Positions 1 to 54,099 of a stretch of 54,099 nt of DNA are shown piece by piece. The stretch's first letter is position 1. Each line of letters begins with the position of its first letter. The translations under genes were made by a program, and so were the position numbers. This DNA comes from a virus, in IMG/VR virus record IMGVR_UViG_3300006737_000043, positions 1 to 54,099 of that record; one strand, written 5' to 3'. The notes under the pieces were generated by a model. It searched no databases. It saw only the letters and a program-made list of their open reading frames with translations, and was not told the origin of the DNA.

Positions 1-1719
1 GGGGGACCTCACCAACCGGGTGAAGCAGTAGCTAATCCTCTTATTGGTATGGCTAATGCAGGAATCCCTCCTAGTCAATTAGACTTTGATAATGCTGACA
101 CAGTAACAAAAGAAAGGCTAGCAGCACTGTTCCCTAATACATATAAGATTAGTGCGGACACTCCTACATTAGAAGACTTAAGAATAGCTCAAGGATTGGA
201 CCCCACTAGTGGACTTCCGACATTAGAAACTTTACGAGGGGCTCAAGGTCTAGATCCTACTAGCGGACTTCCAACTTTTGAGACTTTGAAACCTGGTCGT
301 ATGAAAGCTATACAATCTAACCCGCCTATAAGTCAAGAACAATTTGACAATTTAGACCCGAGATTAAAGGCAGAGTATGCAGAAGCATTCCCAAATCTTT
401 ATAGGATCAGTGCAGATACTCCTACACTCGAGGAATTACAACAGTATACAAGTGGAAAAGTTGATCCCACAAGTGGGCTCCCTACACTAAGGGGAATCAA
501 TCAACCAGTAACTCAGGAACAGTTTGATATGTTAACTCCAGGGCAAAAACAAACCTATGTAGAGGCATTTCCTAATCGTTATAAAATAAGCGCAGATACT
601 CCAACGTTACAGGATTTACAGAACATGCAGGTAACAACGAAAGCTCATGGAGGCGCTTACCATAATGCACAAGGTCAGCCTGTAGATAAGGACGGTGTAC
701 TTCTACCTCCTGAACTGTTTCAAGGAACTAGAAGAACATTTGAATACCAGCCAGGTACTGATCTAGATTTTGCAAGTATAGGACCAGGCGGCACCCCCGA
801 TGACATACAAGTTATTAGTACAGATAGTATTATTAACAACCCTCAATTAAATGCTGGTCTTTTATCTTCTGCTAACGCGGATGCTGTATCTATGAGTGCT
901 GCTACTCCAATGGGACAAGGCTTAGACTCAGGGACGGTAACTGCTGCAGGAGATCAAGGAGATGACAATGGTGTTCCTGATCCAGTTGATGCTACTAGCG
1001 TTGATGCAGCAAATGCAGCACAAGTTATGGCAGGTCAAAAGGCAAACGTTGTTAAAGTTGAAACTAAAGTAAATGAAAAGACAGGGAAGAAAACAATTGT
1101 TAGAACTTATGATGACGGATCTACACAAGAGTTTAACATTCCAGAGGTAGATACACCTAAAGGACTGACAGCATTACAAGCTGCACCTATTGCTGCTAAT
1201 ATTGTGACATCAGCTATGCTACCAGAGAAGTTTAACTTTGCTAAGTATAGACTGCCTTTAGATGATAGTATTATAGAAAAAAGAGATATATCACCTGAGT
1301 TAAGAGATATAGAAAGAATGGTAGCCACAGGTAGAGGAGCTGTTAGTGGCAGAGCTACTAGTACTGCAGAGCTTCTAGTAGGACTTGCTAACCTAACTTC
1401 ATTAGGTATGGCTGAGACCGGTAAGATTAGAAATGAACAGTATACTGATTATATTGCACAGATACAAAATCAACAGCTTAGAAACCTAGAGATCTCATCT
1501 AGAAATGCAACTATGCAGGCGGAAGTAGATGCTGCAAATGCTAGTCTTGAAAAAGAAAGACTATCACTTATTAATGCAGCAGCAACAGAAGCAAGTAAAC
1601 TGGCTGATTCATTAAGACAAGAGGGACTGTCTAAGTACGAGCTAGAACAGATGTATCTAATGTATCCATATCTAGCAACTACTCAGCCTCAAAAAACTAC
1701 GGAGACCAATAAACCATAA
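1..1719 (+). CDS. Tandem-repeat virion-associated protein, 5' partial
   Basis: The frame is open from base 1 with no stop, so the first visible ATG at 49 is probably internal and the real start lies outside the window. The N-terminal third holds three imperfect repeats, each with a QEQFDxL-type helix, an AFPNxYxISADTPTL segment and an LDPTSGLPT segment, at about residues 10-190 counted from the ATG. The C-terminal half is helical and rich in Ala, Glu and Gln, with no signal peptide or membrane segment. It lies 10 bases upstream of another virion gene on the same strand. I do not recognise the family. Its place upstream of the RNAP genes suggests a tail or cargo structural protein, but this is inference. 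Confidence 0.8.
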   Translation, partial: GGPHQPGEAVANPLIGMANAGIPPSQLDFDNADTVTKERLAALFPNTYKISADTPTLEDLRIAQGLDPTSGLPTLETLRGAQGLDPTSGLPTFETLKPGRMKAIQSNPPISQEQFDNLDPRLKAEYAEAFPNLYRISADTPTLEELQQYTSGKVDPTSGLPTLRGINQPVTQEQFDMLTPGQKQTYVEAFPNRYKISADTPTLQDLQNMQVTTKAHGGAYHNAQGQPVDKDGVLLPPELFQGTRRTFEYQPGTDLDFASIGPGGTPDDIQVISTDSIINNPQLNAGLLSSANADAVSMSAATPMGQGLDSGTVTAAGDQGDDNGVPDPVDATSVDAANAAQVMAGQKANVVKVETKVNEKTGKKTIVRTYDDGSTQEFNIPEVDTPKGLTALQAAPIAANIVTSAMLPEKFNFAKYRLPLDDSIIEKRDISPELRDIERMVATGRGAVSGRATSTAELLVGLANLTSLGMAETGKIRNEQYTDYIAQIQNQQLRNLEISSRNATMQAEVDAANASLEKERLSLINAAATEASKLADSLRQEGLSKYELEQMYLMYPYLATTQPQKTTETNKP

Positions 1720-1729
1720 CAAAGAGCGA

Positions 1730-4700
1730 ATGGCAGATTTAACAACAAATGCGGTTACTCCTTCAGTAATCTCTTATACACCTTTAGACCTTAGTAGAGT
1801 ACAAGCTAGACTAGGATCAAAGGTACAAGAGGTTGAAGGGGCAGCTGCTGCAGGTAGAAATCTTATTTCAGCCTTAGACTTTAAGGATGGATATATGCTT
1901 GCGGGTCAAGCAAAAGATTTACAGAATGAATACTCTGGTAAAATACAGGGCTTAGTAGATGGCTTATATAATACAGGAGATACTAGATCATTTACGGCTG
2001 ACTTATCATTGTTATCTAATCAGATTAATACTGATGAACGTATTCTAGCAGGACAGAAAGACTTTGAACTATCAAAGGTCCATGATCAATATGGCATAGA
2101 TCCTACAAAAAGAGGATTCTATTATAAGTATACATCTGATAATAGTCCTACAGGAAACATTGCTGCAGCTGATTGGAAAAACCAAGACTACACTAGAGAT
2201 GATGTAAATAGCTTTTACCAGATCTTTCCCGAAGAAGATTTGTATAGAGATTACAATGATAAATTTGAGAACTTAAACACTGCAAAGTTTGAAGAGTTTA
2301 TGGGTATGGACCCAAATGGATTTCTTGTCTTTAAAACAACACAAGGTCCATCAGAGTTACCACAAACTATTGCAGATATTGTAGCAGCAGGAGGTACTCA
2401 AGCAGAAGCGGTTGCTGCGTATTTAAAGGAGACCAATGGGCCCCTCTATAGGGAACTTGCTAGTGATTATGATAAAGGAGGAAAAGACTCTGCTATTAAT
2501 TATAGGGATGGTCGAGGCATAGGAAGAGAGCAGTTCATAGGAGAAGTGGTTTTAGAAAATCTCCCGTACCTAGAAGATGTTTCATTTGATTTACAGACTC
2601 CAAGTGGCACAGGTTCAGGAGGAGGAGGAAACACTGTAAAGCCACCTGCAGTTACACCAGTGCAGACTGAAACACTAGCAACAGTTCTAGACCAAGGAGT
2701 AGCATCAGAACTATTAGAAGCAGGAGACTTAAGTATTAAGGACCTTACCTCAGTGCTAGGGTTTGGAGCTGATTCTCAGGGAACGACAGACATGATGACT
2801 ATCTTAGCTGACCCTGAAGCTAATAGACGAGATATCGCAAACGCAGGATATTATACTAGTATACTTGCAGACTGGAATGATAATGGAGATCCTACATACT
2901 CAAATGTATTTACAAATGGAAATGAGCTAAAAGCAGCAGCAGATGAAGCAACGTTAGAGCTATTAAACACTACCTTTGAAGCTACAAGGCGTGATCTTTC
3001 CCCTCAGTCAAATACCAGCTACCAACCTGCTGCAGGATTTGAAGGGGCACAAAAATCATTTATATCAGTTTACGGAGATATTATAGGAGATCAAGATCCT
3101 GTAGAATTTTTCCATAAGATTAGGAATACTAGAAACTTACTAGGCCAGTTTGATGCGAGTGGATTTAATCTAGAGAATAAAGATGAATTAATTTCAGCTT
3201 ATGATGGATACCTGCAGAACCCTTCTCTAGCAAATCAATTAACATTTGGAGTAGGCTTTTTATCGCCAGATGAGTTTGCGGCTGTACTTAATAGACAGGG
3301 AGAAGAGGCGTATACAGTACAGCTGACTGGACTTGATGGACAGTTCGAAGGGTACAGTAATCTTGGAGAGGCTTTAAATAGATATGAAAAAGCATCTAAT
3401 TACTTTATGGGAAACATTCGTCCAGTAGGCGCCCTTACTCCGGAGCTTCAACTGTATAATAAAATAAACAGAAATGCTCCTTTTCTAAATATGGAGGCTC
3501 AAATGTCTGAGCTAAGAGAGACTTCTCCTATTGCTTTTTATGAAGCAGCTAGGATAGATATTATGAATCGATCTCAGCTTTATCATACTGATGTTATATT
3601 ACAGCCTGGATCACTACAAAGAAGTGAGGGTATTATAGAAGAGGGCACAAAGCAATTCTCTGAAAGCTTAGCTCCTTCAATAGTAGACGGTGAGATTGGT
3701 GCTGACTTTGGGGCTAATTGGACAATATCTAAATTTCTAAAAACACCAACAGGAGGTGCAACAGGAATGAAAGACGCAGGTGTAGAAAGTCCAAGAGTTA
3801 GTATTATTAAAGGGGATGCAGTAATAGAGAGCCCTTACGAGGAGATGGATTTAACTGCAAGGAATACAACAGCTGTTCTTAAAAATTTTATTAACTCTTC
3901 ATCAGATAATACCGACGTTAATGAAGGGGCAGGAGACTTTATCTTCCAAGGCTTAATTGTACCTAATGGCCAAACAAGTGAGGTAGGATTAGTATTCTCT
4001 CATAGACAAGCGAATGGAGGAGTTGAAAGCTACATCTTTACACCTAAGAACCAAACAGCTTTAGAGAATAATCCTCTCGTACAGTCTATGGATCTTACTC
4101 AGAAAACACTTGCAGGTAAGCAATACTTACCTCAAGTTATGACCGGAGATGCGTATCTAGGAATGTATGGTGAGGAGATAAATAATATGCTTAGCGAGAA
4201 TGTAGATTTGTACGGCATTACTGCTGAGTACGTTTGGTCAGACACAAAAGCAAGCTTATCTAATACAGAACTTTTTAATCCACTCGAAACGTTTAGAGAT
4301 ACAGATGTTCCTAACCCATACTTTGACGGTAATACTTCAGTAGTAGCTGACATAGCAGGAGGTTCAGAAATATATAGATTTAGACGTAAAGATGGAACAG
4401 GGGATGTTAGATGGTCAGAGTACTTAGAAGGATTTGCAGAAAATCCTGATCTAGCCTCTACTTACCTAGGGGTATCAGATTATGAGGGCTTCTTAGTAAG
4501 TGTGTTGCTTAACAAAGATCAGATTAACGACGCTGGCGGAAACGTAACAGATGAGGCAATCATGGGACTATTACAAAGTACTACTATGCCTAACCTTAAG
4601 GGTATAAGTGAAGCCCTAGGTACAGAGTGGGGACTACTGACAAATATCCCGATTACATTTAATGATACCTCAGAAGCCTTCCACCATTTTGCAGGCCAGT

Positions 4701-4765
4701 CCAGTAGAGGACCTGATCGGGCAGGTAATCCGCGGTCCGGCTATTTTATCTCAACAAACCCGTAG
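1730..4765 (+). CDS. Large virion structural protein (1011 aa) ending at a frameshift site
   Basis: A 1011-residue protein with no recognised catalytic motif. It has a Ser/Gly-rich linker near residue 300 that may separate two domains, and no signal peptide or membrane segment. It starts 10 bases after the upstream stop and lies between the repeat protein and a peptidase-domain frame. The last sense codons, AAC CCG, form the slippery heptamer AAACCCG with the preceding A, and the TAG stop follows at once. A fraction of ribosomes could therefore continue in the -1 frame and add 196 residues carrying an M15-like peptidase domain (1207 aa in total). Position and size suggest a tail or ejection-machinery component. 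Function is inferred from context only. Confidence 0.85.
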   Translation: MADLTTNAVTPSVISYTPLDLSRVQARLGSKVQEVEGAAAAGRNLISALDFKDGYMLAGQAKDLQNEYSGKIQGLVDGLYNTGDTRSFTADLSLLSNQINTDERILAGQKDFELSKVHDQYGIDPTKRGFYYKYTSDNSPTGNIAAADWKNQDYTRDDVNSFYQIFPEEDLYRDYNDKFENLNTAKFEEFMGMDPNGFLVFKTTQGPSELPQTIADIVAAGGTQAEAVAAYLKETNGPLYRELASDYDKGGKDSAINYRDGRGIGREQFIGEVVLENLPYLEDVSFDLQTPSGTGSGGGGNTVKPPAVTPVQTETLATVLDQGVASELLEAGDLSIKDLTSVLGFGADSQGTTDMMTILADPEANRRDIANAGYYTSILADWNDNGDPTYSNVFTNGNELKAAADEATLELLNTTFEATRRDLSPQSNTSYQPAAGFEGAQKSFISVYGDIIGDQDPVEFFHKIRNTRNLLGQFDASGFNLENKDELISAYDGYLQNPSLANQLTFGVGFLSPDEFAAVLNRQGEEAYTVQLTGLDGQFEGYSNLGEALNRYEKASNYFMGNIRPVGALTPELQLYNKINRNAPFLNMEAQMSELRETSPIAFYEAARIDIMNRSQLYHTDVILQPGSLQRSEGIIEEGTKQFSESLAPSIVDGEIGADFGANWTISKFLKTPTGGATGMKDAGVESPRVSIIKGDAVIESPYEEMDLTARNTTAVLKNFINSSSDNTDVNEGAGDFIFQGLIVPNGQTSEVGLVFSHRQANGGVESYIFTPKNQTALENNPLVQSMDLTQKTLAGKQYLPQVMTGDAYLGMYGEEINNMLSENVDLYGITAEYVWSDTKASLSNTELFNPLETFRDTDVPNPYFDGNTSVVADIAGGSEIYRFRRKDGTGDVRWSEYLEGFAENPDLASTYLGVSDYEGFLVSVLLNKDQINDAGGNVTDEAIMGLLQSTTMPNLKGISEALGTEWGLLTNIPITFNDTSEAFHHFAGQSSRGPDRAGNPRSGYFISTNP

Positions 4766-4793
4766 AGGAGTCTGATTCAGCTGGCGATCAGAC
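4756..4793 (+). promoter_or_regulatory. Probable programmed -1 ribosomal frameshift signal
   Basis: The heptamer A AAC CCG lies at 4756-4762 in the correct phase for an X XXY YYZ -1 slip, directly followed by the zero-frame TAG. A 7-nt spacer (4763-4769) leads to a perfect 7-bp stem, 4770-4776 with 4787-4793, with a 10-nt loop. A second 5-bp hairpin lies at 4813-4817/4828-4832. The -1 frame has no stop from 4729 through 5349. Heptamer, spacer and stem match the classical -1 frameshift layout; use in vivo is inferred. Confidence 0.7.
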
Positions 4794-4845
4794 CAGGACC
4801 TCACAAGACCAGACGGGTAACTTCGAGCCCGTAACTTCATTCGAA

Positions 4846-5352
4846 ATGGCAGACTTTACTTTACCTGCTAGAAACTCAAATACAGTATTTAATCCTGCTG
4901 ACTTTGAAAACGCAGGTAAAGCTTGGGTATCTGCTAATGACCATACATTTGTAAATAATTCTGATTACTCTAATTTATTTTGGAGCACTGGTATTGAAAG
5001 AGCTCAACAGATCTACAATACAAACATAGTTAGCTTACCTGCAACTAATGAAGCAGGATTAAAAATACTAGATAAAGCAAACAGATGGAGTGCAGCTAAT
5101 GGCTTCAATGTAAGAGTAAGTAGTATGGCTAGACCACAAGCTGTTCAAGACTTTATGAGAGAACAGCCTAGAATGATGGGAACAGCTGCTGCTATGTCTA
5201 AGCATAGAGTAGGTGCTATCGATCTTGATTATGTTAGAAATTCGGACGGAAGTATTAATCAAGCTAAAACAAACGAGCTAAAAACATACCTTAAAAATTT
5301 CTATAAGGTTATTGATCATGCTGGCCATATTCATGTTTCTCCTAGAGTTTAA
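4846..5352 (+). CDS. M15-like peptidoglycan peptidase domain (possible frameshift extension)
   Basis: From the ATG this encodes 168 aa. Around residues 118-128 it reads SKHRVGAIDLD, close to the SxHxxGxAxD zinc site of M15 D-Ala-D-Ala carboxypeptidases and L-Ala-D-Glu peptidases but one residue shorter between His120 and the Asp. It ends with HAGHIHVS (residues 158-165), which matches the C-terminal zinc-ligand motif. A peptidoglycan-cutting role is therefore likely. There is no convincing ribosome binding site at this ATG. The same frame is open upstream through 4762, where a -1 slip would fuse it to the 1011-aa structural protein. As a minor fusion it would be a virion-borne lysin that opens the wall during DNA entry; as a free protein it could be an endolysin. 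Confidence 0.8.
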   Translation: MADFTLPARNSNTVFNPADFENAGKAWVSANDHTFVNNSDYSNLFWSTGIERAQQIYNTNIVSLPATNEAGLKILDKANRWSAANGFNVRVSSMARPQAVQDFMREQPRMMGTAAAMSKHRVGAIDLDYVRNSDGSINQAKTNELKTYLKNFYKVIDHAGHIHVSPRV

Positions 5353-5360
5353 TATCTTTG
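5353..5360 (+). promoter_or_regulatory. Flavobacterial-type -7 box TATCTTTG before the RNAP gene
   Basis: TATCTTTG matches the Bacteroidota -7 consensus TAnnTTTG and ends 4 bases before the ATG at 5365. The expected transcription start is then at or next to the start codon. No clear -33 TTTG is visible. The box-to-ATG arrangement TTTGTAAAATG recurs at 43308 and nearly at 54032. Confidence 0.55.
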
Positions 5361-5364
5361 TAAA

Positions 5365-8300
5365 ATGCCACAACATCCTACATCTTCTCTCCCTACTATA
5401 AATCAGGGAGATCCTTCTGATCTTACTAGACCTCCTAGGGGACAACAAGTTAAACTATTTGAATCAAAGATAACGCCGCCAAGTTTAGAGGGACCCCAGC
5501 TACCTGCCGGTATGGTCCAACTAGATAGAGCTCCTGGTCAAGTATTCAATAGAAACCCATTTAACTCAATTATTAATGCTCCTAAAATTACAGGAACTAC
5601 TGGGTGGCTTTTTGATATAACAAGGGCTCGAGCGGACAACAGGTATACAGCAGATCCTAATAATGCAATAGGAAACGTAGCAATAGGAGGAGTAAATGTA
5701 GCTGACCCAAGAAAGAGAGGACAGAAAAATCAACAGCAGTTCTTCAATGATAATATGAAGATCTGGGAGACAGGAGCAGATAGAGCTAGAAATGCATTAT
5801 TTGGAGGAGCTCTTCAGGGTATAAATAGAATTGGAGAGGATCTAGGAGGAATACTTGGAGGATCTTTCTGGGGAGAAGATTTTGAAAGAACTGCTATGGA
5901 GAGATACTTTGCTAATGCAAGGGGCACCTACGATCAGGCAGTAAAAATCTATGATGAAGATGCAAAGTTTTATCAAGGCCTACAAGCTGTTACTGCATCT
6001 ATAGTTGAGTTTGCACCAGTTGGAGGAGCAGTTAATAAGTTTTTTAAGTACGGAGGTAAAGCTGTAAAATATGTAGGAGCTGGTATTAAAACAGGACAGT
6101 GGACAAAGAGAGGTACGCAAGCTATTCAAGCTGCAAAAGTAGCTGGCCAAAGTACAAGAGTATCTTCACAAATTGCAGCAAACACTACTAAACTAGGAAA
6201 CTTTTTTAGAAAATATCAAAACCCTCTTAGCCAACTAGGTACTGCTGTACCTGCTGGTATTGTACAAAATAGAATTGAGGGAACTGCAATGGCGCTTCAG
6301 ACATATGAAGAAGTCCTTGACAAACTACAACCTGCTATTGCAAATGGTGACTTAACATATGAACAGGCAGCTAAGATAGCAGCACAAGAAGCACAAGGTG
6401 TTAGAGTTAAGAACCAAGCAATGATGGTCCAAGACATCTTTCAACATGCTACTTTGTTTAGAGCACGAGGACTAACAAGAACCGGATATCAGCGTCCTGG
6501 GTTTACTTGGAATCCAAAACAATATTTAAAGAATGCATTCCAAAGTAGAAAGTCACTATGGAATTATGGTACAAATAACTTCATTGTACAGGGAATAGGA
6601 GAGGCACTAGAAGAAGGATTCCAGTCTGGTATGCAACAAGATGCAGTAAGAAATGCACAGTTTGCTGCTAGAGATATTATAAGAAGAGATGGAGGAGATG
6701 TTACAACTATACCGGTTGATAACATAGGACTGGCTACAAAAAAGAATGTAGTAGACAGATACTTAGGATATATGTCTACTGATGATGCTAAGTTTGAGAT
6801 GGCTGTTGGTTTCTTTGCCGGTGCTGGACAAAGAATGGTTCAAAGCTATTCTGAGAAGATGTTTGATAACCGTGCTTATAGAAAACTAACTAACCAGATT
6901 GAAACTTTAAAGAGAGATTTACCTGCAGGAACGGATCAAGAGAAAGCTTATAAGCAACAGAAGATTGCTGAGTTAGAATATAAAAGAGCAGTTACTACAG
7001 AAAAAGGAAGAGCAGAGGCCGCTACAGAATTAATAAATACTCTTAAGTCAGATACTGCAAACTCAATTAAGTTTGCTATGGAAACTGATGATCTGATTGA
7101 GGCAGCAAGAGAGAAAGGATGGGGCCATATTGTTGAAGGTATGGAAAAAAATGCATTCTATAATCTATTTATGAAGCATGCAGCTAATGGTACAGTAGAT
7201 CAGTTAGAGAGACAGCTACAAGCCATTGCAGACGGTACTTCTACCTCAGCTGCTTTCCCAGAAGATGGCTCTCATCAGGAGAAAGCAACAGAGTTTTTAA
7301 ATGAACTAAACGAACTAGAAGCGGACTACTTAGCTCTTCAAGGTATGGAAGGCGCCCATAGGATTATGGGACTACAGTTTGCTGCAAAGACTAATCAACG
7401 AGTTGTAGACGGAGCACTGAAGGCTAGGACAAAAGCAAAACAAGATATCATTGATGATCTTAGAGCTTTATCTGGATCACAGGCTACAACTATCGAAGTA
7501 AACGAGGAGACCGGAGAGGTTAAGGTAACAGATAGTCTAGGAAGAAATGTACCTATATCTAGGAAATTACAAAAAGCAATTGAGTCATCAGATGCTTACA
7601 AGGCTATTTTTGATGAGGGAGGATTCAATGATCAGATTGATGCTATTAAAGATCGTGTAATAGAAGATAGAGCTAAGCTCTCTGATATGATTACACCTGC
7701 TGGTCAAAGTAAACTTAGGAAAGAAAGAATCGAGTTTGAGAAAAAGATTGAACAAGCTCGTAGAAAGGCTAAGCAGAAAGGACGTCGTCAGCGTAGAAAT
7801 GGAAAAACTCGAGGACAAAGAGATGCTTCTAATATAGATAATCAAAGAAGAAAAGCAGAGAACTCTCAATCGGAAGCTAGTGTTACAGGTGATACTGTTG
7901 AAAACGGGGCTACATTAGAAAATGACCCAGATAACTTACAACGTGAGGCAACTCCAGAGGCTACCATTGAGGAGCTAAAAGAGGCAGCACAGGGAACTGA
8001 ATCAGCTCCAGAGACAGATGTAAAGTCTGATGCTGAGATACAAGAAGAAGCTGACAAGGACTTTGACCCTGCGTTGGATAAGCCTGAGTATGGCTATACA
8101 AGAGGCACAACTTCTAATGTAAATAAAGTAGCTTCTCTATTAAGAGAGTGGAATGCATCAGTAAGTAACGGTATAGTTACAATTGATAACGCTGAGTTCA
8201 ACTTTATTGATGGCTATATGGCTCTTGCAGATCCTAGTAGGATACAAGAGGGAGACGTCCTAGAGTTTCAGATAGTAGAAAATGCTGATGAGTATGAGGT

Positions 8301-11300
8301 AACTGATGTAAGTGACCTAGACGAAACCAACCAAGGTAAGAAAAAAACAGTAAAAGAAGCTAGAGCTAATAAGAAAAGTTTAGCAGAACATGAATCTGAT
8401 GTATCTCAAACAGAGGTATCAGAGGATCAGATAGAAAATGATCTACAGCCTATAAAGATTATCCATGTATCAGCAGATGGTACTAGAACTGAAATAGGTT
8501 TTGTCCATAGCCCTCTATACCAACGAGAGGCTAGAACAACTAGATCTGCTGCAGAAATAGCACAGGATAAGCAAAAGCTTAGAGAATTCCGTGATAGGCT
8601 GCTAGCTGGCGAGGTTACACAAACTCGTATTTCTTCTATACAACCTGTAGTTTTAAACTATGTAGACTCTTCGCAAAGACAGACTACTAGAAATACATTC
8701 AGCGGAGTACTAGAGGGCCCTAGCGGTCAGTACCATATAGCTGTAGCTAGTGGAGACGGACAGCTATTTGTAAAAGGTGGAGCTAGTATTAAGTCTGTAA
8801 ACGGTATAGGCCGTAATAGTGTTATCGTAAACCAAGATAAAATTAAGGCAGGTCTAGCTTACGCAGTTGTACCTCTTAAGAAAGACAAGAATGGTAATAC
8901 ACATTACTATGCTGCTCCATTATTAACTAGAAACGTATCAGAGAATAACGTTGAGGTTATGATGACTGCAATTGATGCTTGGATTGCAGGTGAACAAGTC
9001 CCAGGTCTAAAGTCAAACATGACCGAAAGAGAGGTAAGAAATCTTAAGACCGTACTAAAAAGATTTATTAGAGTCCGTAATACAGATAGTCTGCCTCATA
9101 AACCAGGACAGACATACGTATATACAAAGGTAGAGGGAGGACGAGAGTTCTTAGTGTTTGGTAAAGTTCTTAGTGAGCCCTCAGAGGGCAACTCAGGAGT
9201 TTACGAAGTTACAGTTGAGAAGGGTGCCCCTCTAGCTACAGAGAATCAAGAGTTTATCAGACAGGTTTTAAAAGACCAAAAGTTAAATATAGACTTTGAT
9301 AGTGTAGAAAGTAATGAGCACTTCTTCTCAGTAATAACTGAAGGTAAGGTAGAGACTAATAAGAAAGCACTCATAGACCATGTTATGGACAGCACCTTAT
9401 CTACTATCGCTCCTATCAGAACAAATGAAGGTGCACTACCAAATGGTAAAGTTATATTCCACTATAATCCAGATGTTAGATATGGTGAAGGTATACCAGG
9501 ACTTTCGGAAGAAGATGCTCCTCCACTTAGAGCAGACGGTACTGGAGATCCTGAGCTTAAAGGTAGACGTGCTACAGAAGATACTGATGATGATGCTTTA
9601 CGAGCGCTAGCTGAAGCTGCAGGTATTACTGTAGAACAAGCTCAAGCAAATAGAGAAGATGCTGATCTGCTAGCAGAGGATGAAGACGCTGACTTTGATG
9701 ATACATTTGACGAAGATGATACTTTAGGCCTACTACCTGAAGCAGCTACAAATAGATCTGAAGAAACTAGGCAACAGTTTAGGGTACCTGATATTACTCC
9801 TGTTCAACAAGAACAGATTACTGATTTTATCGCATCTGATATTATAAAGAATATAAAAGTTATTCTTGCAACTACTAAGGTAGATAAGTCAGATGAACAA
9901 GCATTCTCAGAAGCAGTAGATGATAGCTATGCTCAAGTAGTAAGAAACTTAGAAGCCCTGGTAGCAAGAACATCAAAACGATTAGCGGCAACAAGAAAAC
10001 TAAAAGCAGGCGATACAGCAGCTATTACTAGGCTTGAGACTAGACTTAAGAAAGCTAATGAAACTTTAGAAGCGGTACGAAAGAGCGAAGATAAGATTAT
10101 TAATCTTTCGTTAACTAAACTAGAACAAAGATCAGGTGTAACTAAAAAGGCAAAACGAACTCAACAAGCGAGTCCAGCAGAACAGCAAACACGTAGCGCT
10201 GTAGATAAGCTATTTAGTTCCATATTCGGTAAAGACAAAACTTCAAAGATAGAAGATGCTGAGTCTGAGTCTGATGAAAATTCAGGTGAGTCAGCTCCAG
10301 GTATAAACAAGAGCTACCACTCTGACAACTTCTACTTTACTCTAGATCCTATAGATACCGCATCATCTCGACTAAGAGACTCTCTATCAACATTAGTTGA
10401 GCTAAATGAAAATGGGAATATATCAAAAACATTCTTTGGCTCTACTAAATATGCTGACCCCAACCAGGTGTTCAAGATTCTATCTACTGCTTTAGAGGGT
10501 ACTAATCCTATCTTCTCAGAGCAGATGGAAGCGTTGATGAGAAAGTATTTAGCAGATAGAGGATTTAGAAATAAAGCTTCTTGGCTACCTGCACTAGTAG
10601 TCACTGCTACAGAACTAGAAAGCTTAGAAGCTAGTCCCATAGGACAAAAGTTCTTAGAGACTATATTCCCTGATATGGATTCTAGAGCAGAGCAGATTAA
10701 AAGTCTAAGAGATCAGAAGATTAGTCCTCAGATTATTAATGAGTTCTCATCTGTTATGTCAAAGCATGCACTCATAGCTCCTATCATATCAATTCAAACA
10801 GGGTCAAATGGACAAGTGTATGTTAATGCATTTAGCCAGAACAGAAACTCACTTGTAAATATTGTAGGAGAAGAGTTTGATCTTGGTATGAGAGACAAAC
10901 TGTACCTATATGATTCTACCACAGGCGACTACGTTATTAATGAAGAGGCCTTTGATGAGGCTATAGCATATCTAACTAGTCTTGCTAATGCTGGAGGAAA
11001 TGTAAACATGGCTGAGTTTGGAGTTATGATGGAGACTAAGCTAGGTATCAAACTATCTGAAGATACTATAGAGTCTCTATTTGAAGACGGCATATACCTA
11101 CAGACATCTGCAATGGCTCGTAGAGTTAAGATGACTGATAATGGTATGTGGGGTAACTTCTCTCCATTTACTATTATGCGTGAGCATTTAGAAGCTATAA
11201 AGAACAAAGGCATAGCATATTCTACAAAAGGCCCTACAAACTTCGGTGCAATTAAAAGACTTGTTAATCTTGAAGCTAATAGATCAGAGGCTAAAAGACA

Positions 11301-14300
11301 TGGTACCACATTCTATGCAGGCGGTAGAAACATTGCTACTATGACATCTAATAAATACTTTAGTAATTTACTAGATGAGTTATTTACATTACAAGAAGAT
11401 CCTGAGAACCCAGAGTATGTAAATAAGATAGTAAATAAGGCCCATGCTTTATTTAATACTGTATTTGAGAGTCCTTCTCAACTACTAACAGCTATACAGC
11501 AAGAAGAGATATCACGAGAGGATTTAGAAATCCAATACCTAAACTTTAACCCTCTAAAGAAAGGTAGTGATAGATCTAATGACTTTAAAACTTTAAACGA
11601 AGCAGAGCATGCTGCCGTAAAGAACGGTCTTATGACTCACTCTACTAATATTAGTTCTAGAAACTTTACTACAAACTCAGGACATGTATTTAAACAGAGA
11701 CAGGCTACAATAGTACCGCTAACATTCTCTGATAAGGATACAGTAATGGCAGTTAAGACACTGGTGCCTATCATGAAGTTTGATGGTGTAGGTAACATAA
11801 CAAAGGAAACAGTATCTCTATTTGTTGACCATGTAGTAATGTCAGAGATAAATAGAATGCGAGCATTCGCCGCTGCTAATATTACAAAGGACTCTGCAGA
11901 TGAAGATGTTACACAGACTGATTTAAACAATCAAGCTTTTGAAGAGGGTGCGGATCTATTCTACATGTTCCCTCAGCTAAATAATGTTAGTGTAGAGTTT
12001 GAAGGAGAAACGTTACCTCTTAGAGAAGCAGCAGCTGTAGCAACTGATGAGCAGCTAGTTGAGCTTATGCCTAGAATTAATGACTCGGTAAGATCTATTC
12101 TTGATGCTATGATCGATGATAAGGTAGAAGCATTTGATTCTGGAGTAGAATTATACAGTGATATTCCTACAGCATATAAGAGTATGATTAGCTCTGAGAG
12201 TAAGATAGCTAATCCAACAGAAGAACAGCTAAAGAGGATGGTAGCCGCAGATATTACCCTTAACCAGGCGCTTGGAACAGCTAATATGATCCAAACTATG
12301 GTAGGAGATCCTGCTCAATATTACAAGGCTCCTAAGCTTGATCAGCTTGTTGATGAAAAAGCATACATAAATGCCGCAGTTCGTACTACCTACGAAAACT
12401 TAGATAAGAGACTTGCTGCATTGATTGCACCAGGTGTAGAACCTTCTAGACAATCAGACAATGAAGAGTACATTCAGCTTATGGTTCCTGATATTGAAAT
12501 GGACTATGACGCAGAATTCTTCGAAGGGTTGCCCGATGATGCTATAAATAACTTTAAAAACATCGAATCTACCGATGCCCAGGAGTTTATTACATGGAGA
12601 GAGTATCTAGATAATGCCATATCATTTGGTGAGATTACTCAGCAGACTGCAGATCAAGTAGCTACTTTAATTAATAAGTATAATAGAGGGTATGTGCTGA
12701 AGCCACAGGATAAAGAATTACTAAGCAAGGTAATGTTCAAGGCACAAAAGCCTGTCGGAGTTGCTGACCATTATACTACTCTAAATGCTACGGGACAGAC
12801 TGTAAGACAAAGAGCTTATATTAAAACATCTGCTGTACCATTACTACCTATGTTTACTAAAGGTACACAGCTAGATAACTTAAGAGTGGCAATGGAGACA
12901 TTCCAAGAAAACATGGGTACCAATGTAAGACTTACATTTAAGTCAGGGGCTAAAGTTGGATATCCTGCTGCTTCTAAGAATGCATCTCTAGTAAACGCAG
13001 ACGGTACAATCAAGACTGTAGAGGAACTTACAGCTGCATTCAAAGGCACTGAAGAAACAGGACGTCCTTACATCCGTGTTAAAAGAAAGTACTGGAGAAT
13101 ACAACAGTCTATACCTACTAAGACTAATGATAAATCAACAAGAGGTACACAGCCAGACGCTCTCATCGGAGGTGCTGCTAGCCAGGTAGATGCCCTTAAA
13201 CCATTAGTACAAAGTTTTAGTGATAACTCTAATAAACTATTTGAGCTTAGAGCTAATGAAATTAGAGAAGAGCTAATGGAGGATCACCCTGATCCAAATA
13301 ATAGTACTAAAGTTGTTAATAGAGAGAGATTAGGAGAGCTCCTACGTCAGGTAGCTTTTGATAGAGGCTTTGACTTCAATGTAGTTGAGGGTCTTACTAT
13401 CGGCGAAGACGGACAGTTTGAGATACCCGCAGAGCTATCACCTGCATCAGAGCAGTTCCAATCTATGCTGATGGCTATTGCTCGTAAAGGTGTAGCTAGA
13501 AAGAAAGTTACAGGCGGGTCTCAGGTCTTGATGTCTGAGTCTATGTTTAGATTCCAAGATGATATTAAGGAGGGTCGTTCTGAAGTTTTATATACAGATA
13601 AGTGGGAAGGCAGTCTGAAGCCAATGAGAATAGAAAATGGAGCTGTACAGCCTGCTCAGATCTTAGTACCTAATAAGTTTAGAACACCTAGTGGTAAGGT
13701 AATTAACTTTAGAAAGTATGTAAACTCTGAAGGTAGAATTGACTTATCTAAACTACCAGAGGGAGCTCTTGAAGGTATGGGATTCCGTATTCCTACTCAA
13801 GGCTATAACTCTATGGCAGTTGTAGAAGTTGTTGGATTCTTACCTGAGTATATGGGAGACATCGTAGTTGCTCCTAGATCATTCGTAGCACAGATGGGCT
13901 CTGACTTTGACGTTGATAAGCTGTATGACTACTTCTTTAAGATGGAAGAAACAGATGGAACGTTATCTAAAGTTACTGGAGAAGATGAACTAGGATTACA
14001 AAATGCAATACTTGAGGATAGAATTAGTATTCTAAAGAACACAGATGTATTCAATATGATCAAGAAGCCTCTTGACTTTGGATTACATACAGGTGTAAGT
14101 AATTACACTAATGAAGCTGACCCAGAGATGGCAGCTGAGATTAATGCCGCAGGTGGAATGGCTAATGCTATTGCAGCTAAGAAGGAGAAAAGAAGTAAGA
14201 CAAAAGGTGGCTTAATATCTGAGTACTACCAGAGAAAGAAATACCTAGAGGCAAGATCCGCAGCAGATGCGGTAGGTGTCAAGGCCACACTTAATGCTTT

Positions 14301-17300
14301 TGTAGGGGTAATATCATCTACAGATAAATCAATTGGATTACAAGAAGGATTTACATTTGGTAAGGAAGCACAAGTTGGAGCAATTGAAGGAGCTACTACA
14401 CTACGTGGTACTCGTCTAAAACAAGAAGTAGTATCTGGTACTCTATCAGCAGCGGTAGATAACCAGAAAGAACAGGTCATCAATAAGTATAATCTTAATA
14501 ACGAAACATTCGGTGTCCATAGTGCTCTAGAGCTCATGGGCTTTGAAGAAGACTTCACACAGTCATTCTTAGAGCAGCCTATTATTGTAGCAGTAGTAAA
14601 TCATGTACAAGAGAATGCATATGCTTCAATGGGTAGAATACTTAATGTTGCAATAGACGGCTTAATAACTGAGCACCTCAAAGACTCTGGGAGAAAGATT
14701 ACTGAGTTAACCAAGGAGGAGTATTTAACTGTAATGCAGGAAGTAGACCGTGTATTCGAAGCTGAGTTTGGAGATCTTACTATGGACGAGGTAGTAGCTA
14801 AACTATACAATAATATAGGTAAGGGGGTAAATAATACCTCTCCTCTACTAAATGCAGCTTTGCTTATGAAGTTTAAACAGGCTAGACAAATAATGTCTGA
14901 GATTAGACCTGTTATGCAGATCATGAGTGGAGATGCTAAAGGTGTTGGTTCTACACTTGCGGCCTTTATTGAAGAAACAGCAGCATCTGAGCAAGTAGTA
15001 GCAGGGCAACAACGAGCAGTACACAAAAGCTCACTACTAGGGCTACTGGGAACATATAGATTAGTAAGCTATCGTGATATTACTGGAGTAAATAAACTAC
15101 AAGAACAAGGATTTATTAGAGGACCTCTTACAAGTGAGGGCTATCTAATGGTTAAGCCTGATAGTGCAAAAGTTGCAGCATCTCTTCATACCTTCTCCCT
15201 TACTAATGACTTAGTTCTATCTGAGTTTAGTGGTCTATTCCAACTAACAAATAAAGTAGCAAGATCATCTTCAATGAGATCTATAGGTGTTGAGAATAAA
15301 AAATCTATTGGTCAGGGGATTAGAAGTTATCTTAACAGTAATCCAGAACTCTTTACTGAGAACGAAGTAACAACAACTTTAGATCAGCTACTATATCCAA
15401 GTGATACATCTGCTAGTTTAGCACAGATAGTAGATATTGCAAAGAATGATCCAAGACTTGCTAATAATAAATTCATACAGAACTTAGAAACAAGAACTGA
15501 TGCCGGACGTCCTCATACGTTAGCATTTAGAAACTCTGCAAGTGATGATATGGTTACTGACGGAGAGGCTGTTGCATTCTTAGACTTACTATTATCAAGC
15601 AGCACAAGGCCTATTAGAAACTCTAACCTAACTCCAAAGGAACTAGGTAGAAAGCTAATTGATTATGCATTCCTTACTGGAGGTACGAAGTCAGCGGTTG
15701 ATTTTGTAAGGTTTGTACCAACTAGTTATCTGATAGATATAGGGTTCTTCCAAAAATTAAAACAAGGATATAATTCTACAAAGACTGAAGAGTCTCACGG
15801 ACTATTAATACAAGAACAGCTCTTACAACATAACCCAGATATGGTTATGCATAGAGTTCGTCTAAGAGCACAGGGAGATGCAAAAGAAATTGTTGTTTTA
15901 AATAGAAAACAATCAGATGCTTCTAATGTTGTATTTGATCCTTCTAAAGAATTAATGGAAAAGGCAGGAATTCAGGTAGGAGATAAGAGTGTATTTGTAG
16001 TTGACCCTTCATATGAGTACATAGCAATTAAGCCGGCAGGAAAACCAAGAAGAGTATTAAAGTTTGATAGGTTCAGTGGTAAGTATGTAATGCTGGATAA
16101 CTTAGGCACAGGAACAATTAGTGAGTATAAATTTGGATCTGTTGGAACATCTAACATTGCTGAAAATACAGCAGCTCACTATCTAAGAACTACGGAAACT
16201 GGAGCTCCTGCTGTACAAGAAGGCGACCCTGGCTTTGCATTAGATGAACTAGATCCAGCAAGGCCTCTCCCAGAAGTAACAGGGCCTACTCTGCAAAGAG
16301 AAGCTACTGCTCCATCTAAAGTAGAAGACTTAAGACGAGCATTTAACAGACCTGAAGCGGCAGACCCTAATGCAGCTCCGTCTGATGATCTTAACGTAGC
16401 AGGATCTCCAGTAGATATGGAAGGAGAAAATGCTGTAGAAAATATACCAGAACCTACAGTAGAAGATCTATCAGAGTTATTTAATGCTGGATCTCCTACA
16501 GTCAAGCCTATTACTGCCACAGAGAGTGAGCAGGAACAGCTACCGTCTTTGGCTAATGTAAATACAAAGCTAAAGGAGAGTGCTATCTATTCTCCAACAG
16601 ATGCTGAAGTTATACAGATGTTACAAGAGATATCTCAAAGTTCTGATATGGCACATAAGTACTTAGCTATGGAGATACTAGACTCAGGCATCTTAAATAA
16701 AAAGAAATTTAAGATAGTATTTAAGCCTGGTAATGTTACTGATTCAACATTTACAAAGAGTAAGAATCAGGTAGTTATCAATGTAGATCCATCAACTAGC
16801 AACTGGAACTTTGAGCAAACATTCCTCCACGAGGTAGGCCATGCTTTAACAAGTCTTGAAATTAAAGCTTATCAAACTAATAAGAATAATTTAAGGAATA
16901 AAGCACTAGTAAAATCTTTGGATAAGCTAGACACTCTTCGTGAGTTATTCTTTAGAAAACTAGAATCTAAGAACCCTGATCTGATAGCAAACTTTTTATT
17001 ACTGACGTCCTCATACGAAAGCACTGACCCTGCTGCAGATAAGGAATTGAGAGATAAAATAGCTGTAATGCAAGCTGAAGGAGATCTAGAAGGCATACAA
17101 AAGCTTCTCTATGGAGCTTACGGAGCTACCAATCTAGATGAGTTTGTTACTATGGTTATGAGTAATCAGAACTTTAGAGACTTACTAGATAATACGGTTG
17201 ACTTTAATCTAACAGACGGTACTATTGATAAGAGCTTCCTGACTCAGATCATGGAGGTACTTAAGGATATGTTCCGCCAGGTCTTTGGACTTGAGCAAAG

Positions 17301-17997
17301 AAAGATATCTGACTATGCTCTAGAACAAGCAATGTTTGTAGCTAAGGAGAAGGCATATAGCCCAGCGCCGGTAGAGAAGTCGATGATAGTGAAAGTAAAT
17401 AATGTTCAATATGAGATAGACTCCTCTTCTAATGTTTATAAGATTGAGCCTACTAGAGTAACTACGGTTACAGACAAACAGCTACTACAGAAAATTGAGC
17501 TGAGGGCAGCACTACAGAAAGAAAACCTGAGCAAGGTCCGAGAAGGCGACAAGACATTCTATGTGTACGAAGGCTTTAACCGAATCAAGGTAGCATCAAT
17601 AAGTCCAAAAGGTATTGTAACTGCCATCACTGGTAAGGAGGCTGACGCAGTAATCGCTAAAGCATTCAAGAACTCTGACAGTATCATTACAGGAGAAAAA
17701 ACTACTTCTCCTACTCAAGAAATACAATATGACAACAACACTTATGTTGTGGATATTGATAGTCGTACAATTACAAATAAAAAGACTGGTAAAGTAATTG
17801 TTGCTACATCTCCAATTGGAACAGCAGTAATGAATCAGGTAGATTTTGATACATTAGAAGAAAGCGATACCAATCGTTTACTACCTTTGCAAGGAACTGT
17901 AAGTGAGTTCTTACGAGAGCTACAACCTGCAGAAAGAAAACTATTTAACAAGCTAGCTAGCGAGGGACAGCTAAAAACAATTTGTAAGACAGTATGA
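5365..17997 (+). CDS. Giant virion RNA polymerase / zincin multidomain protein (4210 aa)
   Basis: One 4210-residue frame. Residues 2847-2852 read DFDVDK within MGSDFDVDKLYDYFF, the DxDxD metal-binding signature of the crAss-like virion RNAP, a single-chain enzyme with two double-psi beta-barrels. Residues 3822-3826 are HEVGH, a zincin metalloprotease motif known from giant crAss-like proteins. Residues 780-950 are charged and low in complexity and probably form a linker or coiled coil; another acidic linker lies near 1420-1470. In phi14:2 the RNAP chain is about half this length, so neighbouring cargo proteins appear fused here. In that phage the RNAP enters the cell with the DNA and transcribes early genes. 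The gene has its own -7 box, and its stop overlaps the next start. Confidence 0.88.
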   Translation: MPQHPTSSLPTINQGDPSDLTRPPRGQQVKLFESKITPPSLEGPQLPAGMVQLDRAPGQVFNRNPFNSIINAPKITGTTGWLFDITRARADNRYTADPNNAIGNVAIGGVNVADPRKRGQKNQQQFFNDNMKIWETGADRARNALFGGALQGINRIGEDLGGILGGSFWGEDFERTAMERYFANARGTYDQAVKIYDEDAKFYQGLQAVTASIVEFAPVGGAVNKFFKYGGKAVKYVGAGIKTGQWTKRGTQAIQAAKVAGQSTRVSSQIAANTTKLGNFFRKYQNPLSQLGTAVPAGIVQNRIEGTAMALQTYEEVLDKLQPAIANGDLTYEQAAKIAAQEAQGVRVKNQAMMVQDIFQHATLFRARGLTRTGYQRPGFTWNPKQYLKNAFQSRKSLWNYGTNNFIVQGIGEALEEGFQSGMQQDAVRNAQFAARDIIRRDGGDVTTIPVDNIGLATKKNVVDRYLGYMSTDDAKFEMAVGFFAGAGQRMVQSYSEKMFDNRAYRKLTNQIETLKRDLPAGTDQEKAYKQQKIAELEYKRAVTTEKGRAEAATELINTLKSDTANSIKFAMETDDLIEAAREKGWGHIVEGMEKNAFYNLFMKHAANGTVDQLERQLQAIADGTSTSAAFPEDGSHQEKATEFLNELNELEADYLALQGMEGAHRIMGLQFAAKTNQRVVDGALKARTKAKQDIIDDLRALSGSQATTIEVNEETGEVKVTDSLGRNVPISRKLQKAIESSDAYKAIFDEGGFNDQIDAIKDRVIEDRAKLSDMITPAGQSKLRKERIEFEKKIEQARRKAKQKGRRQRRNGKTRGQRDASNIDNQRRKAENSQSEASVTGDTVENGATLENDPDNLQREATPEATIEELKEAAQGTESAPETDVKSDAEIQEEADKDFDPALDKPEYGYTRGTTSNVNKVASLLREWNASVSNGIVTIDNAEFNFIDGYMALADPSRIQEGDVLEFQIVENADEYEVTDVSDLDETNQGKKKTVKEARANKKSLAEHESDVSQTEVSEDQIENDLQPIKIIHVSADGTRTEIGFVHSPLYQREARTTRSAAEIAQDKQKLREFRDRLLAGEVTQTRISSIQPVVLNYVDSSQRQTTRNTFSGVLEGPSGQYHIAVASGDGQLFVKGGASIKSVNGIGRNSVIVNQDKIKAGLAYAVVPLKKDKNGNTHYYAAPLLTRNVSENNVEVMMTAIDAWIAGEQVPGLKSNMTEREVRNLKTVLKRFIRVRNTDSLPHKPGQTYVYTKVEGGREFLVFGKVLSEPSEGNSGVYEVTVEKGAPLATENQEFIRQVLKDQKLNIDFDSVESNEHFFSVITEGKVETNKKALIDHVMDSTLSTIAPIRTNEGALPNGKVIFHYNPDVRYGEGIPGLSEEDAPPLRADGTGDPELKGRRATEDTDDDALRALAEAAGITVEQAQANREDADLLAEDEDADFDDTFDEDDTLGLLPEAATNRSEETRQQFRVPDITPVQQEQITDFIASDIIKNIKVILATTKVDKSDEQAFSEAVDDSYAQVVRNLEALVARTSKRLAATRKLKAGDTAAITRLETRLKKANETLEAVRKSEDKIINLSLTKLEQRSGVTKKAKRTQQASPAEQQTRSAVDKLFSSIFGKDKTSKIEDAESESDENSGESAPGINKSYHSDNFYFTLDPIDTASSRLRDSLSTLVELNENGNISKTFFGSTKYADPNQVFKILSTALEGTNPIFSEQMEALMRKYLADRGFRNKASWLPALVVTATELESLEASPIGQKFLETIFPDMDSRAEQIKSLRDQKISPQIINEFSSVMSKHALIAPIISIQTGSNGQVYVNAFSQNRNSLVNIVGEEFDLGMRDKLYLYDSTTGDYVINEEAFDEAIAYLTSLANAGGNVNMAEFGVMMETKLGIKLSEDTIESLFEDGIYLQTSAMARRVKMTDNGMWGNFSPFTIMREHLEAIKNKGIAYSTKGPTNFGAIKRLVNLEANRSEAKRHGTTFYAGGRNIATMTSNKYFSNLLDELFTLQEDPENPEYVNKIVNKAHALFNTVFESPSQLLTAIQQEEISREDLEIQYLNFNPLKKGSDRSNDFKTLNEAEHAAVKNGLMTHSTNISSRNFTTNSGHVFKQRQATIVPLTFSDKDTVMAVKTLVPIMKFDGVGNITKETVSLFVDHVVMSEINRMRAFAAANITKDSADEDVTQTDLNNQAFEEGADLFYMFPQLNNVSVEFEGETLPLREAAAVATDEQLVELMPRINDSVRSILDAMIDDKVEAFDSGVELYSDIPTAYKSMISSESKIANPTEEQLKRMVAADITLNQALGTANMIQTMVGDPAQYYKAPKLDQLVDEKAYINAAVRTTYENLDKRLAALIAPGVEPSRQSDNEEYIQLMVPDIEMDYDAEFFEGLPDDAINNFKNIESTDAQEFITWREYLDNAISFGEITQQTADQVATLINKYNRGYVLKPQDKELLSKVMFKAQKPVGVADHYTTLNATGQTVRQRAYIKTSAVPLLPMFTKGTQLDNLRVAMETFQENMGTNVRLTFKSGAKVGYPAASKNASLVNADGTIKTVEELTAAFKGTEETGRPYIRVKRKYWRIQQSIPTKTNDKSTRGTQPDALIGGAASQVDALKPLVQSFSDNSNKLFELRANEIREELMEDHPDPNNSTKVVNRERLGELLRQVAFDRGFDFNVVEGLTIGEDGQFEIPAELSPASEQFQSMLMAIARKGVARKKVTGGSQVLMSESMFRFQDDIKEGRSEVLYTDKWEGSLKPMRIENGAVQPAQILVPNKFRTPSGKVINFRKYVNSEGRIDLSKLPEGALEGMGFRIPTQGYNSMAVVEVVGFLPEYMGDIVVAPRSFVAQMGSDFDVDKLYDYFFKMEETDGTLSKVTGEDELGLQNAILEDRISILKNTDVFNMIKKPLDFGLHTGVSNYTNEADPEMAAEINAAGGMANAIAAKKEKRSKTKGGLISEYYQRKKYLEARSAADAVGVKATLNAFVGVISSTDKSIGLQEGFTFGKEAQVGAIEGATTLRGTRLKQEVVSGTLSAAVDNQKEQVINKYNLNNETFGVHSALELMGFEEDFTQSFLEQPIIVAVVNHVQENAYASMGRILNVAIDGLITEHLKDSGRKITELTKEEYLTVMQEVDRVFEAEFGDLTMDEVVAKLYNNIGKGVNNTSPLLNAALLMKFKQARQIMSEIRPVMQIMSGDAKGVGSTLAAFIEETAASEQVVAGQQRAVHKSSLLGLLGTYRLVSYRDITGVNKLQEQGFIRGPLTSEGYLMVKPDSAKVAASLHTFSLTNDLVLSEFSGLFQLTNKVARSSSMRSIGVENKKSIGQGIRSYLNSNPELFTENEVTTTLDQLLYPSDTSASLAQIVDIAKNDPRLANNKFIQNLETRTDAGRPHTLAFRNSASDDMVTDGEAVAFLDLLLSSSTRPIRNSNLTPKELGRKLIDYAFLTGGTKSAVDFVRFVPTSYLIDIGFFQKLKQGYNSTKTEESHGLLIQEQLLQHNPDMVMHRVRLRAQGDAKEIVVLNRKQSDASNVVFDPSKELMEKAGIQVGDKSVFVVDPSYEYIAIKPAGKPRRVLKFDRFSGKYVMLDNLGTGTISEYKFGSVGTSNIAENTAAHYLRTTETGAPAVQEGDPGFALDELDPARPLPEVTGPTLQREATAPSKVEDLRRAFNRPEAADPNAAPSDDLNVAGSPVDMEGENAVENIPEPTVEDLSELFNAGSPTVKPITATESEQEQLPSLANVNTKLKESAIYSPTDAEVIQMLQEISQSSDMAHKYLAMEILDSGILNKKKFKIVFKPGNVTDSTFTKSKNQVVINVDPSTSNWNFEQTFLHEVGHALTSLEIKAYQTNKNNLRNKALVKSLDKLDTLRELFFRKLESKNPDLIANFLLLTSSYESTDPAADKELRDKIAVMQAEGDLEGIQKLLYGAYGATNLDEFVTMVMSNQNFRDLLDNTVDFNLTDGTIDKSFLTQIMEVLKDMFRQVFGLEQRKISDYALEQAMFVAKEKAYSPAPVEKSMIVKVNNVQYEIDSSSNVYKIEPTRVTTVTDKQLLQKIELRAALQKENLSKVREGDKTFYVYEGFNRIKVASISPKGIVTAITGKEADAVIAKAFKNSDSIITGEKTTSPTQEIQYDNNTYVVDIDSRTITNKKTGKVIVATSPIGTAVMNQVDFDTLEESDTNRLLPLQGTVSEFLRELQPAERKLFNKLASEGQLKTICKTV

Positions 17998-20900
17998 AGA
18001 GTTGCGGAATAACTAATATAGCAGATCCTATTTTATCTGACCTTATCGCTAAGTACGGAGCTCGAGAGGGCTTCCAAACTTATTTTAAAGTCAAGGAGCT
18101 AAACCTACCAGAGACTACTATTAGGAATAAGTACTTACCTAACAGTGTAGAGAGAACTACAAATGTAACTCGTAAGATTGACAGAGCAGACAAGCAGCCA
18201 TCTTTGAATGGTACTACAATGTCAATTGAGAACCAGCTGGGTCTTCTACAGATGAAGACAGAAGACGGCAAAGTATCTGCTTACTATAAAACATTTAATA
18301 GTAAAACAGCCGCAGCTAAAAAGACAACAGAGTTACGTAAAGAACTAGGACGTCGGGGTCTAATTAAAAACTACGAAGTAGTACAGCAACAGACACCTGA
18401 TGGATTTGTTGTTAGACTAAGGCCTGCTATTACATCTACAGCAACTGATGACGTAAGTAGGCTGATCCCAGAAGCAAGCGCTCCTCTAGTAAAAGCTCAG
18501 CAAGAAAAATTAAGAGTACTAAATGCTAGACAGAGAGAGCTAAAAAATTTATTACCGCAACTATCTGTAACAGAACAAGCATACGCAGACACTGCTAAAC
18601 AACTATCTGATACCGAGCAACTTATAAAAAAAACGGAACAGGATGTTCGTAGGTTAAAAGAACTTGATACGGCGGATAAACTATTTGAAAGAGCCGCACA
18701 GGATGAAGCATGGCTTGCAGACTTTTTTAGAAAGGGTACATATACTTTTGATGAGCTGCAAGAGGCGATCATTAAGTTTGATAGCTGGGCAGTAAGTGCT
18801 GTATCACCGGGTAAACCACATCCATATCTAGACAATCTAGAACAGCAGAATCAATTCTTAGTAGATAAGATGAACAACATCTCTACAAGAATAGCTAGTA
18901 GATTTGGAAGCATAATGGAGACCCGAATCAGGGAAGCAGTTATTGCATCTACTAGAAAGCACTCTAATACGTCGGAACTCACAGATGCTGAGATTCTAGA
19001 AACATTGCTAGAACAAGATAAAGGGGCCCTAGCTACAGCAAGAGCATATACTCTAAACTTGGGTAAGCAGCAGCCGATCATTATGCAAGCATTGTTTAAC
19101 AATGTAAACAAGGCAAATAACGATGCACACAATGCAGCGTTCAACCGTATCAATAAACTAAAAGAAGCAGCTCAAGGTCTTAGACAAAGAGACATGGGTG
19201 CATTCTATCAAAGAGATAGTCAAGGACGTCTGACAGGTGAGTTACTACAACCTGCAACAGCAGAGTTTATAGATGAACTACGTGAGATTCAGGGTAAGCT
19301 ACAATATGCATTACTAGAACTAGAAGTTGCAGAGCCTGGATCACAGGATGCCAAGAGAGCTCAAGCTATTAAAAATAAAGCGCTAAAAGAAAGATTCGCA
19401 TTCTTCAAGCAGAAGGTAGCGCCGATCAATCTATCTCCATTCGTAGCTGATATTTCTAGTTTCAATGCAGAACAAATAGGACTACCTACTGAGATATTCT
19501 CAGATGAAGATGCAGATCCAGGTGAAATAAGAGCTGAGTTAGAAAAAAGATTTGGTAAAGCAGAGACTAACCGTATGCTACGTAGACAGAAAGCTATGGC
19601 CAATACATTCATCCATGAGAGAGATGCATTAATAGCAGATCTACTTGGATCAAAAGATAAACTCAGTGACCAAGATATAGCACTAGTCAAAGCATGGTCT
19701 GCAGAGAATTCACCATTCTTAGCATACAGAGCTCATACAACTAATCAAAGTGTAGGGCCGTCAATACCTTCATTTAAATACACATTGTCTGTACCAAATG
19801 AGGCATCTTCAGATGAGAACTACAGAGACATGGTAGAGACCTATCCCGCACAAACTGAGTTCTATGATATTATGGTAGACTTGATTGAAGAAGGTAGAGC
19901 TGAAGTTGGAGACATATCAGGATTTATAACGGGTCTAAGCTTACCTGTAATGCAAGCTGGATTCTTTAAAGAGATGGCTAGAGATGGTGTAGGCATGTTA
20001 CTGCCTAAACTAGTTGATACGATGAGGTTTGCTACAAGTATAGCTAATGAAGAAGCATATCAACAGCCTAATCTACATGAAGATGTTGACGGCATAGTTA
20101 ACAGAAAAGAAGTTAACGTTAATGCTGTTACTAGTCACCGTGTAAGTAAAATGGTAAACGAAGAATTAGCTAGACTAAAATCAGAGTTTATTGCCGAGAA
20201 CGGGGAAGAAAAACTAACACGAGAAGTCATTGCGGATCTTAAGAAGACTGCAACAGACAATGTATATACTAAGTCATCTACTAATCTGGTAGGACTAATG
20301 AGTATGTTCGCACTTAATGTGCAGACCATCAAAGCTAAAAGATCGATAGAGCCACAAGTACAGCTTATCAAAAACTTTATAGTAAAAGGAGAAACCAAAG
20401 CAGGGGCACTAAATCAAAGTGCATCAGTAAAAGCAATGGACTACTTCCTTGACAAAGAGTTCTTTGGTATCGACCCAGGAGACAATGTAGGTAAAGGAGG
20501 AGTAAAGGTTAAATCTAGAGAAGAGAAAGAACAGGCCAAAGCTATACAAGAACGTCAGTTAGATGTAGATGAGAAGATCGCAGATCTAGAAGCTAGAGAA
20601 GCTGCGGGAGAAATTCTAAGTCAGCCTGAACTAGATGAGCTAAATAATCTACGTGAAGAAGTAAAAGACTTAGATAAGCAGCTTGATAAGATGGGTAGAT
20701 TCTTTAGAATATCTAAGATCGGAGATGCTATGTTAGGATTGACCCAGTTAATCGGTATTGGATTCTCTCCTGTATCTGCAACAGGTAACGTTGGAATAGG
20801 ATACTTTGCTAATCAGATAGCAGCTGCAGACGGTAGAGACTTTTCTGCAGGTAGCATGGGAAGAGCATACGGCTACATTCTAGGAGGTAACACTGTAAGG

Positions 20901-22244
20901 TTCTTTACATTTGGAAAACTAGACCGTATTGTTTCTAACCAACATAGAGATAAGATTAGAAACTTAATTGATGCTAACCAGATGGTAACATCAATATTTG
21001 ATGAGATACACCATAATACTAGCAAGCTGAATGGCAAGGAAAAAGGTTTTATGAGAGCTTCACACTTAATGGAACGTTCAGAGTTTGTAAACCAAGCGGC
21101 CGTTATGGTAGGCATGATGCTAGATACAGAGATAACTCTAGCTGACGGAACTACAATGAACCTGTATGAGGCTTATGACTCAGAAGGTAATCTACGTGAA
21201 GACATTAAAACTTATCAAACTAAATCTGCAAAAAGCGCAAAACCATGGGACGAGAGTGAGTTCTTCCAGTATGTAAAACATATTGTAGAAGAAACACACG
21301 GTGACTATAACCATAGTGTAATGTTGAAGAAGACGTTCCTGGGTAGATCACTGTCTACATTCCGTACATGGATGTATAGAACATATGCGGCTAGATACTC
21401 ACCTGAGCACTATGACTCTATTGCTGGATACAGTAGAAAAGGTAGATACAGATCGGCAGCACCTCTCCTGCACCTAGTACCTGGTATTAGCAGTATCCCT
21501 ATCTTATCAAAGTTCTTACCTCCAATAGTTGTAGCTGGATCAGGGCTAGACGTAGGACGTCTCATCCCAAAATCAGCTAGAGAAAAATTAGGTTTAAAAG
21601 AATCTAAACAACAACAGGACCTAGTATCTAGTTTAGGCAAAGTACTTAAAAACTCTGTAGGCATCTATGGAGATTTCTTTAAAGCAATCTTAACGCCGCA
21701 TAAGTATAAGACTAAGTTTAGAGAAAGACTAGAAGAAAGGGGTCTATCAGATGTAGACACTGCAAACATATCTGCAGTATTCTCAGAGTACTTTATGAGG
21801 TCGATGCTAGCGCTTACTATGTTACTACTATATAGCTTATATGATGACGATGATGATGAAGCTAAAAAGAAAGCAATCATAGTAGCAATGAACTTAGGCC
21901 GTAGATTTGAAAGAGACCTTGCATTCTATACTGACCCAAGTGAACAAGGACGTACGCTTGATCAGCCTCTACCAGTCATGAGATTAGTAGATGGTTATGA
22001 AGGATTCTCTAGATCGATAGAAAGAGTAATGGACGGTAGTAAAGATCCATACCTGCAGTCAGGATTCTACGAAGGATGGTGGGCTCCAACTAAAATGGCA
22101 TTTAGATATTTACCCGGTCTAACAGCAGTTGACCAGACAAGAAGATATTTAAATATAGACGTAATGTCAGGGAATACTATATCAGATAAAAACGATTTGT
22201 ACAGGGCATTCGAGGATAACCTAGCAATGCCGGATCAAGATTAA
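17994..22244 (+). CDS. Large virion cargo protein, RNAP partner (1416 aa)
   Basis: Starts in a GTATGA overlap with the stop of the RNAP/zincin gene, so translation is probably coupled. The 1416 residues are mostly helical with long Lys/Glu-rich coiled-coil stretches, including residues about 160-240 and 840-910. Near residue 1270 there is a hydrophobic run (ALTMLLLYSLY) followed by five Asp. I see no catalytic motif. crAss-like phages usually have two or three very large proteins encoded side by side and packaged with the RNAP; this is the second one here. A role as ejected cargo or RNAP-associated protein is inferred from size and position. Confidence 0.8.
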   Translation: MKSCGITNIADPILSDLIAKYGAREGFQTYFKVKELNLPETTIRNKYLPNSVERTTNVTRKIDRADKQPSLNGTTMSIENQLGLLQMKTEDGKVSAYYKTFNSKTAAAKKTTELRKELGRRGLIKNYEVVQQQTPDGFVVRLRPAITSTATDDVSRLIPEASAPLVKAQQEKLRVLNARQRELKNLLPQLSVTEQAYADTAKQLSDTEQLIKKTEQDVRRLKELDTADKLFERAAQDEAWLADFFRKGTYTFDELQEAIIKFDSWAVSAVSPGKPHPYLDNLEQQNQFLVDKMNNISTRIASRFGSIMETRIREAVIASTRKHSNTSELTDAEILETLLEQDKGALATARAYTLNLGKQQPIIMQALFNNVNKANNDAHNAAFNRINKLKEAAQGLRQRDMGAFYQRDSQGRLTGELLQPATAEFIDELREIQGKLQYALLELEVAEPGSQDAKRAQAIKNKALKERFAFFKQKVAPINLSPFVADISSFNAEQIGLPTEIFSDEDADPGEIRAELEKRFGKAETNRMLRRQKAMANTFIHERDALIADLLGSKDKLSDQDIALVKAWSAENSPFLAYRAHTTNQSVGPSIPSFKYTLSVPNEASSDENYRDMVETYPAQTEFYDIMVDLIEEGRAEVGDISGFITGLSLPVMQAGFFKEMARDGVGMLLPKLVDTMRFATSIANEEAYQQPNLHEDVDGIVNRKEVNVNAVTSHRVSKMVNEELARLKSEFIAENGEEKLTREVIADLKKTATDNVYTKSSTNLVGLMSMFALNVQTIKAKRSIEPQVQLIKNFIVKGETKAGALNQSASVKAMDYFLDKEFFGIDPGDNVGKGGVKVKSREEKEQAKAIQERQLDVDEKIADLEAREAAGEILSQPELDELNNLREEVKDLDKQLDKMGRFFRISKIGDAMLGLTQLIGIGFSPVSATGNVGIGYFANQIAAADGRDFSAGSMGRAYGYILGGNTVRFFTFGKLDRIVSNQHRDKIRNLIDANQMVTSIFDEIHHNTSKLNGKEKGFMRASHLMERSEFVNQAAVMVGMMLDTEITLADGTTMNLYEAYDSEGNLREDIKTYQTKSAKSAKPWDESEFFQYVKHIVEETHGDYNHSVMLKKTFLGRSLSTFRTWMYRTYAARYSPEHYDSIAGYSRKGRYRSAAPLLHLVPGISSIPILSKFLPPIVVAGSGLDVGRLIPKSAREKLGLKESKQQQDLVSSLGKVLKNSVGIYGDFFKAILTPHKYKTKFRERLEERGLSDVDTANISAVFSEYFMRSMLALTMLLLYSLYDDDDDEAKKKAIIVAMNLGRRFERDLAFYTDPSEQGRTLDQPLPVMRLVDGYEGFSRSIERVMDGSKDPYLQSGFYEGWWAPTKMAFRYLPGLTAVDQTRRYLNIDVMSGNTISDKNDLYRAFEDNLAMPDQD

Positions 22245-22607
22245 TTATCTTTTACCTCCGTTGTAAACTACAGCGTGGCCTTCTTCTATAAGCTTTTTAT
22301 TAAGATTTACTAGAGTAAGTCCGCCCTGGCTATTGCACAGGTTTAGCTCCCCTAAACATCTCCCAAACTTACCTACACCGTGAGAAGTAAGTTGAATCTC
22401 ATCTGCCTCTAATAGAAGTTCCTTGACTCTAGCTTTAGCTGCTAGGCCTCTTGCCTTTTCTTCTAAGTCCCTTGTTCTAGACTCAGGAGTATTAATACCC
22501 ATAAAGCGTATTCGTTTCTTTACTGATACATCAAACCCTAAATCAATTTTAGCATCAATGGTATCCCCATCAATAACTCTAATTACTTCTATCTTGTAAG
22601 TATACAT
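22245..22607 (-). CDS. Thermonuclease (staphylococcal nuclease-like)
   Basis: A 120-aa protein of the SNase fold. VIDGDT (about residues 11-16) gives the calcium-binding Asp, RFMGINTPES (34-43) the catalytic Arg and Glu, and GKFGR (about 80-84) the second catalytic Arg. There is no signal peptide, so the enzyme should act in the cytoplasm, perhaps on host DNA. It is the last gene of the minus-strand cluster and abuts the plus-strand 1416-aa gene with no gap. Its start overlaps the stop of the small upstream gene (TAATG). Confidence 0.9.
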   Translation of the reverse strand: MYTYKIEVIRVIDGDTIDAKIDLGFDVSVKKRIRFMGINTPESRTRDLEEKARGLAAKARVKELLLEADEIQLTSHGVGKFGRCLGELNLCNSQGGLTLVNLNKKLIEEGHAVVYNGGKR

Positions 22608-22765
22608 TATTCTTCGTCTTTCTCTTCTTGTTTCCTTATCATTCTAGGACGAGTAGTATTACCATCAGCAGCATCAGTCATACGTTGATTGATTCCTCCA
22701 GTCTTCATTTTAGTATTCGGTACGGCCTTGCCGTTGAATATATAACCTTTCTTTAAATGTTTCAT
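22607..22765 (-). CDS. Small basic hypothetical protein (52 aa)
   Basis: A 52-codon frame exactly filling the space between two genes. It overlaps the HTH gene upstream by ATGA and the thermonuclease start by TAATG, as expected for a coupled operon gene. The protein is polar and Lys/Arg-rich with a charged C-terminus, and has no recognised motif. Confidence 0.65.
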   Translation of the reverse strand: MKHLKKGYIFNGKAVPNTKMKTGGINQRMTDAADGNTTRPRMIRKQEEKDEE

Positions 22766-23013
22766 TTAGTCCTATGTTTTTTAAGGATAGCTAAACTATC
22801 TTCTAAGTCTTTGTTAATCTTTTTCTTCGTATGATGCTCTTTGGGACTAAAAGGAGAAGGGTATTTTCTTTCCACTAAGCCTAGTGCAATGTAGCGGAAT
22901 ACAGTTCGTTTATCGCACTCTAATGCTTCAGCTGCCTCCGATACGTGTTCAAATAAATTTAACGCCTGTTGAATCTTTTCGATTCTCATTTCTTCTATAG
23001 TTTGTAGTTTCAT
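22762..23013 (-). CDS. Fis-type helix-turn-helix protein
   Basis: An 83-aa protein. Residues about 12-46 fit the HTH_8/Fis pattern: an ALNLF helix, a VSEAAEAL helix, then a KRTVFRYIALGL recognition helix. The tail is Lys-rich. It is clearly paralogous to the 52-aa protein at 37895-38053, sharing the EMR..K.Q.AL....V..AA.AL....R.I pattern. Likely a small DNA-binding regulator or accessory protein. It sits between the adsorption-protein cassette and the nuclease. Confidence 0.75.
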   Translation of the reverse strand: MKLQTIEEMRIEKIQQALNLFEHVSEAAEALECDKRTVFRYIALGLVERKYPSPFSPKEHHTKKKINKDLEDSLAILKKHRTK

Positions 23014-23017
23014 GACG

Positions 23018-23503
23018 CTAGTCTTTATATTGTTTATATCTATTACCTATAGCTTGTAAGGAACCCTGTGTAATTGAAGGACAATCGCTGTCATTGTAGA
23101 ATCTTGCATCTAGTAGTTGACCTGAAAATGGATCATTAAAGCTACCTCTTATACCTACTGTATCCAAATTCCACGCAGTGCCTGTACCCATAGAATTCAC
23201 CGAGGCAATAAGATATCCATCTATATTGTAAAAATTTAAGACGTTAGTGTTTGCAGCTCTTTGTAGTATGAGCACCTCTACGTCGCTGCCAAAAGTATAA
23301 GATACAGAACTATTGTCTGTATTGTTTGTAGATATAGAAAGTTCAGAACTTTTACTTGAATTAGCCTTATAAATTATACCAGTCCCCCCAGATGCAATAC
23401 CAACATACCCTCCAACGTCAGAGCTATAAGCCAATACACGATCAGCACTAGTGTCTAGATCTACAAAAGCAAACACCCAAAACCAATTTTCAGTAAAATT
23501 CAT
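23018..23503 (-). CDS. LamG/ConA-like adsorption protein, 3' part of a frameshifted gene
   Basis: A 161-aa beta-rich fragment with a LamG-like end (FSGQLLDARFYN near residue 125). The same frame is open upstream of the ATG for about ten more codons. Read in that frame, with the upstream 70-aa frame supplying the N-terminus, it gives the classic SLNFDGVxDSL entry into a LamG domain. One base appears to be missing near 23535, so this is probably the C-terminal two-thirds of a gene spanning 23018-23736 (about 239 aa when repaired). Likely a tail-fibre or receptor-binding protein. The frameshift could be real or a sequencing error. Confidence 0.7.
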   Translation of the reverse strand: MNFTENWFWVFAFVDLDTSADRVLAYSSDVGGYVGIASGGTGIIYKANSSKSSELSISTNNTDNSSVSYTFGSDVEVLILQRAANTNVLNFYNIDGYLIASVNSMGTGTAWNLDTVGIRGSFNDPFSGQLLDARFYNDSDCPSITQGSLQAIGNRYKQYKD

Positions 23504-23523
23504 GTGCTCAGCACTGCTTAAGA

Positions 23524-23736
23524 TTAAAGAGTCATAACACCATCAAAGTTTAAAGATGTTGCAAAACCTGCTAGCTTAGCATTATTTCCTAACCCTTTAT
23601 GTTGGGGTTGACCATTGGAATTAGCCTGATCCCATGTTCTACTACCTACACTACCTTTAGATCCTACACCTGTTCTTTTAGTGTCCGTGTTAACAGTCGG
23701 ATCAAATGCTGATAATCTTACTTTTGCTTTTCCCAT
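23524..23736 (-). CDS. N-terminal part of a frameshifted LamG-like virion protein
   Basis: A 70-aa frame with a Gly/Asn-rich segment and then GFATSLNFDGV, the start of a LamG-like domain, before a premature stop. The intact neighbour at 24495-25337 has the same layout: a Gly-rich start, a Q/H-rich segment, then an AGYANAQSIDLDGTGDF entry. Deletion of one A at about 23535-23536 would explain the break (GTTAATGAC becoming GTTATGAC, so that VND is lost). Its start overlaps the stop of the upstream gene. Confidence 0.6.
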   Translation of the reverse strand: MGKAKVRLSAFDPTVNTDTKRTGVGSKGSVGSRTWDQANSNGQPQHKGLGNNAKLAGFATSLNFDGVMTL

Positions 23737-24269
23737 TATGCTGCGTCTATTGATACGTTATCTATAACTACTACATTCGAATCTAGGAAGCCGGGGATAC
23801 TTATAAATACATCAAAGTCATATATTTCTCCTGTTCCTGCAGCATCTAAGTTTGCATCAGATCCTCCTGAGTCCAAGAATGTGGCTACTGTAAGATTGAC
23901 TGCTTCATAATTATCTGGATCTCCTCCTATCGTTATATCACTAGTTGCTGTAGAAAGAAAATAAAAGACTTGACCGCTACCAGTATACTGAAAAATATTA
24001 AAGGTTTTAGTTCCAATTCTGTGACTATCACTTCCAAGAGTATCCTGATTCTCAACTGTTAAAGTCGCAGTACCATTTACTTTAGCTCCATCAGATTGTG
24101 TAATTCCATCTACTAATGCAGTTTTAGTATCTATGTCAGTAACTTTAATAACTACAGCAACATTTTCATCATCAGTATCTACTATAGAAACTTCTTCCAA
24201 CGCTAGTTGTATAAGGGCTAGAGGAGTCTTAGGCTCACAAGCTAAACTATTTCCTAATGCTAACTTCAT
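23736..24269 (-). CDS. Putative virion appendage protein (177 aa)
   Basis: A 177-aa Thr/Asp/Gly-rich protein predicted to be mainly beta, with no signal peptide or membrane segment. It overlaps the downstream gene by one base and the upstream 75-aa gene by four (ATGA). The composition and the LamG-like neighbours suggest a tail-fibre or adsorption component. The family is not recognised. Confidence 0.7.
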   Translation of the reverse strand: MKLALGNSLACEPKTPLALIQLALEEVSIVDTDDENVAVVIKVTDIDTKTALVDGITQSDGAKVNGTATLTVENQDTLGSDSHRIGTKTFNIFQYTGSGQVFYFLSTATSDITIGGDPDNYEAVNLTVATFLDSGGSDANLDAAGTGEIYDFDVFISIPGFLDSNVVVIDNVSIDAA

Positions 24270-24493
24270 CTTGGATCTTCATTATTAGACCAGTCATCTC
24301 CTTTAAGGATAGTACTTATCTGTTCATATGTATAATCAGTTGTGCCATCTAAAAATGATGGTTTAGCGCCAAGATATTTAATAACAACCTGCGTACCATC
24401 CAAAGAATGCCTAAGCTTATTTGCGTTAGTAAACGGCAGTTGAGAAAAGTCTAACGACCCTACATCTGATTTATTTATTATTGTCCATCCCAT
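24266..24493 (-). CDS. Small protein in the adsorption cassette (75 aa)
   Basis: A 75-aa protein with Trp near both ends and a Tyr/Asp-rich TTDYTYEQIS segment. It is translationally coupled to its neighbour by ATGA and lies one base downstream of the stop of the intact LamG-like gene. No family recognised. Position suggests an accessory or assembly factor for the virion appendage. Confidence 0.6.
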   Translation of the reverse strand: MGWTIINKSDVGSLDFSQLPFTNANKLRHSLDGTQVVIKYLGAKPSFLDGTTDYTYEQISTILKGDDWSNNEDPR

Positions 24494-24494
24494 A

Positions 24495-25337
24495 TTAACT
24501 TGGTGTTTCGCTACTTGCTGTTGGATTTCCTTCTAAACTTGCATTTACTCCTACTCCACTATGGTCCGTTTCCAGATCAGATTGCGAAGATCCTTCAAAT
24601 CTATAGTAGCGCTGCAGACCGTCAACCATACTTTGAGTATAATTAGTCCCAGCTACATTAAGATCATTAGGTGCGCCTGAGTTGTATATCTCACTTATAG
24701 CGTTTGCATCTAAAGCCAAGTTCCATATAGCACACTCATCTATCTGCCCAGTCATATGCTGAGCGGCAGAACTAGCTTCCATATCTGCACCAAAAGCAAG
24801 TCCATCGTGTCCACTAGATACTTCAGTGGCTTCATGAAATTCTTTGGTTTTAGTTGCTGCTGTTGTTACTGAAGATCCATCTAAGAATAATTCCTGTGAA
24901 CCATTAGTAGAGTTATCTACTCCTTTCTTTACTACATATACTACGTGCACCCAATTATTTGCATTTCCACTACCAAATTTAGCGTTGTTTAGTAGAAACA
25001 ACTGGCTCCAAGATGCATTACCAGATTTACCAGTACCGGTTACAGCTTGAAGACCGGCATTAACATAAATAAAGTTAACTTGAAAACTACCTGATAATGC
25101 ACCAGAAGTATCGCTATGCCCAAAAAAGCAAAAGCTGGTATTATACGGAGCTCTTACCCACATAGAAAATGAGAAATCGTTACGCTGTAAAGTTTGGAGG
25201 GCAGCATTAGAATAATTAGTATCTACAAAATCACCTGTACCATCAAGGTCAATAGACTGAGCATTAGCATACCCTGCTACTCTAGAGTGTTGGTTTTCAC
25301 TTAACCCTGATGGACCGCCTAATCCCAGTCGTAGCAT
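24495..25337 (-). CDS. LamG/concanavalin-like virion protein (280 aa)
   Basis: A complete LamG-like (jelly-roll) protein. It has an N-terminal Gly-rich segment, a SIDLDGTGDFVDT entry strand at about residue 28, FSFSMWVRAP, a NNWVHVVYV central strand, QELFLDGSSV, and the closing MTGQIDECAIWNLAL near 195. That order is typical of LamG carbohydrate-binding domains. The C-terminus holds YYRFEGSSQSDL. Probably a receptor-binding or fibre protein that recognises surface glycans. It follows the holin gene directly and shares its layout with the broken gene at 23018-23736. Confidence 0.8.
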   Translation of the reverse strand: MLRLGLGGPSGLSENQHSRVAGYANAQSIDLDGTGDFVDTNYSNAALQTLQRNDFSFSMWVRAPYNTSFCFFGHSDTSGALSGSFQVNFIYVNAGLQAVTGTGKSGNASWSQLFLLNNAKFGSGNANNWVHVVYVVKKGVDNSTNGSQELFLDGSSVTTAATKTKEFHEATEVSSGHDGLAFGADMEASSAAQHMTGQIDECAIWNLALDANAISEIYNSGAPNDLNVAGTNYTQSMVDGLQRYYRFEGSSQSDLETDHSGVGVNASLEGNPTASSETPS

Positions 25338-25772
25338 TTATTTTTTAGCTTTCTTTTCTATAGTTCTACCAGCAAAGTATGCACCGAATGCTGTAAGCAT
25401 TAGTAGCTCTAACAAAGATACGTAAGAGTCTTTTACATTAAACGCTACATTATCCATGCTATCGATCATCATAGTGATCATAAACATAGCCATAAGACAT
25501 ATAAGTGTTAATGGTCTAATCATCTTAGCTAACTTAACGTCGCTACCCATGTCAGCCTTCCAGCGCTCTGTAACATTCTCTTGAAACTTAATCTCTGCAT
25601 CAACAGCAGCCATGCCAGCTTCTGTATCTACATCAGGATCTTTATCGATAAGGTTTTTTACTACACCTAGTGCTCCATTGTCTGGTAAAAGATCTCCTAC
25701 CACTCCTAATACATTCGGAGCCTTTTCTGCTAACCAAGAACCTAGCTTGGTGTCTTTAATTTTTTTTGCCAT
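25338..25772 (-). CDS. Holin, 3TM GTA-type
   Basis: The start is set at 25772 (MAKKIKDT, 144 aa): a TAAATTTG -7 box lies 5 bases upstream, and upstream start options overlap the UDG gene. The C-terminal half has W-x-x-D before MIRPLTLICLMAMFMITMM, then a second membrane segment LLELLMLTAFGAYFAG and a basic tail, matching the GTA-type three-TM holin family. It would permeabilise the inner membrane at lysis. Its own late-type promoter within the minus-strand cluster suggests it is timed separately from the replication genes. Confidence 0.85.
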   Translation of the reverse strand: MAKKIKDTKLGSWLAEKAPNVLGVVGDLLPDNGALGVVKNLIDKDPDVDTEAGMAAVDAEIKFQENVTERWKADMGSDVKLAKMIRPLTLICLMAMFMITMMIDSMDNVAFNVKDSYVSLLELLMLTAFGAYFAGRTIEKKAKK

Positions 25773-25777
25773 AAAAG

Positions 25778-25785
25778 CAAATTTA
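25778..25785 (-). promoter_or_regulatory. -7 box TAAATTTG before the holin
   Basis: TAAATTTG fits the Bacteroidota TAnnTTTG consensus and ends 5 bases before the holin ATG, inside the 3' end of the UDG gene. No good -33 element is visible. The arrangement implies a near-leaderless holin transcript. Confidence 0.45.
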
Positions 25786-26466
25786 CCACAAAATACGGAA
25801 TTCTGCACCATTTGCAGCTTCTAATATCTCATTAGCTTCATTAAAGTTAGAGCACTCCCAACGTATTCCTTTATAGTTAGCGTACACAGGATGTACAGAT
25901 TCTAATACAGTGCAACCTTTTAACAAAGGTTTATAAGCTTTTGCATGTCCACCCCAAAGCATAAAGATACAGTCGGGTCTCCATTCAGCTATAGTCTTAA
26001 GGACACCTTCTGTAAACTTCTTCCAATACTTACTATGAGATCCAGCCATACCCTTCTCTACGGTAAGAGCTGTATTAAGCATAAGAACTCCTTGTTTAGT
26101 CCAACGAGTAAGACTGTGGTCGAAGATAAGATCTGTGTGATTAATATCTCCATATGCAAATACATCTTCAATCTTACGTAAAGATGGACTAGGTGATAGA
26201 TTATCAAAATCTATTTCATTAGCAAAAGCTAGACCAGTAGCCCTACCATCATGGTATGGGTCTTGGCCTATAATAACTACACGCAAGTCTTTCCAAGGCG
26301 TCTCTCTAAATGCACGAAATACATTAGGTTTAGCAGGATAGACAGTTTTATTTCTATATTCTTCGTTAAGCTTATCAAGAAGCTTATCAGCATAGCTAGA
26401 AGAAAGAAGGTCAGCTAAATTAGCCGACCATCCATCTCCTAGTTGCCTCTTCCAAAAATCATTCAT
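25783..26466 (-). CDS. ung: Uracil-DNA glycosylase, family 1
   Basis: A 227-aa UDG, the usual family length, from the ATG at 26466; an in-frame ATG at 26481 is also possible. The catalytic water-activating motif GQDPYH is at residues 68-73, followed by DGRATGLAFAN. MLNTALTVEKGMAGSH matches the uracil-recognition strand, and SVHPVYANYKG is the HPS-loop equivalent with its catalytic His. It removes uracil from DNA and is part of the conserved crAss-like replication set. It overlaps the upstream gene by a few bases. Confidence 0.95.
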   Translation of the reverse strand: MNDFWKRQLGDGWSANLADLLSSSYADKLLDKLNEEYRNKTVYPAKPNVFRAFRETPWKDLRVVIIGQDPYHDGRATGLAFANEIDFDNLSPSPSLRKIEDVFAYGDINHTDLIFDHSLTRWTKQGVLMLNTALTVEKGMAGSHSKYWKKFTEGVLKTIAEWRPDCIFMLWGGHAKAYKPLLKGCTVLESVHPVYANYKGIRWECSNFNEANEILEAANGAEFRILW

Positions 26467-27061
26467 CAAGAAAATTTTCATTAGGGGTTAACTTACCGGG
26501 CATAATCTCACGTTTTATGTCAGCATGAAGTACATCATACTTAGGGTCATAGATAGACCATAGTTCACAATCTTTTAAACTGTGTCCTATAACCTCTTCT
26601 TTCTGACGTCGTAAGTCTTCATCTTTCTTGAACACTTTAGTCAGATAGTCTTTATTACCTAAGTAGTCATAGTACAATACACTTGCCATATCATGAAGGT
26701 TGAATCTAGAATATTCACCTCTAAGAAAAGCCTCGTACGATAGTAAAGAATCATTAGGAATCCTATAGACCTTTACACTGTAGTGAGTATTTGCAATATC
26801 ATAAGAGTCTACAAAACCAGGAGTATTCTCGAGAGCTTTCTCGAAAAGTCTAAATCCTATATCTTGTACATTTGTGTGTACTACAGATATATGATTCTTC
26901 TGGTATTTAGGAACGTCTGCATCATATAGGTATGCGTTCAATAACCTGCTACCCAAACCCTTGTAAGGAATATGGTATTTAAATATACCTTGAGTAAACG
27001 GTACTAATGGTAGTAAGAATATACTAGCATTGTTTCTTCTGGTTATCTTAGCTACGTCCAT
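26459..27061 (-). CDS. Conserved hypothetical protein in the replication cluster (200 aa)
   Basis: The start at 27061 (MDVAKITRR) is preferred because it overlaps the nuclease stop by only 10 bases. The 200 residues are mixed and aromatic-rich, without catalytic motifs I can name, signal peptide or membrane segment. It lies between the PDDEXK nuclease and the uracil-DNA glycosylase. A role in DNA metabolism is guilt by association only. Confidence 0.75.
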   Translation of the reverse strand: MDVAKITRRNNASIFLLPLVPFTQGIFKYHIPYKGLGSRLLNAYLYDADVPKYQKNHISVVHTNVQDIGFRLFEKALENTPGFVDSYDIANTHYSVKVYRIPNDSLLSYEAFLRGEYSRFNLHDMASVLYYDYLGNKDYLTKVFKKDEDLRRQKEEVIGHSLKDCELWSIYDPKYDVLHADIKREIMPGKLTPNENFLDE

Positions 27062-28035
27062 GGCATTGTCCCTTGTTTGTAATACTCCATTGGATAGTTC
27101 CATTGATCAGACTCAATGTGAAAATCCAAACGATTAAAAGCGGAATCAATACCTTCATAAACTCTCCCGTTATACTCAAAGTCTGCTGTAATTCTATTAT
27201 CAACATGACTAGGAGCATCCCAGATAGTAGCCGGTAACTCACCACGAGAATCTAAAACAATAAATCTAGGAGTGAGAATAGTGTAATCAGTAGGAACTAA
27301 ATCACAGTAGTAAGCCCCCAAGCTATAGAAATATACCTGGAAGTCATACCTGTACTTTAGAATAGTTGATTGAAAGAACATTGCTTGTGCACTAGTCTTT
27401 ATATCATAAACTCGCACAGTTTTATTCTTATGATCTATGTGAAGTAGATCTATCTCACCTTTACACTCTCTAGTTCTGAAAGTGAATTTTAAAACTTTTT
27501 TGAATAGAATAGAACAATCATTAGCCTCTGCTCTCTTTGGGTCAAAAAGATAAGCAGTAATTGGATTGGTCAAAGCTTCCGATGATACCCTCATACCAAG
27601 GTCATAGTTAGCTTGATCAATACGAATCTTACCTTCAGCTCGTTTAAGCTCATAGTAATATTCAGCCCCTAAGTCTAATAGTTTAGACACACAGGTCTCG
27701 TCTTTCCAACTCTTACCGTAACCACAAACTCTGCAGGCTTGCACCATAACATCATGATCTATCTCAGATAAATGCTTAGTTATACTTTGCTGAGCCAACA
27801 GCTTTAGCACTTTAAGAACAGACTCACTAGGAGCATCAGCTTTAATTATGTAGTACTTCTCATTAAGATAGTCATCATCTTGGATTAAAGCATCTTCTAC
27901 AAACTGGCCAAACAAAAAGTGAGTACGTTCTCCTGAGTCATCATATGCGCTAAGATATCTTTGCGGATGATGTAGGAGTAATTTTAATCTAGATTGATTG
28001 ATAGCATCAAGTGCTCTATATTCATTACTTGTCAT
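27052..28035 (-). CDS. PDDEXK nuclease (RecB/exonuclease VIII-like)
   Basis: The start is taken as the ATG at 28035 (MTSNEYRALDA, 327 aa). The N-terminus has a SRLKLLLHHPQRYL helix typical of DUF3799/Cas4-RecB-like nucleases. The core motif is GEIDLLHID...VRVYDIKT, near residue 190, giving the Asp and the Asp-x-Lys of the PDDEXK site. Known relatives are exonucleases of phage recombination or DNA processing, and a nuclease of this type is a crAss-like core gene. It overlaps the RusA stop upstream and the 200-aa gene downstream. Confidence 0.88.
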   Translation of the reverse strand: MTSNEYRALDAINQSRLKLLLHHPQRYLSAYDDSGERTHFLFGQFVEDALIQDDDYLNEKYYIIKADAPSESVLKVLKLLAQQSITKHLSEIDHDVMVQACRVCGYGKSWKDETCVSKLLDLGAEYYYELKRAEGKIRIDQANYDLGMRVSSEALTNPITAYLFDPKRAEANDCSILFKKVLKFTFRTRECKGEIDLLHIDHKNKTVRVYDIKTSAQAMFFQSTILKYRYDFQVYFYSLGAYYCDLVPTDYTILTPRFIVLDSRGELPATIWDAPSHVDNRITADFEYNGRVYEGIDSAFNRLDFHIESDQWNYPMEYYKQGTMPWT

Positions 28036-28510
28036 CACTCTTATAAATTATATCGTATACCAATTTTCTGTTCTCAAAAGTTTTCACATAGTGAACAGAA
28101 TACGCTGTACTATTTAGATACTCAACCGTATCATCAGGCAGTACTCCTGCTTTGACAAGCCCATCATTTAGAGACTTCAACCATATAAATGCTAAGTTAT
28201 CTAAATCCCAGTTAGGCTTATACCTATCATGAGGAGGCTTCCAGGTAATCTTACCTTTTACCATTCTAACAGATCCATAGTTCTTGGGGACATAAATATG
28301 AAGATGCGTACCTATGGGAGTAGGAAATTCTAATCCCATAGGTATGTGTGCATCTACAAATTCGTGAACTTGTTTCACTGTCTTCTCACGCACATAATGA
28401 TTAACGCCAGCATAAATCTTGTTGTAACCAAGCTTCATGTTTTTTGTTTTGCTAATCTTTACGTGGCTAGGAAACTTAGGCAGTACTATCTTATGCCTCT
28501 TGCGTCCCAT
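28025..28510 (-). CDS. rusA: RusA-like Holliday-junction resolvase
   Basis: A 161-aa protein with the RusA pattern: an N-terminal basic strand, then KPNWDLDNLAFIWLKSLNDG (about residues 99-118) and VLPDDTVEYL. The conserved Asp of DLDNL and the PDD acidic pair match the metal-binding carboxylates. It resolves branched DNA during replication or before packaging. Its start lies inside the end of the rIIB-like gene, and its stop overlaps the nuclease start. Confidence 0.85.
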   Translation of the reverse strand: MGRKRHKIVLPKFPSHVKISKTKNMKLGYNKIYAGVNHYVREKTVKQVHEFVDAHIPMGLEFPTPIGTHLHIYVPKNYGSVRMVKGKITWKPPHDRYKPNWDLDNLAFIWLKSLNDGLVKAGVLPDDTVEYLNSTAYSVHYVKTFENRKLVYDIIYKSDDK

Positions 28511-29759
28511 TGATAACCTTAACTCTACCTTCAGTCTGTCCCACTAAGTCTTCAGGATTAATCTCAACAATATTGTTGAATATAGATTGTATTGAAGTTT
28601 CTGTAATTTCGGTAGGAATTAGGTATTCATCATCGCAGGCTTGAGTATTTACATTGCTAAGCATAGTAATAACTTGCTCAGCTGTAATAGTTTGATAGTC
28701 ATGTTCAAAGGTCTTCATTGGTACGCCGATAATTTTACCTTGATCGTCATACTTAGCTACACCTACGGCCATGTATTCTTTAACACGCATTTTACCACGG
28801 TCAGCATAAGGAACAGCACGAACGTTCATAGGATTAACAAGACAGATTAGACCAGAGTCACCAAAGTAATTTTGTTGTAACCAGTTCTCGCCTGCTACAT
28901 GTAGGCCTCTAGAACATTGATTATTAGGATTGTTATCAATCTGACTTTCTGGTAGACTTACAGGCTTACCAAACTCAATATGAGTACGACGAGAGTAGTG
29001 GTCAGTATACACAACCTTCTGCCCGCTGTTCTCAAAGACATCTATTAGTTCAGCAATGTTACCTATAAAAGTACCGCCGTCTTGGCCGCCCTCTGAGTAA
29101 CCAGTAGCTTCGTCATGAACTTCAAACTTACCCTCATAGTTACGAGAGATATTCATGTTATTAAGATCTAGACCCATAGACTTCCACTCTGAAGTAGAAG
29201 CATAGATAAAGTCATGAAGATCAATATCGTCTACCATAGCATCTTTCTTGTCAGCATTACGATAAACAACTAGGTAGCCCTTGTCTGTAAGTTTGATACC
29301 GTGCTTATCACAGAACTCAAACAAACGGTCACGAGTATCAGCATTAGGATTTAGACAAGCTAAGCTCCAAAACTTCATCAAGGCTTCACAGTCTTTCTCG
29401 TTATCCTTACGAGCCATGAATTCTCTAACAACAGTCTCAGGCATAGCGATGTCTATGTTCTTAGCATAAACACGATTATCCTTAACCTCTAGATAAGGAT
29501 GGCCATTAGTACGAATATCATCAGCTAGTGCTACAATATCACGTTCTTCTTCTACTCGTGCTGATTGCTCAATAGCTTGAGAGATCTTAGACTCTGCAGA
29601 GTAGCTAAATATTTTAGCTACATCTACAAGGTCTAAATCTTCTGAAGCTTGTAAGCTTGCAAGAGCAGTCTCGGTTTCTTCACCATTGGTGAATGTTTTC
29701 TGGAAGGTAGTTCCTTCCACAACAGCAATCAAAGTATTGCCAGTTCTAAAGTACTGCAT
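28491..29759 (-). CDS. rIIB-like protein
   Basis: A 422-aa protein resembling T4 rIIB and its relatives. The middle has HGIKLTDKGYLVVYRNADKK, and the C-terminal half has the typical NNPNNQCSRGLHVAGENWL and MRVKEYMAVGVAKYDDQ stretches of rIIB-like proteins. The gene lies 12 bases downstream of the rIIA-like gene, as in the T4 pair. In T4 these membrane-associated proteins protect against prophage exclusion, but their biochemistry is unclear. Here the pair sits inside the replication cluster. Confidence 0.85.
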   Translation of the reverse strand: MQYFRTGNTLIAVVEGTTFQKTFTNGEETETALASLQASEDLDLVDVAKIFSYSAESKISQAIEQSARVEEERDIVALADDIRTNGHPYLEVKDNRVYAKNIDIAMPETVVREFMARKDNEKDCEALMKFWSLACLNPNADTRDRLFEFCDKHGIKLTDKGYLVVYRNADKKDAMVDDIDLHDFIYASTSEWKSMGLDLNNMNISRNYEGKFEVHDEATGYSEGGQDGGTFIGNIAELIDVFENSGQKVVYTDHYSRRTHIEFGKPVSLPESQIDNNPNNQCSRGLHVAGENWLQQNYFGDSGLICLVNPMNVRAVPYADRGKMRVKEYMAVGVAKYDDQGKIIGVPMKTFEHDYQTITAEQVITMLSNVNTQACDDEYLIPTEITETSIQSIFNNIVEINPEDLVGQTEGRVKVINGTQEA

Positions 29760-29771
29760 TAGTATTATAGA

Positions 29772-31979
29772 TTATTTAATTAATAAAAGTTTGTCTCTCA
29801 AACATTTTTCAGCAAGAGGACGATTAGATGCCGCTAAAAAAGCAACAAGATCTCGTTTACTTATATAACCCAACGTCTCATATATTTTATCTACTTTTGT
29901 CTCAGCCTTAACGTGAGACTCCAAAGCAGGTAGTTGCTCTAAGTTAAGAGATTTACCTTGTAAATAAAATATTTTGACTAGGTGATTAATAAATTCTTTA
30001 GGTAGGTTTGCTTTGTAATCAGGCAGATACTTATACATATCTACATAAGGAACCTTTGTAGGTTTAACATAGGCCTCTGCGGAATTATAGCAACTTACTA
30101 AAGTACGATATCTCTCAAAGAAAACCAAAGTTTCTAGTACAAGATTATCATCAATATACCAGTCACTAATGTTAATTACATTCTCACATTCCTCCGACAT
30201 AATTTCCATGATTTCAGCATCACGCTTAGCTACACTTATTACAGTCGTAGACATGCTACGAAAATTATGGAGCAGTCTTAAAGTACACTTTAGTGCCTCC
30301 TCCTCAGAGCGTAAGCCCCATATAACTTTCTCACCTTTTAGATTTTCAATAGTAGATATGTTTAAATCAGATGTTATCGATACCCTATCATCGTAGTAAT
30401 TATTATCAGTTTCTCGATATTCCCTATACCTAATCTCATCAGTTCCTACAAGAGTTCTGTTGATACTAGCTTTAGCCTTCTTCTCAAACTCATCAGGGAC
30501 TTCAATCTCAGAATATGTATGATCAAAGAAGTTCTCAAAGTATTTATCAAGTATGTCTTGATACCAAGCAATCTGCTTACGCCAAGTATGTTTATTCTTT
30601 GCGTTTAACTTTAAGATGACTTTATAGTCTTGAAGTTTAAGATTATCCCTGTTATCTCTAAGCAAAGGGATATCTCCTGCACCTATGTCTTGGTGAATCC
30701 ATCTGTTCTTTCTAGGATTAGAATCATCATCCATGAAAATTCTTTTTCCATCTATTCTATCAAAAGTCCAGTCACCGTACTCAGGTACAGCAAAGCTATG
30801 CTTATACTTCCAATCAGATCCATAACCCTCATACTTTAAGTTCCTACCATTTGCTAATCTCCTGTAAGAAACAACAGCATACTTTAGAAACTCATTCAAA
30901 CCCTCTTTTAAACAAGTAGGATTTAGATCTGGATTAGGTAAATACTTAACCTTACTAACATCAATGGTAACACCTAAGTCTGAAATATCTAGACGGTTTT
31001 TCGGACTAAAAGCAACTTTACACTGTCCCGCTATAGCAGTCGCATATACTTGTAGATCCTCAGTGCTAGCTGCAGGAGTAGCAAGTTTAACTAACTCACG
31101 AGTAGCCTCTTGCATTTTGTTATTAATCTTCTGAACAGCTTCATCAGTATACCTAATGTCTTCACGAGTAAAGATAACAGGTAGATCACCTATATCAAAC
31201 GTAAGTGAAATAGGTAGTCTAGTTTCAGTCTTACCAATAGCTTCCCAGTTAATAGGATATACAACCTTTCCAATTAGGAGCATCATAGACCCGTGCTCAG
31301 CATTAGGCTTCCAAACAAAATTATTACCTTTATAAACTTTAAAGTCCTCATTAAGATGTTTAAGTTTACCGCCGTAACTAACATTGTCAAAGTATTCTAA
31401 CTGTTGTTTGGTCTTGTCTTGAAATCTAGAAGTCTCATCCCAATTATCTTTTAGGTAAACCTTGACCTGAGTACCATTACGTTTGTCAGTTTCAGTCTTG
31501 TTAACTAAAGAAAGCGTAGGGGCATCAGTAGTCTTATGTAACATATAAGTATACTCAGTACCATCAAAACGTGTACGAATGTGTACAAGATCAGTATAAC
31601 CTAAACCAGATTTAGAACCCATACCAAAGGCACCAATCTGATCATTAGTCTCTTCTTTAGTAGAGGTTAGATATTTCATAAAAATATTAGCAGCTCTGTC
31701 CTCTGATATGCCTACACCGAAGTCTTCACATGCCCAGTACCAGCCTGAGTGATCTTCTTCTAGTGTAACATATGCAGGAGTATCAACCTTAGCTTCTATG
31801 TGAGAGTCGAAGCAGTTGCTTACATACTCTCTAATCAAAGAAGCAATAGGATCTCTATACGGGGACTGCAGTAGGTCCCACATCTTATGTAGCTTGTCTT
31901 GAGCAAGCTCTGCCTTAATCGAAGTCATCTGCATGTTTGTATTCACATCTACAGAAGACGACATTTGTTGTAGTTTCAT
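29772..31979 (-). CDS. rIIA-like GHKL ATPase
   Basis: A 735-aa protein with an N-terminal GHKL (HATPase) domain. The N box is REYVSNCFDSH with Glu51, Asn55 and Asp58; the G1 box is DFGVGI at residues 86-91; the glycine lid is GAFGMGSKSGL at 116-126. Length and pairing with the rIIB-like gene match T4 rIIA. The remaining 500 residues show no further motif I can name. Its start overlaps the primase stop (ATGA), so it is translated with the replication genes. Confidence 0.85.
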   Translation of the reverse strand: MKLQQMSSSVDVNTNMQMTSIKAELAQDKLHKMWDLLQSPYRDPIASLIREYVSNCFDSHIEAKVDTPAYVTLEEDHSGWYWACEDFGVGISEDRAANIFMKYLTSTKEETNDQIGAFGMGSKSGLGYTDLVHIRTRFDGTEYTYMLHKTTDAPTLSLVNKTETDKRNGTQVKVYLKDNWDETSRFQDKTKQQLEYFDNVSYGGKLKHLNEDFKVYKGNNFVWKPNAEHGSMMLLIGKVVYPINWEAIGKTETRLPISLTFDIGDLPVIFTREDIRYTDEAVQKINNKMQEATRELVKLATPAASTEDLQVYATAIAGQCKVAFSPKNRLDISDLGVTIDVSKVKYLPNPDLNPTCLKEGLNEFLKYAVVSYRRLANGRNLKYEGYGSDWKYKHSFAVPEYGDWTFDRIDGKRIFMDDDSNPRKNRWIHQDIGAGDIPLLRDNRDNLKLQDYKVILKLNAKNKHTWRKQIAWYQDILDKYFENFFDHTYSEIEVPDEFEKKAKASINRTLVGTDEIRYREYRETDNNYYDDRVSITSDLNISTIENLKGEKVIWGLRSEEEALKCTLRLLHNFRSMSTTVISVAKRDAEIMEIMSEECENVINISDWYIDDNLVLETLVFFERYRTLVSCYNSAEAYVKPTKVPYVDMYKYLPDYKANLPKEFINHLVKIFYLQGKSLNLEQLPALESHVKAETKVDKIYETLGYISKRDLVAFLAASNRPLAEKCLRDKLLLIK

Positions 31980-32989
31980 ATTAGTAAACTCTGTAATAAT
32001 TTTTTAGCAAGGGGTTTATCGTGTGTCTTAATCAAGTCACTAAAGTCTTTAGATTGATACTCACTAGGAATCTCTATCTGTGTAAGACTAAACTCAGTCG
32101 CGATCTTATTACCTAATTTTCTACCAGGATTATTTGGATTATCAAAGTCATTGTCGTATAGGACATACACTTTACTAAACCTATCTTTTAGTTGTTGAAC
32201 TACATGTTGCTTAGGCTTCATAGCTTCGCCTTGTAAGGCTATAGCTGGTAGGCCTACAACATCTACTATACTCATAGTATCTTTTCTAGATGATGTGATA
32301 ACCAGTTGGTTACCTGTCTCAGGGAGCTGAGACCAACCCTCCCATACGGATTGGTTGTTATTACTTATCCATTTGCGTTCTTTACTAAAAGGCTGATAGA
32401 TCTTAAATGTTAAGATACCGTCTTTAAGTTCACGATAAACGTACGATTGTCGGTCAGCCCTAACAGGGTGACCATTAAAAAACATAAAATCAATAGGAGA
32501 AACAAGATATTTCTCAAGGGTAGATTTTCTGATCCCAAACTGGGTCCAGAATTCTTTATCGGATTTTTGCCACTTTCTAGTTCTTATACCTATTTCAACC
32601 TGCTTTTTCTCAGGTATAGGAACTCTTGTAATAGATGCAGCAATCTTTTTAAAATCTGCTCCATCTCTAATACCAAGGTCTCGGCCTATAATCTGAAGTG
32701 CACCAGAGAAATCAGTGCCTTCTTTTCTAGCTATTAAACTCCAGATGTTGCCTCCCACACCAGTTGCAAAATCTCTCCAATAGAGAAACCCTGCCCTCAT
32801 CGTTACACCGAACGATGGGACAGAGTCTTCTCTGAATGGAGACTGGTTAGCTCTATCTAATTTTAACTTTGGAAAGTATCGTTTAAGAAGATCATACTCA
32901 GAGACTAGCTTGAGTATCTCATCTTTATAAACAATAGGGTCAAAGTCAGAACTATTTAGATCATATTGTTTAGTTCCAGTCATCATCAT
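31976..32989 (-). CDS. DnaG-like primase with degenerate metal sites
   Basis: A 337-aa primase of the short phage type. The N-terminal region SPFREDSVPSFGVTMRAG...DFATGVGGNIWSL keeps the CPFHxDxxPSF...GxGGD scaffold, but the zinc-ligand Cys/His are absent. The Toprim core has LVITSSRKDTMS where EGxxD is expected, followed by KVYVLYDNDFD near residue 280 for the DxD metal site. It would make RNA primers at the fork with the DnaB-like helicase and polymerase of this cluster. Overlaps the SSB-like gene upstream. Confidence 0.88.
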   Translation of the reverse strand: MMMTGTKQYDLNSSDFDPIVYKDEILKLVSEYDLLKRYFPKLKLDRANQSPFREDSVPSFGVTMRAGFLYWRDFATGVGGNIWSLIARKEGTDFSGALQIIGRDLGIRDGADFKKIAASITRVPIPEKKQVEIGIRTRKWQKSDKEFWTQFGIRKSTLEKYLVSPIDFMFFNGHPVRADRQSYVYRELKDGILTFKIYQPFSKERKWISNNNQSVWEGWSQLPETGNQLVITSSRKDTMSIVDVVGLPAIALQGEAMKPKQHVVQQLKDRFSKVYVLYDNDFDNPNNPGRKLGNKIATEFSLTQIEIPSEYQSKDFSDLIKTHDKPLAKKLLQSLLI

Positions 32990-33551
32990 CAGAAGCTGTA
33001 GTTACAGCTCCAGATGTTTCTTCAGCAGCAGGTCGCTCGAAGTTCTCAATATTACTAGGCTTAAGTCTAGAATCTTCTTTAAGAACATTCATATTCTCTA
33101 CAAAAGGTACAAACGTACGCACAGAAAGATACTGTCTTTCTCTACCAACTGTACCATAGTTAGTCATTACTCTAACTTGAGGAGCCATACCAGATTCTTT
33201 TAGCATCTTCATAACTCCGTCAAGAATTACGCTAGCAGTACCTGCAGGGAACTGGGCATCAGAACCACAGAAACAATTAGCTATATGCTTAAGCTTCTTC
33301 AGGAACTTAATAATGTTCTCTTCTGTATCATCATCCTTTGGGTACCAGAAGGCAACATTGACTTCAGCCCCGCTTGAATCAGCAAAGAAGATCTTGTAAT
33401 CAGGAGCATTAGGATTAGACTTGTCGTCTTGTTTAGTACGCTCAACACGAGCTTTACAGTTTTCGACTACGCCAGCAACTCCATTATTAAAGATTGCTAC
33501 GCTTTTACCGGCATCATAAGATGCATCGTTTAAGTTAAATGTCTTAGACAT
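32970..33551 (-). CDS. Putative single-stranded DNA-binding protein
   Basis: A 193-aa protein ending in an acidic tail with DDDDWN, like the protein-interaction tip of SSB proteins. The body is beta-rich with alternating basic and aromatic residues, compatible with an OB fold, and it lies directly upstream of the primase. No sequence-specific SSB motif can be asserted. The call rests on tail, size and position. Confidence 0.6.
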   Translation of the reverse strand: MSKTFNLNDASYDAGKSVAIFNNGVAGVVENCKARVERTKQDDKSNPNAPDYKIFFADSSGAEVNVAFWYPKDDDTEENIIKFLKKLKHIANCFCGSDAQFPAGTASVILDGVMKMLKESGMAPQVRVMTNYGTVGRERQYLSVRTFVPFVENMNVLKEDSRLKPSNIENFERPAAEETSGAVTTASDDDDWN

Positions 33552-33553
33552 GT

Positions 33554-34087
33554 TTAGTAATTAGGATTGTTAAAATCAGATACTTCTTCGGCAGTATCAA
33601 CGCCGTTTGTAATTGGAAGAGAGTCAACGAAGTTGTGAACATCTAGTGTTACTTCTTCTTCGCTAGGTGTCTCTAGTGATAATGTAAATGCTTTCGGGTC
33701 ATCATTGATTGCATTTACTAGTAGGAAATTGCTATTAGCTGTCTCATCTAGATTGTAAGTCTTTACAAAGTGAGACCATAGCTTACTGTCCTTGAATGTA
33801 AGACCAGCATATTCTTTCTTTACTCGAACAGTATGTCCTTGACCTTTCGGTAATTCCATGCCTGTAGCATTGACAATGATTAACATGTCTTTAGTAAAGT
33901 CAAATGCAATCTGACCTTCATCTTCAAGTCCTAGTTTTTCACATGCTAATGGATTAAGAACCATTAGTTTGGCCGTACGTGGTCCAGCATTCTTACATAT
34001 AGTAAGAGCGTCCATATTAGGACATAAGTCCACTGATTTTGCAGATGCTTTACCCCTCTGCGAAGGGATTCCAAAAGAAAACTCCAT
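33554..34087 (-). CDS. Conserved hypothetical protein, replication cluster (177 aa)
   Basis: A 177-aa protein with an acidic C-terminus and no motif I recognise. It sits two bases upstream of the SSB-like gene and about 10 downstream of the RecA/Sak4-like ATPase. An accessory role in single-strand DNA handling is possible but purely positional. Confidence 0.75.
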   Translation of the reverse strand: MEFSFGIPSQRGKASAKSVDLCPNMDALTICKNAGPRTAKLMVLNPLACEKLGLEDEGQIAFDFTKDMLIIVNATGMELPKGQGHTVRVKKEYAGLTFKDSKLWSHFVKTYNLDETANSNFLLVNAINDDPKAFTLSLETPSEEEVTLDVHNFVDSLPITNGVDTAEEVSDFNNPNY

Positions 34088-34097
34088 TGTTTAATTT

Positions 34098-34799
34098 TTA
34101 GATGTTATAATAATTACGAATTGCGAGGTCAACATAACCGAGATCATTAGGTATGAACTCATCATCAAAGAGACCAATAGGACTCTTACAAGTATCGGCG
34201 CCGCTGTTGACAGTACGGAAACCAAACTTAATACCTTGCCCAGACATCTTAGATGGCTCAGCATACAATACAATAGAACTAAATGATTCAGGAACAAACT
34301 TCTTTAGTTGTTGACCCTGAACTGCAATACGTTCTTGTGGAAAGCCATTATCATCAAAGATTGATTCCGGATGAGCAAATAGATAGACAATAATATCATC
34401 TCTAAGTTTATCATTAATGATATTTAAGAGATCATATTGGGCGCCCGCAAACTCTGCCCACTTATCGAAGCCAGATCTTTTACGGAATCTATTCGACATA
34501 ACGGTATCAGTCTGAAGACGAGACCAAGTATCTATAACAATATTCTTAACATCGTTATTCTTGTTCGCCGGCTTAAGAATCAAATCTATTACTTCTAGAG
34601 TGTCACTAGTCTTAAAGTAATTACCTTTCTCTTTACTATATATACCTGTAAAACCAGGGGCCGGTAAAGGCTTTTGGTCAGTATTAATAATAATAGTTTC
34701 ATCTGGATTAAGTCCTTGTATACCCGCTTGAGTAATAGGACAAATAGAGGTAGACTTTCCAGAGCCTGATCTACCTACAACATACACTAGTGTTGCCAT
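34098..34799 (-). CDS. RecA-fold ATPase, Sak4-like
   Basis: A 233-aa single-domain P-loop ATPase. The Walker A is GRSGSGKST at residues 9-17, and IVIDTWSRLQTD near 80 is the Walker B strand. This size and layout match Sak4-type phage single-strand annealing or recombination ATPases. It probably acts with the SSB-like protein in recombination-dependent replication. It starts immediately after the stop of the DnaB-like helicase gene (34800). Confidence 0.8.
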   Translation of the reverse strand: MATLVYVVGRSGSGKSTSICPITQAGIQGLNPDETIIINTDQKPLPAPGFTGIYSKEKGNYFKTSDTLEVIDLILKPANKNNDVKNIVIDTWSRLQTDTVMSNRFRKRSGFDKWAEFAGAQYDLLNIINDKLRDDIIVYLFAHPESIFDDNGFPQERIAVQGQQLKKFVPESFSSIVLYAEPSKMSGQGIKFGFRTVNSGADTCKSPIGLFDDEFIPNDLGYVDLAIRNYYNI

Positions 34800-35888
34800 T
34801 TAAGTATTATTTATATTTGAAAAATATCCCAGAACTTTCTTTAGTAATTCTGGCTTTGCGTTTATCTCGTCCATAGTGGGGAGTTCTTTTAGTTTACCTA
34901 TAGCCCCGATAAAGCCCATAGCAATATCGATATTATCAAGACCATCTCGATTCTTTAGTACAGAGATACCACGATAGAATGACCCGAAAGTATTCATATC
35001 ATAGCCATTGTGGTTTTGTAAACGATGTCGGATAGGATTAAAAAGAGCAATCACAGTATCAGCATCTTGTGCTGGGTTACCGCTGTCTTTAAAATCTGAT
35101 AGCTGTGGATCAGGATGAGAGTTAGACTTACGGTCCATACCCTCAATAGATCTGTTGAACTGGCTAACTACAACAGGAGAGAATCCACATCTATTACGAA
35201 ACTTAATAAGTATTTCTGAAAGATCATCAATAGCTTTCTTCTTATTACCGCCGTGATCTTTATTAGGAGTAATCAAACCAACGTGGTCTATAACTACTAC
35301 TACAATTAGATTGGGGTCATTAGGAGTAAAACTCCAGTAACCATCATCTTTCTTACGAATCTTACCTATCTGATTAGCGAGAGCTAGTAAATCCTTATAG
35401 ATAAATAAAGGACTAACAGAGCCATCTACAAACTCAACATAATCTGTAAGTGTATCAAAATAATCTTGGGCTTCCCCAAGTAATCTACTTTCTTCACTAG
35501 ATAATCTATAGTTACCTCGACCAAAGATTTTGTTTACACTAAGCAAATACTTACCATCAGACTGTTCAAACACTCTTCTAGCCATAAGCTTAGCCATAAG
35601 CGGCATAGTAGCCATCTCTAGGTTGTAGTATTTAACTTTAATCTTCAAGCGATTATCAGGATTTGCAAGTATGTGCTCAATAGGATTGATAACATAAGCA
35701 TCTAGAACAGCAGAGGACTTACCAGTACCAGTACCGCCGCCCCATAGATCATAACGTCCATGTTGAACATTACAGATTACATTGGTTAATCTATTGAACC
35801 CCATAGGCAAACCCTCGTTAAGGCCTTGCTTACCACGTTCAACTTCTTTCCAAAAATTACTTTTGATTATGTGCAGATCCTCGCTCAT
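34800..35888 (-). CDS. DnaB-like replicative helicase
   Basis: A 362-aa RecA-fold helicase. Residues 50-58 are GGGTGTGKS (Walker A), VVVIDHVGL is the Walker B strand, followed by SPVVVSQFNRS, and DSGNPAQDADTVIALFNP is the typical DnaB arginine-finger region. It lacks the long N-terminal domain of cellular DnaB (about 470 aa), as many phage versions do. It unwinds the fork ahead of the family-A polymerase. Its start overlaps the end of a 56-aa gene. Confidence 0.9.
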   Translation of the reverse strand: MSEDLHIIKSNFWKEVERGKQGLNEGLPMGFNRLTNVICNVQHGRYDLWGGGTGTGKSSAVLDAYVINPIEHILANPDNRLKIKVKYYNLEMATMPLMAKLMARRVFEQSDGKYLLSVNKIFGRGNYRLSSEESRLLGEAQDYFDTLTDYVEFVDGSVSPLFIYKDLLALANQIGKIRKKDDGYWSFTPNDPNLIVVVVIDHVGLITPNKDHGGNKKKAIDDLSEILIKFRNRCGFSPVVVSQFNRSIEGMDRKSNSHPDPQLSDFKDSGNPAQDADTVIALFNPIRHRLQNHNGYDMNTFGSFYRGISVLKNRDGLDNIDIAMGFIGAIGKLKELPTMDEINAKPELLKKVLGYFSNINNT

Positions 35889-36027
35889 AGCGATTGTTTT
35901 GCATTTCTCTTGATTCTAGTTCCATACGGCGACGTTGTTCAGCAACATGGTCATAAGCCTCAGCTTGGCTCAGTCCCTCGTCCTGCATTAGTCTCCAGAC
36001 TTCTTTCATCCAGCCCATTGTTCTCAT
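35857..36027 (-). CDS. Small helical protein upstream of the helicase (56 aa)
   Basis: A 56-aa frame starting MRTMGWMKEVWRLMQ and ending inside the helicase gene, an overlap of 32 bases. It is highly charged and helical, with a QAEAYDHVAEQRRR segment. It also overlaps the 67-aa frame upstream by 68 bases in another phase, so either one or both may be real. The Trp/Met-rich start and amphipathic helix look like a genuine small protein. Confidence 0.55.
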   Translation of the reverse strand: MRTMGWMKEVWRLMQDEGLSQAEAYDHVAEQRRRMELESREMQNNRYERGSAHNQK

Positions 36028-36163
36028 TTTTAAGGTTATACTTATAAGTTATCGGTTTGTTAAGCTTTTCTAAAGCTTCAGCTATCTGCTCAAGAGCACG
36101 GATAGCCCTAGGTAGGTCAGCTTCTATGAGCTTCCTACCCATACGGGTTTCATGTAATTCCAT
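35960..36163 (-). CDS. Small helical protein (67 aa)
   Basis: A 67-aa frame whose first 40 residues form an amphipathic helix (RAIRALEQIAEALEKLN), then a polar tail. It starts 3 bases after the stop of the upstream 184-aa gene. Its 3' third overlaps the 56-aa gene in another frame; if only one of the two were real there, an overlap this long would be unusual. No function recognised. Confidence 0.6.
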   Translation of the reverse strand: MELHETRMGRKLIEADLPRAIRALEQIAEALEKLNKPITYKYNLKNENNGLDERSLETNAGRGTEPS

Positions 36164-36166
36164 ATG

Positions 36167-36721
36167 TTAGATTGTTTGGCGTCCTGCCTGATTAAATACT
36201 TCTTTAGTATTAGCAAGTTCAAGGACCTCTTCGCAGAAAGCTGCAAGTCTAGATGTGACTGAATCAGAATCTTTTTTGCTGATTACATAATCAGCTCTTT
36301 GAAGGTAGCGGTAGTTACTAACTCGTTCAGTATTTACATACCTAGTTGCTGCATTAATGATAAGCTCACGATCAGAATACTCAGGGTACTCTGCAATAAA
36401 CTTAGTCATCTTTTCAATGCAAGACTTTCTCGAGCCCATAGCACCTGCCTTCTTGTTCTTAAAGACTGCACGATAATCATCTATCCAGTCAATAATGTCT
36501 TGATTCTTAGGGGTCATTTTATTACTAATAATAATCTCAGATAAGTCATCGCTCCAAGACAGTAAATGTCCAGAGGATACTAAATGATCTTTATCTATCT
36601 TAAGCAAGTTCTTCTCTAGAATTATTTTTAATAATCCTTGATTAGTTTGCAATAGTTGGATAAAGACTTGTTCATCGGGAGTCAATGCTTCAGGATGAAC
36701 ACAGTTCACTATTATTTTCAT
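36167..36721 (-). CDS. Hypothetical protein next to the SF2 helicase (184 aa)
   Basis: A 184-aa, mainly helical protein without catalytic motifs. A central KNKKAGAMGSRKSC segment is basic and could contact nucleic acid. Its start lies within the 3' end of the SF2 helicase gene (about 30-base overlap), so the two are probably coupled. Function unknown. Confidence 0.75.
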   Translation of the reverse strand: MKIIVNCVHPEALTPDEQVFIQLLQTNQGLLKIILEKNLLKIDKDHLVSSGHLLSWSDDLSEIIISNKMTPKNQDIIDWIDDYRAVFKNKKAGAMGSRKSCIEKMTKFIAEYPEYSDRELIINAATRYVNTERVSNYRYLQRADYVISKKDSDSVTSRLAAFCEEVLELANTKEVFNQAGRQTI

Positions 36722-37892
36722 GTTTCAATAAATCAATTAAATCGTCTTCAGAAATCTCTGTTACATTCTTAGTACCTTTTTGGCGTTTCTCTAGCCAACG
36801 TTGTTCCTGTGTGTCCTTGCTGTAAAGATTAATGATAAGGGCTTCCTTACCTTCTTTAGCACGAACAGTACGGCCAATACGCTGAACATTAGTAAGCTTG
36901 CTACTATAGCCAGCGGCAACAACAGCAAGCGAAAGATCAACGAAATCAAATCCAGCATCCAACGCTTGCACAGAGGATATAATGCGAGTAGAGGTCTCAG
37001 GATTTTTGAAGTCCTCCAGGATTTCTCGTTGTTTTTTCTTACCAATTTTACTATGAAATGTGACAGCTCTTTCTCCAAGTTGATCAGTAATCTGATCGGC
37101 GAACCCAACTGATTGTGAGAATATTATCCCATATCTGTCGGGACATAAAGATACGATATCTTTAACAATATCCACTTTATTTATGTTGTTAATACAAAGG
37201 TTTTTTCGCTTTCTCATGGTATTATAATACCGACCAGCTAGCGCCTGTTTTGCTTTGTCATCATGTCTTAACCAGGTATTTGCTGTACGTAAAGTATCAG
37301 GTCCATATGCACTAATCTGAGATGCTACATGACGAAACTGATTGTTAGCTTTTGTGTACTCAGACATATCTTTAAGCGTCATCATAACAGGAACATTATA
37401 CACTTTGTACGGACTAATCCATTCGTGCTCTAGACACTGTTCAAATGTAACTATATCAAAGATGGCATACCTGTTAAGAATATCTTCATGACGTCCATCC
37501 TGCCTCTTGATAGTAGCAGACAGACCCAGAAAGTATTCATGTTCTATATCTAGTATAACGTCTCTAGTATCAGTAGGAACAGTATGAACCTCATCACAAA
37601 CTAAAAGATCACACCCAAACTCTGAAGGTCTCATAGCAGCTGTATTATTAACTACAACTGTAGTAATATCCGCAATGCCAAAAGCTTGGAGCTCTTCCTC
37701 CCACTGTTCTTTAAGAACAATAGTAGGTACGGTAACAGTAGCTGTCTCTATTAAACCTTTCTTCTTTAGCCCACGGATGCCCATCATGGCTACCCTAGTC
37801 TTACCGAATCCGGTCACAGCCTGAAGACAGCCCTGGTATCCCTGGACTGCCCATGCATTTAAACTTTGTATTTGTCTTTCATCTCTAGTCAT
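36690..37892 (-). CDS. Superfamily 2 helicase, UvsW/XPB-like
   Basis: A 400-aa DEAD/DEAH-box helicase. Motif I is AVTGFGKTR (about residues 25-33), motif II CDEVH near 116, motif III GLSATI near 145 and motif VI QRIGRTVRAKEG near 345. DEVH with XPB/UvsW-like spacing points to fork remodelling or recombination; crAss-like phages carry an SF2 (SNF2-type) helicase at this place. The start ATG lies two bases before the stop of the small HTH gene upstream. Confidence 0.88.
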   Translation of the reverse strand: MTRDERQIQSLNAWAVQGYQGCLQAVTGFGKTRVAMMGIRGLKKKGLIETATVTVPTIVLKEQWEEELQAFGIADITTVVVNNTAAMRPSEFGCDLLVCDEVHTVPTDTRDVILDIEHEYFLGLSATIKRQDGRHEDILNRYAIFDIVTFEQCLEHEWISPYKVYNVPVMMTLKDMSEYTKANNQFRHVASQISAYGPDTLRTANTWLRHDDKAKQALAGRYYNTMRKRKNLCINNINKVDIVKDIVSLCPDRYGIIFSQSVGFADQITDQLGERAVTFHSKIGKKKQREILEDFKNPETSTRIISSVQALDAGFDFVDLSLAVVAAGYSSKLTNVQRIGRTVRAKEGKEALIINLYSKDTQEQRWLEKRQKGTKNVTEISEDDLIDLLKHENNSELCSS

Positions 37893-37894
37893 TG

Positions 37895-38053
37895 TTATGT
37901 TCTTTTTGTACTTGTTACTTCAAGTCCGTGTCGTTTTATATTTCTCCATAAGCACTCTTTGGTAATTCCTAGAGCTTTCGCAGCGTCAGTTACGTAGTCG
38001 TAATAATCTAAAGCTTCTTGCATCTTGTCTCTACGCATTTCTTTAATCGTCAT
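37895..38053 (-). CDS. Small Fis-type HTH protein (52 aa)
   Basis: A 52-aa protein consisting almost only of a Fis/HTH_8 domain: EALDYYDYVTDAAKALGI, then KECLWRNIKRHGL. It is paralogous to the 83-aa protein at 22762-23013, with matching residues at nearly every conserved position. It is coupled to its upstream neighbour by ATGA. Likely a DNA-binding regulator or replication accessory, lying next to the DnaA-like protein. Confidence 0.72.
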   Translation of the reverse strand: MTIKEMRRDKMQEALDYYDYVTDAAKALGITKECLWRNIKRHGLEVTSTKRT

Positions 38054-38187
38054 GGTAATTCATTTTTAATTTTCCTCCATATATCAGGGTATTCCTCTAT
38101 CAGTATACGTTTGAGTGTTTGTAGTTCACTCCAAGTTTCTCTAATAACTTTAGCTTGATTTTGTATTGTTCTGTCTTTAGCAGCCAT
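38050..38187 (-). CDS. Small helical protein (45 aa)
   Basis: A 45-aa frame that exactly bridges the DnaA-like gene and the small HTH gene. Its ATG overlaps the last base of the upstream stop and its TGA overlaps the next ATG. It is charged and helical with two Trp. The tight coupling at both ends is the main evidence that it is real. Confidence 0.6.
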   Translation of the reverse strand: MAAKDRTIQNQAKVIRETWSELQTLKRILIEEYPDIWRKIKNELP

Positions 38188-38453
38188 CACAATAAATTAT
38201 TAAGTATTTTAGCTGTTTGAGCCTCTTCAGGATACACTTGGATATAGTCTTTTACTTTATTGCAAGCATACAAAACAGTAGCATGATCTTTAAACATGGT
38301 AACTCTCTCTCCACTTCTTGTCATCTTTCGATACATAAAGTATTGACCTATACTAGCATATGTAGTTCCTAATGTTTCTCTAATTAAATACATTGCCCAA
38401 TGACGGGCAGTTACAACTTCGTGTTGTTTTCTATGACCTAGTACAGCGTTCAT
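38187..38453 (-). CDS. DnaA domain IV-like DNA-binding protein
   Basis: An 88-aa protein matching the C-terminal DNA-binding domain of the initiator DnaA. TARHWAMYLIRETLG corresponds to the DnaA helix usually read as RQIAMYLxREL, SIGQYF to the PEIGRAFG turn, and DHATVLYACNKV to the DHTTVLHACRKI signature. The AAA+ ATPase is absent. It may bind DnaA-box-like sites at the phage origin or interfere with host initiation. It lies between DNA polymerase and helicase genes. Confidence 0.8.
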   Translation of the reverse strand: MNAVLGHRKQHEVVTARHWAMYLIRETLGTTYASIGQYFMYRKMTRSGERVTMFKDHATVLYACNKVKDYIQVYPEEAQTAKILNNLL

Positions 38454-38492
38454 AGATACATTAAAATAATCAGATACTATTTGAAGAATCCT

Positions 38493-38609
38493 CTAAGCTT
38501 CATCATCGTCAGCATCAGGTACAGATAAAACAAGAGGGAGATTTTCCCTCTTGATTATCTTATCTAATACCTCTCTTCTATCTACTCTAGCCATACCGGC
38601 ATAGAACAT
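38493..38609 (-). CDS. Small acidic-tailed protein (38 aa)
   Basis: A short frame beginning 11 bases downstream of the polymerase stop and running to an acidic DADDDEA end; a start at 38594 is also possible. Composition and operon position are plausible, but 38 codons is weak evidence. Confidence 0.4.
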   Translation of the reverse strand: MFYAGMARVDRREVLDKIIKRENLPLVLSVPDADDDEA

Positions 38610-38620
38610 AGGGTCTATTA

Positions 38621-40606
38621 TTACTTTTTCCAATGGTTGGATATTTCTGGATCAGCAATCATAGGTATCCGCCGCATAAATTTATTAGCGCCTTCTTCCA
38701 TAAACTGCTTAACCTTTGGTTTAACATCATCTACGATCTCTTCTGGGCATTCTACAACTATCTCATCATGAACTAGATTAACAATCCTAACTACACCAAA
38801 GTAGTTATTATCCATGATCCATTTAAATAGTTTGATACCAGCATACTTTGTTTGAGATGCAGCTGTACCTTGAATTACATAGTTTAGGCCTTTACGTTCG
38901 ATAATACCTTTCATTTTAAAGTATTCTCTTACAGTAGGCTTGTAATATTCTAAGTACTCTTCAGTCTCAAATGATTTATTCTGCCTGTAATCATCCCAGA
39001 AACCAGGTGTATCTATCTTTTCTTGTAAGGCTAAAAAGTCATCATAGAAATCTATAAAAGACTTACGTTTGCTTACAGGATCAATTAAAACATACCCAGT
39101 TGACAGTGGCTTCTTCTTTGCTATCTCAAAATAATTCTTCAATCCACTAAAAGCTTTGAAGTAATCCTCCTCCGCACGTTTAGCTATATCAATAGGAATG
39201 TTCAGGTTTCTACTAACCGTCTCACCCGTACCGCCATAGGCTAGTGCAAAGTTGAAGCCCTTCATTACCTGTCGCTTATCCTTGTGGAACTTCTTTATAT
39301 CCTCAAGTGTGACAGTAGCTAGTTCTTCATATACTACCTGAGCAGCATACGAATGTAGATCCGCACCTCCAGAAGTGTAAAACTTCACAAGGTTAGGTTC
39401 ATTAGAGATATCAGCAAGTATACGTGACTCTTGAGAAGCATAGTCACATACAATAATCTTGTTACCAGGCTCAGCTGTAAAACAAGATCTATGTCTATCA
39501 TCAGAAGGTATCTGTTGCAGATTAGGACTTTTTGTACGTCGATTGCCGCAAGACATACGACCAGTATCCTTTATCTGTCTAAATGTTGTATGAATTCTAT
39601 TTGTATTCTTATTAACAGAATCTAGAATAGTTTGACCAAAAGAACTCACGAGTTTAGTAGTTTTACTATACTCTATGTAAGTCTTCAGGATCTCAAACTT
39701 ATCTACCTGTTTACTAATAAGTTTCATATCTACACTGTGTTTATTAGCTTTGGTATCCCAGGTGTCAATACCTATAAGTTTAAATAACTCAAGGACTTGT
39801 TTATCTGAGTTCCAATTAATAGAACACTTTGTACCTTCTTCGAACAAGCTAAGCTGATTGTCGATAAACTTAGAACCAGGATAATTATCTATTACCCAAT
39901 TACTTAGTTCTTCAACCTTTATAGCTTGTTTACGTTTATCTTCCTGCATTTTAACAGACCAGGCTGCCGTATCTAAATGAATACCGCAGTGCTCTATATA
40001 AGCTAGAGCTACAACGAACTTATTTTCGAGGGATGCACAAGAGGAAAGATCATTGTTATCAAGAGCAAGTTCCTGTGATTCTTTGAGCTTATGCAGATAT
40101 TGCACGTCAGCTGCAGAATACTGGATCACTCTTGTCGAGTATCTTTCTTTGTGTATTAATCCTCGGATCTCTTTTTGTAGCTGTACTTTACAGTACCTAC
40201 GAAGACATCCATCTAGACCACGATAGCCAGCCGGCTTATCCATACCAGTTGTTAAGACAGATTCCGCTAGGAATGTATCAAAGACTTTAGTACAGTTAAA
40301 CCCTTGTTTAAATAGGAACCGAAGATCAAACTTTGCATTATGCATAATTAAAGTTCGAGACTCCAGTAGTTCTTTTAGAGGAGATATATCTACAGAGGCG
40401 ACGTCTATTACATATTCATTCTCGCCTGTACCGATTTGAAGATAGATAAGAGCACACGTATGTGGATCAAATCCCTCCGTCTCGGTGTCGATTGCTAGTA
40501 TATGATGATAGTGAATATCTTTCATCATATCAATTAGAGACTTATGTTGAATAGTAGGTGGATACTTTTTGAACAGCTCTAACTGGTTAGTAATCAGGTA
40601 TATCAT
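38621..40606 (-). CDS. DNA polymerase, family A
   Basis: A 661-aa replicative polymerase, close to the 700 aa of T7 DNA polymerase. An N-terminal DEDDy 3'-5' exonuclease is visible: AIDTETEGFDP (Asp40, Glu42), HNAKFDLRFL (Asp94) and YSAADVQYLH near 160. The polymerase motifs are A, CDYASQESRILADIS (near 385); B, KRQVMKGFNFALAYGG (near 450); and C, LVHDEIVVE (near 615). There is no 5'-3' exonuclease domain. It works with the primase, DnaB-like helicase and SSB-like protein of the same cluster. One-base overlap with the upstream gene. Confidence 0.95.
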   Translation of the reverse strand: MIYLITNQLELFKKYPPTIQHKSLIDMMKDIHYHHILAIDTETEGFDPHTCALIYLQIGTGENEYVIDVASVDISPLKELLESRTLIMHNAKFDLRFLFKQGFNCTKVFDTFLAESVLTTGMDKPAGYRGLDGCLRRYCKVQLQKEIRGLIHKERYSTRVIQYSAADVQYLHKLKESQELALDNNDLSSCASLENKFVVALAYIEHCGIHLDTAAWSVKMQEDKRKQAIKVEELSNWVIDNYPGSKFIDNQLSLFEEGTKCSINWNSDKQVLELFKLIGIDTWDTKANKHSVDMKLISKQVDKFEILKTYIEYSKTTKLVSSFGQTILDSVNKNTNRIHTTFRQIKDTGRMSCGNRRTKSPNLQQIPSDDRHRSCFTAEPGNKIIVCDYASQESRILADISNEPNLVKFYTSGGADLHSYAAQVVYEELATVTLEDIKKFHKDKRQVMKGFNFALAYGGTGETVSRNLNIPIDIAKRAEEDYFKAFSGLKNYFEIAKKKPLSTGYVLIDPVSKRKSFIDFYDDFLALQEKIDTPGFWDDYRQNKSFETEEYLEYYKPTVREYFKMKGIIERKGLNYVIQGTAASQTKYAGIKLFKWIMDNNYFGVVRIVNLVHDEIVVECPEEIVDDVKPKVKQFMEEGANKFMRRIPMIADPEISNHWKK

Positions 40607-40839
40607 CAGTCTTCAGGAGGAGTATTAAGCTCTTCAGTTAGTTCATCATACAACTCCCTCTCCCATCTATCTCTAATTACAGGGCTAACTATATCAATAA
40701 TAGACTCCCCCTTATGAAAGACATCGGTAATAACAACATACCCGCCATCAGGTGGATCATAATATGTACCCGGAACTTCCTCATAGTACTCTAATTCTAG
40801 TACCAAATCAATATCAAATTCTTCTATCTCTCTATTCAT
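40606..40839 (-). CDS. Small acidic protein (77 aa)
   Basis: A 77-aa, strongly acidic protein, with many Glu/Asp at both ends and a YYDPPDGGYVVI middle. It overlaps the polymerase ATG by one base and the upstream gene by ATGA. No function recognised. Confidence 0.65.
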   Translation of the reverse strand: MNREIEEFDIDLVLELEYYEEVPGTYYDPPDGGYVVITDVFHKGESIIDIVSPVIRDRWERELYDELTEELNTPPED

Positions 40840-41051
40840 CTTATTGCAGATTTAAAGAACCAAGCAGTTGATACCCCTTGATTCGTAACCATTTCGTTAT
40901 GTCTAGACATATAATCTATAGCACTCTTTTGGTCACGGGTAACCAGAGCTACAGCAATTTTACGGTCGACTAATGTAACAACAACAACGACATAAACCTC
41001 ATCGGTTGTGTGTACAAATAATCTCTTTAGTTTTTTTAGAATATTTTTCAT
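40836..41051 (-). CDS. Small basic protein (71 aa)
   Basis: A 71-aa protein with a Lys-rich start followed by a VYVVVVVTLVDRKIAVALV beta-strand pair. It begins 17 bases downstream of the tRNA-Arg gene and overlaps the next gene by ATGA. Probably cytoplasmic; function unknown. Confidence 0.6.
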   Translation of the reverse strand: MKNILKKLKRLFVHTTDEVYVVVVVTLVDRKIAVALVTRDQKSAIDYMSRHNEMVTNQGVSTAWFFKSAIR

Positions 41052-41068
41052 AATTGGTAATTTAATTG

Positions 41069-41142
41069 TACTCCTGACAGGACTTGAACCTGTAGCCTAC
41101 AGCTTAGAAGGCTGTTGCTCTATCCAGTTGAGCTACAGGAGC
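41069..41142 (-). tRNA. tRNA-Arg (anticodon UCU)
   Basis: A 74-base cloverleaf. The acceptor stem pairs GCTCCTG with CAGGAGT (G1-U72 wobble), the D arm is AGCTCAACTGGATAGAGCA, the anticodon stem ACAGC/GCTGT carries loop CTTCTAA with anticodon TCT, and the T arm ACAGG/CCTGT carries loop TTCAAGT. The discriminator is A and CCA is not encoded. It reads AGA, the dominant Arg codon in the phage genes. It is embedded in the minus-strand cluster, 6 bases from the gene upstream. Confidence 0.95.
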
Positions 41143-41148
41143 TTAGAC

Positions 41149-41382
41149 TTATCTTTCTAGGACTTTATCTATAGAATCCTCTAATGCTTGAGATGCACTA
41201 GATATTAACAGACTAGTATCATTGTGGTCAAGAGACACAGATACTATTTTATTTATTTCTTTCTCGACACCGTTAAGGTGATACCTAAGCTTATTCTTAA
41301 ACTTGGCATCACCCTCGGTTTCATCGAGAAGTTCTAACAAAGTAACCGCAGTTACAAATATTTTAACTTCAAGGTTCTTCAT
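41149..41382 (-). CDS. Small hypothetical protein (77 aa)
   Basis: A 77-aa helical, charged protein. Its start overlaps the stop of the upstream 154-aa gene and it ends 6 bases before the tRNA. No motif recognised. Confidence 0.6.
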   Translation of the reverse strand: MKNLEVKIFVTAVTLLELLDETEGDAKFKNKLRYHLNGVEKEINKIVSVSLDHNDTSLLISSASQALEDSIDKVLER

Positions 41383-41846
41383 TAGTCACATACAGAGGAT
41401 TCATTTAAACAATCCCAAACATTAGTACTATTGCCCCACGCTCTATTAAATCTAACTAAATCAATCATAAGATAGTTAGAGTCAGGAGCAGGATCAGGAT
41501 CAAAACTACTTTCCATATGCTCTAATCTTAGACTTAACATTGCATTATTCTTTTCCGTAATTGCATTTTCAATATAAGAATCAGTTATACTATCAACTGT
41601 AACCCCATCCACTTTACCTACTATAGTCATTATATCTCTATACTTACTAATCAAGGAACCTACCTTTCTTGTCTGTCCATACTTAGCAGATATCTCCTCT
41701 GCTAATTTCTGTACTTTCTTACAATCAGTAGGTAAGTAAGGCATTCCTTTGTTACCTTTTACGTTACTTATCTTTGTTAGCTTTTGCTTTCTAGCTTCAT
41801 ATAATAAATGAGCTTCTTCTTGAGAGCTCCATATCTTATTTCCCAT
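41382..41846 (-). CDS. Hypothetical protein with SANT/Myb-like N-terminus (154 aa)
   Basis: The start is set at the ATG at 41846 (MGNKIWSSQEEAHL), because a TTTG promoter-like box lies just upstream. The first 70 residues (WSSQEEAHLLYEARKQK, then LAEEISAKYGQTRKV) resemble a Myb/SANT-like or HTH DNA-binding helix set, a weak call. The rest is polar and acidic. It is the first gene after an intrinsic terminator and so probably heads the replication transcription unit. Confidence 0.65.
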   Translation of the reverse strand: MGNKIWSSQEEAHLLYEARKQKLTKISNVKGNKGMPYLPTDCKKVQKLAEEISAKYGQTRKVGSLISKYRDIMTIVGKVDGVTVDSITDSYIENAITEKNNAMLSLRLEHMESSFDPDPAPDSNYLMIDLVRFNRAWGNSTNVWDCLNESSVCD

Positions 41847-41852
41847 AAGTTC

Positions 41853-41860
41853 CAAATTTT
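41853..41860 (-). promoter_or_regulatory. -7-like box AAAATTTG
   Basis: AAAATTTG matches 7 of 8 positions of TAnnTTTG and lies 6 bases before the ATG at 41846, just downstream of a terminator. It could start the replication operon transcript. No -33 element seen. Confidence 0.3.
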
Positions 41861-41865
41861 AAGTT

Positions 41866-41915
41866 AAAAAAAAAGAGGGGACAACATACCTGTTTAGATT
41901 AATTGTCATCCCCTC
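41866..41915 (-). terminator. Intrinsic terminator after the 180-aa gene
   Basis: On the minus strand a stem with arms 41910-41915 plus 41903-41906 and 41875-41884 (GAGGGG/CCCCTC plus ACAA/TTGT with a 3-base bulge) is followed by nine T (41866-41874). Confidence 0.85.
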
Positions 41916-41940
41916 CTCTACTTTGAAAATATCAGTTACA

Positions 41941-42483
41941 TTAACGAGTTAATAAATCATTAACATCGATGCCTGGGCTAGCAACTGATTCCATTGTAGG
42001 CTTTGCAGCCCAAGTATGAGTAGCAACAGCACCCGGTACCAATTCAGTATGACGGTACACAGGATCATTGCTACCTGTATCAGAATTAAATCCAGTTACA
42101 ATCTCTCCTGTGCCAGGATTAATCTTTGGCTGATGAGAGTTGCTATATGGATTAGCAGTAAAGTTCTCTGTTACTTGGATAGAAACATCCTGTCCTTTAA
42201 ACATTTGAGAAGCAAATATTGCTTTATTCTCTCCCATATCAGAGAAATCCATATCCGTACCACCCAACAAAGGTTGAGCTACTTCTTTCGCAAAAGAGAA
42301 GATTGCACTTACAGTCTGTACTGGATTAATTCCTTGAGCTAGAGATACTAAACTATTAGTAGTCTGAGGAGATTCAATTTGCTGGAAGAATTGAACAGCT
42401 ACCTGCTCAGAATTATTCTTATTAGTCCAACACTTACGAACGACAACTTTGCCTGTTGCCAAGGCTTCTGTAAAACTATTCAT
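41941..42483 (-). CDS. Hypothetical protein (180 aa)
   Basis: A 180-aa protein rich in Asn, Thr and Ser, without signal peptide or membrane helix. It is followed by a strong terminator and preceded by a 22-base AT-rich gap. No family recognised. Its own terminator suggests a separate expression unit. Confidence 0.7.
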   Translation of the reverse strand: MNSFTEALATGKVVVRKCWTNKNNSEQVAVQFFQQIESPQTTNSLVSLAQGINPVQTVSAIFSFAKEVAQPLLGGTDMDFSDMGENKAIFASQMFKGQDVSIQVTENFTANPYSNSHQPKINPGTGEIVTGFNSDTGSNDPVYRHTELVPGAVATHTWAAKPTMESVASPGIDVNDLLTR

Positions 42484-42505
42484 GATAGTTATAAAAAATT
42501 AAAAA

Positions 42506-43066
42506 TTAACAAATAGAGAAACCGCCTGACATCAGACAGAACTCTGCGAATTCTCGTACGTTCTCAATACTAAAATGATAATTTGTACTGAAAGGCCTAC
42601 GAGTGCCTTTACCGTGACAGCCATTGCAATCTCCCTGAACATACATATCATCACGTTGCCCACTACCTTCACAGATAGGACAAGTTTCATCAGGTTGAAC
42701 ATCTAGCTCCATTTGTCTTGTTAACTCATGAGAAGCAACGCTTCCATCGTTAACTAAATCCATAAGAATTCTACCCATCAGGATAGATTTCTCTTCACTT
42801 ATTTCGTGGCCTGCATTCTGAAAGCCATTCTCCATATCTTCTTCAGTTATAACTGTACAACATGGAGTATGAAAGCACACATATTCCCACAATGGTCTCC
42901 AATACCAGATATTATTTCTAAAATATACACCTGTGTTAGCTTGTTCAAATTCATGTTGAAGCTCTGCATATTCATGAAATCCATCTTCACCGAACTGAAC
43001 TGTATCTGGCTTCGGAGGACCATCAGGATTAACCATAGGATCTAATCCATATAAATCAAAACCCAT
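42506..43066 (-). CDS. Hypothetical protein with DnaJ-type zinc motif (186 aa)
   Basis: A 186-aa protein. Near residues 132-156 it has CPICEGSG and, about 15 residues later, CNGCHGKG, two CxxCxGxG repeats as in the DnaJ zinc finger. It ends with a SIENVREFAEFCLMSGGFSI stretch that recurs in hypothetical phage proteins. Two further Cys pairs (FHTPCC) lie in the first half. Probably a zinc-binding protein of unknown role. Confidence 0.75.
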   Translation of the reverse strand: MGFDLYGLDPMVNPDGPPKPDTVQFGEDGFHEYAELQHEFEQANTGVYFRNNIWYWRPLWEYVCFHTPCCTVITEEDMENGFQNAGHEISEEKSILMGRILMDLVNDGSVASHELTRQMELDVQPDETCPICEGSGQRDDMYVQGDCNGCHGKGTRRPFSTNYHFSIENVREFAEFCLMSGGFSIC

Positions 43067-43294
43067 TTACCACCAAGTATGACATTGAACATTTCCATTA
43101 CGATCTGTCTCACGACTTGACGTTCTCTGCCACTTACCTGGCTTCTTCTTACCACATTTACTTTCTTGTCCCCAACCATGTGAGCCAGAGTTACCATAAG
43201 TAGAACGGCTACTAGTGCAGCCCGTGCAGCTAAATATCATTAGCCAGAACATAAGTACAATTAAGTACGGATTAGTTTTAATAAGATTTTTCAT
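43067..43294 (-). CDS. Small putative lipoprotein (75 aa)
   Basis: A 75-aa protein with Lys at the start, a hydrophobic core (YLIVLMFWLMIFS) and a Cys at about residue 23 (IFSC) or 26 (TGC) that could be lipidated. The mature part is short, Ser/Gly-rich and basic. It would sit at the inner or outer membrane. A spanin-like or superinfection-blocking role is possible but not shown. It shares its upstream region with the divergent basic-protein gene. Confidence 0.65.
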   Translation of the reverse strand: MKNLIKTNPYLIVLMFWLMIFSCTGCTSSRSTYGNSGSHGWGQESKCGKKKPGKWQRTSSRETDRNGNVQCHTWW

Positions 43295-43307
43295 CAGTAA
43301 AAAGTAT

Positions 43308-43315
43308 TATATTTG
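43308..43315 (+). promoter_or_regulatory. -7 box TATATTTG before the basic protein
   Basis: TATATTTG is a perfect TAnnTTTG match and ends 4 bases before the ATG at 43320, giving the same TTTGTAAAATG string as at 5357-5367. A near-leaderless transcript is predicted. Confidence 0.55.
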
Positions 43316-43319
43316 TAAA

Positions 43320-43637
43320 ATGGCACGAAATAAATTAGCAGGTAAACGTACAGGAACTTCCAAAACAGCTAAGCACTATGCAAAGAATGCAAAGTCAAGA
43401 GCAAAGAAGAAGAAGTATGATACAGAATACTCATCTAAGAAGTCTGCCAAAAAGAAAAGAGTGCAAAGCAACAAAGCCAACAGAAAATCTGGAACCTATG
43501 GCAAAGGTGACGGCCTAGATGCTTCACACTCTAAAAGAGGAAAGATCCGAATGGAGCCCCAATCAAAGAACAGGGCTCGCAACGGATCAGAAAGGGGCAG
43601 ACCTAAATCTGCCCCACGGAGAAAAACTACTCGATAG
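43320..43637 (+). CDS. Very basic Lys/Arg-rich protein (105 aa)
   Basis: A 105-aa protein composed largely of Lys, Arg, Ser, Ala and Gly, with runs such as RAKKKKYDTEYSSKKSAKKK. The start ATG lies 4 bases after a TATATTTG box. It is the only plus-strand gene between 22245 and 47776 and is driven by a late-type promoter. It is probably a DNA-condensing or capsid-associated protein, but a disordered internal scaffold or RNA-binding protein is also possible. Its 3' end overlaps the convergent DUF1287-like gene by 11 bases. Confidence 0.75.
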   Translation: MARNKLAGKRTGTSKTAKHYAKNAKSRAKKKKYDTEYSSKKSAKKKRVQSNKANRKSGTYGKGDGLDASHSKRGKIRMEPQSKNRARNGSERGRPKSAPRRKTTR

Positions 43638-44286
43638 TTGGTATACGATAGATTTCGTAAACTTCATATGCCCAAGGCTGCTTATCTACAACCTGACCAT
43701 AGCCAATATTGTGTAAGACTTTTGGAGGATGAGTATATTGAACACCATCTTCCATAGCAATAGCAATATGATCAAGATTGCCTGGCATTTTAAACCAGAT
43801 AATATCGCCTTTATAAATAGGCGTAAGTTTGCCTTTATACTTAACGCTCCAGCCCTCTGCAGTAAACAAAGCACCGATATTCCTAACACGACGATGATCA
43901 ATATGACGATCAATCGGAAGTCCCTGAGTCACACGAAGAGCACGCACATGCTCAGCTAAACACATATCTATTTTATGGAAAGCACGGATAACAACGTCAG
44001 AGCACACACCTACATCAGCAGGCACGTCATCACATAAGTTATCTAGTCTACGATATGACCCATCATATATAATAGAAGGATCTATTAGCTCATCAAGATG
44101 CGAAATAAAATCATCTTTCAATGAAGTATGCTCGTCATCTTTAGGCATATCCGCAATTATTTGTTCGACGAGAATGTCGATAAATGCAGATCCATCTAGA
44201 TCTTCCTGAGTCTCTTGAGCATTAGTGCTCAATACAATTATAAATCCACTAAGGATTGTAGTTAAAATTAATTTAAAAGAATTCAT
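43627..44286 (-). CDS. Secreted DUF1287-like (NlpC/P60-type) protein
   Basis: A 219-aa protein with a clear Sec signal peptide, MNSFKLILTTILSGFIIVLS then TNAQ, cut near residue 24. The mature part carries the DUF1287 signature: DDVPADVGVCSDVVIRAFH (Cys as candidate nucleophile, near residue 93), DHRRVRNIGALF, then KGDIIWFKMPGNLDHIAIAM with the candidate His. This family looks like NlpC/P60 cysteine hydrolases. In a phage it is a candidate endolysin exported to the periplasm. Its start overlaps the stop of the 101-aa gene by ATGA. Confidence 0.8.
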   Translation of the reverse strand: MNSFKLILTTILSGFIIVLSTNAQETQEDLDGSAFIDILVEQIIADMPKDDEHTSLKDDFISHLDELIDPSIIYDGSYRRLDNLCDDVPADVGVCSDVVIRAFHKIDMCLAEHVRALRVTQGLPIDRHIDHRRVRNIGALFTAEGWSVKYKGKLTPIYKGDIIWFKMPGNLDHIAIAMEDGVQYTHPPKVLHNIGYGQVVDKQPWAYEVYEIYRIPTIE

Positions 44287-44588
44287 GATTTCTCATTTTC
44301 AAGGTGATCACAAGTCCACACCATATAATACTTACGCCCATTAAGCAGATGAGACGCATAGGTCTCATTACGCTTAGGTGAGCTGTTCATGTATCGGTCT
44401 AGTTTAGGCTTGTGTAAAAAGAATTTAAAATTACCACGGTTAGGATAGATATTATCCATAACCTCATTAGTCTTAGGACACTTGTTATTATACTTAACGG
44501 TCCTATACATATCATACAGATACTCTTTGTCATAGCTTGGCAGTTTGCTCCATGCAAATCCTACACATAAGTTCTCTAAAAAATCCAT
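44283..44588 (-). CDS. Hypothetical protein (101 aa)
   Basis: A 101-aa soluble protein rich in Tyr, Asn and Lys with a KYYMVWTCDHLENEKS end. It is translationally coupled to the secreted DUF1287-like gene downstream (ATGA) and overlaps the stop of the 63-aa gene by one base. No family recognised. Coupling hints at a shared process, perhaps lysis. Confidence 0.65.
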   Translation of the reverse strand: MDFLENLCVGFAWSKLPSYDKEYLYDMYRTVKYNNKCPKTNEVMDNIYPNRGNFKFFLHKPKLDRYMNSSPKRNETYASHLLNGRKYYMVWTCDHLENEKS

Positions 44589-44779
44589 TAGCCTTTTAAA
44601 GAATTTTTATCTAGCCAACAATCTAGAGCATCTTGCTCAGATTCAAGAGCACGTATCTCTCTTTGTATTTCTTTCATACGATTCTTAGTTTCTGCAACTA
44701 ATGCATCTTCTGCTTGCTTGTGTTCTTTCCAGGCAGTTTCTGTCCAGGACACAACTCGGTTTGGATTAATGTTATCCAT
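44588..44779 (-). CDS. Small coiled-coil protein (63 aa)
   Basis: The start is set at the ATG at 44779 (MDNINPNRVV), because the longer frame to 44809 would be read through the terminator hairpin. The 63 residues form one amphipathic helix (KNRMKEIQREIRALESEQ) and probably a coiled coil. It is the first gene after the 44797-44824 terminator and heads the unit with the 101-aa and DUF1287-like genes. Confidence 0.6.
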   Translation of the reverse strand: MDNINPNRVVSWTETAWKEHKQAEDALVAETKNRMKEIQREIRALESEQDALDCWLDKNSLKG

Positions 44780-44796
44780 AATAAAACAATATTTAT

Positions 44797-44824
44797 AAAA
44801 AGGACCCACTTGTAGGTAGGGTCC
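44797..44824 (-). terminator. Intrinsic terminator closing the structured-RNA unit
   Basis: On the minus strand GGACCC (44819-44824) pairs with GGGTCC (44802-44807), followed by five T (44797-44801). Confidence 0.75.
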
Positions 44825-44840
44825 AGCTCCTGTAAATTAA

Positions 44841-44918
44841 TTATTAGAGTGCTTATCCATTACGGCTGACACTATCTCAGAATAGTCAGTGGTATTGCTT
44901 GACTCATCTCTCTAATAA
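44841..44918 (-). ncRNA. Candidate structured RNA element
   Basis: A perfect 9-bp inverted repeat, 44841-44849 with 44910-44918, encloses an inner hairpin: 44866-44870 with 44885-44889 plus 44873-44875 with 44882-44884, and a 2-base bulge. There is no credible reading frame across it. It lies between a 43-aa frame and an intrinsic terminator, so it would form the 3' end of a minus-strand transcript. Whether it is an independent RNA is unknown. Confidence 0.4.
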
Positions 44919-44922
44919 AGCA

Positions 44923-45054
44923 TTATATAATACTCATCGCTGCAAGTATGCAGACGGTAATAATAGTTGTTAGATAAACGCACAAGAAATACCACATAAT
45001 CTTATCTACTAAGCTTGGTGGATCTTGGTCGTCGTATTTCTTTATCTTCTTCAT
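44923..45054 (-). CDS. Small membrane protein (43 aa)
   Basis: A 43-aa frame with a Lys/Asp-rich N-terminus and one membrane segment (WYFLCVYLTTIITVCILAAM). The charge and membrane layout are typical of a real single-pass phage microprotein. It lies in the unit downstream of the 143-aa gene and overlaps the 39-aa frame in another phase. Confidence 0.55.
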   Translation of the reverse strand: MKKIKKYDDQDPPSLVDKIMWYFLCVYLTTIITVCILAAMSII

Positions 45055-45121
45055 TGGTTCTAAAGGGCTTAACAATGTTGGGACACGCTCTGTCCTGTCG
45101 TTTATATATTGGACGTTTCAT
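45002..45121 (-). CDS. Possible microprotein (39 aa)
   Basis: A 39-aa very basic frame starting MKRPIYKRQDR. It overlaps the 43-aa membrane protein by 53 bases in another frame and contains the hairpin at 45081-45095. Weakly supported. Confidence 0.3.
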   Translation of the reverse strand: MKRPIYKRQDRACPNIVKPFRTNEEDKEIRRPRSTKLSR

Positions 45122-45397
45122 TGATAAAAGATTGGTTGGGAGAGCTCAAAGGTGCCCTCCCTAAACCTTGTACAAATTATACTCTTGATGAGTGCATGAG
45201 TTACGCATTAGGATTAACAACGTACTCAAGAACAGTGACAACACCGTTGATAACAATGAACTTGTTCATAGTAAAGTAAAATAAAAGAATGTATCTACCT
45301 GTTAGTGGTCATAGATAGAAAATACCATATACATATATCATATGAGATGATAGTGAACCAAACAGATAGCCCGAAGGCTACCTGAGAGGTTAGTACG
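45122..45397. other. Gene-poor stretch with strong hairpins
   Basis: No gene above 30 codons is visible. It holds a UUCG-capped hairpin (45363-45384), an 8-bp hairpin at 45138-45145/45154-45161 with an 8-base loop, and a 22-codon minus-strand frame starting MNKFIVINGVVTVLEY (45204-45272) that might be translated. The sequence is GC-richer than the rest of the window near the hairpins. Confidence 0.4.
45363..45384 (-). terminator. UUCG tetraloop hairpin at the 3' end of the 143-aa gene
   Basis: On the minus strand a 9-bp stem (one G-U pair) is capped by C(UUCG)G, an exceptionally stable tetraloop, 14 bases after the TAG stop. No strong T run follows, so it may protect the mRNA 3' end or cause partial termination. 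Confidence 0.5.
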
Positions 45398-45829
45398 CTA
45401 AACAGCGACCATAGTTGCTCCTGTCTGCTTGTGCATACCAACAAAGGCTTTCGTTAGTAGACCAAGACAGTCGTTCAGAGCTTGTACGCCTCCGTTAGAC
45501 TCTGCTCTGTAGTTAGTGTCGCTACATAAGCTGGCCATACGCTGACTAATAGACTTGCTGACAACGATGTTGCTCTCCCAGTCCTCACAAGAGAACCAGA
45601 TAGTAGCACGTCCGTCAGCTGATAGACGAAGCTTGCCGCCGTCTTCTACAGATGTAAGACCTAACGAAGAGACGAAGTTACCTTTAGCACGAAGCTTGGT
45701 AAGGAACTCGACGATAGGTACCCTGTTAGTAAAGTACTCTGCTGAACTGAGAGACTGTACCTCCCTACCGTTAGCTTTGATGTCGTTGAATAAAGCAGTA
45801 AATGCTTGAGTGTTTGTAGCTGATGCCAT
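45398..45829 (-). CDS. Codon-optimised protein of unknown function (143 aa)
   Basis: A 143-aa soluble protein beginning MASATNTQAFTALF, with an IWFSCEDWESN segment and three Cys. No family recognised. Its codon use differs sharply from its neighbours: Arg is mostly CGT, and C-ending Asn, Phe and Asp codons are common, as in highly expressed bacterial genes, while other phage genes mostly use AGA. It stands alone between a terminator upstream (45983-46009) and a UUCG hairpin downstream. This suggests very high expression or a different origin. Possibly an early takeover protein or an abundant ssDNA/RNA-binding factor, but this is speculation. Confidence 0.75.
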   Translation of the reverse strand: MASATNTQAFTALFNDIKANGREVQSLSSAEYFTNRVPIVEFLTKLRAKGNFVSSLGLTSVEDGGKLRLSADGRATIWFSCEDWESNIVVSKSISQRMASLCSDTNYRAESNGGVQALNDCLGLLTKAFVGMHKQTGATMVAV

Positions 45830-45844
45830 AACTGAAACTGAATA

Positions 45845-45982
45845 CTACCTGGTTAGTTGGCGAAATTGCCACAAAAGACCACGGGGGTAGTGCCCGTTGG
45901 CCCAAGCAATTGCCGGGGTAGCTATAGGTATTACCAGCGGTCTCTTCCACATGAGTTTTTCAGATCCTGGGTAGGGGGACAT
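45845..45982 (-). CDS. Possible leader ORF (45 aa)
   Basis: A 45-codon minus-strand frame that begins on the base after the terminator T run. It is Pro/Trp-rich with a hydrophobic middle (LVIPIATPAIAWANG), and its DNA is about as GC-rich as the following gene. It ends 15 bases before the 143-aa gene. The same stretch forms a strong hairpin (CCAACGGG with CCCCGTGG), so it may instead be a structured 5' leader. Confidence 0.3.
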   Translation of the reverse strand: MSPYPGSEKLMWKRPLVIPIATPAIAWANGHYPRGLLWQFRQLTR

Positions 45983-46009
45983 AAAAAACCCCCGCACTTT
46001 ATACGGGGG
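45983..46009 (-). terminator. Intrinsic terminator after the 106-aa gene
   Basis: On the minus strand CCCCCG (46004-46009) pairs with CGGGGG (45989-45994), followed by six T (45983-45988). Upstream in the same RNA are two small hairpins, at 46064-46082 and 46085-46099. Confidence 0.85.
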
Positions 46010-46117
46010 CATTTCTTCTAAAAGAAAGTAACCAAAGAAAAAAGGAGGTAGAAGAAATTATTAATTAGCTACGATTGCTAATCAGTAGCGCAAAGCTACG
46101 ACATAATTTTTTAAAAG

Positions 46118-46438
46118 TCAAGCTCCACAGCTTAAACATTCCTCCTGGTCTAGATCACATCTTTCCATAGACTTAATCTTTTCCTCAGCTTCTGCTAACT
46201 TATCTGTGTCTATAAAGTTGGGTTCATCCCAGTCAGTTGGTTCGACATCTTCTGTTACCGACAGTAGTTCCCATGTTTCAAGGTCTAGTTCTTTGATCTG
46301 TGCTAACAGTTCTTGCCAACGAGCATCAGCTGCTTCGTGACTACCTAGGTCATATGCATTGTTCATATGCAGGTTTGCCCAGATTCTTGCGTTTTCTTTT
46401 AGTAGCGCATCTACTTTTTCTCTTATGTTACTTTCCAT
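46118..46438 (-). CDS. Acidic hypothetical protein (106 aa)
   Basis: The start is the ATG at 46438 (MESNIREKVD); the longer frame would need a TTG inside the terminator. The 106 residues are Glu/Asp-rich and end with CDLDQEECLSCGA, a possible metal-binding tail. It is flanked by intrinsic terminators on both sides, so it is expressed as its own unit. Function unknown. Confidence 0.65.
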   Translation of the reverse strand: MESNIREKVDALLKENARIWANLHMNNAYDLGSHEAADARWQELLAQIKELDLETWELLSVTEDVEPTDWDEPNFIDTDKLAEAEEKIKSMERCDLDQEECLSCGA

Positions 46439-46451
46439 AATACTAATGGAC

Positions 46452-46483
46452 AAAAAAACTACTGGAGGTTGACCCCCCAGTAG
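46452..46483 (-). terminator. Intrinsic terminator after the 89-aa gene
   Basis: On the minus strand CTACTGG (46477-46483) pairs with CCAGTAG (46459-46465), followed by seven T (46452-46458). A competing GGAGG/CCTCC pairing with 46493-46497 is possible. Confidence 0.85.
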
Positions 46484-46501
46484 TTAGATATGCCTCCTTT
46501 T

Positions 46502-46771
46502 TTATTTAAGATTATTAAAATATAGTCGTCTCACTATATCACCCAGGAAGTTTTCGTCTAGAAGCTCATTGATCTTGTCTCTGATCTCCCCACTAGTTGC
46601 ACCATGTAGGTCTTTTTCTTCGAGTTCTTTGGTCCACTCGAGTAATTGTGCGACTACAAGGACAAAGTATGGCCCATGTAAACTACATAGGTATTCATAC
46701 TCTTCATCGGGTAGGGGAAATACAATTAATCCTCTAGTTTCTTCTTCTAATGGATGTCTTAGATTTGACAT
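46502..46771 (-). CDS. Hypothetical protein (89 aa)
   Basis: The start is set at the ATG at 46771 (MSNLRHPLEEE), because the preceding TTG is part of a TATATTTG -7 box only 3 bases away. The 89-aa protein is soluble and acidic, with a PYFVLVVAQLLEWTKEL helix. It has its own promoter-like box and its own terminator, so it is a monocistronic unit. Function unknown. Confidence 0.7.
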   Translation of the reverse strand: MSNLRHPLEEETRGLIVFPLPDEEYEYLCSLHGPYFVLVVAQLLEWTKELEEKDLHGATSGEIRDKINELLDENFLGDIVRRLYFNNLK

Positions 46772-46774
46772 ATT

Positions 46775-46782
46775 CAAATATA
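46775..46782 (-). promoter_or_regulatory. -7 box TATATTTG, 3 bases before an ATG
   Basis: A perfect TAnnTTTG match whose expected start point (about 4 bases after the final G) falls on the ATG at 46771, predicting a truly leaderless mRNA. No -33 box is clear. Confidence 0.5.
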
Positions 46783-46826
46783 CGAATTACAATTTATAAC
46801 TTATAACTAAATCGGCTAGGAAAAAA

Positions 46827-47585
46827 CTAAACGTTGTTTTTAATTTTGTATTCTAAGAACTTAGAGTACTGTTTAGTTGTAATCCTATAGCATCTTTTGC
46901 AAGACTTACACTGCATTTTTTGTTTCTCCGTGCCTGCAGTAGTAACATGGGTACCGTTGCGGATTAGGTCAACGCTGCCGCAGTTGGGACATGACCATTT
47001 GCTGCCGCCCTTGATTACTCCTGCATGAGACTTTAGTGGTACTACACCTATGATCTTCTCATACACTTGTTGTAGTAGGAGTACGTCCTGCTCGCAGTAG
47101 TCAATCATTTCTTCCATACGGCTAGCATCTCCGAATACAATGTTCTGCCATAGATCGCCGTCTACCTTTATTTTTTCTCCTAGACCAAAATACTGACCGA
47201 TATCATTTAGTCTATTAGAAGGTAAGTTTAAATTAGAGCGGACTGACTTTAGTGTGTCTAGTGTTTGCCATCTAGGTACGTTATGGACTCCGTGGTAAAG
47301 TGCTCTTGTTCTAACCCAAGGTATATCGAAGCGATCTCCGTTATGTCCTACAATTTCGTTAGCTGTGTTCATTATCTTAACGAATTCCTTGATTAGTTTC
47401 TTGTCATCTTTTTTATTGCCCCAGTCCAATGTATGGACTTCTTCCTCTTCTTGCCATTTATACGAGACGCAAATAATTTTTGCATGTTCTATTACATTAT
47501 TGTAACTTAATCGAGTCCTCCAGTGAGGACGCCAGAACCATCCTACACAAGGACTGGTTTCTATATCGAAAAATAGTCGTTTCAT
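46827..47585 (-). CDS. DEDDy 3'-5' exonuclease with C-terminal zinc ribbon
   Basis: A 252-aa protein. The exonuclease core shows FDIET at the N-terminus (Asp7, Glu9), VGHNGDRFD near residue 80 and DYCEQDVLLL near 167, the DEDDy set of RNase H-like exonucleases. The C-terminus has CPNCGSVDLIRNG and CKSCKRC, a four-Cys zinc ribbon. Possibly single-strand DNA processing or RNA-related repair. It is separate from the polymerase, which has its own exonuclease. It is the first minus-strand gene beside the divergent late region. Confidence 0.88.
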   Translation of the reverse strand: MKRLFFDIETSPCVGWFWRPHWRTRLSYNNVIEHAKIICVSYKWQEEEEVHTLDWGNKKDDKKLIKEFVKIMNTANEIVGHNGDRFDIPWVRTRALYHGVHNVPRWQTLDTLKSVRSNLNLPSNRLNDIGQYFGLGEKIKVDGDLWQNIVFGDASRMEEMIDYCEQDVLLLQQVYEKIIGVVPLKSHAGVIKGGSKWSCPNCGSVDLIRNGTHVTTAGTEKQKMQCKSCKRCYRITTKQYSKFLEYKIKNNV

Positions 47586-47600
47586 AAATTAATTTTTAGG

Positions 47601-47840
47601 TTGTTAGCAGTAGTAAAGCCACAGGAAGATGAGTTGATCAGAATAATATCTGATGACTTATTATCTTTGGTCATACTTTCTGATGAAGTAGGATTATGTT
47701 TAGATTGGATATCTAACATCGACACAAAGTTAGGGATAAATTTTCACACAATTTGTTATGTGAATAAAGATTTTTATATATTTGTGCTTGAAAGAACACA
47801 AGAGAGCAATGAAATCTTACCCTTTACAGGTCCCAACTAA
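47601..47840 (+). CDS. Doubtful ORF with TTG start (79 aa)
   Basis: A 79-codon frame with no ATG, only TTG-type starts. Its composition looks protein-like (INFHTICYVNKDFYIFVLE). It contains the -7 box at 47777 and overlaps the next gene's start. It may be a real gene with an unusual start or only the divergent promoter region. Confidence 0.25.
   Translation: MLAVVKPQEDELIRIISDDLLSLVILSDEVGLCLDWISNIDTKLGINFHTICYVNKDFYIFVLERTQESNEILPFTGPN
47752..47784 (+). promoter_or_regulatory. Bacteroidota-type promoter for the terminase/portal operon
   Basis: A TTTG -33 element (47752-47755) and TATATTTG -7 element (47777-47784) are separated by 21 bases, the complete Bacteroidota promoter layout. It lies 24 bases before the ATG at 47809. 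This is the only site in the window where both elements are convincing. Confidence 0.6.
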
Positions 47841-48393
47841 CAAAGATAGAATCTATGATCAATTTTTGGCGATCATAAATTTTTTGGTATACGAGGTTGA
47901 CGGCTCAGCTACAAAAGCTAGTCCTCTTACAAACAAAGAACTTTCAGTATTAGCTAGTATTATGTACTACAATGACAAGTATCGTAATCTCCCACAGCCG
48001 GAGAGGTCAGAGTATATTATGAGTACTGACATTAGAAGAAAGATTAGAGAGAAACTAGATTTAAAAGCTAATCATCTTAATAATATTATTGCTAGGTTAA
48101 AACAAAAGAACTACTTAGGTAAGCCTGTGTTGAAAGATTCACAGCTATCGCCAGTTCTTGACATATACTTAGATGATGATATGTCTATAGAGTTTAAGTT
48201 AAATTATGCAGAACTACCAAAAGAGCCAGAGCCAGTTGATAGAGATCCTATCCCAGAAGTACAAACTGAGTCCCGAGAGAGTAAGCAGTTTGCTAGCGAT
48301 GATGGGAAAATTTACAGTATCAAAAATGTCGGAGATCAAGAAGGGGGAGGACAATCTGTTCGACCCGGAGACAGCCCTGACGATTCACATTAG
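47809..48393 (+). CDS. Putative winged-helix protein upstream of the terminase (194 aa)
   Basis: The start is the ATG at 47809 (MKSYPLQVPTNK), 24 bases after the -7 box. The middle (LTNKELSVLASIMYY, then LDLKANHLNNIIARLKQKNY) resembles a winged-helix DNA-binding domain. The C-terminal 50 residues are acidic and probably disordered. First gene of the packaging operon. A regulatory or small-terminase-like DNA-recognition role is inference. Its tail overlaps the 65-aa gene by 92 bases. Confidence 0.7.
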   Translation: MKSYPLQVPTNKDRIYDQFLAIINFLVYEVDGSATKASPLTNKELSVLASIMYYNDKYRNLPQPERSEYIMSTDIRRKIREKLDLKANHLNNIIARLKQKNYLGKPVLKDSQLSPVLDIYLDDDMSIEFKLNYAELPKEPEPVDRDPIPEVQTESRESKQFASDDGKIYSIKNVGDQEGGGQSVRPGDSPDDSH

Positions 48394-48499
48394 TCTATTT
48401 GGTAAGTTTATTCCTAAGAAAGCTAGGATGCATAAAGTTCGCCAGACCATGGCAACACTAAAGAAAAAGAATGCTATCAAGAAGAACAGAAATATTTGA
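48302..48499 (+). CDS. Small conserved late protein (65 aa)
   Basis: The start at 48302 (MGKFTVSKMSEIKKGED) is preferred over 48206, which would add a long overlap. The protein has a FDPETALTIHISLFGKFIP core and a very basic C-terminus (KVRQTMATLKKKNAIKKNR). Both ends overlap neighbours in other frames. No family recognised. Confidence 0.6.
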   Translation: MGKFTVSKMSEIKKGEDNLFDPETALTIHISLFGKFIPKKARMHKVRQTMATLKKKNAIKKNRNI

Positions 48500-48986
48500 T
48501 ACAGAGCGTAATTACTGGGAGGTGTTTCCTGAAGTGAAGCATCATGCTCAGTTTGGTCTTACATATAAAGGAGATAAGACAAAGAAAAAAACAACGTCTT
48601 CTAAAACTATGTGGGCTTTGCACCTTGTATGTCATCCGAAGTCTCTAATGTACTATGATCCAAATAAGCTAGAGAATGTAAAAGGTTTACTTCCTAAGTC
48701 GTGGGACTGGGAGTCAGACTCAGAGAGTAGTATGTTAGAGACTTACAGGGGGTTAATGCTTACAGAGGCACAGAAGGCTCTAGCGGACTGGGACGAGATG
48801 ATAAAGAAAAGATCTGCTTACCTAAAGAATCAAGAGTATGATTTAGAGAATGGGGGCGATCTTGATAAGCTGCACAGAAATACATATGCTATCTATAAAG
48901 ATTACCAGAAGATCTGTGACGAACTAACTAACGAAGAAAATTCTAATATAAATTCGCTTTCATTATCAGAGAGCGGTGAAATCTAA
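48471..48986 (+). CDS. Hypothetical packaging-operon protein (171 aa)
   Basis: A 171-aa charged protein with KTMWALHLVCHPKSLMYYDP in the first third and a long helical second half. It overlaps the 65-aa gene by 29 bases. Genes at this place in crAss-like phages precede the large terminase. A small terminase role is possible but no motif shows it. Confidence 0.75.
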   Translation: MLSRRTEIFDTERNYWEVFPEVKHHAQFGLTYKGDKTKKKTTSSKTMWALHLVCHPKSLMYYDPNKLENVKGLLPKSWDWESDSESSMLETYRGLMLTEAQKALADWDEMIKKRSAYLKNQEYDLENGGDLDKLHRNTYAIYKDYQKICDELTNEENSNINSLSLSESGEI

Positions 48987-48991
48987 AACAA

Positions 48992-49342
48992 ATGAGTAAG
49001 AAGAAAACTAGTGCGCCGGCAAGCCACCAAGTAACCCTGCAGAAGATCAACGCGATCGGAAAAGAAATGCAAGACTTTAACCTTAAAGCTACAGAAGCTG
49101 TAAACTACCAGAATGGTATGATACAGGTTTTACAACTAGTAGTAGATAAGATGCTAGAAGAGAATGTAGAAGTTAAAGACTTTGTAGATTTTGACGAAGA
49201 GAAGTTTAGAGAAGAGTATGGATTCTTGTTTAGAAACTATTTTATGCATACTGAAACAGGTAAGATTATTAAAGTAGTATTTCCAGAAGTAGAAGAAGAA
49301 GAACCAGAACTCGAAGATGAACTTTTGGACGACAGTAAATAA
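48992..49342 (+). CDS. Small acidic-tailed protein upstream of the terminase (116 aa)
   Basis: A 116-aa protein with a Lys-rich start, a helical middle and a strongly acidic tail (VEEEEPELEDELLDDSK). Its last 26 bases overlap the start of the large terminase, so the two are probably co-translated. It could be a terminase partner. Unrecognised. Confidence 0.7.
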   Translation: MSKKKTSAPASHQVTLQKINAIGKEMQDFNLKATEAVNYQNGMIQVLQLVVDKMLEENVEVKDFVDFDEEKFREEYGFLFRNYFMHTETGKIIKVVFPEVEEEEPELEDELLDDSK

Positions 49343-51503
49343 TTCGTCTTTTGTTCTGCCTGAGATCCCTAATCTTCATCCTATAGCTGACCGCTATGAG
49401 TATCGAGATTTTTGGAAACTCCAGAAGAGAAGAATAATTGAAGGGCATTGGGAATCTGGTAAATGGATTCCCGGCCCTTTGTATTATTATATAAACTTCC
49501 ATAATATTCTTGTAGAAGATCCTAGGACTCTTGCCCAGAAACCTGGCAAGCCTTGGCTACGTGATATAGACTGGGAGTTGTTTCTTATCTATGAAGAGTG
49601 CCGAGGGTTCTCGGGATTTACAGATGATACTGAAATAACCTGTAATAGATTTCTAGGACCAGACCGAGCGTCTATTGAAGAGATGGGAATGTTGACTCAG
49701 TACATTTCTTTAGGTGTAATACGAGAAGAAGATTTAACAAAGAAGTATATGCCTGCTCGAGCGTACCTAAGAACTATCCATGACAAAAACTTAGGCAAGC
49801 CTTTATACCAAAACTCAGCTAAGAATCTTATATCTATACAGGCCCGTGGAGGTGGTAAGTCATATGCATCCGCAGGTATTGGGGCACATAACTGGCTAAC
49901 AGGAGGTGCTATAGACTATGATGAATATCTACGAGCTAAGAAAAATAAAAGACCGCTTACATCAGATACAGTTATAGGAGCTATTGATTCTAAATGGTCA
50001 GGTCCACTACTAGATAAGATTTTGTTTGGTATGCGTAATCTACCTGGTGAGTTTGAGTACGAGTCTTCTATATTCCCTAGTCCGCTGTATAAAGGATGGT
50101 CAGGGTCAAAGAAAGAAGGATCGTTTCTTAAGAATGTAGACGGCTCATATCTATACCATAGAACTTTTAGAAATAATCCGCTAGCAGGTAATGCAGGTCG
50201 TCCTAACCTAGTAATGCTAGATGAGATTGGTTTCTTTGATATTCTTGTAGAAACTATTGGTGCATTAGAAGGAGCAGAAGCATCGAAGATGTTTAAGCGC
50301 CAGGTGCTATGGATGTTAGGTACAGGTGGTTATACTCAAGGGGGATCTGTATTATTTGCAGAGAATGTATTCCGTAATCCAGACCAATACAACTGCTTAG
50401 CGTTTGATGATACTTTTGAGTCTAGGGGTAAGATAGGATACTTTGTGCCTGTAATTCAGACTCGTAACAAGCATAAGAAAGGGCCTAATCTTATTACAGA
50501 CGAAAGCTCTGCTATGATGGAGGAGGATGTTGCAAGAGATAAGAAGCGTAAAGATCTTACTAGATATCAGGTACATATTATTAATAATCCACTTCTACCT
50601 TCTGAAGCATTCCTTGTAACAGAGGGTACTAGATTTCCTACTGTGTTACTCAAAGATCAACTATCAGAGGTGCTAGGAGGTAAGAAGAAAAGATTCCTAG
50701 ATGCTGCTTACAAGGGGTGGTTAAAGTTTAATGACAAAGAAGAGGTATACTTTGAGACAGTCCAGGATCAATTACCTATACGTACATTTCCTCTAGACAG
50801 GACTGAAAGAAAGCAAGGCTTAGTAGAACTATATGCAAAGCCTAAAAGGAATGAAGAAGACGAAATAGACTCTAGAAGATATATAGCGGGTATTGACGTT
50901 GTAGATAAAGCAAAAGCTACTACAGATTCTTTACCTTCTATTATAGTCTTTGATAGATTAACTAGAACTATTGTGGCAGAATATACGGGACGTACAGATG
51001 ACCCAAAGTTTTTCTACGAAGTTTGTAGACGTTTACTTATGTATTATAAGGCTACAGGTATGTACGAGCAGAACTTTATAGGTTTGTTTAATTATTTTGT
51101 GCAGAACAATTGTACATACTTGTTAGCAGAAACTCCATACCAACTTAGAAACTCTGATACATATAAGGTAGGAAGTAATACATCTAAAGGAATTTATAAC
51201 TCAGGTAGAATTAACGATACAGGACTAGATTATATTAACTCTTGGTTAATGGGGCCTATTTCGCCTAATAACGATAATTTAGTTTTAACTACTGTGTTAT
51301 CGCCAGCATTACTAAAAGAATTGATTAGATGGAATCCAAAAGGTAACTTTGACCGAGTTTCTGCATTAATTATGTTGTTTTGGTACGATGAAACTATGCA
51401 TAAAGCAAAAAAAGACCACACAGAGAAGAGAATGACCTTCTTAGAAAACAAATACTTTACAAAAAGAGGCGTATCTTCCTCAAGAAAAAGATTTTTTGAT
51501 TAA
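49317..51503 (+). CDS. terL: Terminase large subunit
   Basis: A 728-aa packaging motor. Walker A is QARGGGKSY at about residues 175-183 with Lys181. Walker B is VMLDE at 299-303 with the catalytic Glu303. The nuclease domain starts with YIAGIDVVD, where Asp527 is the first metal-binding carboxylate. The ATPase hydrolyses ATP to pump DNA into the prohead, and the nuclease cuts the concatemer. The gene overlaps the acidic 116-aa protein and is followed 23 bases later by the portal. Confidence 0.93.
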   Translation: MNFWTTVNNSSFVLPEIPNLHPIADRYEYRDFWKLQKRRIIEGHWESGKWIPGPLYYYINFHNILVEDPRTLAQKPGKPWLRDIDWELFLIYEECRGFSGFTDDTEITCNRFLGPDRASIEEMGMLTQYISLGVIREEDLTKKYMPARAYLRTIHDKNLGKPLYQNSAKNLISIQARGGGKSYASAGIGAHNWLTGGAIDYDEYLRAKKNKRPLTSDTVIGAIDSKWSGPLLDKILFGMRNLPGEFEYESSIFPSPLYKGWSGSKKEGSFLKNVDGSYLYHRTFRNNPLAGNAGRPNLVMLDEIGFFDILVETIGALEGAEASKMFKRQVLWMLGTGGYTQGGSVLFAENVFRNPDQYNCLAFDDTFESRGKIGYFVPVIQTRNKHKKGPNLITDESSAMMEEDVARDKKRKDLTRYQVHIINNPLLPSEAFLVTEGTRFPTVLLKDQLSEVLGGKKKRFLDAAYKGWLKFNDKEEVYFETVQDQLPIRTFPLDRTERKQGLVELYAKPKRNEEDEIDSRRYIAGIDVVDKAKATTDSLPSIIVFDRLTRTIVAEYTGRTDDPKFFYEVCRRLLMYYKATGMYEQNFIGLFNYFVQNNCTYLLAETPYQLRNSDTYKVGSNTSKGIYNSGRINDTGLDYINSWLMGPISPNNDNLVLTTVLSPALLKELIRWNPKGNFDRVSALIMLFWYDETMHKAKKDHTEKRMTFLENKYFTKRGVSSSRKRFFD

Positions 51504-51508
51504 TTTTG
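51501..51508 (+). promoter_or_regulatory. -7 box TAATTTTG before the portal
   Basis: TAATTTTG fits TAnnTTTG, lies at the terminase stop and is 18 bases before the portal ATG. It may give the portal gene a separate late transcript. Confidence 0.4.
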
Positions 51509-51526
51509 CAACTTAAGTAGATTATC

Positions 51527-53968
51527 ATGGCAAAAAACTATACTGGAGGGACAGACGAGAATATTAAGTATACAGGTTATAACTTTCCTAACCAGAAAGT
51601 ATCAGATACAAAGAAAAATGACAAATGGTACAAAAAATGTATTGATTTCTCAGAAGGACTTGTAGGAAGTAACGAATATTATAGAGGAGAGTTTGGAAAC
51701 AAAACAGAGAACTATAACCTTAGAGCGAACATCATAGATGTACGGAACTTTGAAAAGTATATTAATCCAGCTCAATTAGATTTAGATAACTTTCCGGCTA
51801 AGTTCCAACATGTTGGTATAGGTAATGCTAAAATTGATCTACTACTAGGAGACTACATTTCTAGAAAGAGAGAGTTTAAGGTATACATCTCTGGTAAGGA
51901 TGAAGACTCTAATACTAGAAAGGAAGAAGAGTTAAAAGAAAAGCTGTTTGAGAAGACACTAGCTATACTGGCTAAAAAGCCAGACGAGAAGGCTGTGCAA
52001 AAAGAAGTAGAGAAGATTAAGCAGTTTATGACTTATGACTACCAGGATCTTGCAGAGAAGACAGCTAACCTTATCTTAACAAGAGAGTATAAAGAGAATA
52101 ACTTTGAGTTTTTATTCCGTAGAACTTTTGAGGATCTTCTAGTATCAGGAGAACAGGTTATTCAGTGTGATGTCCTAGGAGGCAGACCAGTAATGAGACG
52201 TATAGATCCTCGTAATGTCTTTACTATGGGCGGAGGATCTTCGTTGTATTTACACGAAAGAGATATTATTGTAATTTACCAGTATAGATCTATAGGACAG
52301 ATTATGGATGACTATTGGGATCATCTTACAGATAAAGATGTAAAGAAATTAGAAGAGCGTGACCAGTACCTTTCTGACTACCAGTCAGATTATTTCTTAT
52401 CTAATAGAGGAGACTTAGCTAGTCTAGTATCTAATACCGGAGAAATTACTGGTACAGATAATGGATCAACAGCTGATGATAATATTAAACTTATTTCTCC
52501 TAATGTTATTGAGAAGTATGCTTTTGGAGGGGACTTTAATGAGAAAGGAGAGATTAGAGAAGTAACTGTATACTGGAGGTCACGTCGTAAGATTGGTAGA
52601 CTTACATATATAGACGAGCTTGGCGACGAGCAGATTACATATGTAAATGAATTCTACAAGCCAAAAGAAGAGCTCGGAGAGACTGTTAAATATATGTGGA
52701 TTAACGAGTGGCTTAGAGGCACTAAGATAGGTCAAGACATTTATGTTAAGATGGAACCTGTGGCACACAGCTCAAAGTCAATGACTAATTTATCTTCAGG
52801 TACACCGCCTGTTATTGGCATGAGTTGTAATACAAATGGTTATAAAGTACAATCTTGTATGGATCTACTTAAGCCTTTTGATTATGCTTATGATATAGGA
52901 TTTTGGAAACGAGAGCTTGAGATCGCTACGTTTAAAGGAACAGCTACTGCTGTAAATACTGCTTTGATACCTTCTGGATGGGACCCTGCAGAATGGTTAC
53001 AGTATACGGCAATTGATAAGGTGATGTTCCTTGACCCAACTCAGGAAGTACTAAAGGGACCTGCTCAGGGTAAAGCCGCAGGTTCTTTTAATACATTTAT
53101 TACCCAAGAGGTTTCTATGGGTGCTAATACTACAGGTATCCAGATGTTAACTAACTATCTTGCTAACATCGAGGCTACTATGGGTAAGATTGCAGGAGTA
53201 CAGGGAGCAAGAGAAGGAGAGATTGGTACTCGTGCGGCTGTAAGAAATGTACAAGCAGAGATAAGTCAGTTTGCTAAAGTAACAGAGCGTTGGTTCCAGC
53301 TTGACTCTGAGTTCCGTAGACTTGTACTACATAAATATTTAGAAGCATGTAAGGTTGCCTACAAAGATAATCCTCAGCGTGGATCTTTCCTACTTGATGA
53401 TTTAGGCCAACAGTTTGTACAACAGTATAGCGAGTTTTCAGAAACAGAGTTTGATGTACACGTATCTGATTCTAATAATGATACTCAGCTGTTTAATGAC
53501 TTACGTCAGCTAGCACAGGCTGCTATACAGAATGGTAATGCTCAGATTGCTGACCTAGTATCTATTTATACTTCTGGGTCATCGCAGAATATTGCACGTA
53601 AACTTAAGGACTCATCAGAGCGTATGGCACAGCAGCAGAAAGAAATGCAGCAACAAGCACAGCAGTCAGCTCAGCAAATGAAGCAGATGGAGATGCAAGA
53701 TAGCCAGGCTGAACGAGAGTTTAAGGCTGTAGAGAAACAAAAAGATAGAGAATCTCAAGAGCGTATAGCTGAGATGAGATCACAGGCTATGTCTTTGAGA
53801 GGAGATGCTGATAGAGACGGGGTACCTGATTTACTAGAAGTTGAGAAAGCGAGACAAAAAGGTGTTCTTGATGCAAAGAAATTAGAATTAGAGAACAGAA
53901 AGCAGAATGAAAAGGAAAGAAACAACCGTGTAAAAGAAGAATTAGCAAAAAATAAACAAAGTTCATAA
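51527..53968 (+). CDS. Portal protein
   Basis: An 813-aa protein directly after the terminase. The first 500 residues include PAQLDLDNFPAKFQHVGIGN and the DRV-like RRIDPRNVFTMGG segment typical of crAss-like portals. Near 510-560 it has AQGKAAGSFNTFITQEVSMG. The C-terminal 130 residues form a Gln/Met-rich coiled coil, then RGDADRDGVPDLLEVEK (a DxDxDGxxD calcium-site-like loop) and a basic helix. Twelve copies would make the DNA entry vertex. The call rests on position, size and the crAss-like pattern. Confidence 0.88.
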   Translation: MAKNYTGGTDENIKYTGYNFPNQKVSDTKKNDKWYKKCIDFSEGLVGSNEYYRGEFGNKTENYNLRANIIDVRNFEKYINPAQLDLDNFPAKFQHVGIGNAKIDLLLGDYISRKREFKVYISGKDEDSNTRKEEELKEKLFEKTLAILAKKPDEKAVQKEVEKIKQFMTYDYQDLAEKTANLILTREYKENNFEFLFRRTFEDLLVSGEQVIQCDVLGGRPVMRRIDPRNVFTMGGGSSLYLHERDIIVIYQYRSIGQIMDDYWDHLTDKDVKKLEERDQYLSDYQSDYFLSNRGDLASLVSNTGEITGTDNGSTADDNIKLISPNVIEKYAFGGDFNEKGEIREVTVYWRSRRKIGRLTYIDELGDEQITYVNEFYKPKEELGETVKYMWINEWLRGTKIGQDIYVKMEPVAHSSKSMTNLSSGTPPVIGMSCNTNGYKVQSCMDLLKPFDYAYDIGFWKRELEIATFKGTATAVNTALIPSGWDPAEWLQYTAIDKVMFLDPTQEVLKGPAQGKAAGSFNTFITQEVSMGANTTGIQMLTNYLANIEATMGKIAGVQGAREGEIGTRAAVRNVQAEISQFAKVTERWFQLDSEFRRLVLHKYLEACKVAYKDNPQRGSFLLDDLGQQFVQQYSEFSETEFDVHVSDSNNDTQLFNDLRQLAQAAIQNGNAQIADLVSIYTSGSSQNIARKLKDSSERMAQQQKEMQQQAQQSAQQMKQMEMQDSQAEREFKAVEKQKDRESQERIAEMRSQAMSLRGDADRDGVPDLLEVEKARQKGVLDAKKLELENRKQNEKERNNRVKEELAKNKQSS

Positions 53969-54031
53969 GGAAAAACCATAGACCTTGAGAAAATCTGTGA
54001 AAACCTATTAGAAATTTTGTGATTAGTATAT

Positions 54032-54039
54032 TAATTTTG
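54032..54039 (+). promoter_or_regulatory. -7 box TAATTTTG before the next late gene
   Basis: TAATTTTG followed by TAA and ATG (54043) repeats the arrangement seen at 5353 and 43308. The ATG opens a 7-codon frame (MNKKSYG, stop) that overlaps the ATG of the next gene at 54059. Confidence 0.45.
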
Positions 54040-54058
54040 TAAATGAATAAAAAGAGCT

Positions 54059-54099
54059 ATGGCTAAAAATCCATTTGAAGGAGTACAATTGGTAACACC
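54059..54099 (+). CDS. Start of the next late gene, 3' partial
   Basis: An open frame MAKNPFEGVQLVT runs to the window end. In crAss-like genomes the genes after the portal encode head proteins including the major capsid protein, so this could be one of them, but 13 residues do not show it. The ATG overlaps the stop of a 7-codon leader frame. Confidence 0.5.
   Translation, partial: MAKNPFEGVQLVT

What the first reader, a model, noticed from the sequence alone, without database searches (positions are those of the whole stretch)
4756..5352. Programmed -1 frameshift likely fuses a peptidoglycan peptidase to a virion protein
The 1011-aa gene ends ACA AAC CCG TAG, so the slippery heptamer AAACCCG is in the right phase and touches the stop. 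After a 7-nt spacer comes a perfect 7-bp stem-loop (4770-4776/4787-4793), and the -1 frame is open from 4729 into the M15-like domain. Slip site, spacer and structure all occur together, which chance alone rarely gives. The product would be 1207 aa, with a few copies per virion carrying a wall-cutting tip. The M15 zinc site is one residue shorter than usual, so activity is not certain.
Basis: partly seen in the sequence, partly recalled or inferred. Interest (0 to 1): 0.88.

Follow-up and report, generated by a model that had tools for sequence, protein, structure and literature searches.

The report
Frameshift adds wall-cutting enzyme to phage protein
In this crAss-like phage, and independently in two distant relatives, ribosomes appear to slip back one base just before a stop codon, so that a minority of copies of a protein thought to be injected into the host gain a cell-wall-cutting enzyme at their tail end.

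Summary
ORF B (1730-4765, 1011 aa) ends ACA AAC CCG TAG; the -1 frame is open from 4729 to 5352; a 7-bp stem follows the slip site. (1) The -1 ORF encodes a domain with a VanX/Hedgehog (M15-like) fold. (2) Two distant relatives have the same layout at the same position, immediately upstream of the virion RNA polymerase gene: L007 ends G_GGA_AAT|TAA and L020 ends G_GGA_AAG|TAG, the latter the heptamer of lambda G/GT. Each is followed at once by a stem and by coding-like -1-frame codons. L020 carries an M15 domain, L007 an unrelated CHAP/TIGR02594 domain. (3) Seven other relatives fuse an M15 or VanY domain to the same-position protein in frame. About 1% of other ORF ends carry an abutting heptamer; here it is 3 of 3. 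Best explanation: a programmed -1 frameshift that puts a wall hydrolase on a minority of copies of a C2/gp46-like ejected cargo protein. Caveats: AAACCCG is weak in E. coli, ORF B's homology to the cargo family is weak by sequence, the zinc motif is one residue short, and nothing has been measured. New variant of frameshift-extended phage structural proteins.

The parts
1730..4765 (+). ORF B, 1011 aa, zero frame: likely crAss C2/gp46-type ejected cargo protein, frameshift donor
   Evidence: Position directly upstream of the vRNAP gene, as Fpv1 gp32, phi14:2 g068 and crAss001 gp46; weak profile match, E=0.0029 in one iteration
4756..4762 (+). Slippery heptamer A_AAC_CCG abutting the stop
   Evidence: Sequence; counterparts G_GGA_AAT and G_GGA_AAG abut the stop in L007/L087 and L020
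4763..4765 (+). Zero-frame TAG stop, next codon after the slip site
   Evidence: Sequence. Readthrough would give only 22 further codons before TAA (translation), so it does not reach the M15 domain
4765..4802 (+). Predicted stimulatory stem-loop: 4770-4777/4786-4793 inside 4765-4768/4799-4802
   Evidence: RNAfold; top 1.2% of sliding windows
4729..5352 (+). -1-frame ORF; after the slip, translation continues at GTA 4762
   Evidence: Open frame; coding-like codon usage from the slip site onward
4762..4845 (+). 28-codon polar linker VEESDSAGDQTRTSQDQTGNFEPVTSFE, reached only by frameshift
   Evidence: LLR +9.7 in the -1 frame against -8.9 and +1.4 in the other two; upstream of the first ATG
4846..5349 (+). 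M15-like peptidoglycan peptidase domain, 168 aa
   Evidence: AF2 model pLDDT 79.8, pTM 0.80; Foldseek top hit VanX 1r44 E=4.4e-4, then Hedgehog, LdcB, Ply500; 37% identity to the in-frame domain of L191
5197..5223 (+). Zinc-site segment SKHRVGAID (H-x5-D; relatives have H-x6-D)
   Evidence: Alignment A4; spacing comparison
5326..5334 (+). HIH, matching the HxH zinc-ligand motif
   Evidence: H161 and H163 invariant in A4
5365..17997 (+). Giant virion RNA polymerase ORF, 4210 aa, syntenic anchor
   Evidence: tblastn to Fpv1 and phi14:2 catalytic RNAP genes; GSDFDVDK motif
1..1719 (+). ORF A, upstream structural or cargo gene, truncated at the contig start
   Evidence: Position as crAss001 gp45 and Fpv1 gp31; weak PHROG 279 'tail sheath' match E=4e-4

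Best explanation
A minority of ribosomes translating ORF B pause at the TAG and downstream stem-loop while AAC and CCG are being decoded. The two tRNAs re-pair one base back on AAA and CCC, and translation continues in the -1 frame. This yields a 1207-aa protein: the ejected cargo protein, a polar linker and an M15-like peptidoglycan peptidase. Most copies stay at 1011 aa. During infection the cargo proteins are ejected through the tail, and the few extended copies would cut peptide stems in the thin cell wall locally, so that the channel, RNA polymerase and DNA can cross. Shown here by computation: slip site, open frame, coding signal, fold, conservation of the layout in three lineages, and hydrolase swapping. 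Inferred: the slip itself, its efficiency, packaging in the virion, and catalysis.
For: Same layout at the same position in two distant relatives with different heptamers: L087/L007 (1015-aa ORF, GGGAAAT|TAA) and L020 (GGGAAAG|TAG). Abutting heptamers occur at 8 of 702 other ORF ends, against 3 of 3 here. Downstream 40 nt in the top 1.2%, 0.2% and 1.2% of windows (Fisher p about 4e-5). Codons right after the slip look coding in the -1 frame in all three, with no ATG at the junction; in L007 the only ATG lies past the catalytic-Cys motif. The -1 ORFs encode wall hydrolases: M15-like fold in the window, Peptidase_M15_3 above its cut-off in L020, TIGR02594 E=1.2e-15 in L007. Seven other contigs fuse M15 or VanY domains in frame at the same place: L022/L092, L191/L252, L193, L195, L217, L230, L331. 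crAss001 gp46 is virion cargo by mass spectrometry (PMC10172136); phi14:2 g068 is recorded as a virion protein by MS/MS. GGGAAAG is highly shift-prone in E. coli (PMC5009743).
Against: No frameshift was measured. A_AAC_CCG is not a classical strong bacterial site: E. coli data put C_CCG only 1.8-3.6-fold above background as a tetramer, and A_AAC_CCA fails outright (PMC4066793). Against shuffles the window stem is modest (z=-1.36) and the L020 stem is not significant (z=-0.73). ORF B shows only weak sequence similarity to the cargo family (E=0.0029 in one of five iterations; hhalign E=0.028; L087 E=0.068). The zinc motif is one residue short, and the window domain matches no Pfam model above its cut-off. 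An in-frame ATG at 4846 could start a stand-alone enzyme. All three loci are single metagenomic contigs.
Confidence: 0.85

Rival explanations
1. The M15-like enzyme is a separate gene translated from ATG 4846 by re-initiation or internal initiation; no frameshift takes place.
For: An in-frame ATG exists at 4846, 81 nt after the stop, giving a compact 168-aa domain.
Against: The codons between the stop and this ATG look coding in the -1 frame. The ATG aligns to an internal position in the in-frame relative L191 (FEMADF against FAIDDF). L007 has no ATG before its catalytic Cys, only a GTG. Seven relatives make the fusion in one ORF. This does not explain the heptamers.
Confidence: 0.07
2. The contig carries a sequencing or assembly indel; the real gene is a single uninterrupted ORF.
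For: Seven relatives have an uninterrupted fusion at this place; no second contig covering the window junction was found.
Against: Three independent contigs break at the cargo/hydrolase boundary, each exactly at a stop preceded by a phase-correct heptamer; chance estimate about 1.5e-6, or 1.4e-4 on a lenient count. There are no long homopolymers near 4756-4765.
Confidence: 0.04
3. A genuine frameshift mutation: the M15 domain is a decaying relic cut off from the cargo protein.
For: The zinc motif H-x5-D is one residue short of the usual H-x6-D.
Against: The -1 ORF is open for 207 codons with native codon usage, and the fold and the other ligands are kept. The break coincides with a heptamer in three lineages.
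Confidence: 0.035
4. Stop-codon readthrough or recoding of TAG, known in crAss-like phages, extends ORF B.
For: TAG and TGA recoding is documented in Crassvirales (PMC10136315).
Against: Reading through TAG reaches TAA after 22 further codons in the zero frame and never enters the M15 frame (translation); in L007 the stop is TAA, and in L020 a second stop follows after six codons.
Confidence: 0.005

Closest known systems
Frameshift-added Ig-like domains on phage structural proteins (T3 gene 10, phage A2, Listeria phages; Fraser et al. 2006, reviewed in PMC5009743)
   Same: A share of a phage structural protein gains a C-terminal domain by frameshift, with in-frame and out-of-frame versions scattered among relatives, as here
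   Different: Here the added domain is an enzyme of two unrelated hydrolase classes, and the host protein is a putative ejected cargo protein rather than a capsid or tail subunit
Lambda G/GT tail assembly chaperone frameshift
   Same: A -1 slip near the end of the upstream ORF; L020 uses the same heptamer, GGGAAAG (identity of the lambda site from general knowledge)
   Different: gpG and gpGT are assembly chaperones absent from the mature virion; here the product is expected inside the virion and carries an enzyme
crAss001 cargo protein C2 (gp46), PMC10172136
   Same: Gene position directly before the RNA polymerase cargo gene; proposed channel or ejection role
   Different: No hydrolase extension or frameshift is described there; sequence similarity to ORF B not detected
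M15 / VanX-VanY / phage endolysins such as Ply500
   Same: Predicted fold and the SxH...D...HxH pattern
   Different: H-x5-D instead of H-x6-D; encoded as a frameshift extension of a virion protein

Membership tests
Programmed -1 ribosomal frameshift site | X_XXY_YYZ heptamer in zero-frame phase inside the overlap | tested here: met
   A_AAC_CCG 4756-4762
Programmed -1 ribosomal frameshift site | -1 ORF that is open and coding through the junction | tested here: met
   Open 4729-5352; LLR +9.7 for the 28 codons after the slip
Programmed -1 ribosomal frameshift site | Stimulatory structure a few nt downstream | tested here: inconclusive
   7-bp stem after 7 nt; top 1.2% of windows but z=-1.36 against shuffles
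Programmed -1 ribosomal frameshift site | Conservation of layout in relatives | tested here: met
   Three lineages with a heptamer abutting the stop
Programmed -1 ribosomal frameshift site | Measured frameshift product | not testable with these tools
   Needs a reporter assay or proteomics
Peptidase M15 (LAS/Hedgehog fold) | Overall fold | tested here: met
   Foldseek VanX E=4.4e-4, probability 1.0; Hedgehog, LdcB, Ply500 follow
Peptidase M15 (LAS/Hedgehog fold) | SxH-x6-D ... HxH zinc site | tested here: not met
   S, H, D and HxH present but spacing is H-x5-D; six relatives have x6
Peptidase M15 (LAS/Hedgehog fold) | Pfam M15-type model above its cut-off | tested here: not met
   Window: only DUF5715 at E=0.013, below cut-off. 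L020 passes Peptidase_M15_3, L193 passes VanY
Crassvirales C2/gp46-type cargo protein | Gene directly upstream of the virion RNAP cargo gene | tested here: met
   Synteny with Fpv1, phi14:2 and crAss001
Crassvirales C2/gp46-type cargo protein | Sequence homology to the family | tested here: inconclusive
   E=0.0029 in one profile iteration, absent in the last; hhalign E=0.028
Crassvirales C2/gp46-type cargo protein | Presence inside virions | not testable with these tools
   Known for crAss001 gp46 and phi14:2 g068, not for this phage
crAss-like phages (Crassvirales) | Related terminase and giant virion RNAP with the crAss gene order | tested here: met
   Terminase 33% identity to phi14:2 over 97%; RNAP match; gene order

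The most novel reading that the evidence does not exclude
Crass-like phages carry an interchangeable wall-cutting module at the C-terminus of an ejected cargo protein. Lineages set its dose either by direct fusion (every copy) or by programmed -1 frameshifting (a few copies), and swap unrelated hydrolase classes (M15, VanY, CHAP-like) at one genomic site.
Probability: 0.7. Interest if true: 0.78.

Novelty: new variant of a known kind. Interest (0 to 1): 0.72.

Why it matters
How crAss-like phages breach the peptidoglycan layer is not settled: the crAss001 virion atlas text does not mention peptidoglycan. This locus points to a concrete candidate, an enzyme carried on an ejected cargo protein in sub-stoichiometric copies, and gives exact constructs and peptides to test. 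It would also extend frameshift-controlled domain dosage in virions from binding domains to enzymes, and add three candidate slip sites, probably read by Bacteroidota ribosomes, where few are characterised (last clause from general knowledge).

Tried and rejected
Single-protein searches for ORF B and the -1 ORF in phages, IMG/VR and genome contigs found nothing; relatives were reached only through the virion RNAP core. tblastn of relatives L252, L230 and L087 ORF1 in annotated phages found nothing, so no isolate in that collection is known to carry this layout. A genome-contig scan with the RNAP core found nothing. Stop-codon readthrough was rejected by reading frame. Survey false leads: L168 (AAACCCG|TGA) and L195 (TTTAAAC|TAA) have an ATG overlapping or just after the stop and look like ordinary gene starts. 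Direct BLASTP of ORF B against L087 ORF1 gave only colinear scraps (E=0.14). The M15 alignment A4 was too diverse to scan with. Literature searches for a frameshift-encoded virion wall hydrolase found no precedent in the library held; subscription journals are mostly missing.

Full report
Observation. ORF B (1730-4765, 1011 aa) ends ACA AAC CCG TAG. The heptamer A_AAC_CCG (4756-4762) is in phase and abuts the stop; the -1 frame is open from 4729 to 5352. A perfect 7-bp stem (4770-4776/4787-4793) lies 7 nt downstream, and RNAfold adds an outer GAGG/CCUC stem.

Setting. The window is a 54,099-base virus record. Its terminase is 33% identical to that of Cellulophaga phage phi14:2 over 97% of its length, and the 4210-aa ORF directly downstream of the finding matches the virion RNA polymerase genes of phi14:2 and Flavobacterium phage Fpv1. 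The order ORF A, ORF B, RNAP, 1416-aa ORF matches Fpv1 gp31-gp34 and parallels crAss001 gp45-gp47. crAss001 gp45 and gp46 are cargo proteins C1 and C2, detected in virions by mass spectrometry and proposed to form the ejection channel (PMC10172136). phi14:2 g068, the equivalent there, is recorded as a virion protein by MS/MS. ORF B itself matches this family only weakly by sequence, so the assignment rests on position.

Relatives. Direct searches with ORF B or the -1 ORF found nothing. Scans with the RNAP core returned many relatives, and the sequence upstream of their RNAP genes was surveyed. In one search, among 171 distinct junctions at which the -1 frame stays open for at least 60 codons past a stop, a heptamer abutting the stop with no ATG near the junction occurs at three places: the window (AAACCCG|TAG), L007/L087 (GGGAAAT|TAA, the same phage) and L020 (GGGAAAG|TAG). 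All three are the ORF immediately before the RNAP. Most other junctions have an ATG overlapping or just past the stop, as ordinary coupled genes do.

Chance. Of 702 other ORF ends (ORFs of at least 200 aa), 8 carry an abutting in-phase heptamer; three of three at that rate has probability 1.5e-6, or 1.4e-4 if a heptamer anywhere in the overlap is allowed. The 40 nt after the heptamer are in the top 1.2%, 0.2% and 1.2% of sliding windows of each locus (Fisher p about 4e-5), although shuffle z-scores are modest for the window (-1.36) and L020 (-0.73). The first 28 codons after the slip have coding-like usage in the -1 frame in all three (LLR 9.7, 13.2, 10.8; at most 1 of 800-1412 off-frame windows scores as high). 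These codons lie wholly (window, L007) or largely (L020, first 18 codons) upstream of any ATG, which is hard to explain by internal initiation. In L007 the only ATG follows the catalytic-Cys motif.

What is attached. The window domain is predicted with pLDDT 79.8 and pTM 0.80 from a six-row alignment; the best PDB match is VanX (E=4.4e-4), then Hedgehog, LdcB and Ply500, all of one fold. It is 37% identical to the C-terminus of the in-frame protein L191. L020's -1 ORF passes the Peptidase_M15_3 cut-off. L007's is a CHAP-like TIGR02594 domain behind a long Pro/Glu linker. Seven other contigs carry M15 or VanY domains in frame at the C-terminus of the same-position protein: L022/L092, L191/L252, L193, L195, L217, L230, L331. 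L252, the full-length copy of the L191 type, belongs by profile to the Fpv1 gp32 / phi14:2 g068 family (E=5.6e-9). In a Pfam scan of 85 C-termini from this position, only Peptidase_M15_3 and VanY recur.

Mechanism. The best reading is a programmed -1 frameshift giving a minority of 1207-aa molecules in which the cargo protein carries a wall peptidase. The relatives suggest that a wall hydrolase on this protein is a recurrent solution and that frameshifting is one way to limit its dose. The phage record also encodes a DUF1287 protein of unknown role (43627-44286, minus strand) that might be another wall-active enzyme, so the M15 domain need not be the lysis enzyme.

Doubts. A_AAC_CCG is expected to be weak in E. 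coli (PMC4066793), whereas GGGAAAG is strong (PMC5009743). The zinc motif is H-x5-D against H-x6-D in six relatives, so activity of the window's own domain is uncertain. Each split locus is a single metagenomic contig. Nothing has been measured.

Precedent. Frameshift-added C-terminal domains on phage structural proteins are known, above all Ig-like domains, with scattered in-frame and out-of-frame versions attributed to domain movement (PMC5009743). The present case follows that pattern but adds enzymes, to a putative ejected cargo protein. No precedent for that was found in the library searched, which lacks most subscription journals.

Noticed in passing
L168:708-717: Another gene end with AAACCCG abutting a TGA stop in a crass-like contig; an in-frame ATG 8 nt past the stop suggests an ordinary gene start, but a second frameshift is not excluded.
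   Followed up: partly
window 15001-17994: The C-terminal part of the 4210-aa RNAP ORF contains FLHEVGHAL, an HExxH zinc-protease-like motif; no Pfam family found.
   Followed up: partly
window 43627-44286 (-): DUF1287 protein (Pfam E=2.1e-24) with a hydrophobic N-terminus that looks like a signal peptide; possible second wall-active or lysis protein.
   Followed up: partly
window 49-700: ORF A has repeated segments (YKISADTPTLEDLR / LDPTSGLPTLETLRGAQG) in its N-terminal part; no DNA-level tandem array found.
   Followed up: partly
L010:9327-9803, L011, L017, L027, L204, L210, L211, L215, L216, L222: In one clade a conserved ORF of about 160 aa separates a large upstream ORF (over 2500 aa where complete) from the RNAP core ORF, so the giant polymerase-region gene appears split there.
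   Followed up: no
window 1-49 and 53968-54099: The contig stops just after the portal gene and starts inside ORF A, so the capsid and most tail genes expected between them are missing from this record.
   Followed up: no
window 25783-26481 (-): Phage-encoded uracil-DNA glycosylase (Pfam E=2.1e-14), also annotated in phi14:2.
   Followed up: partly
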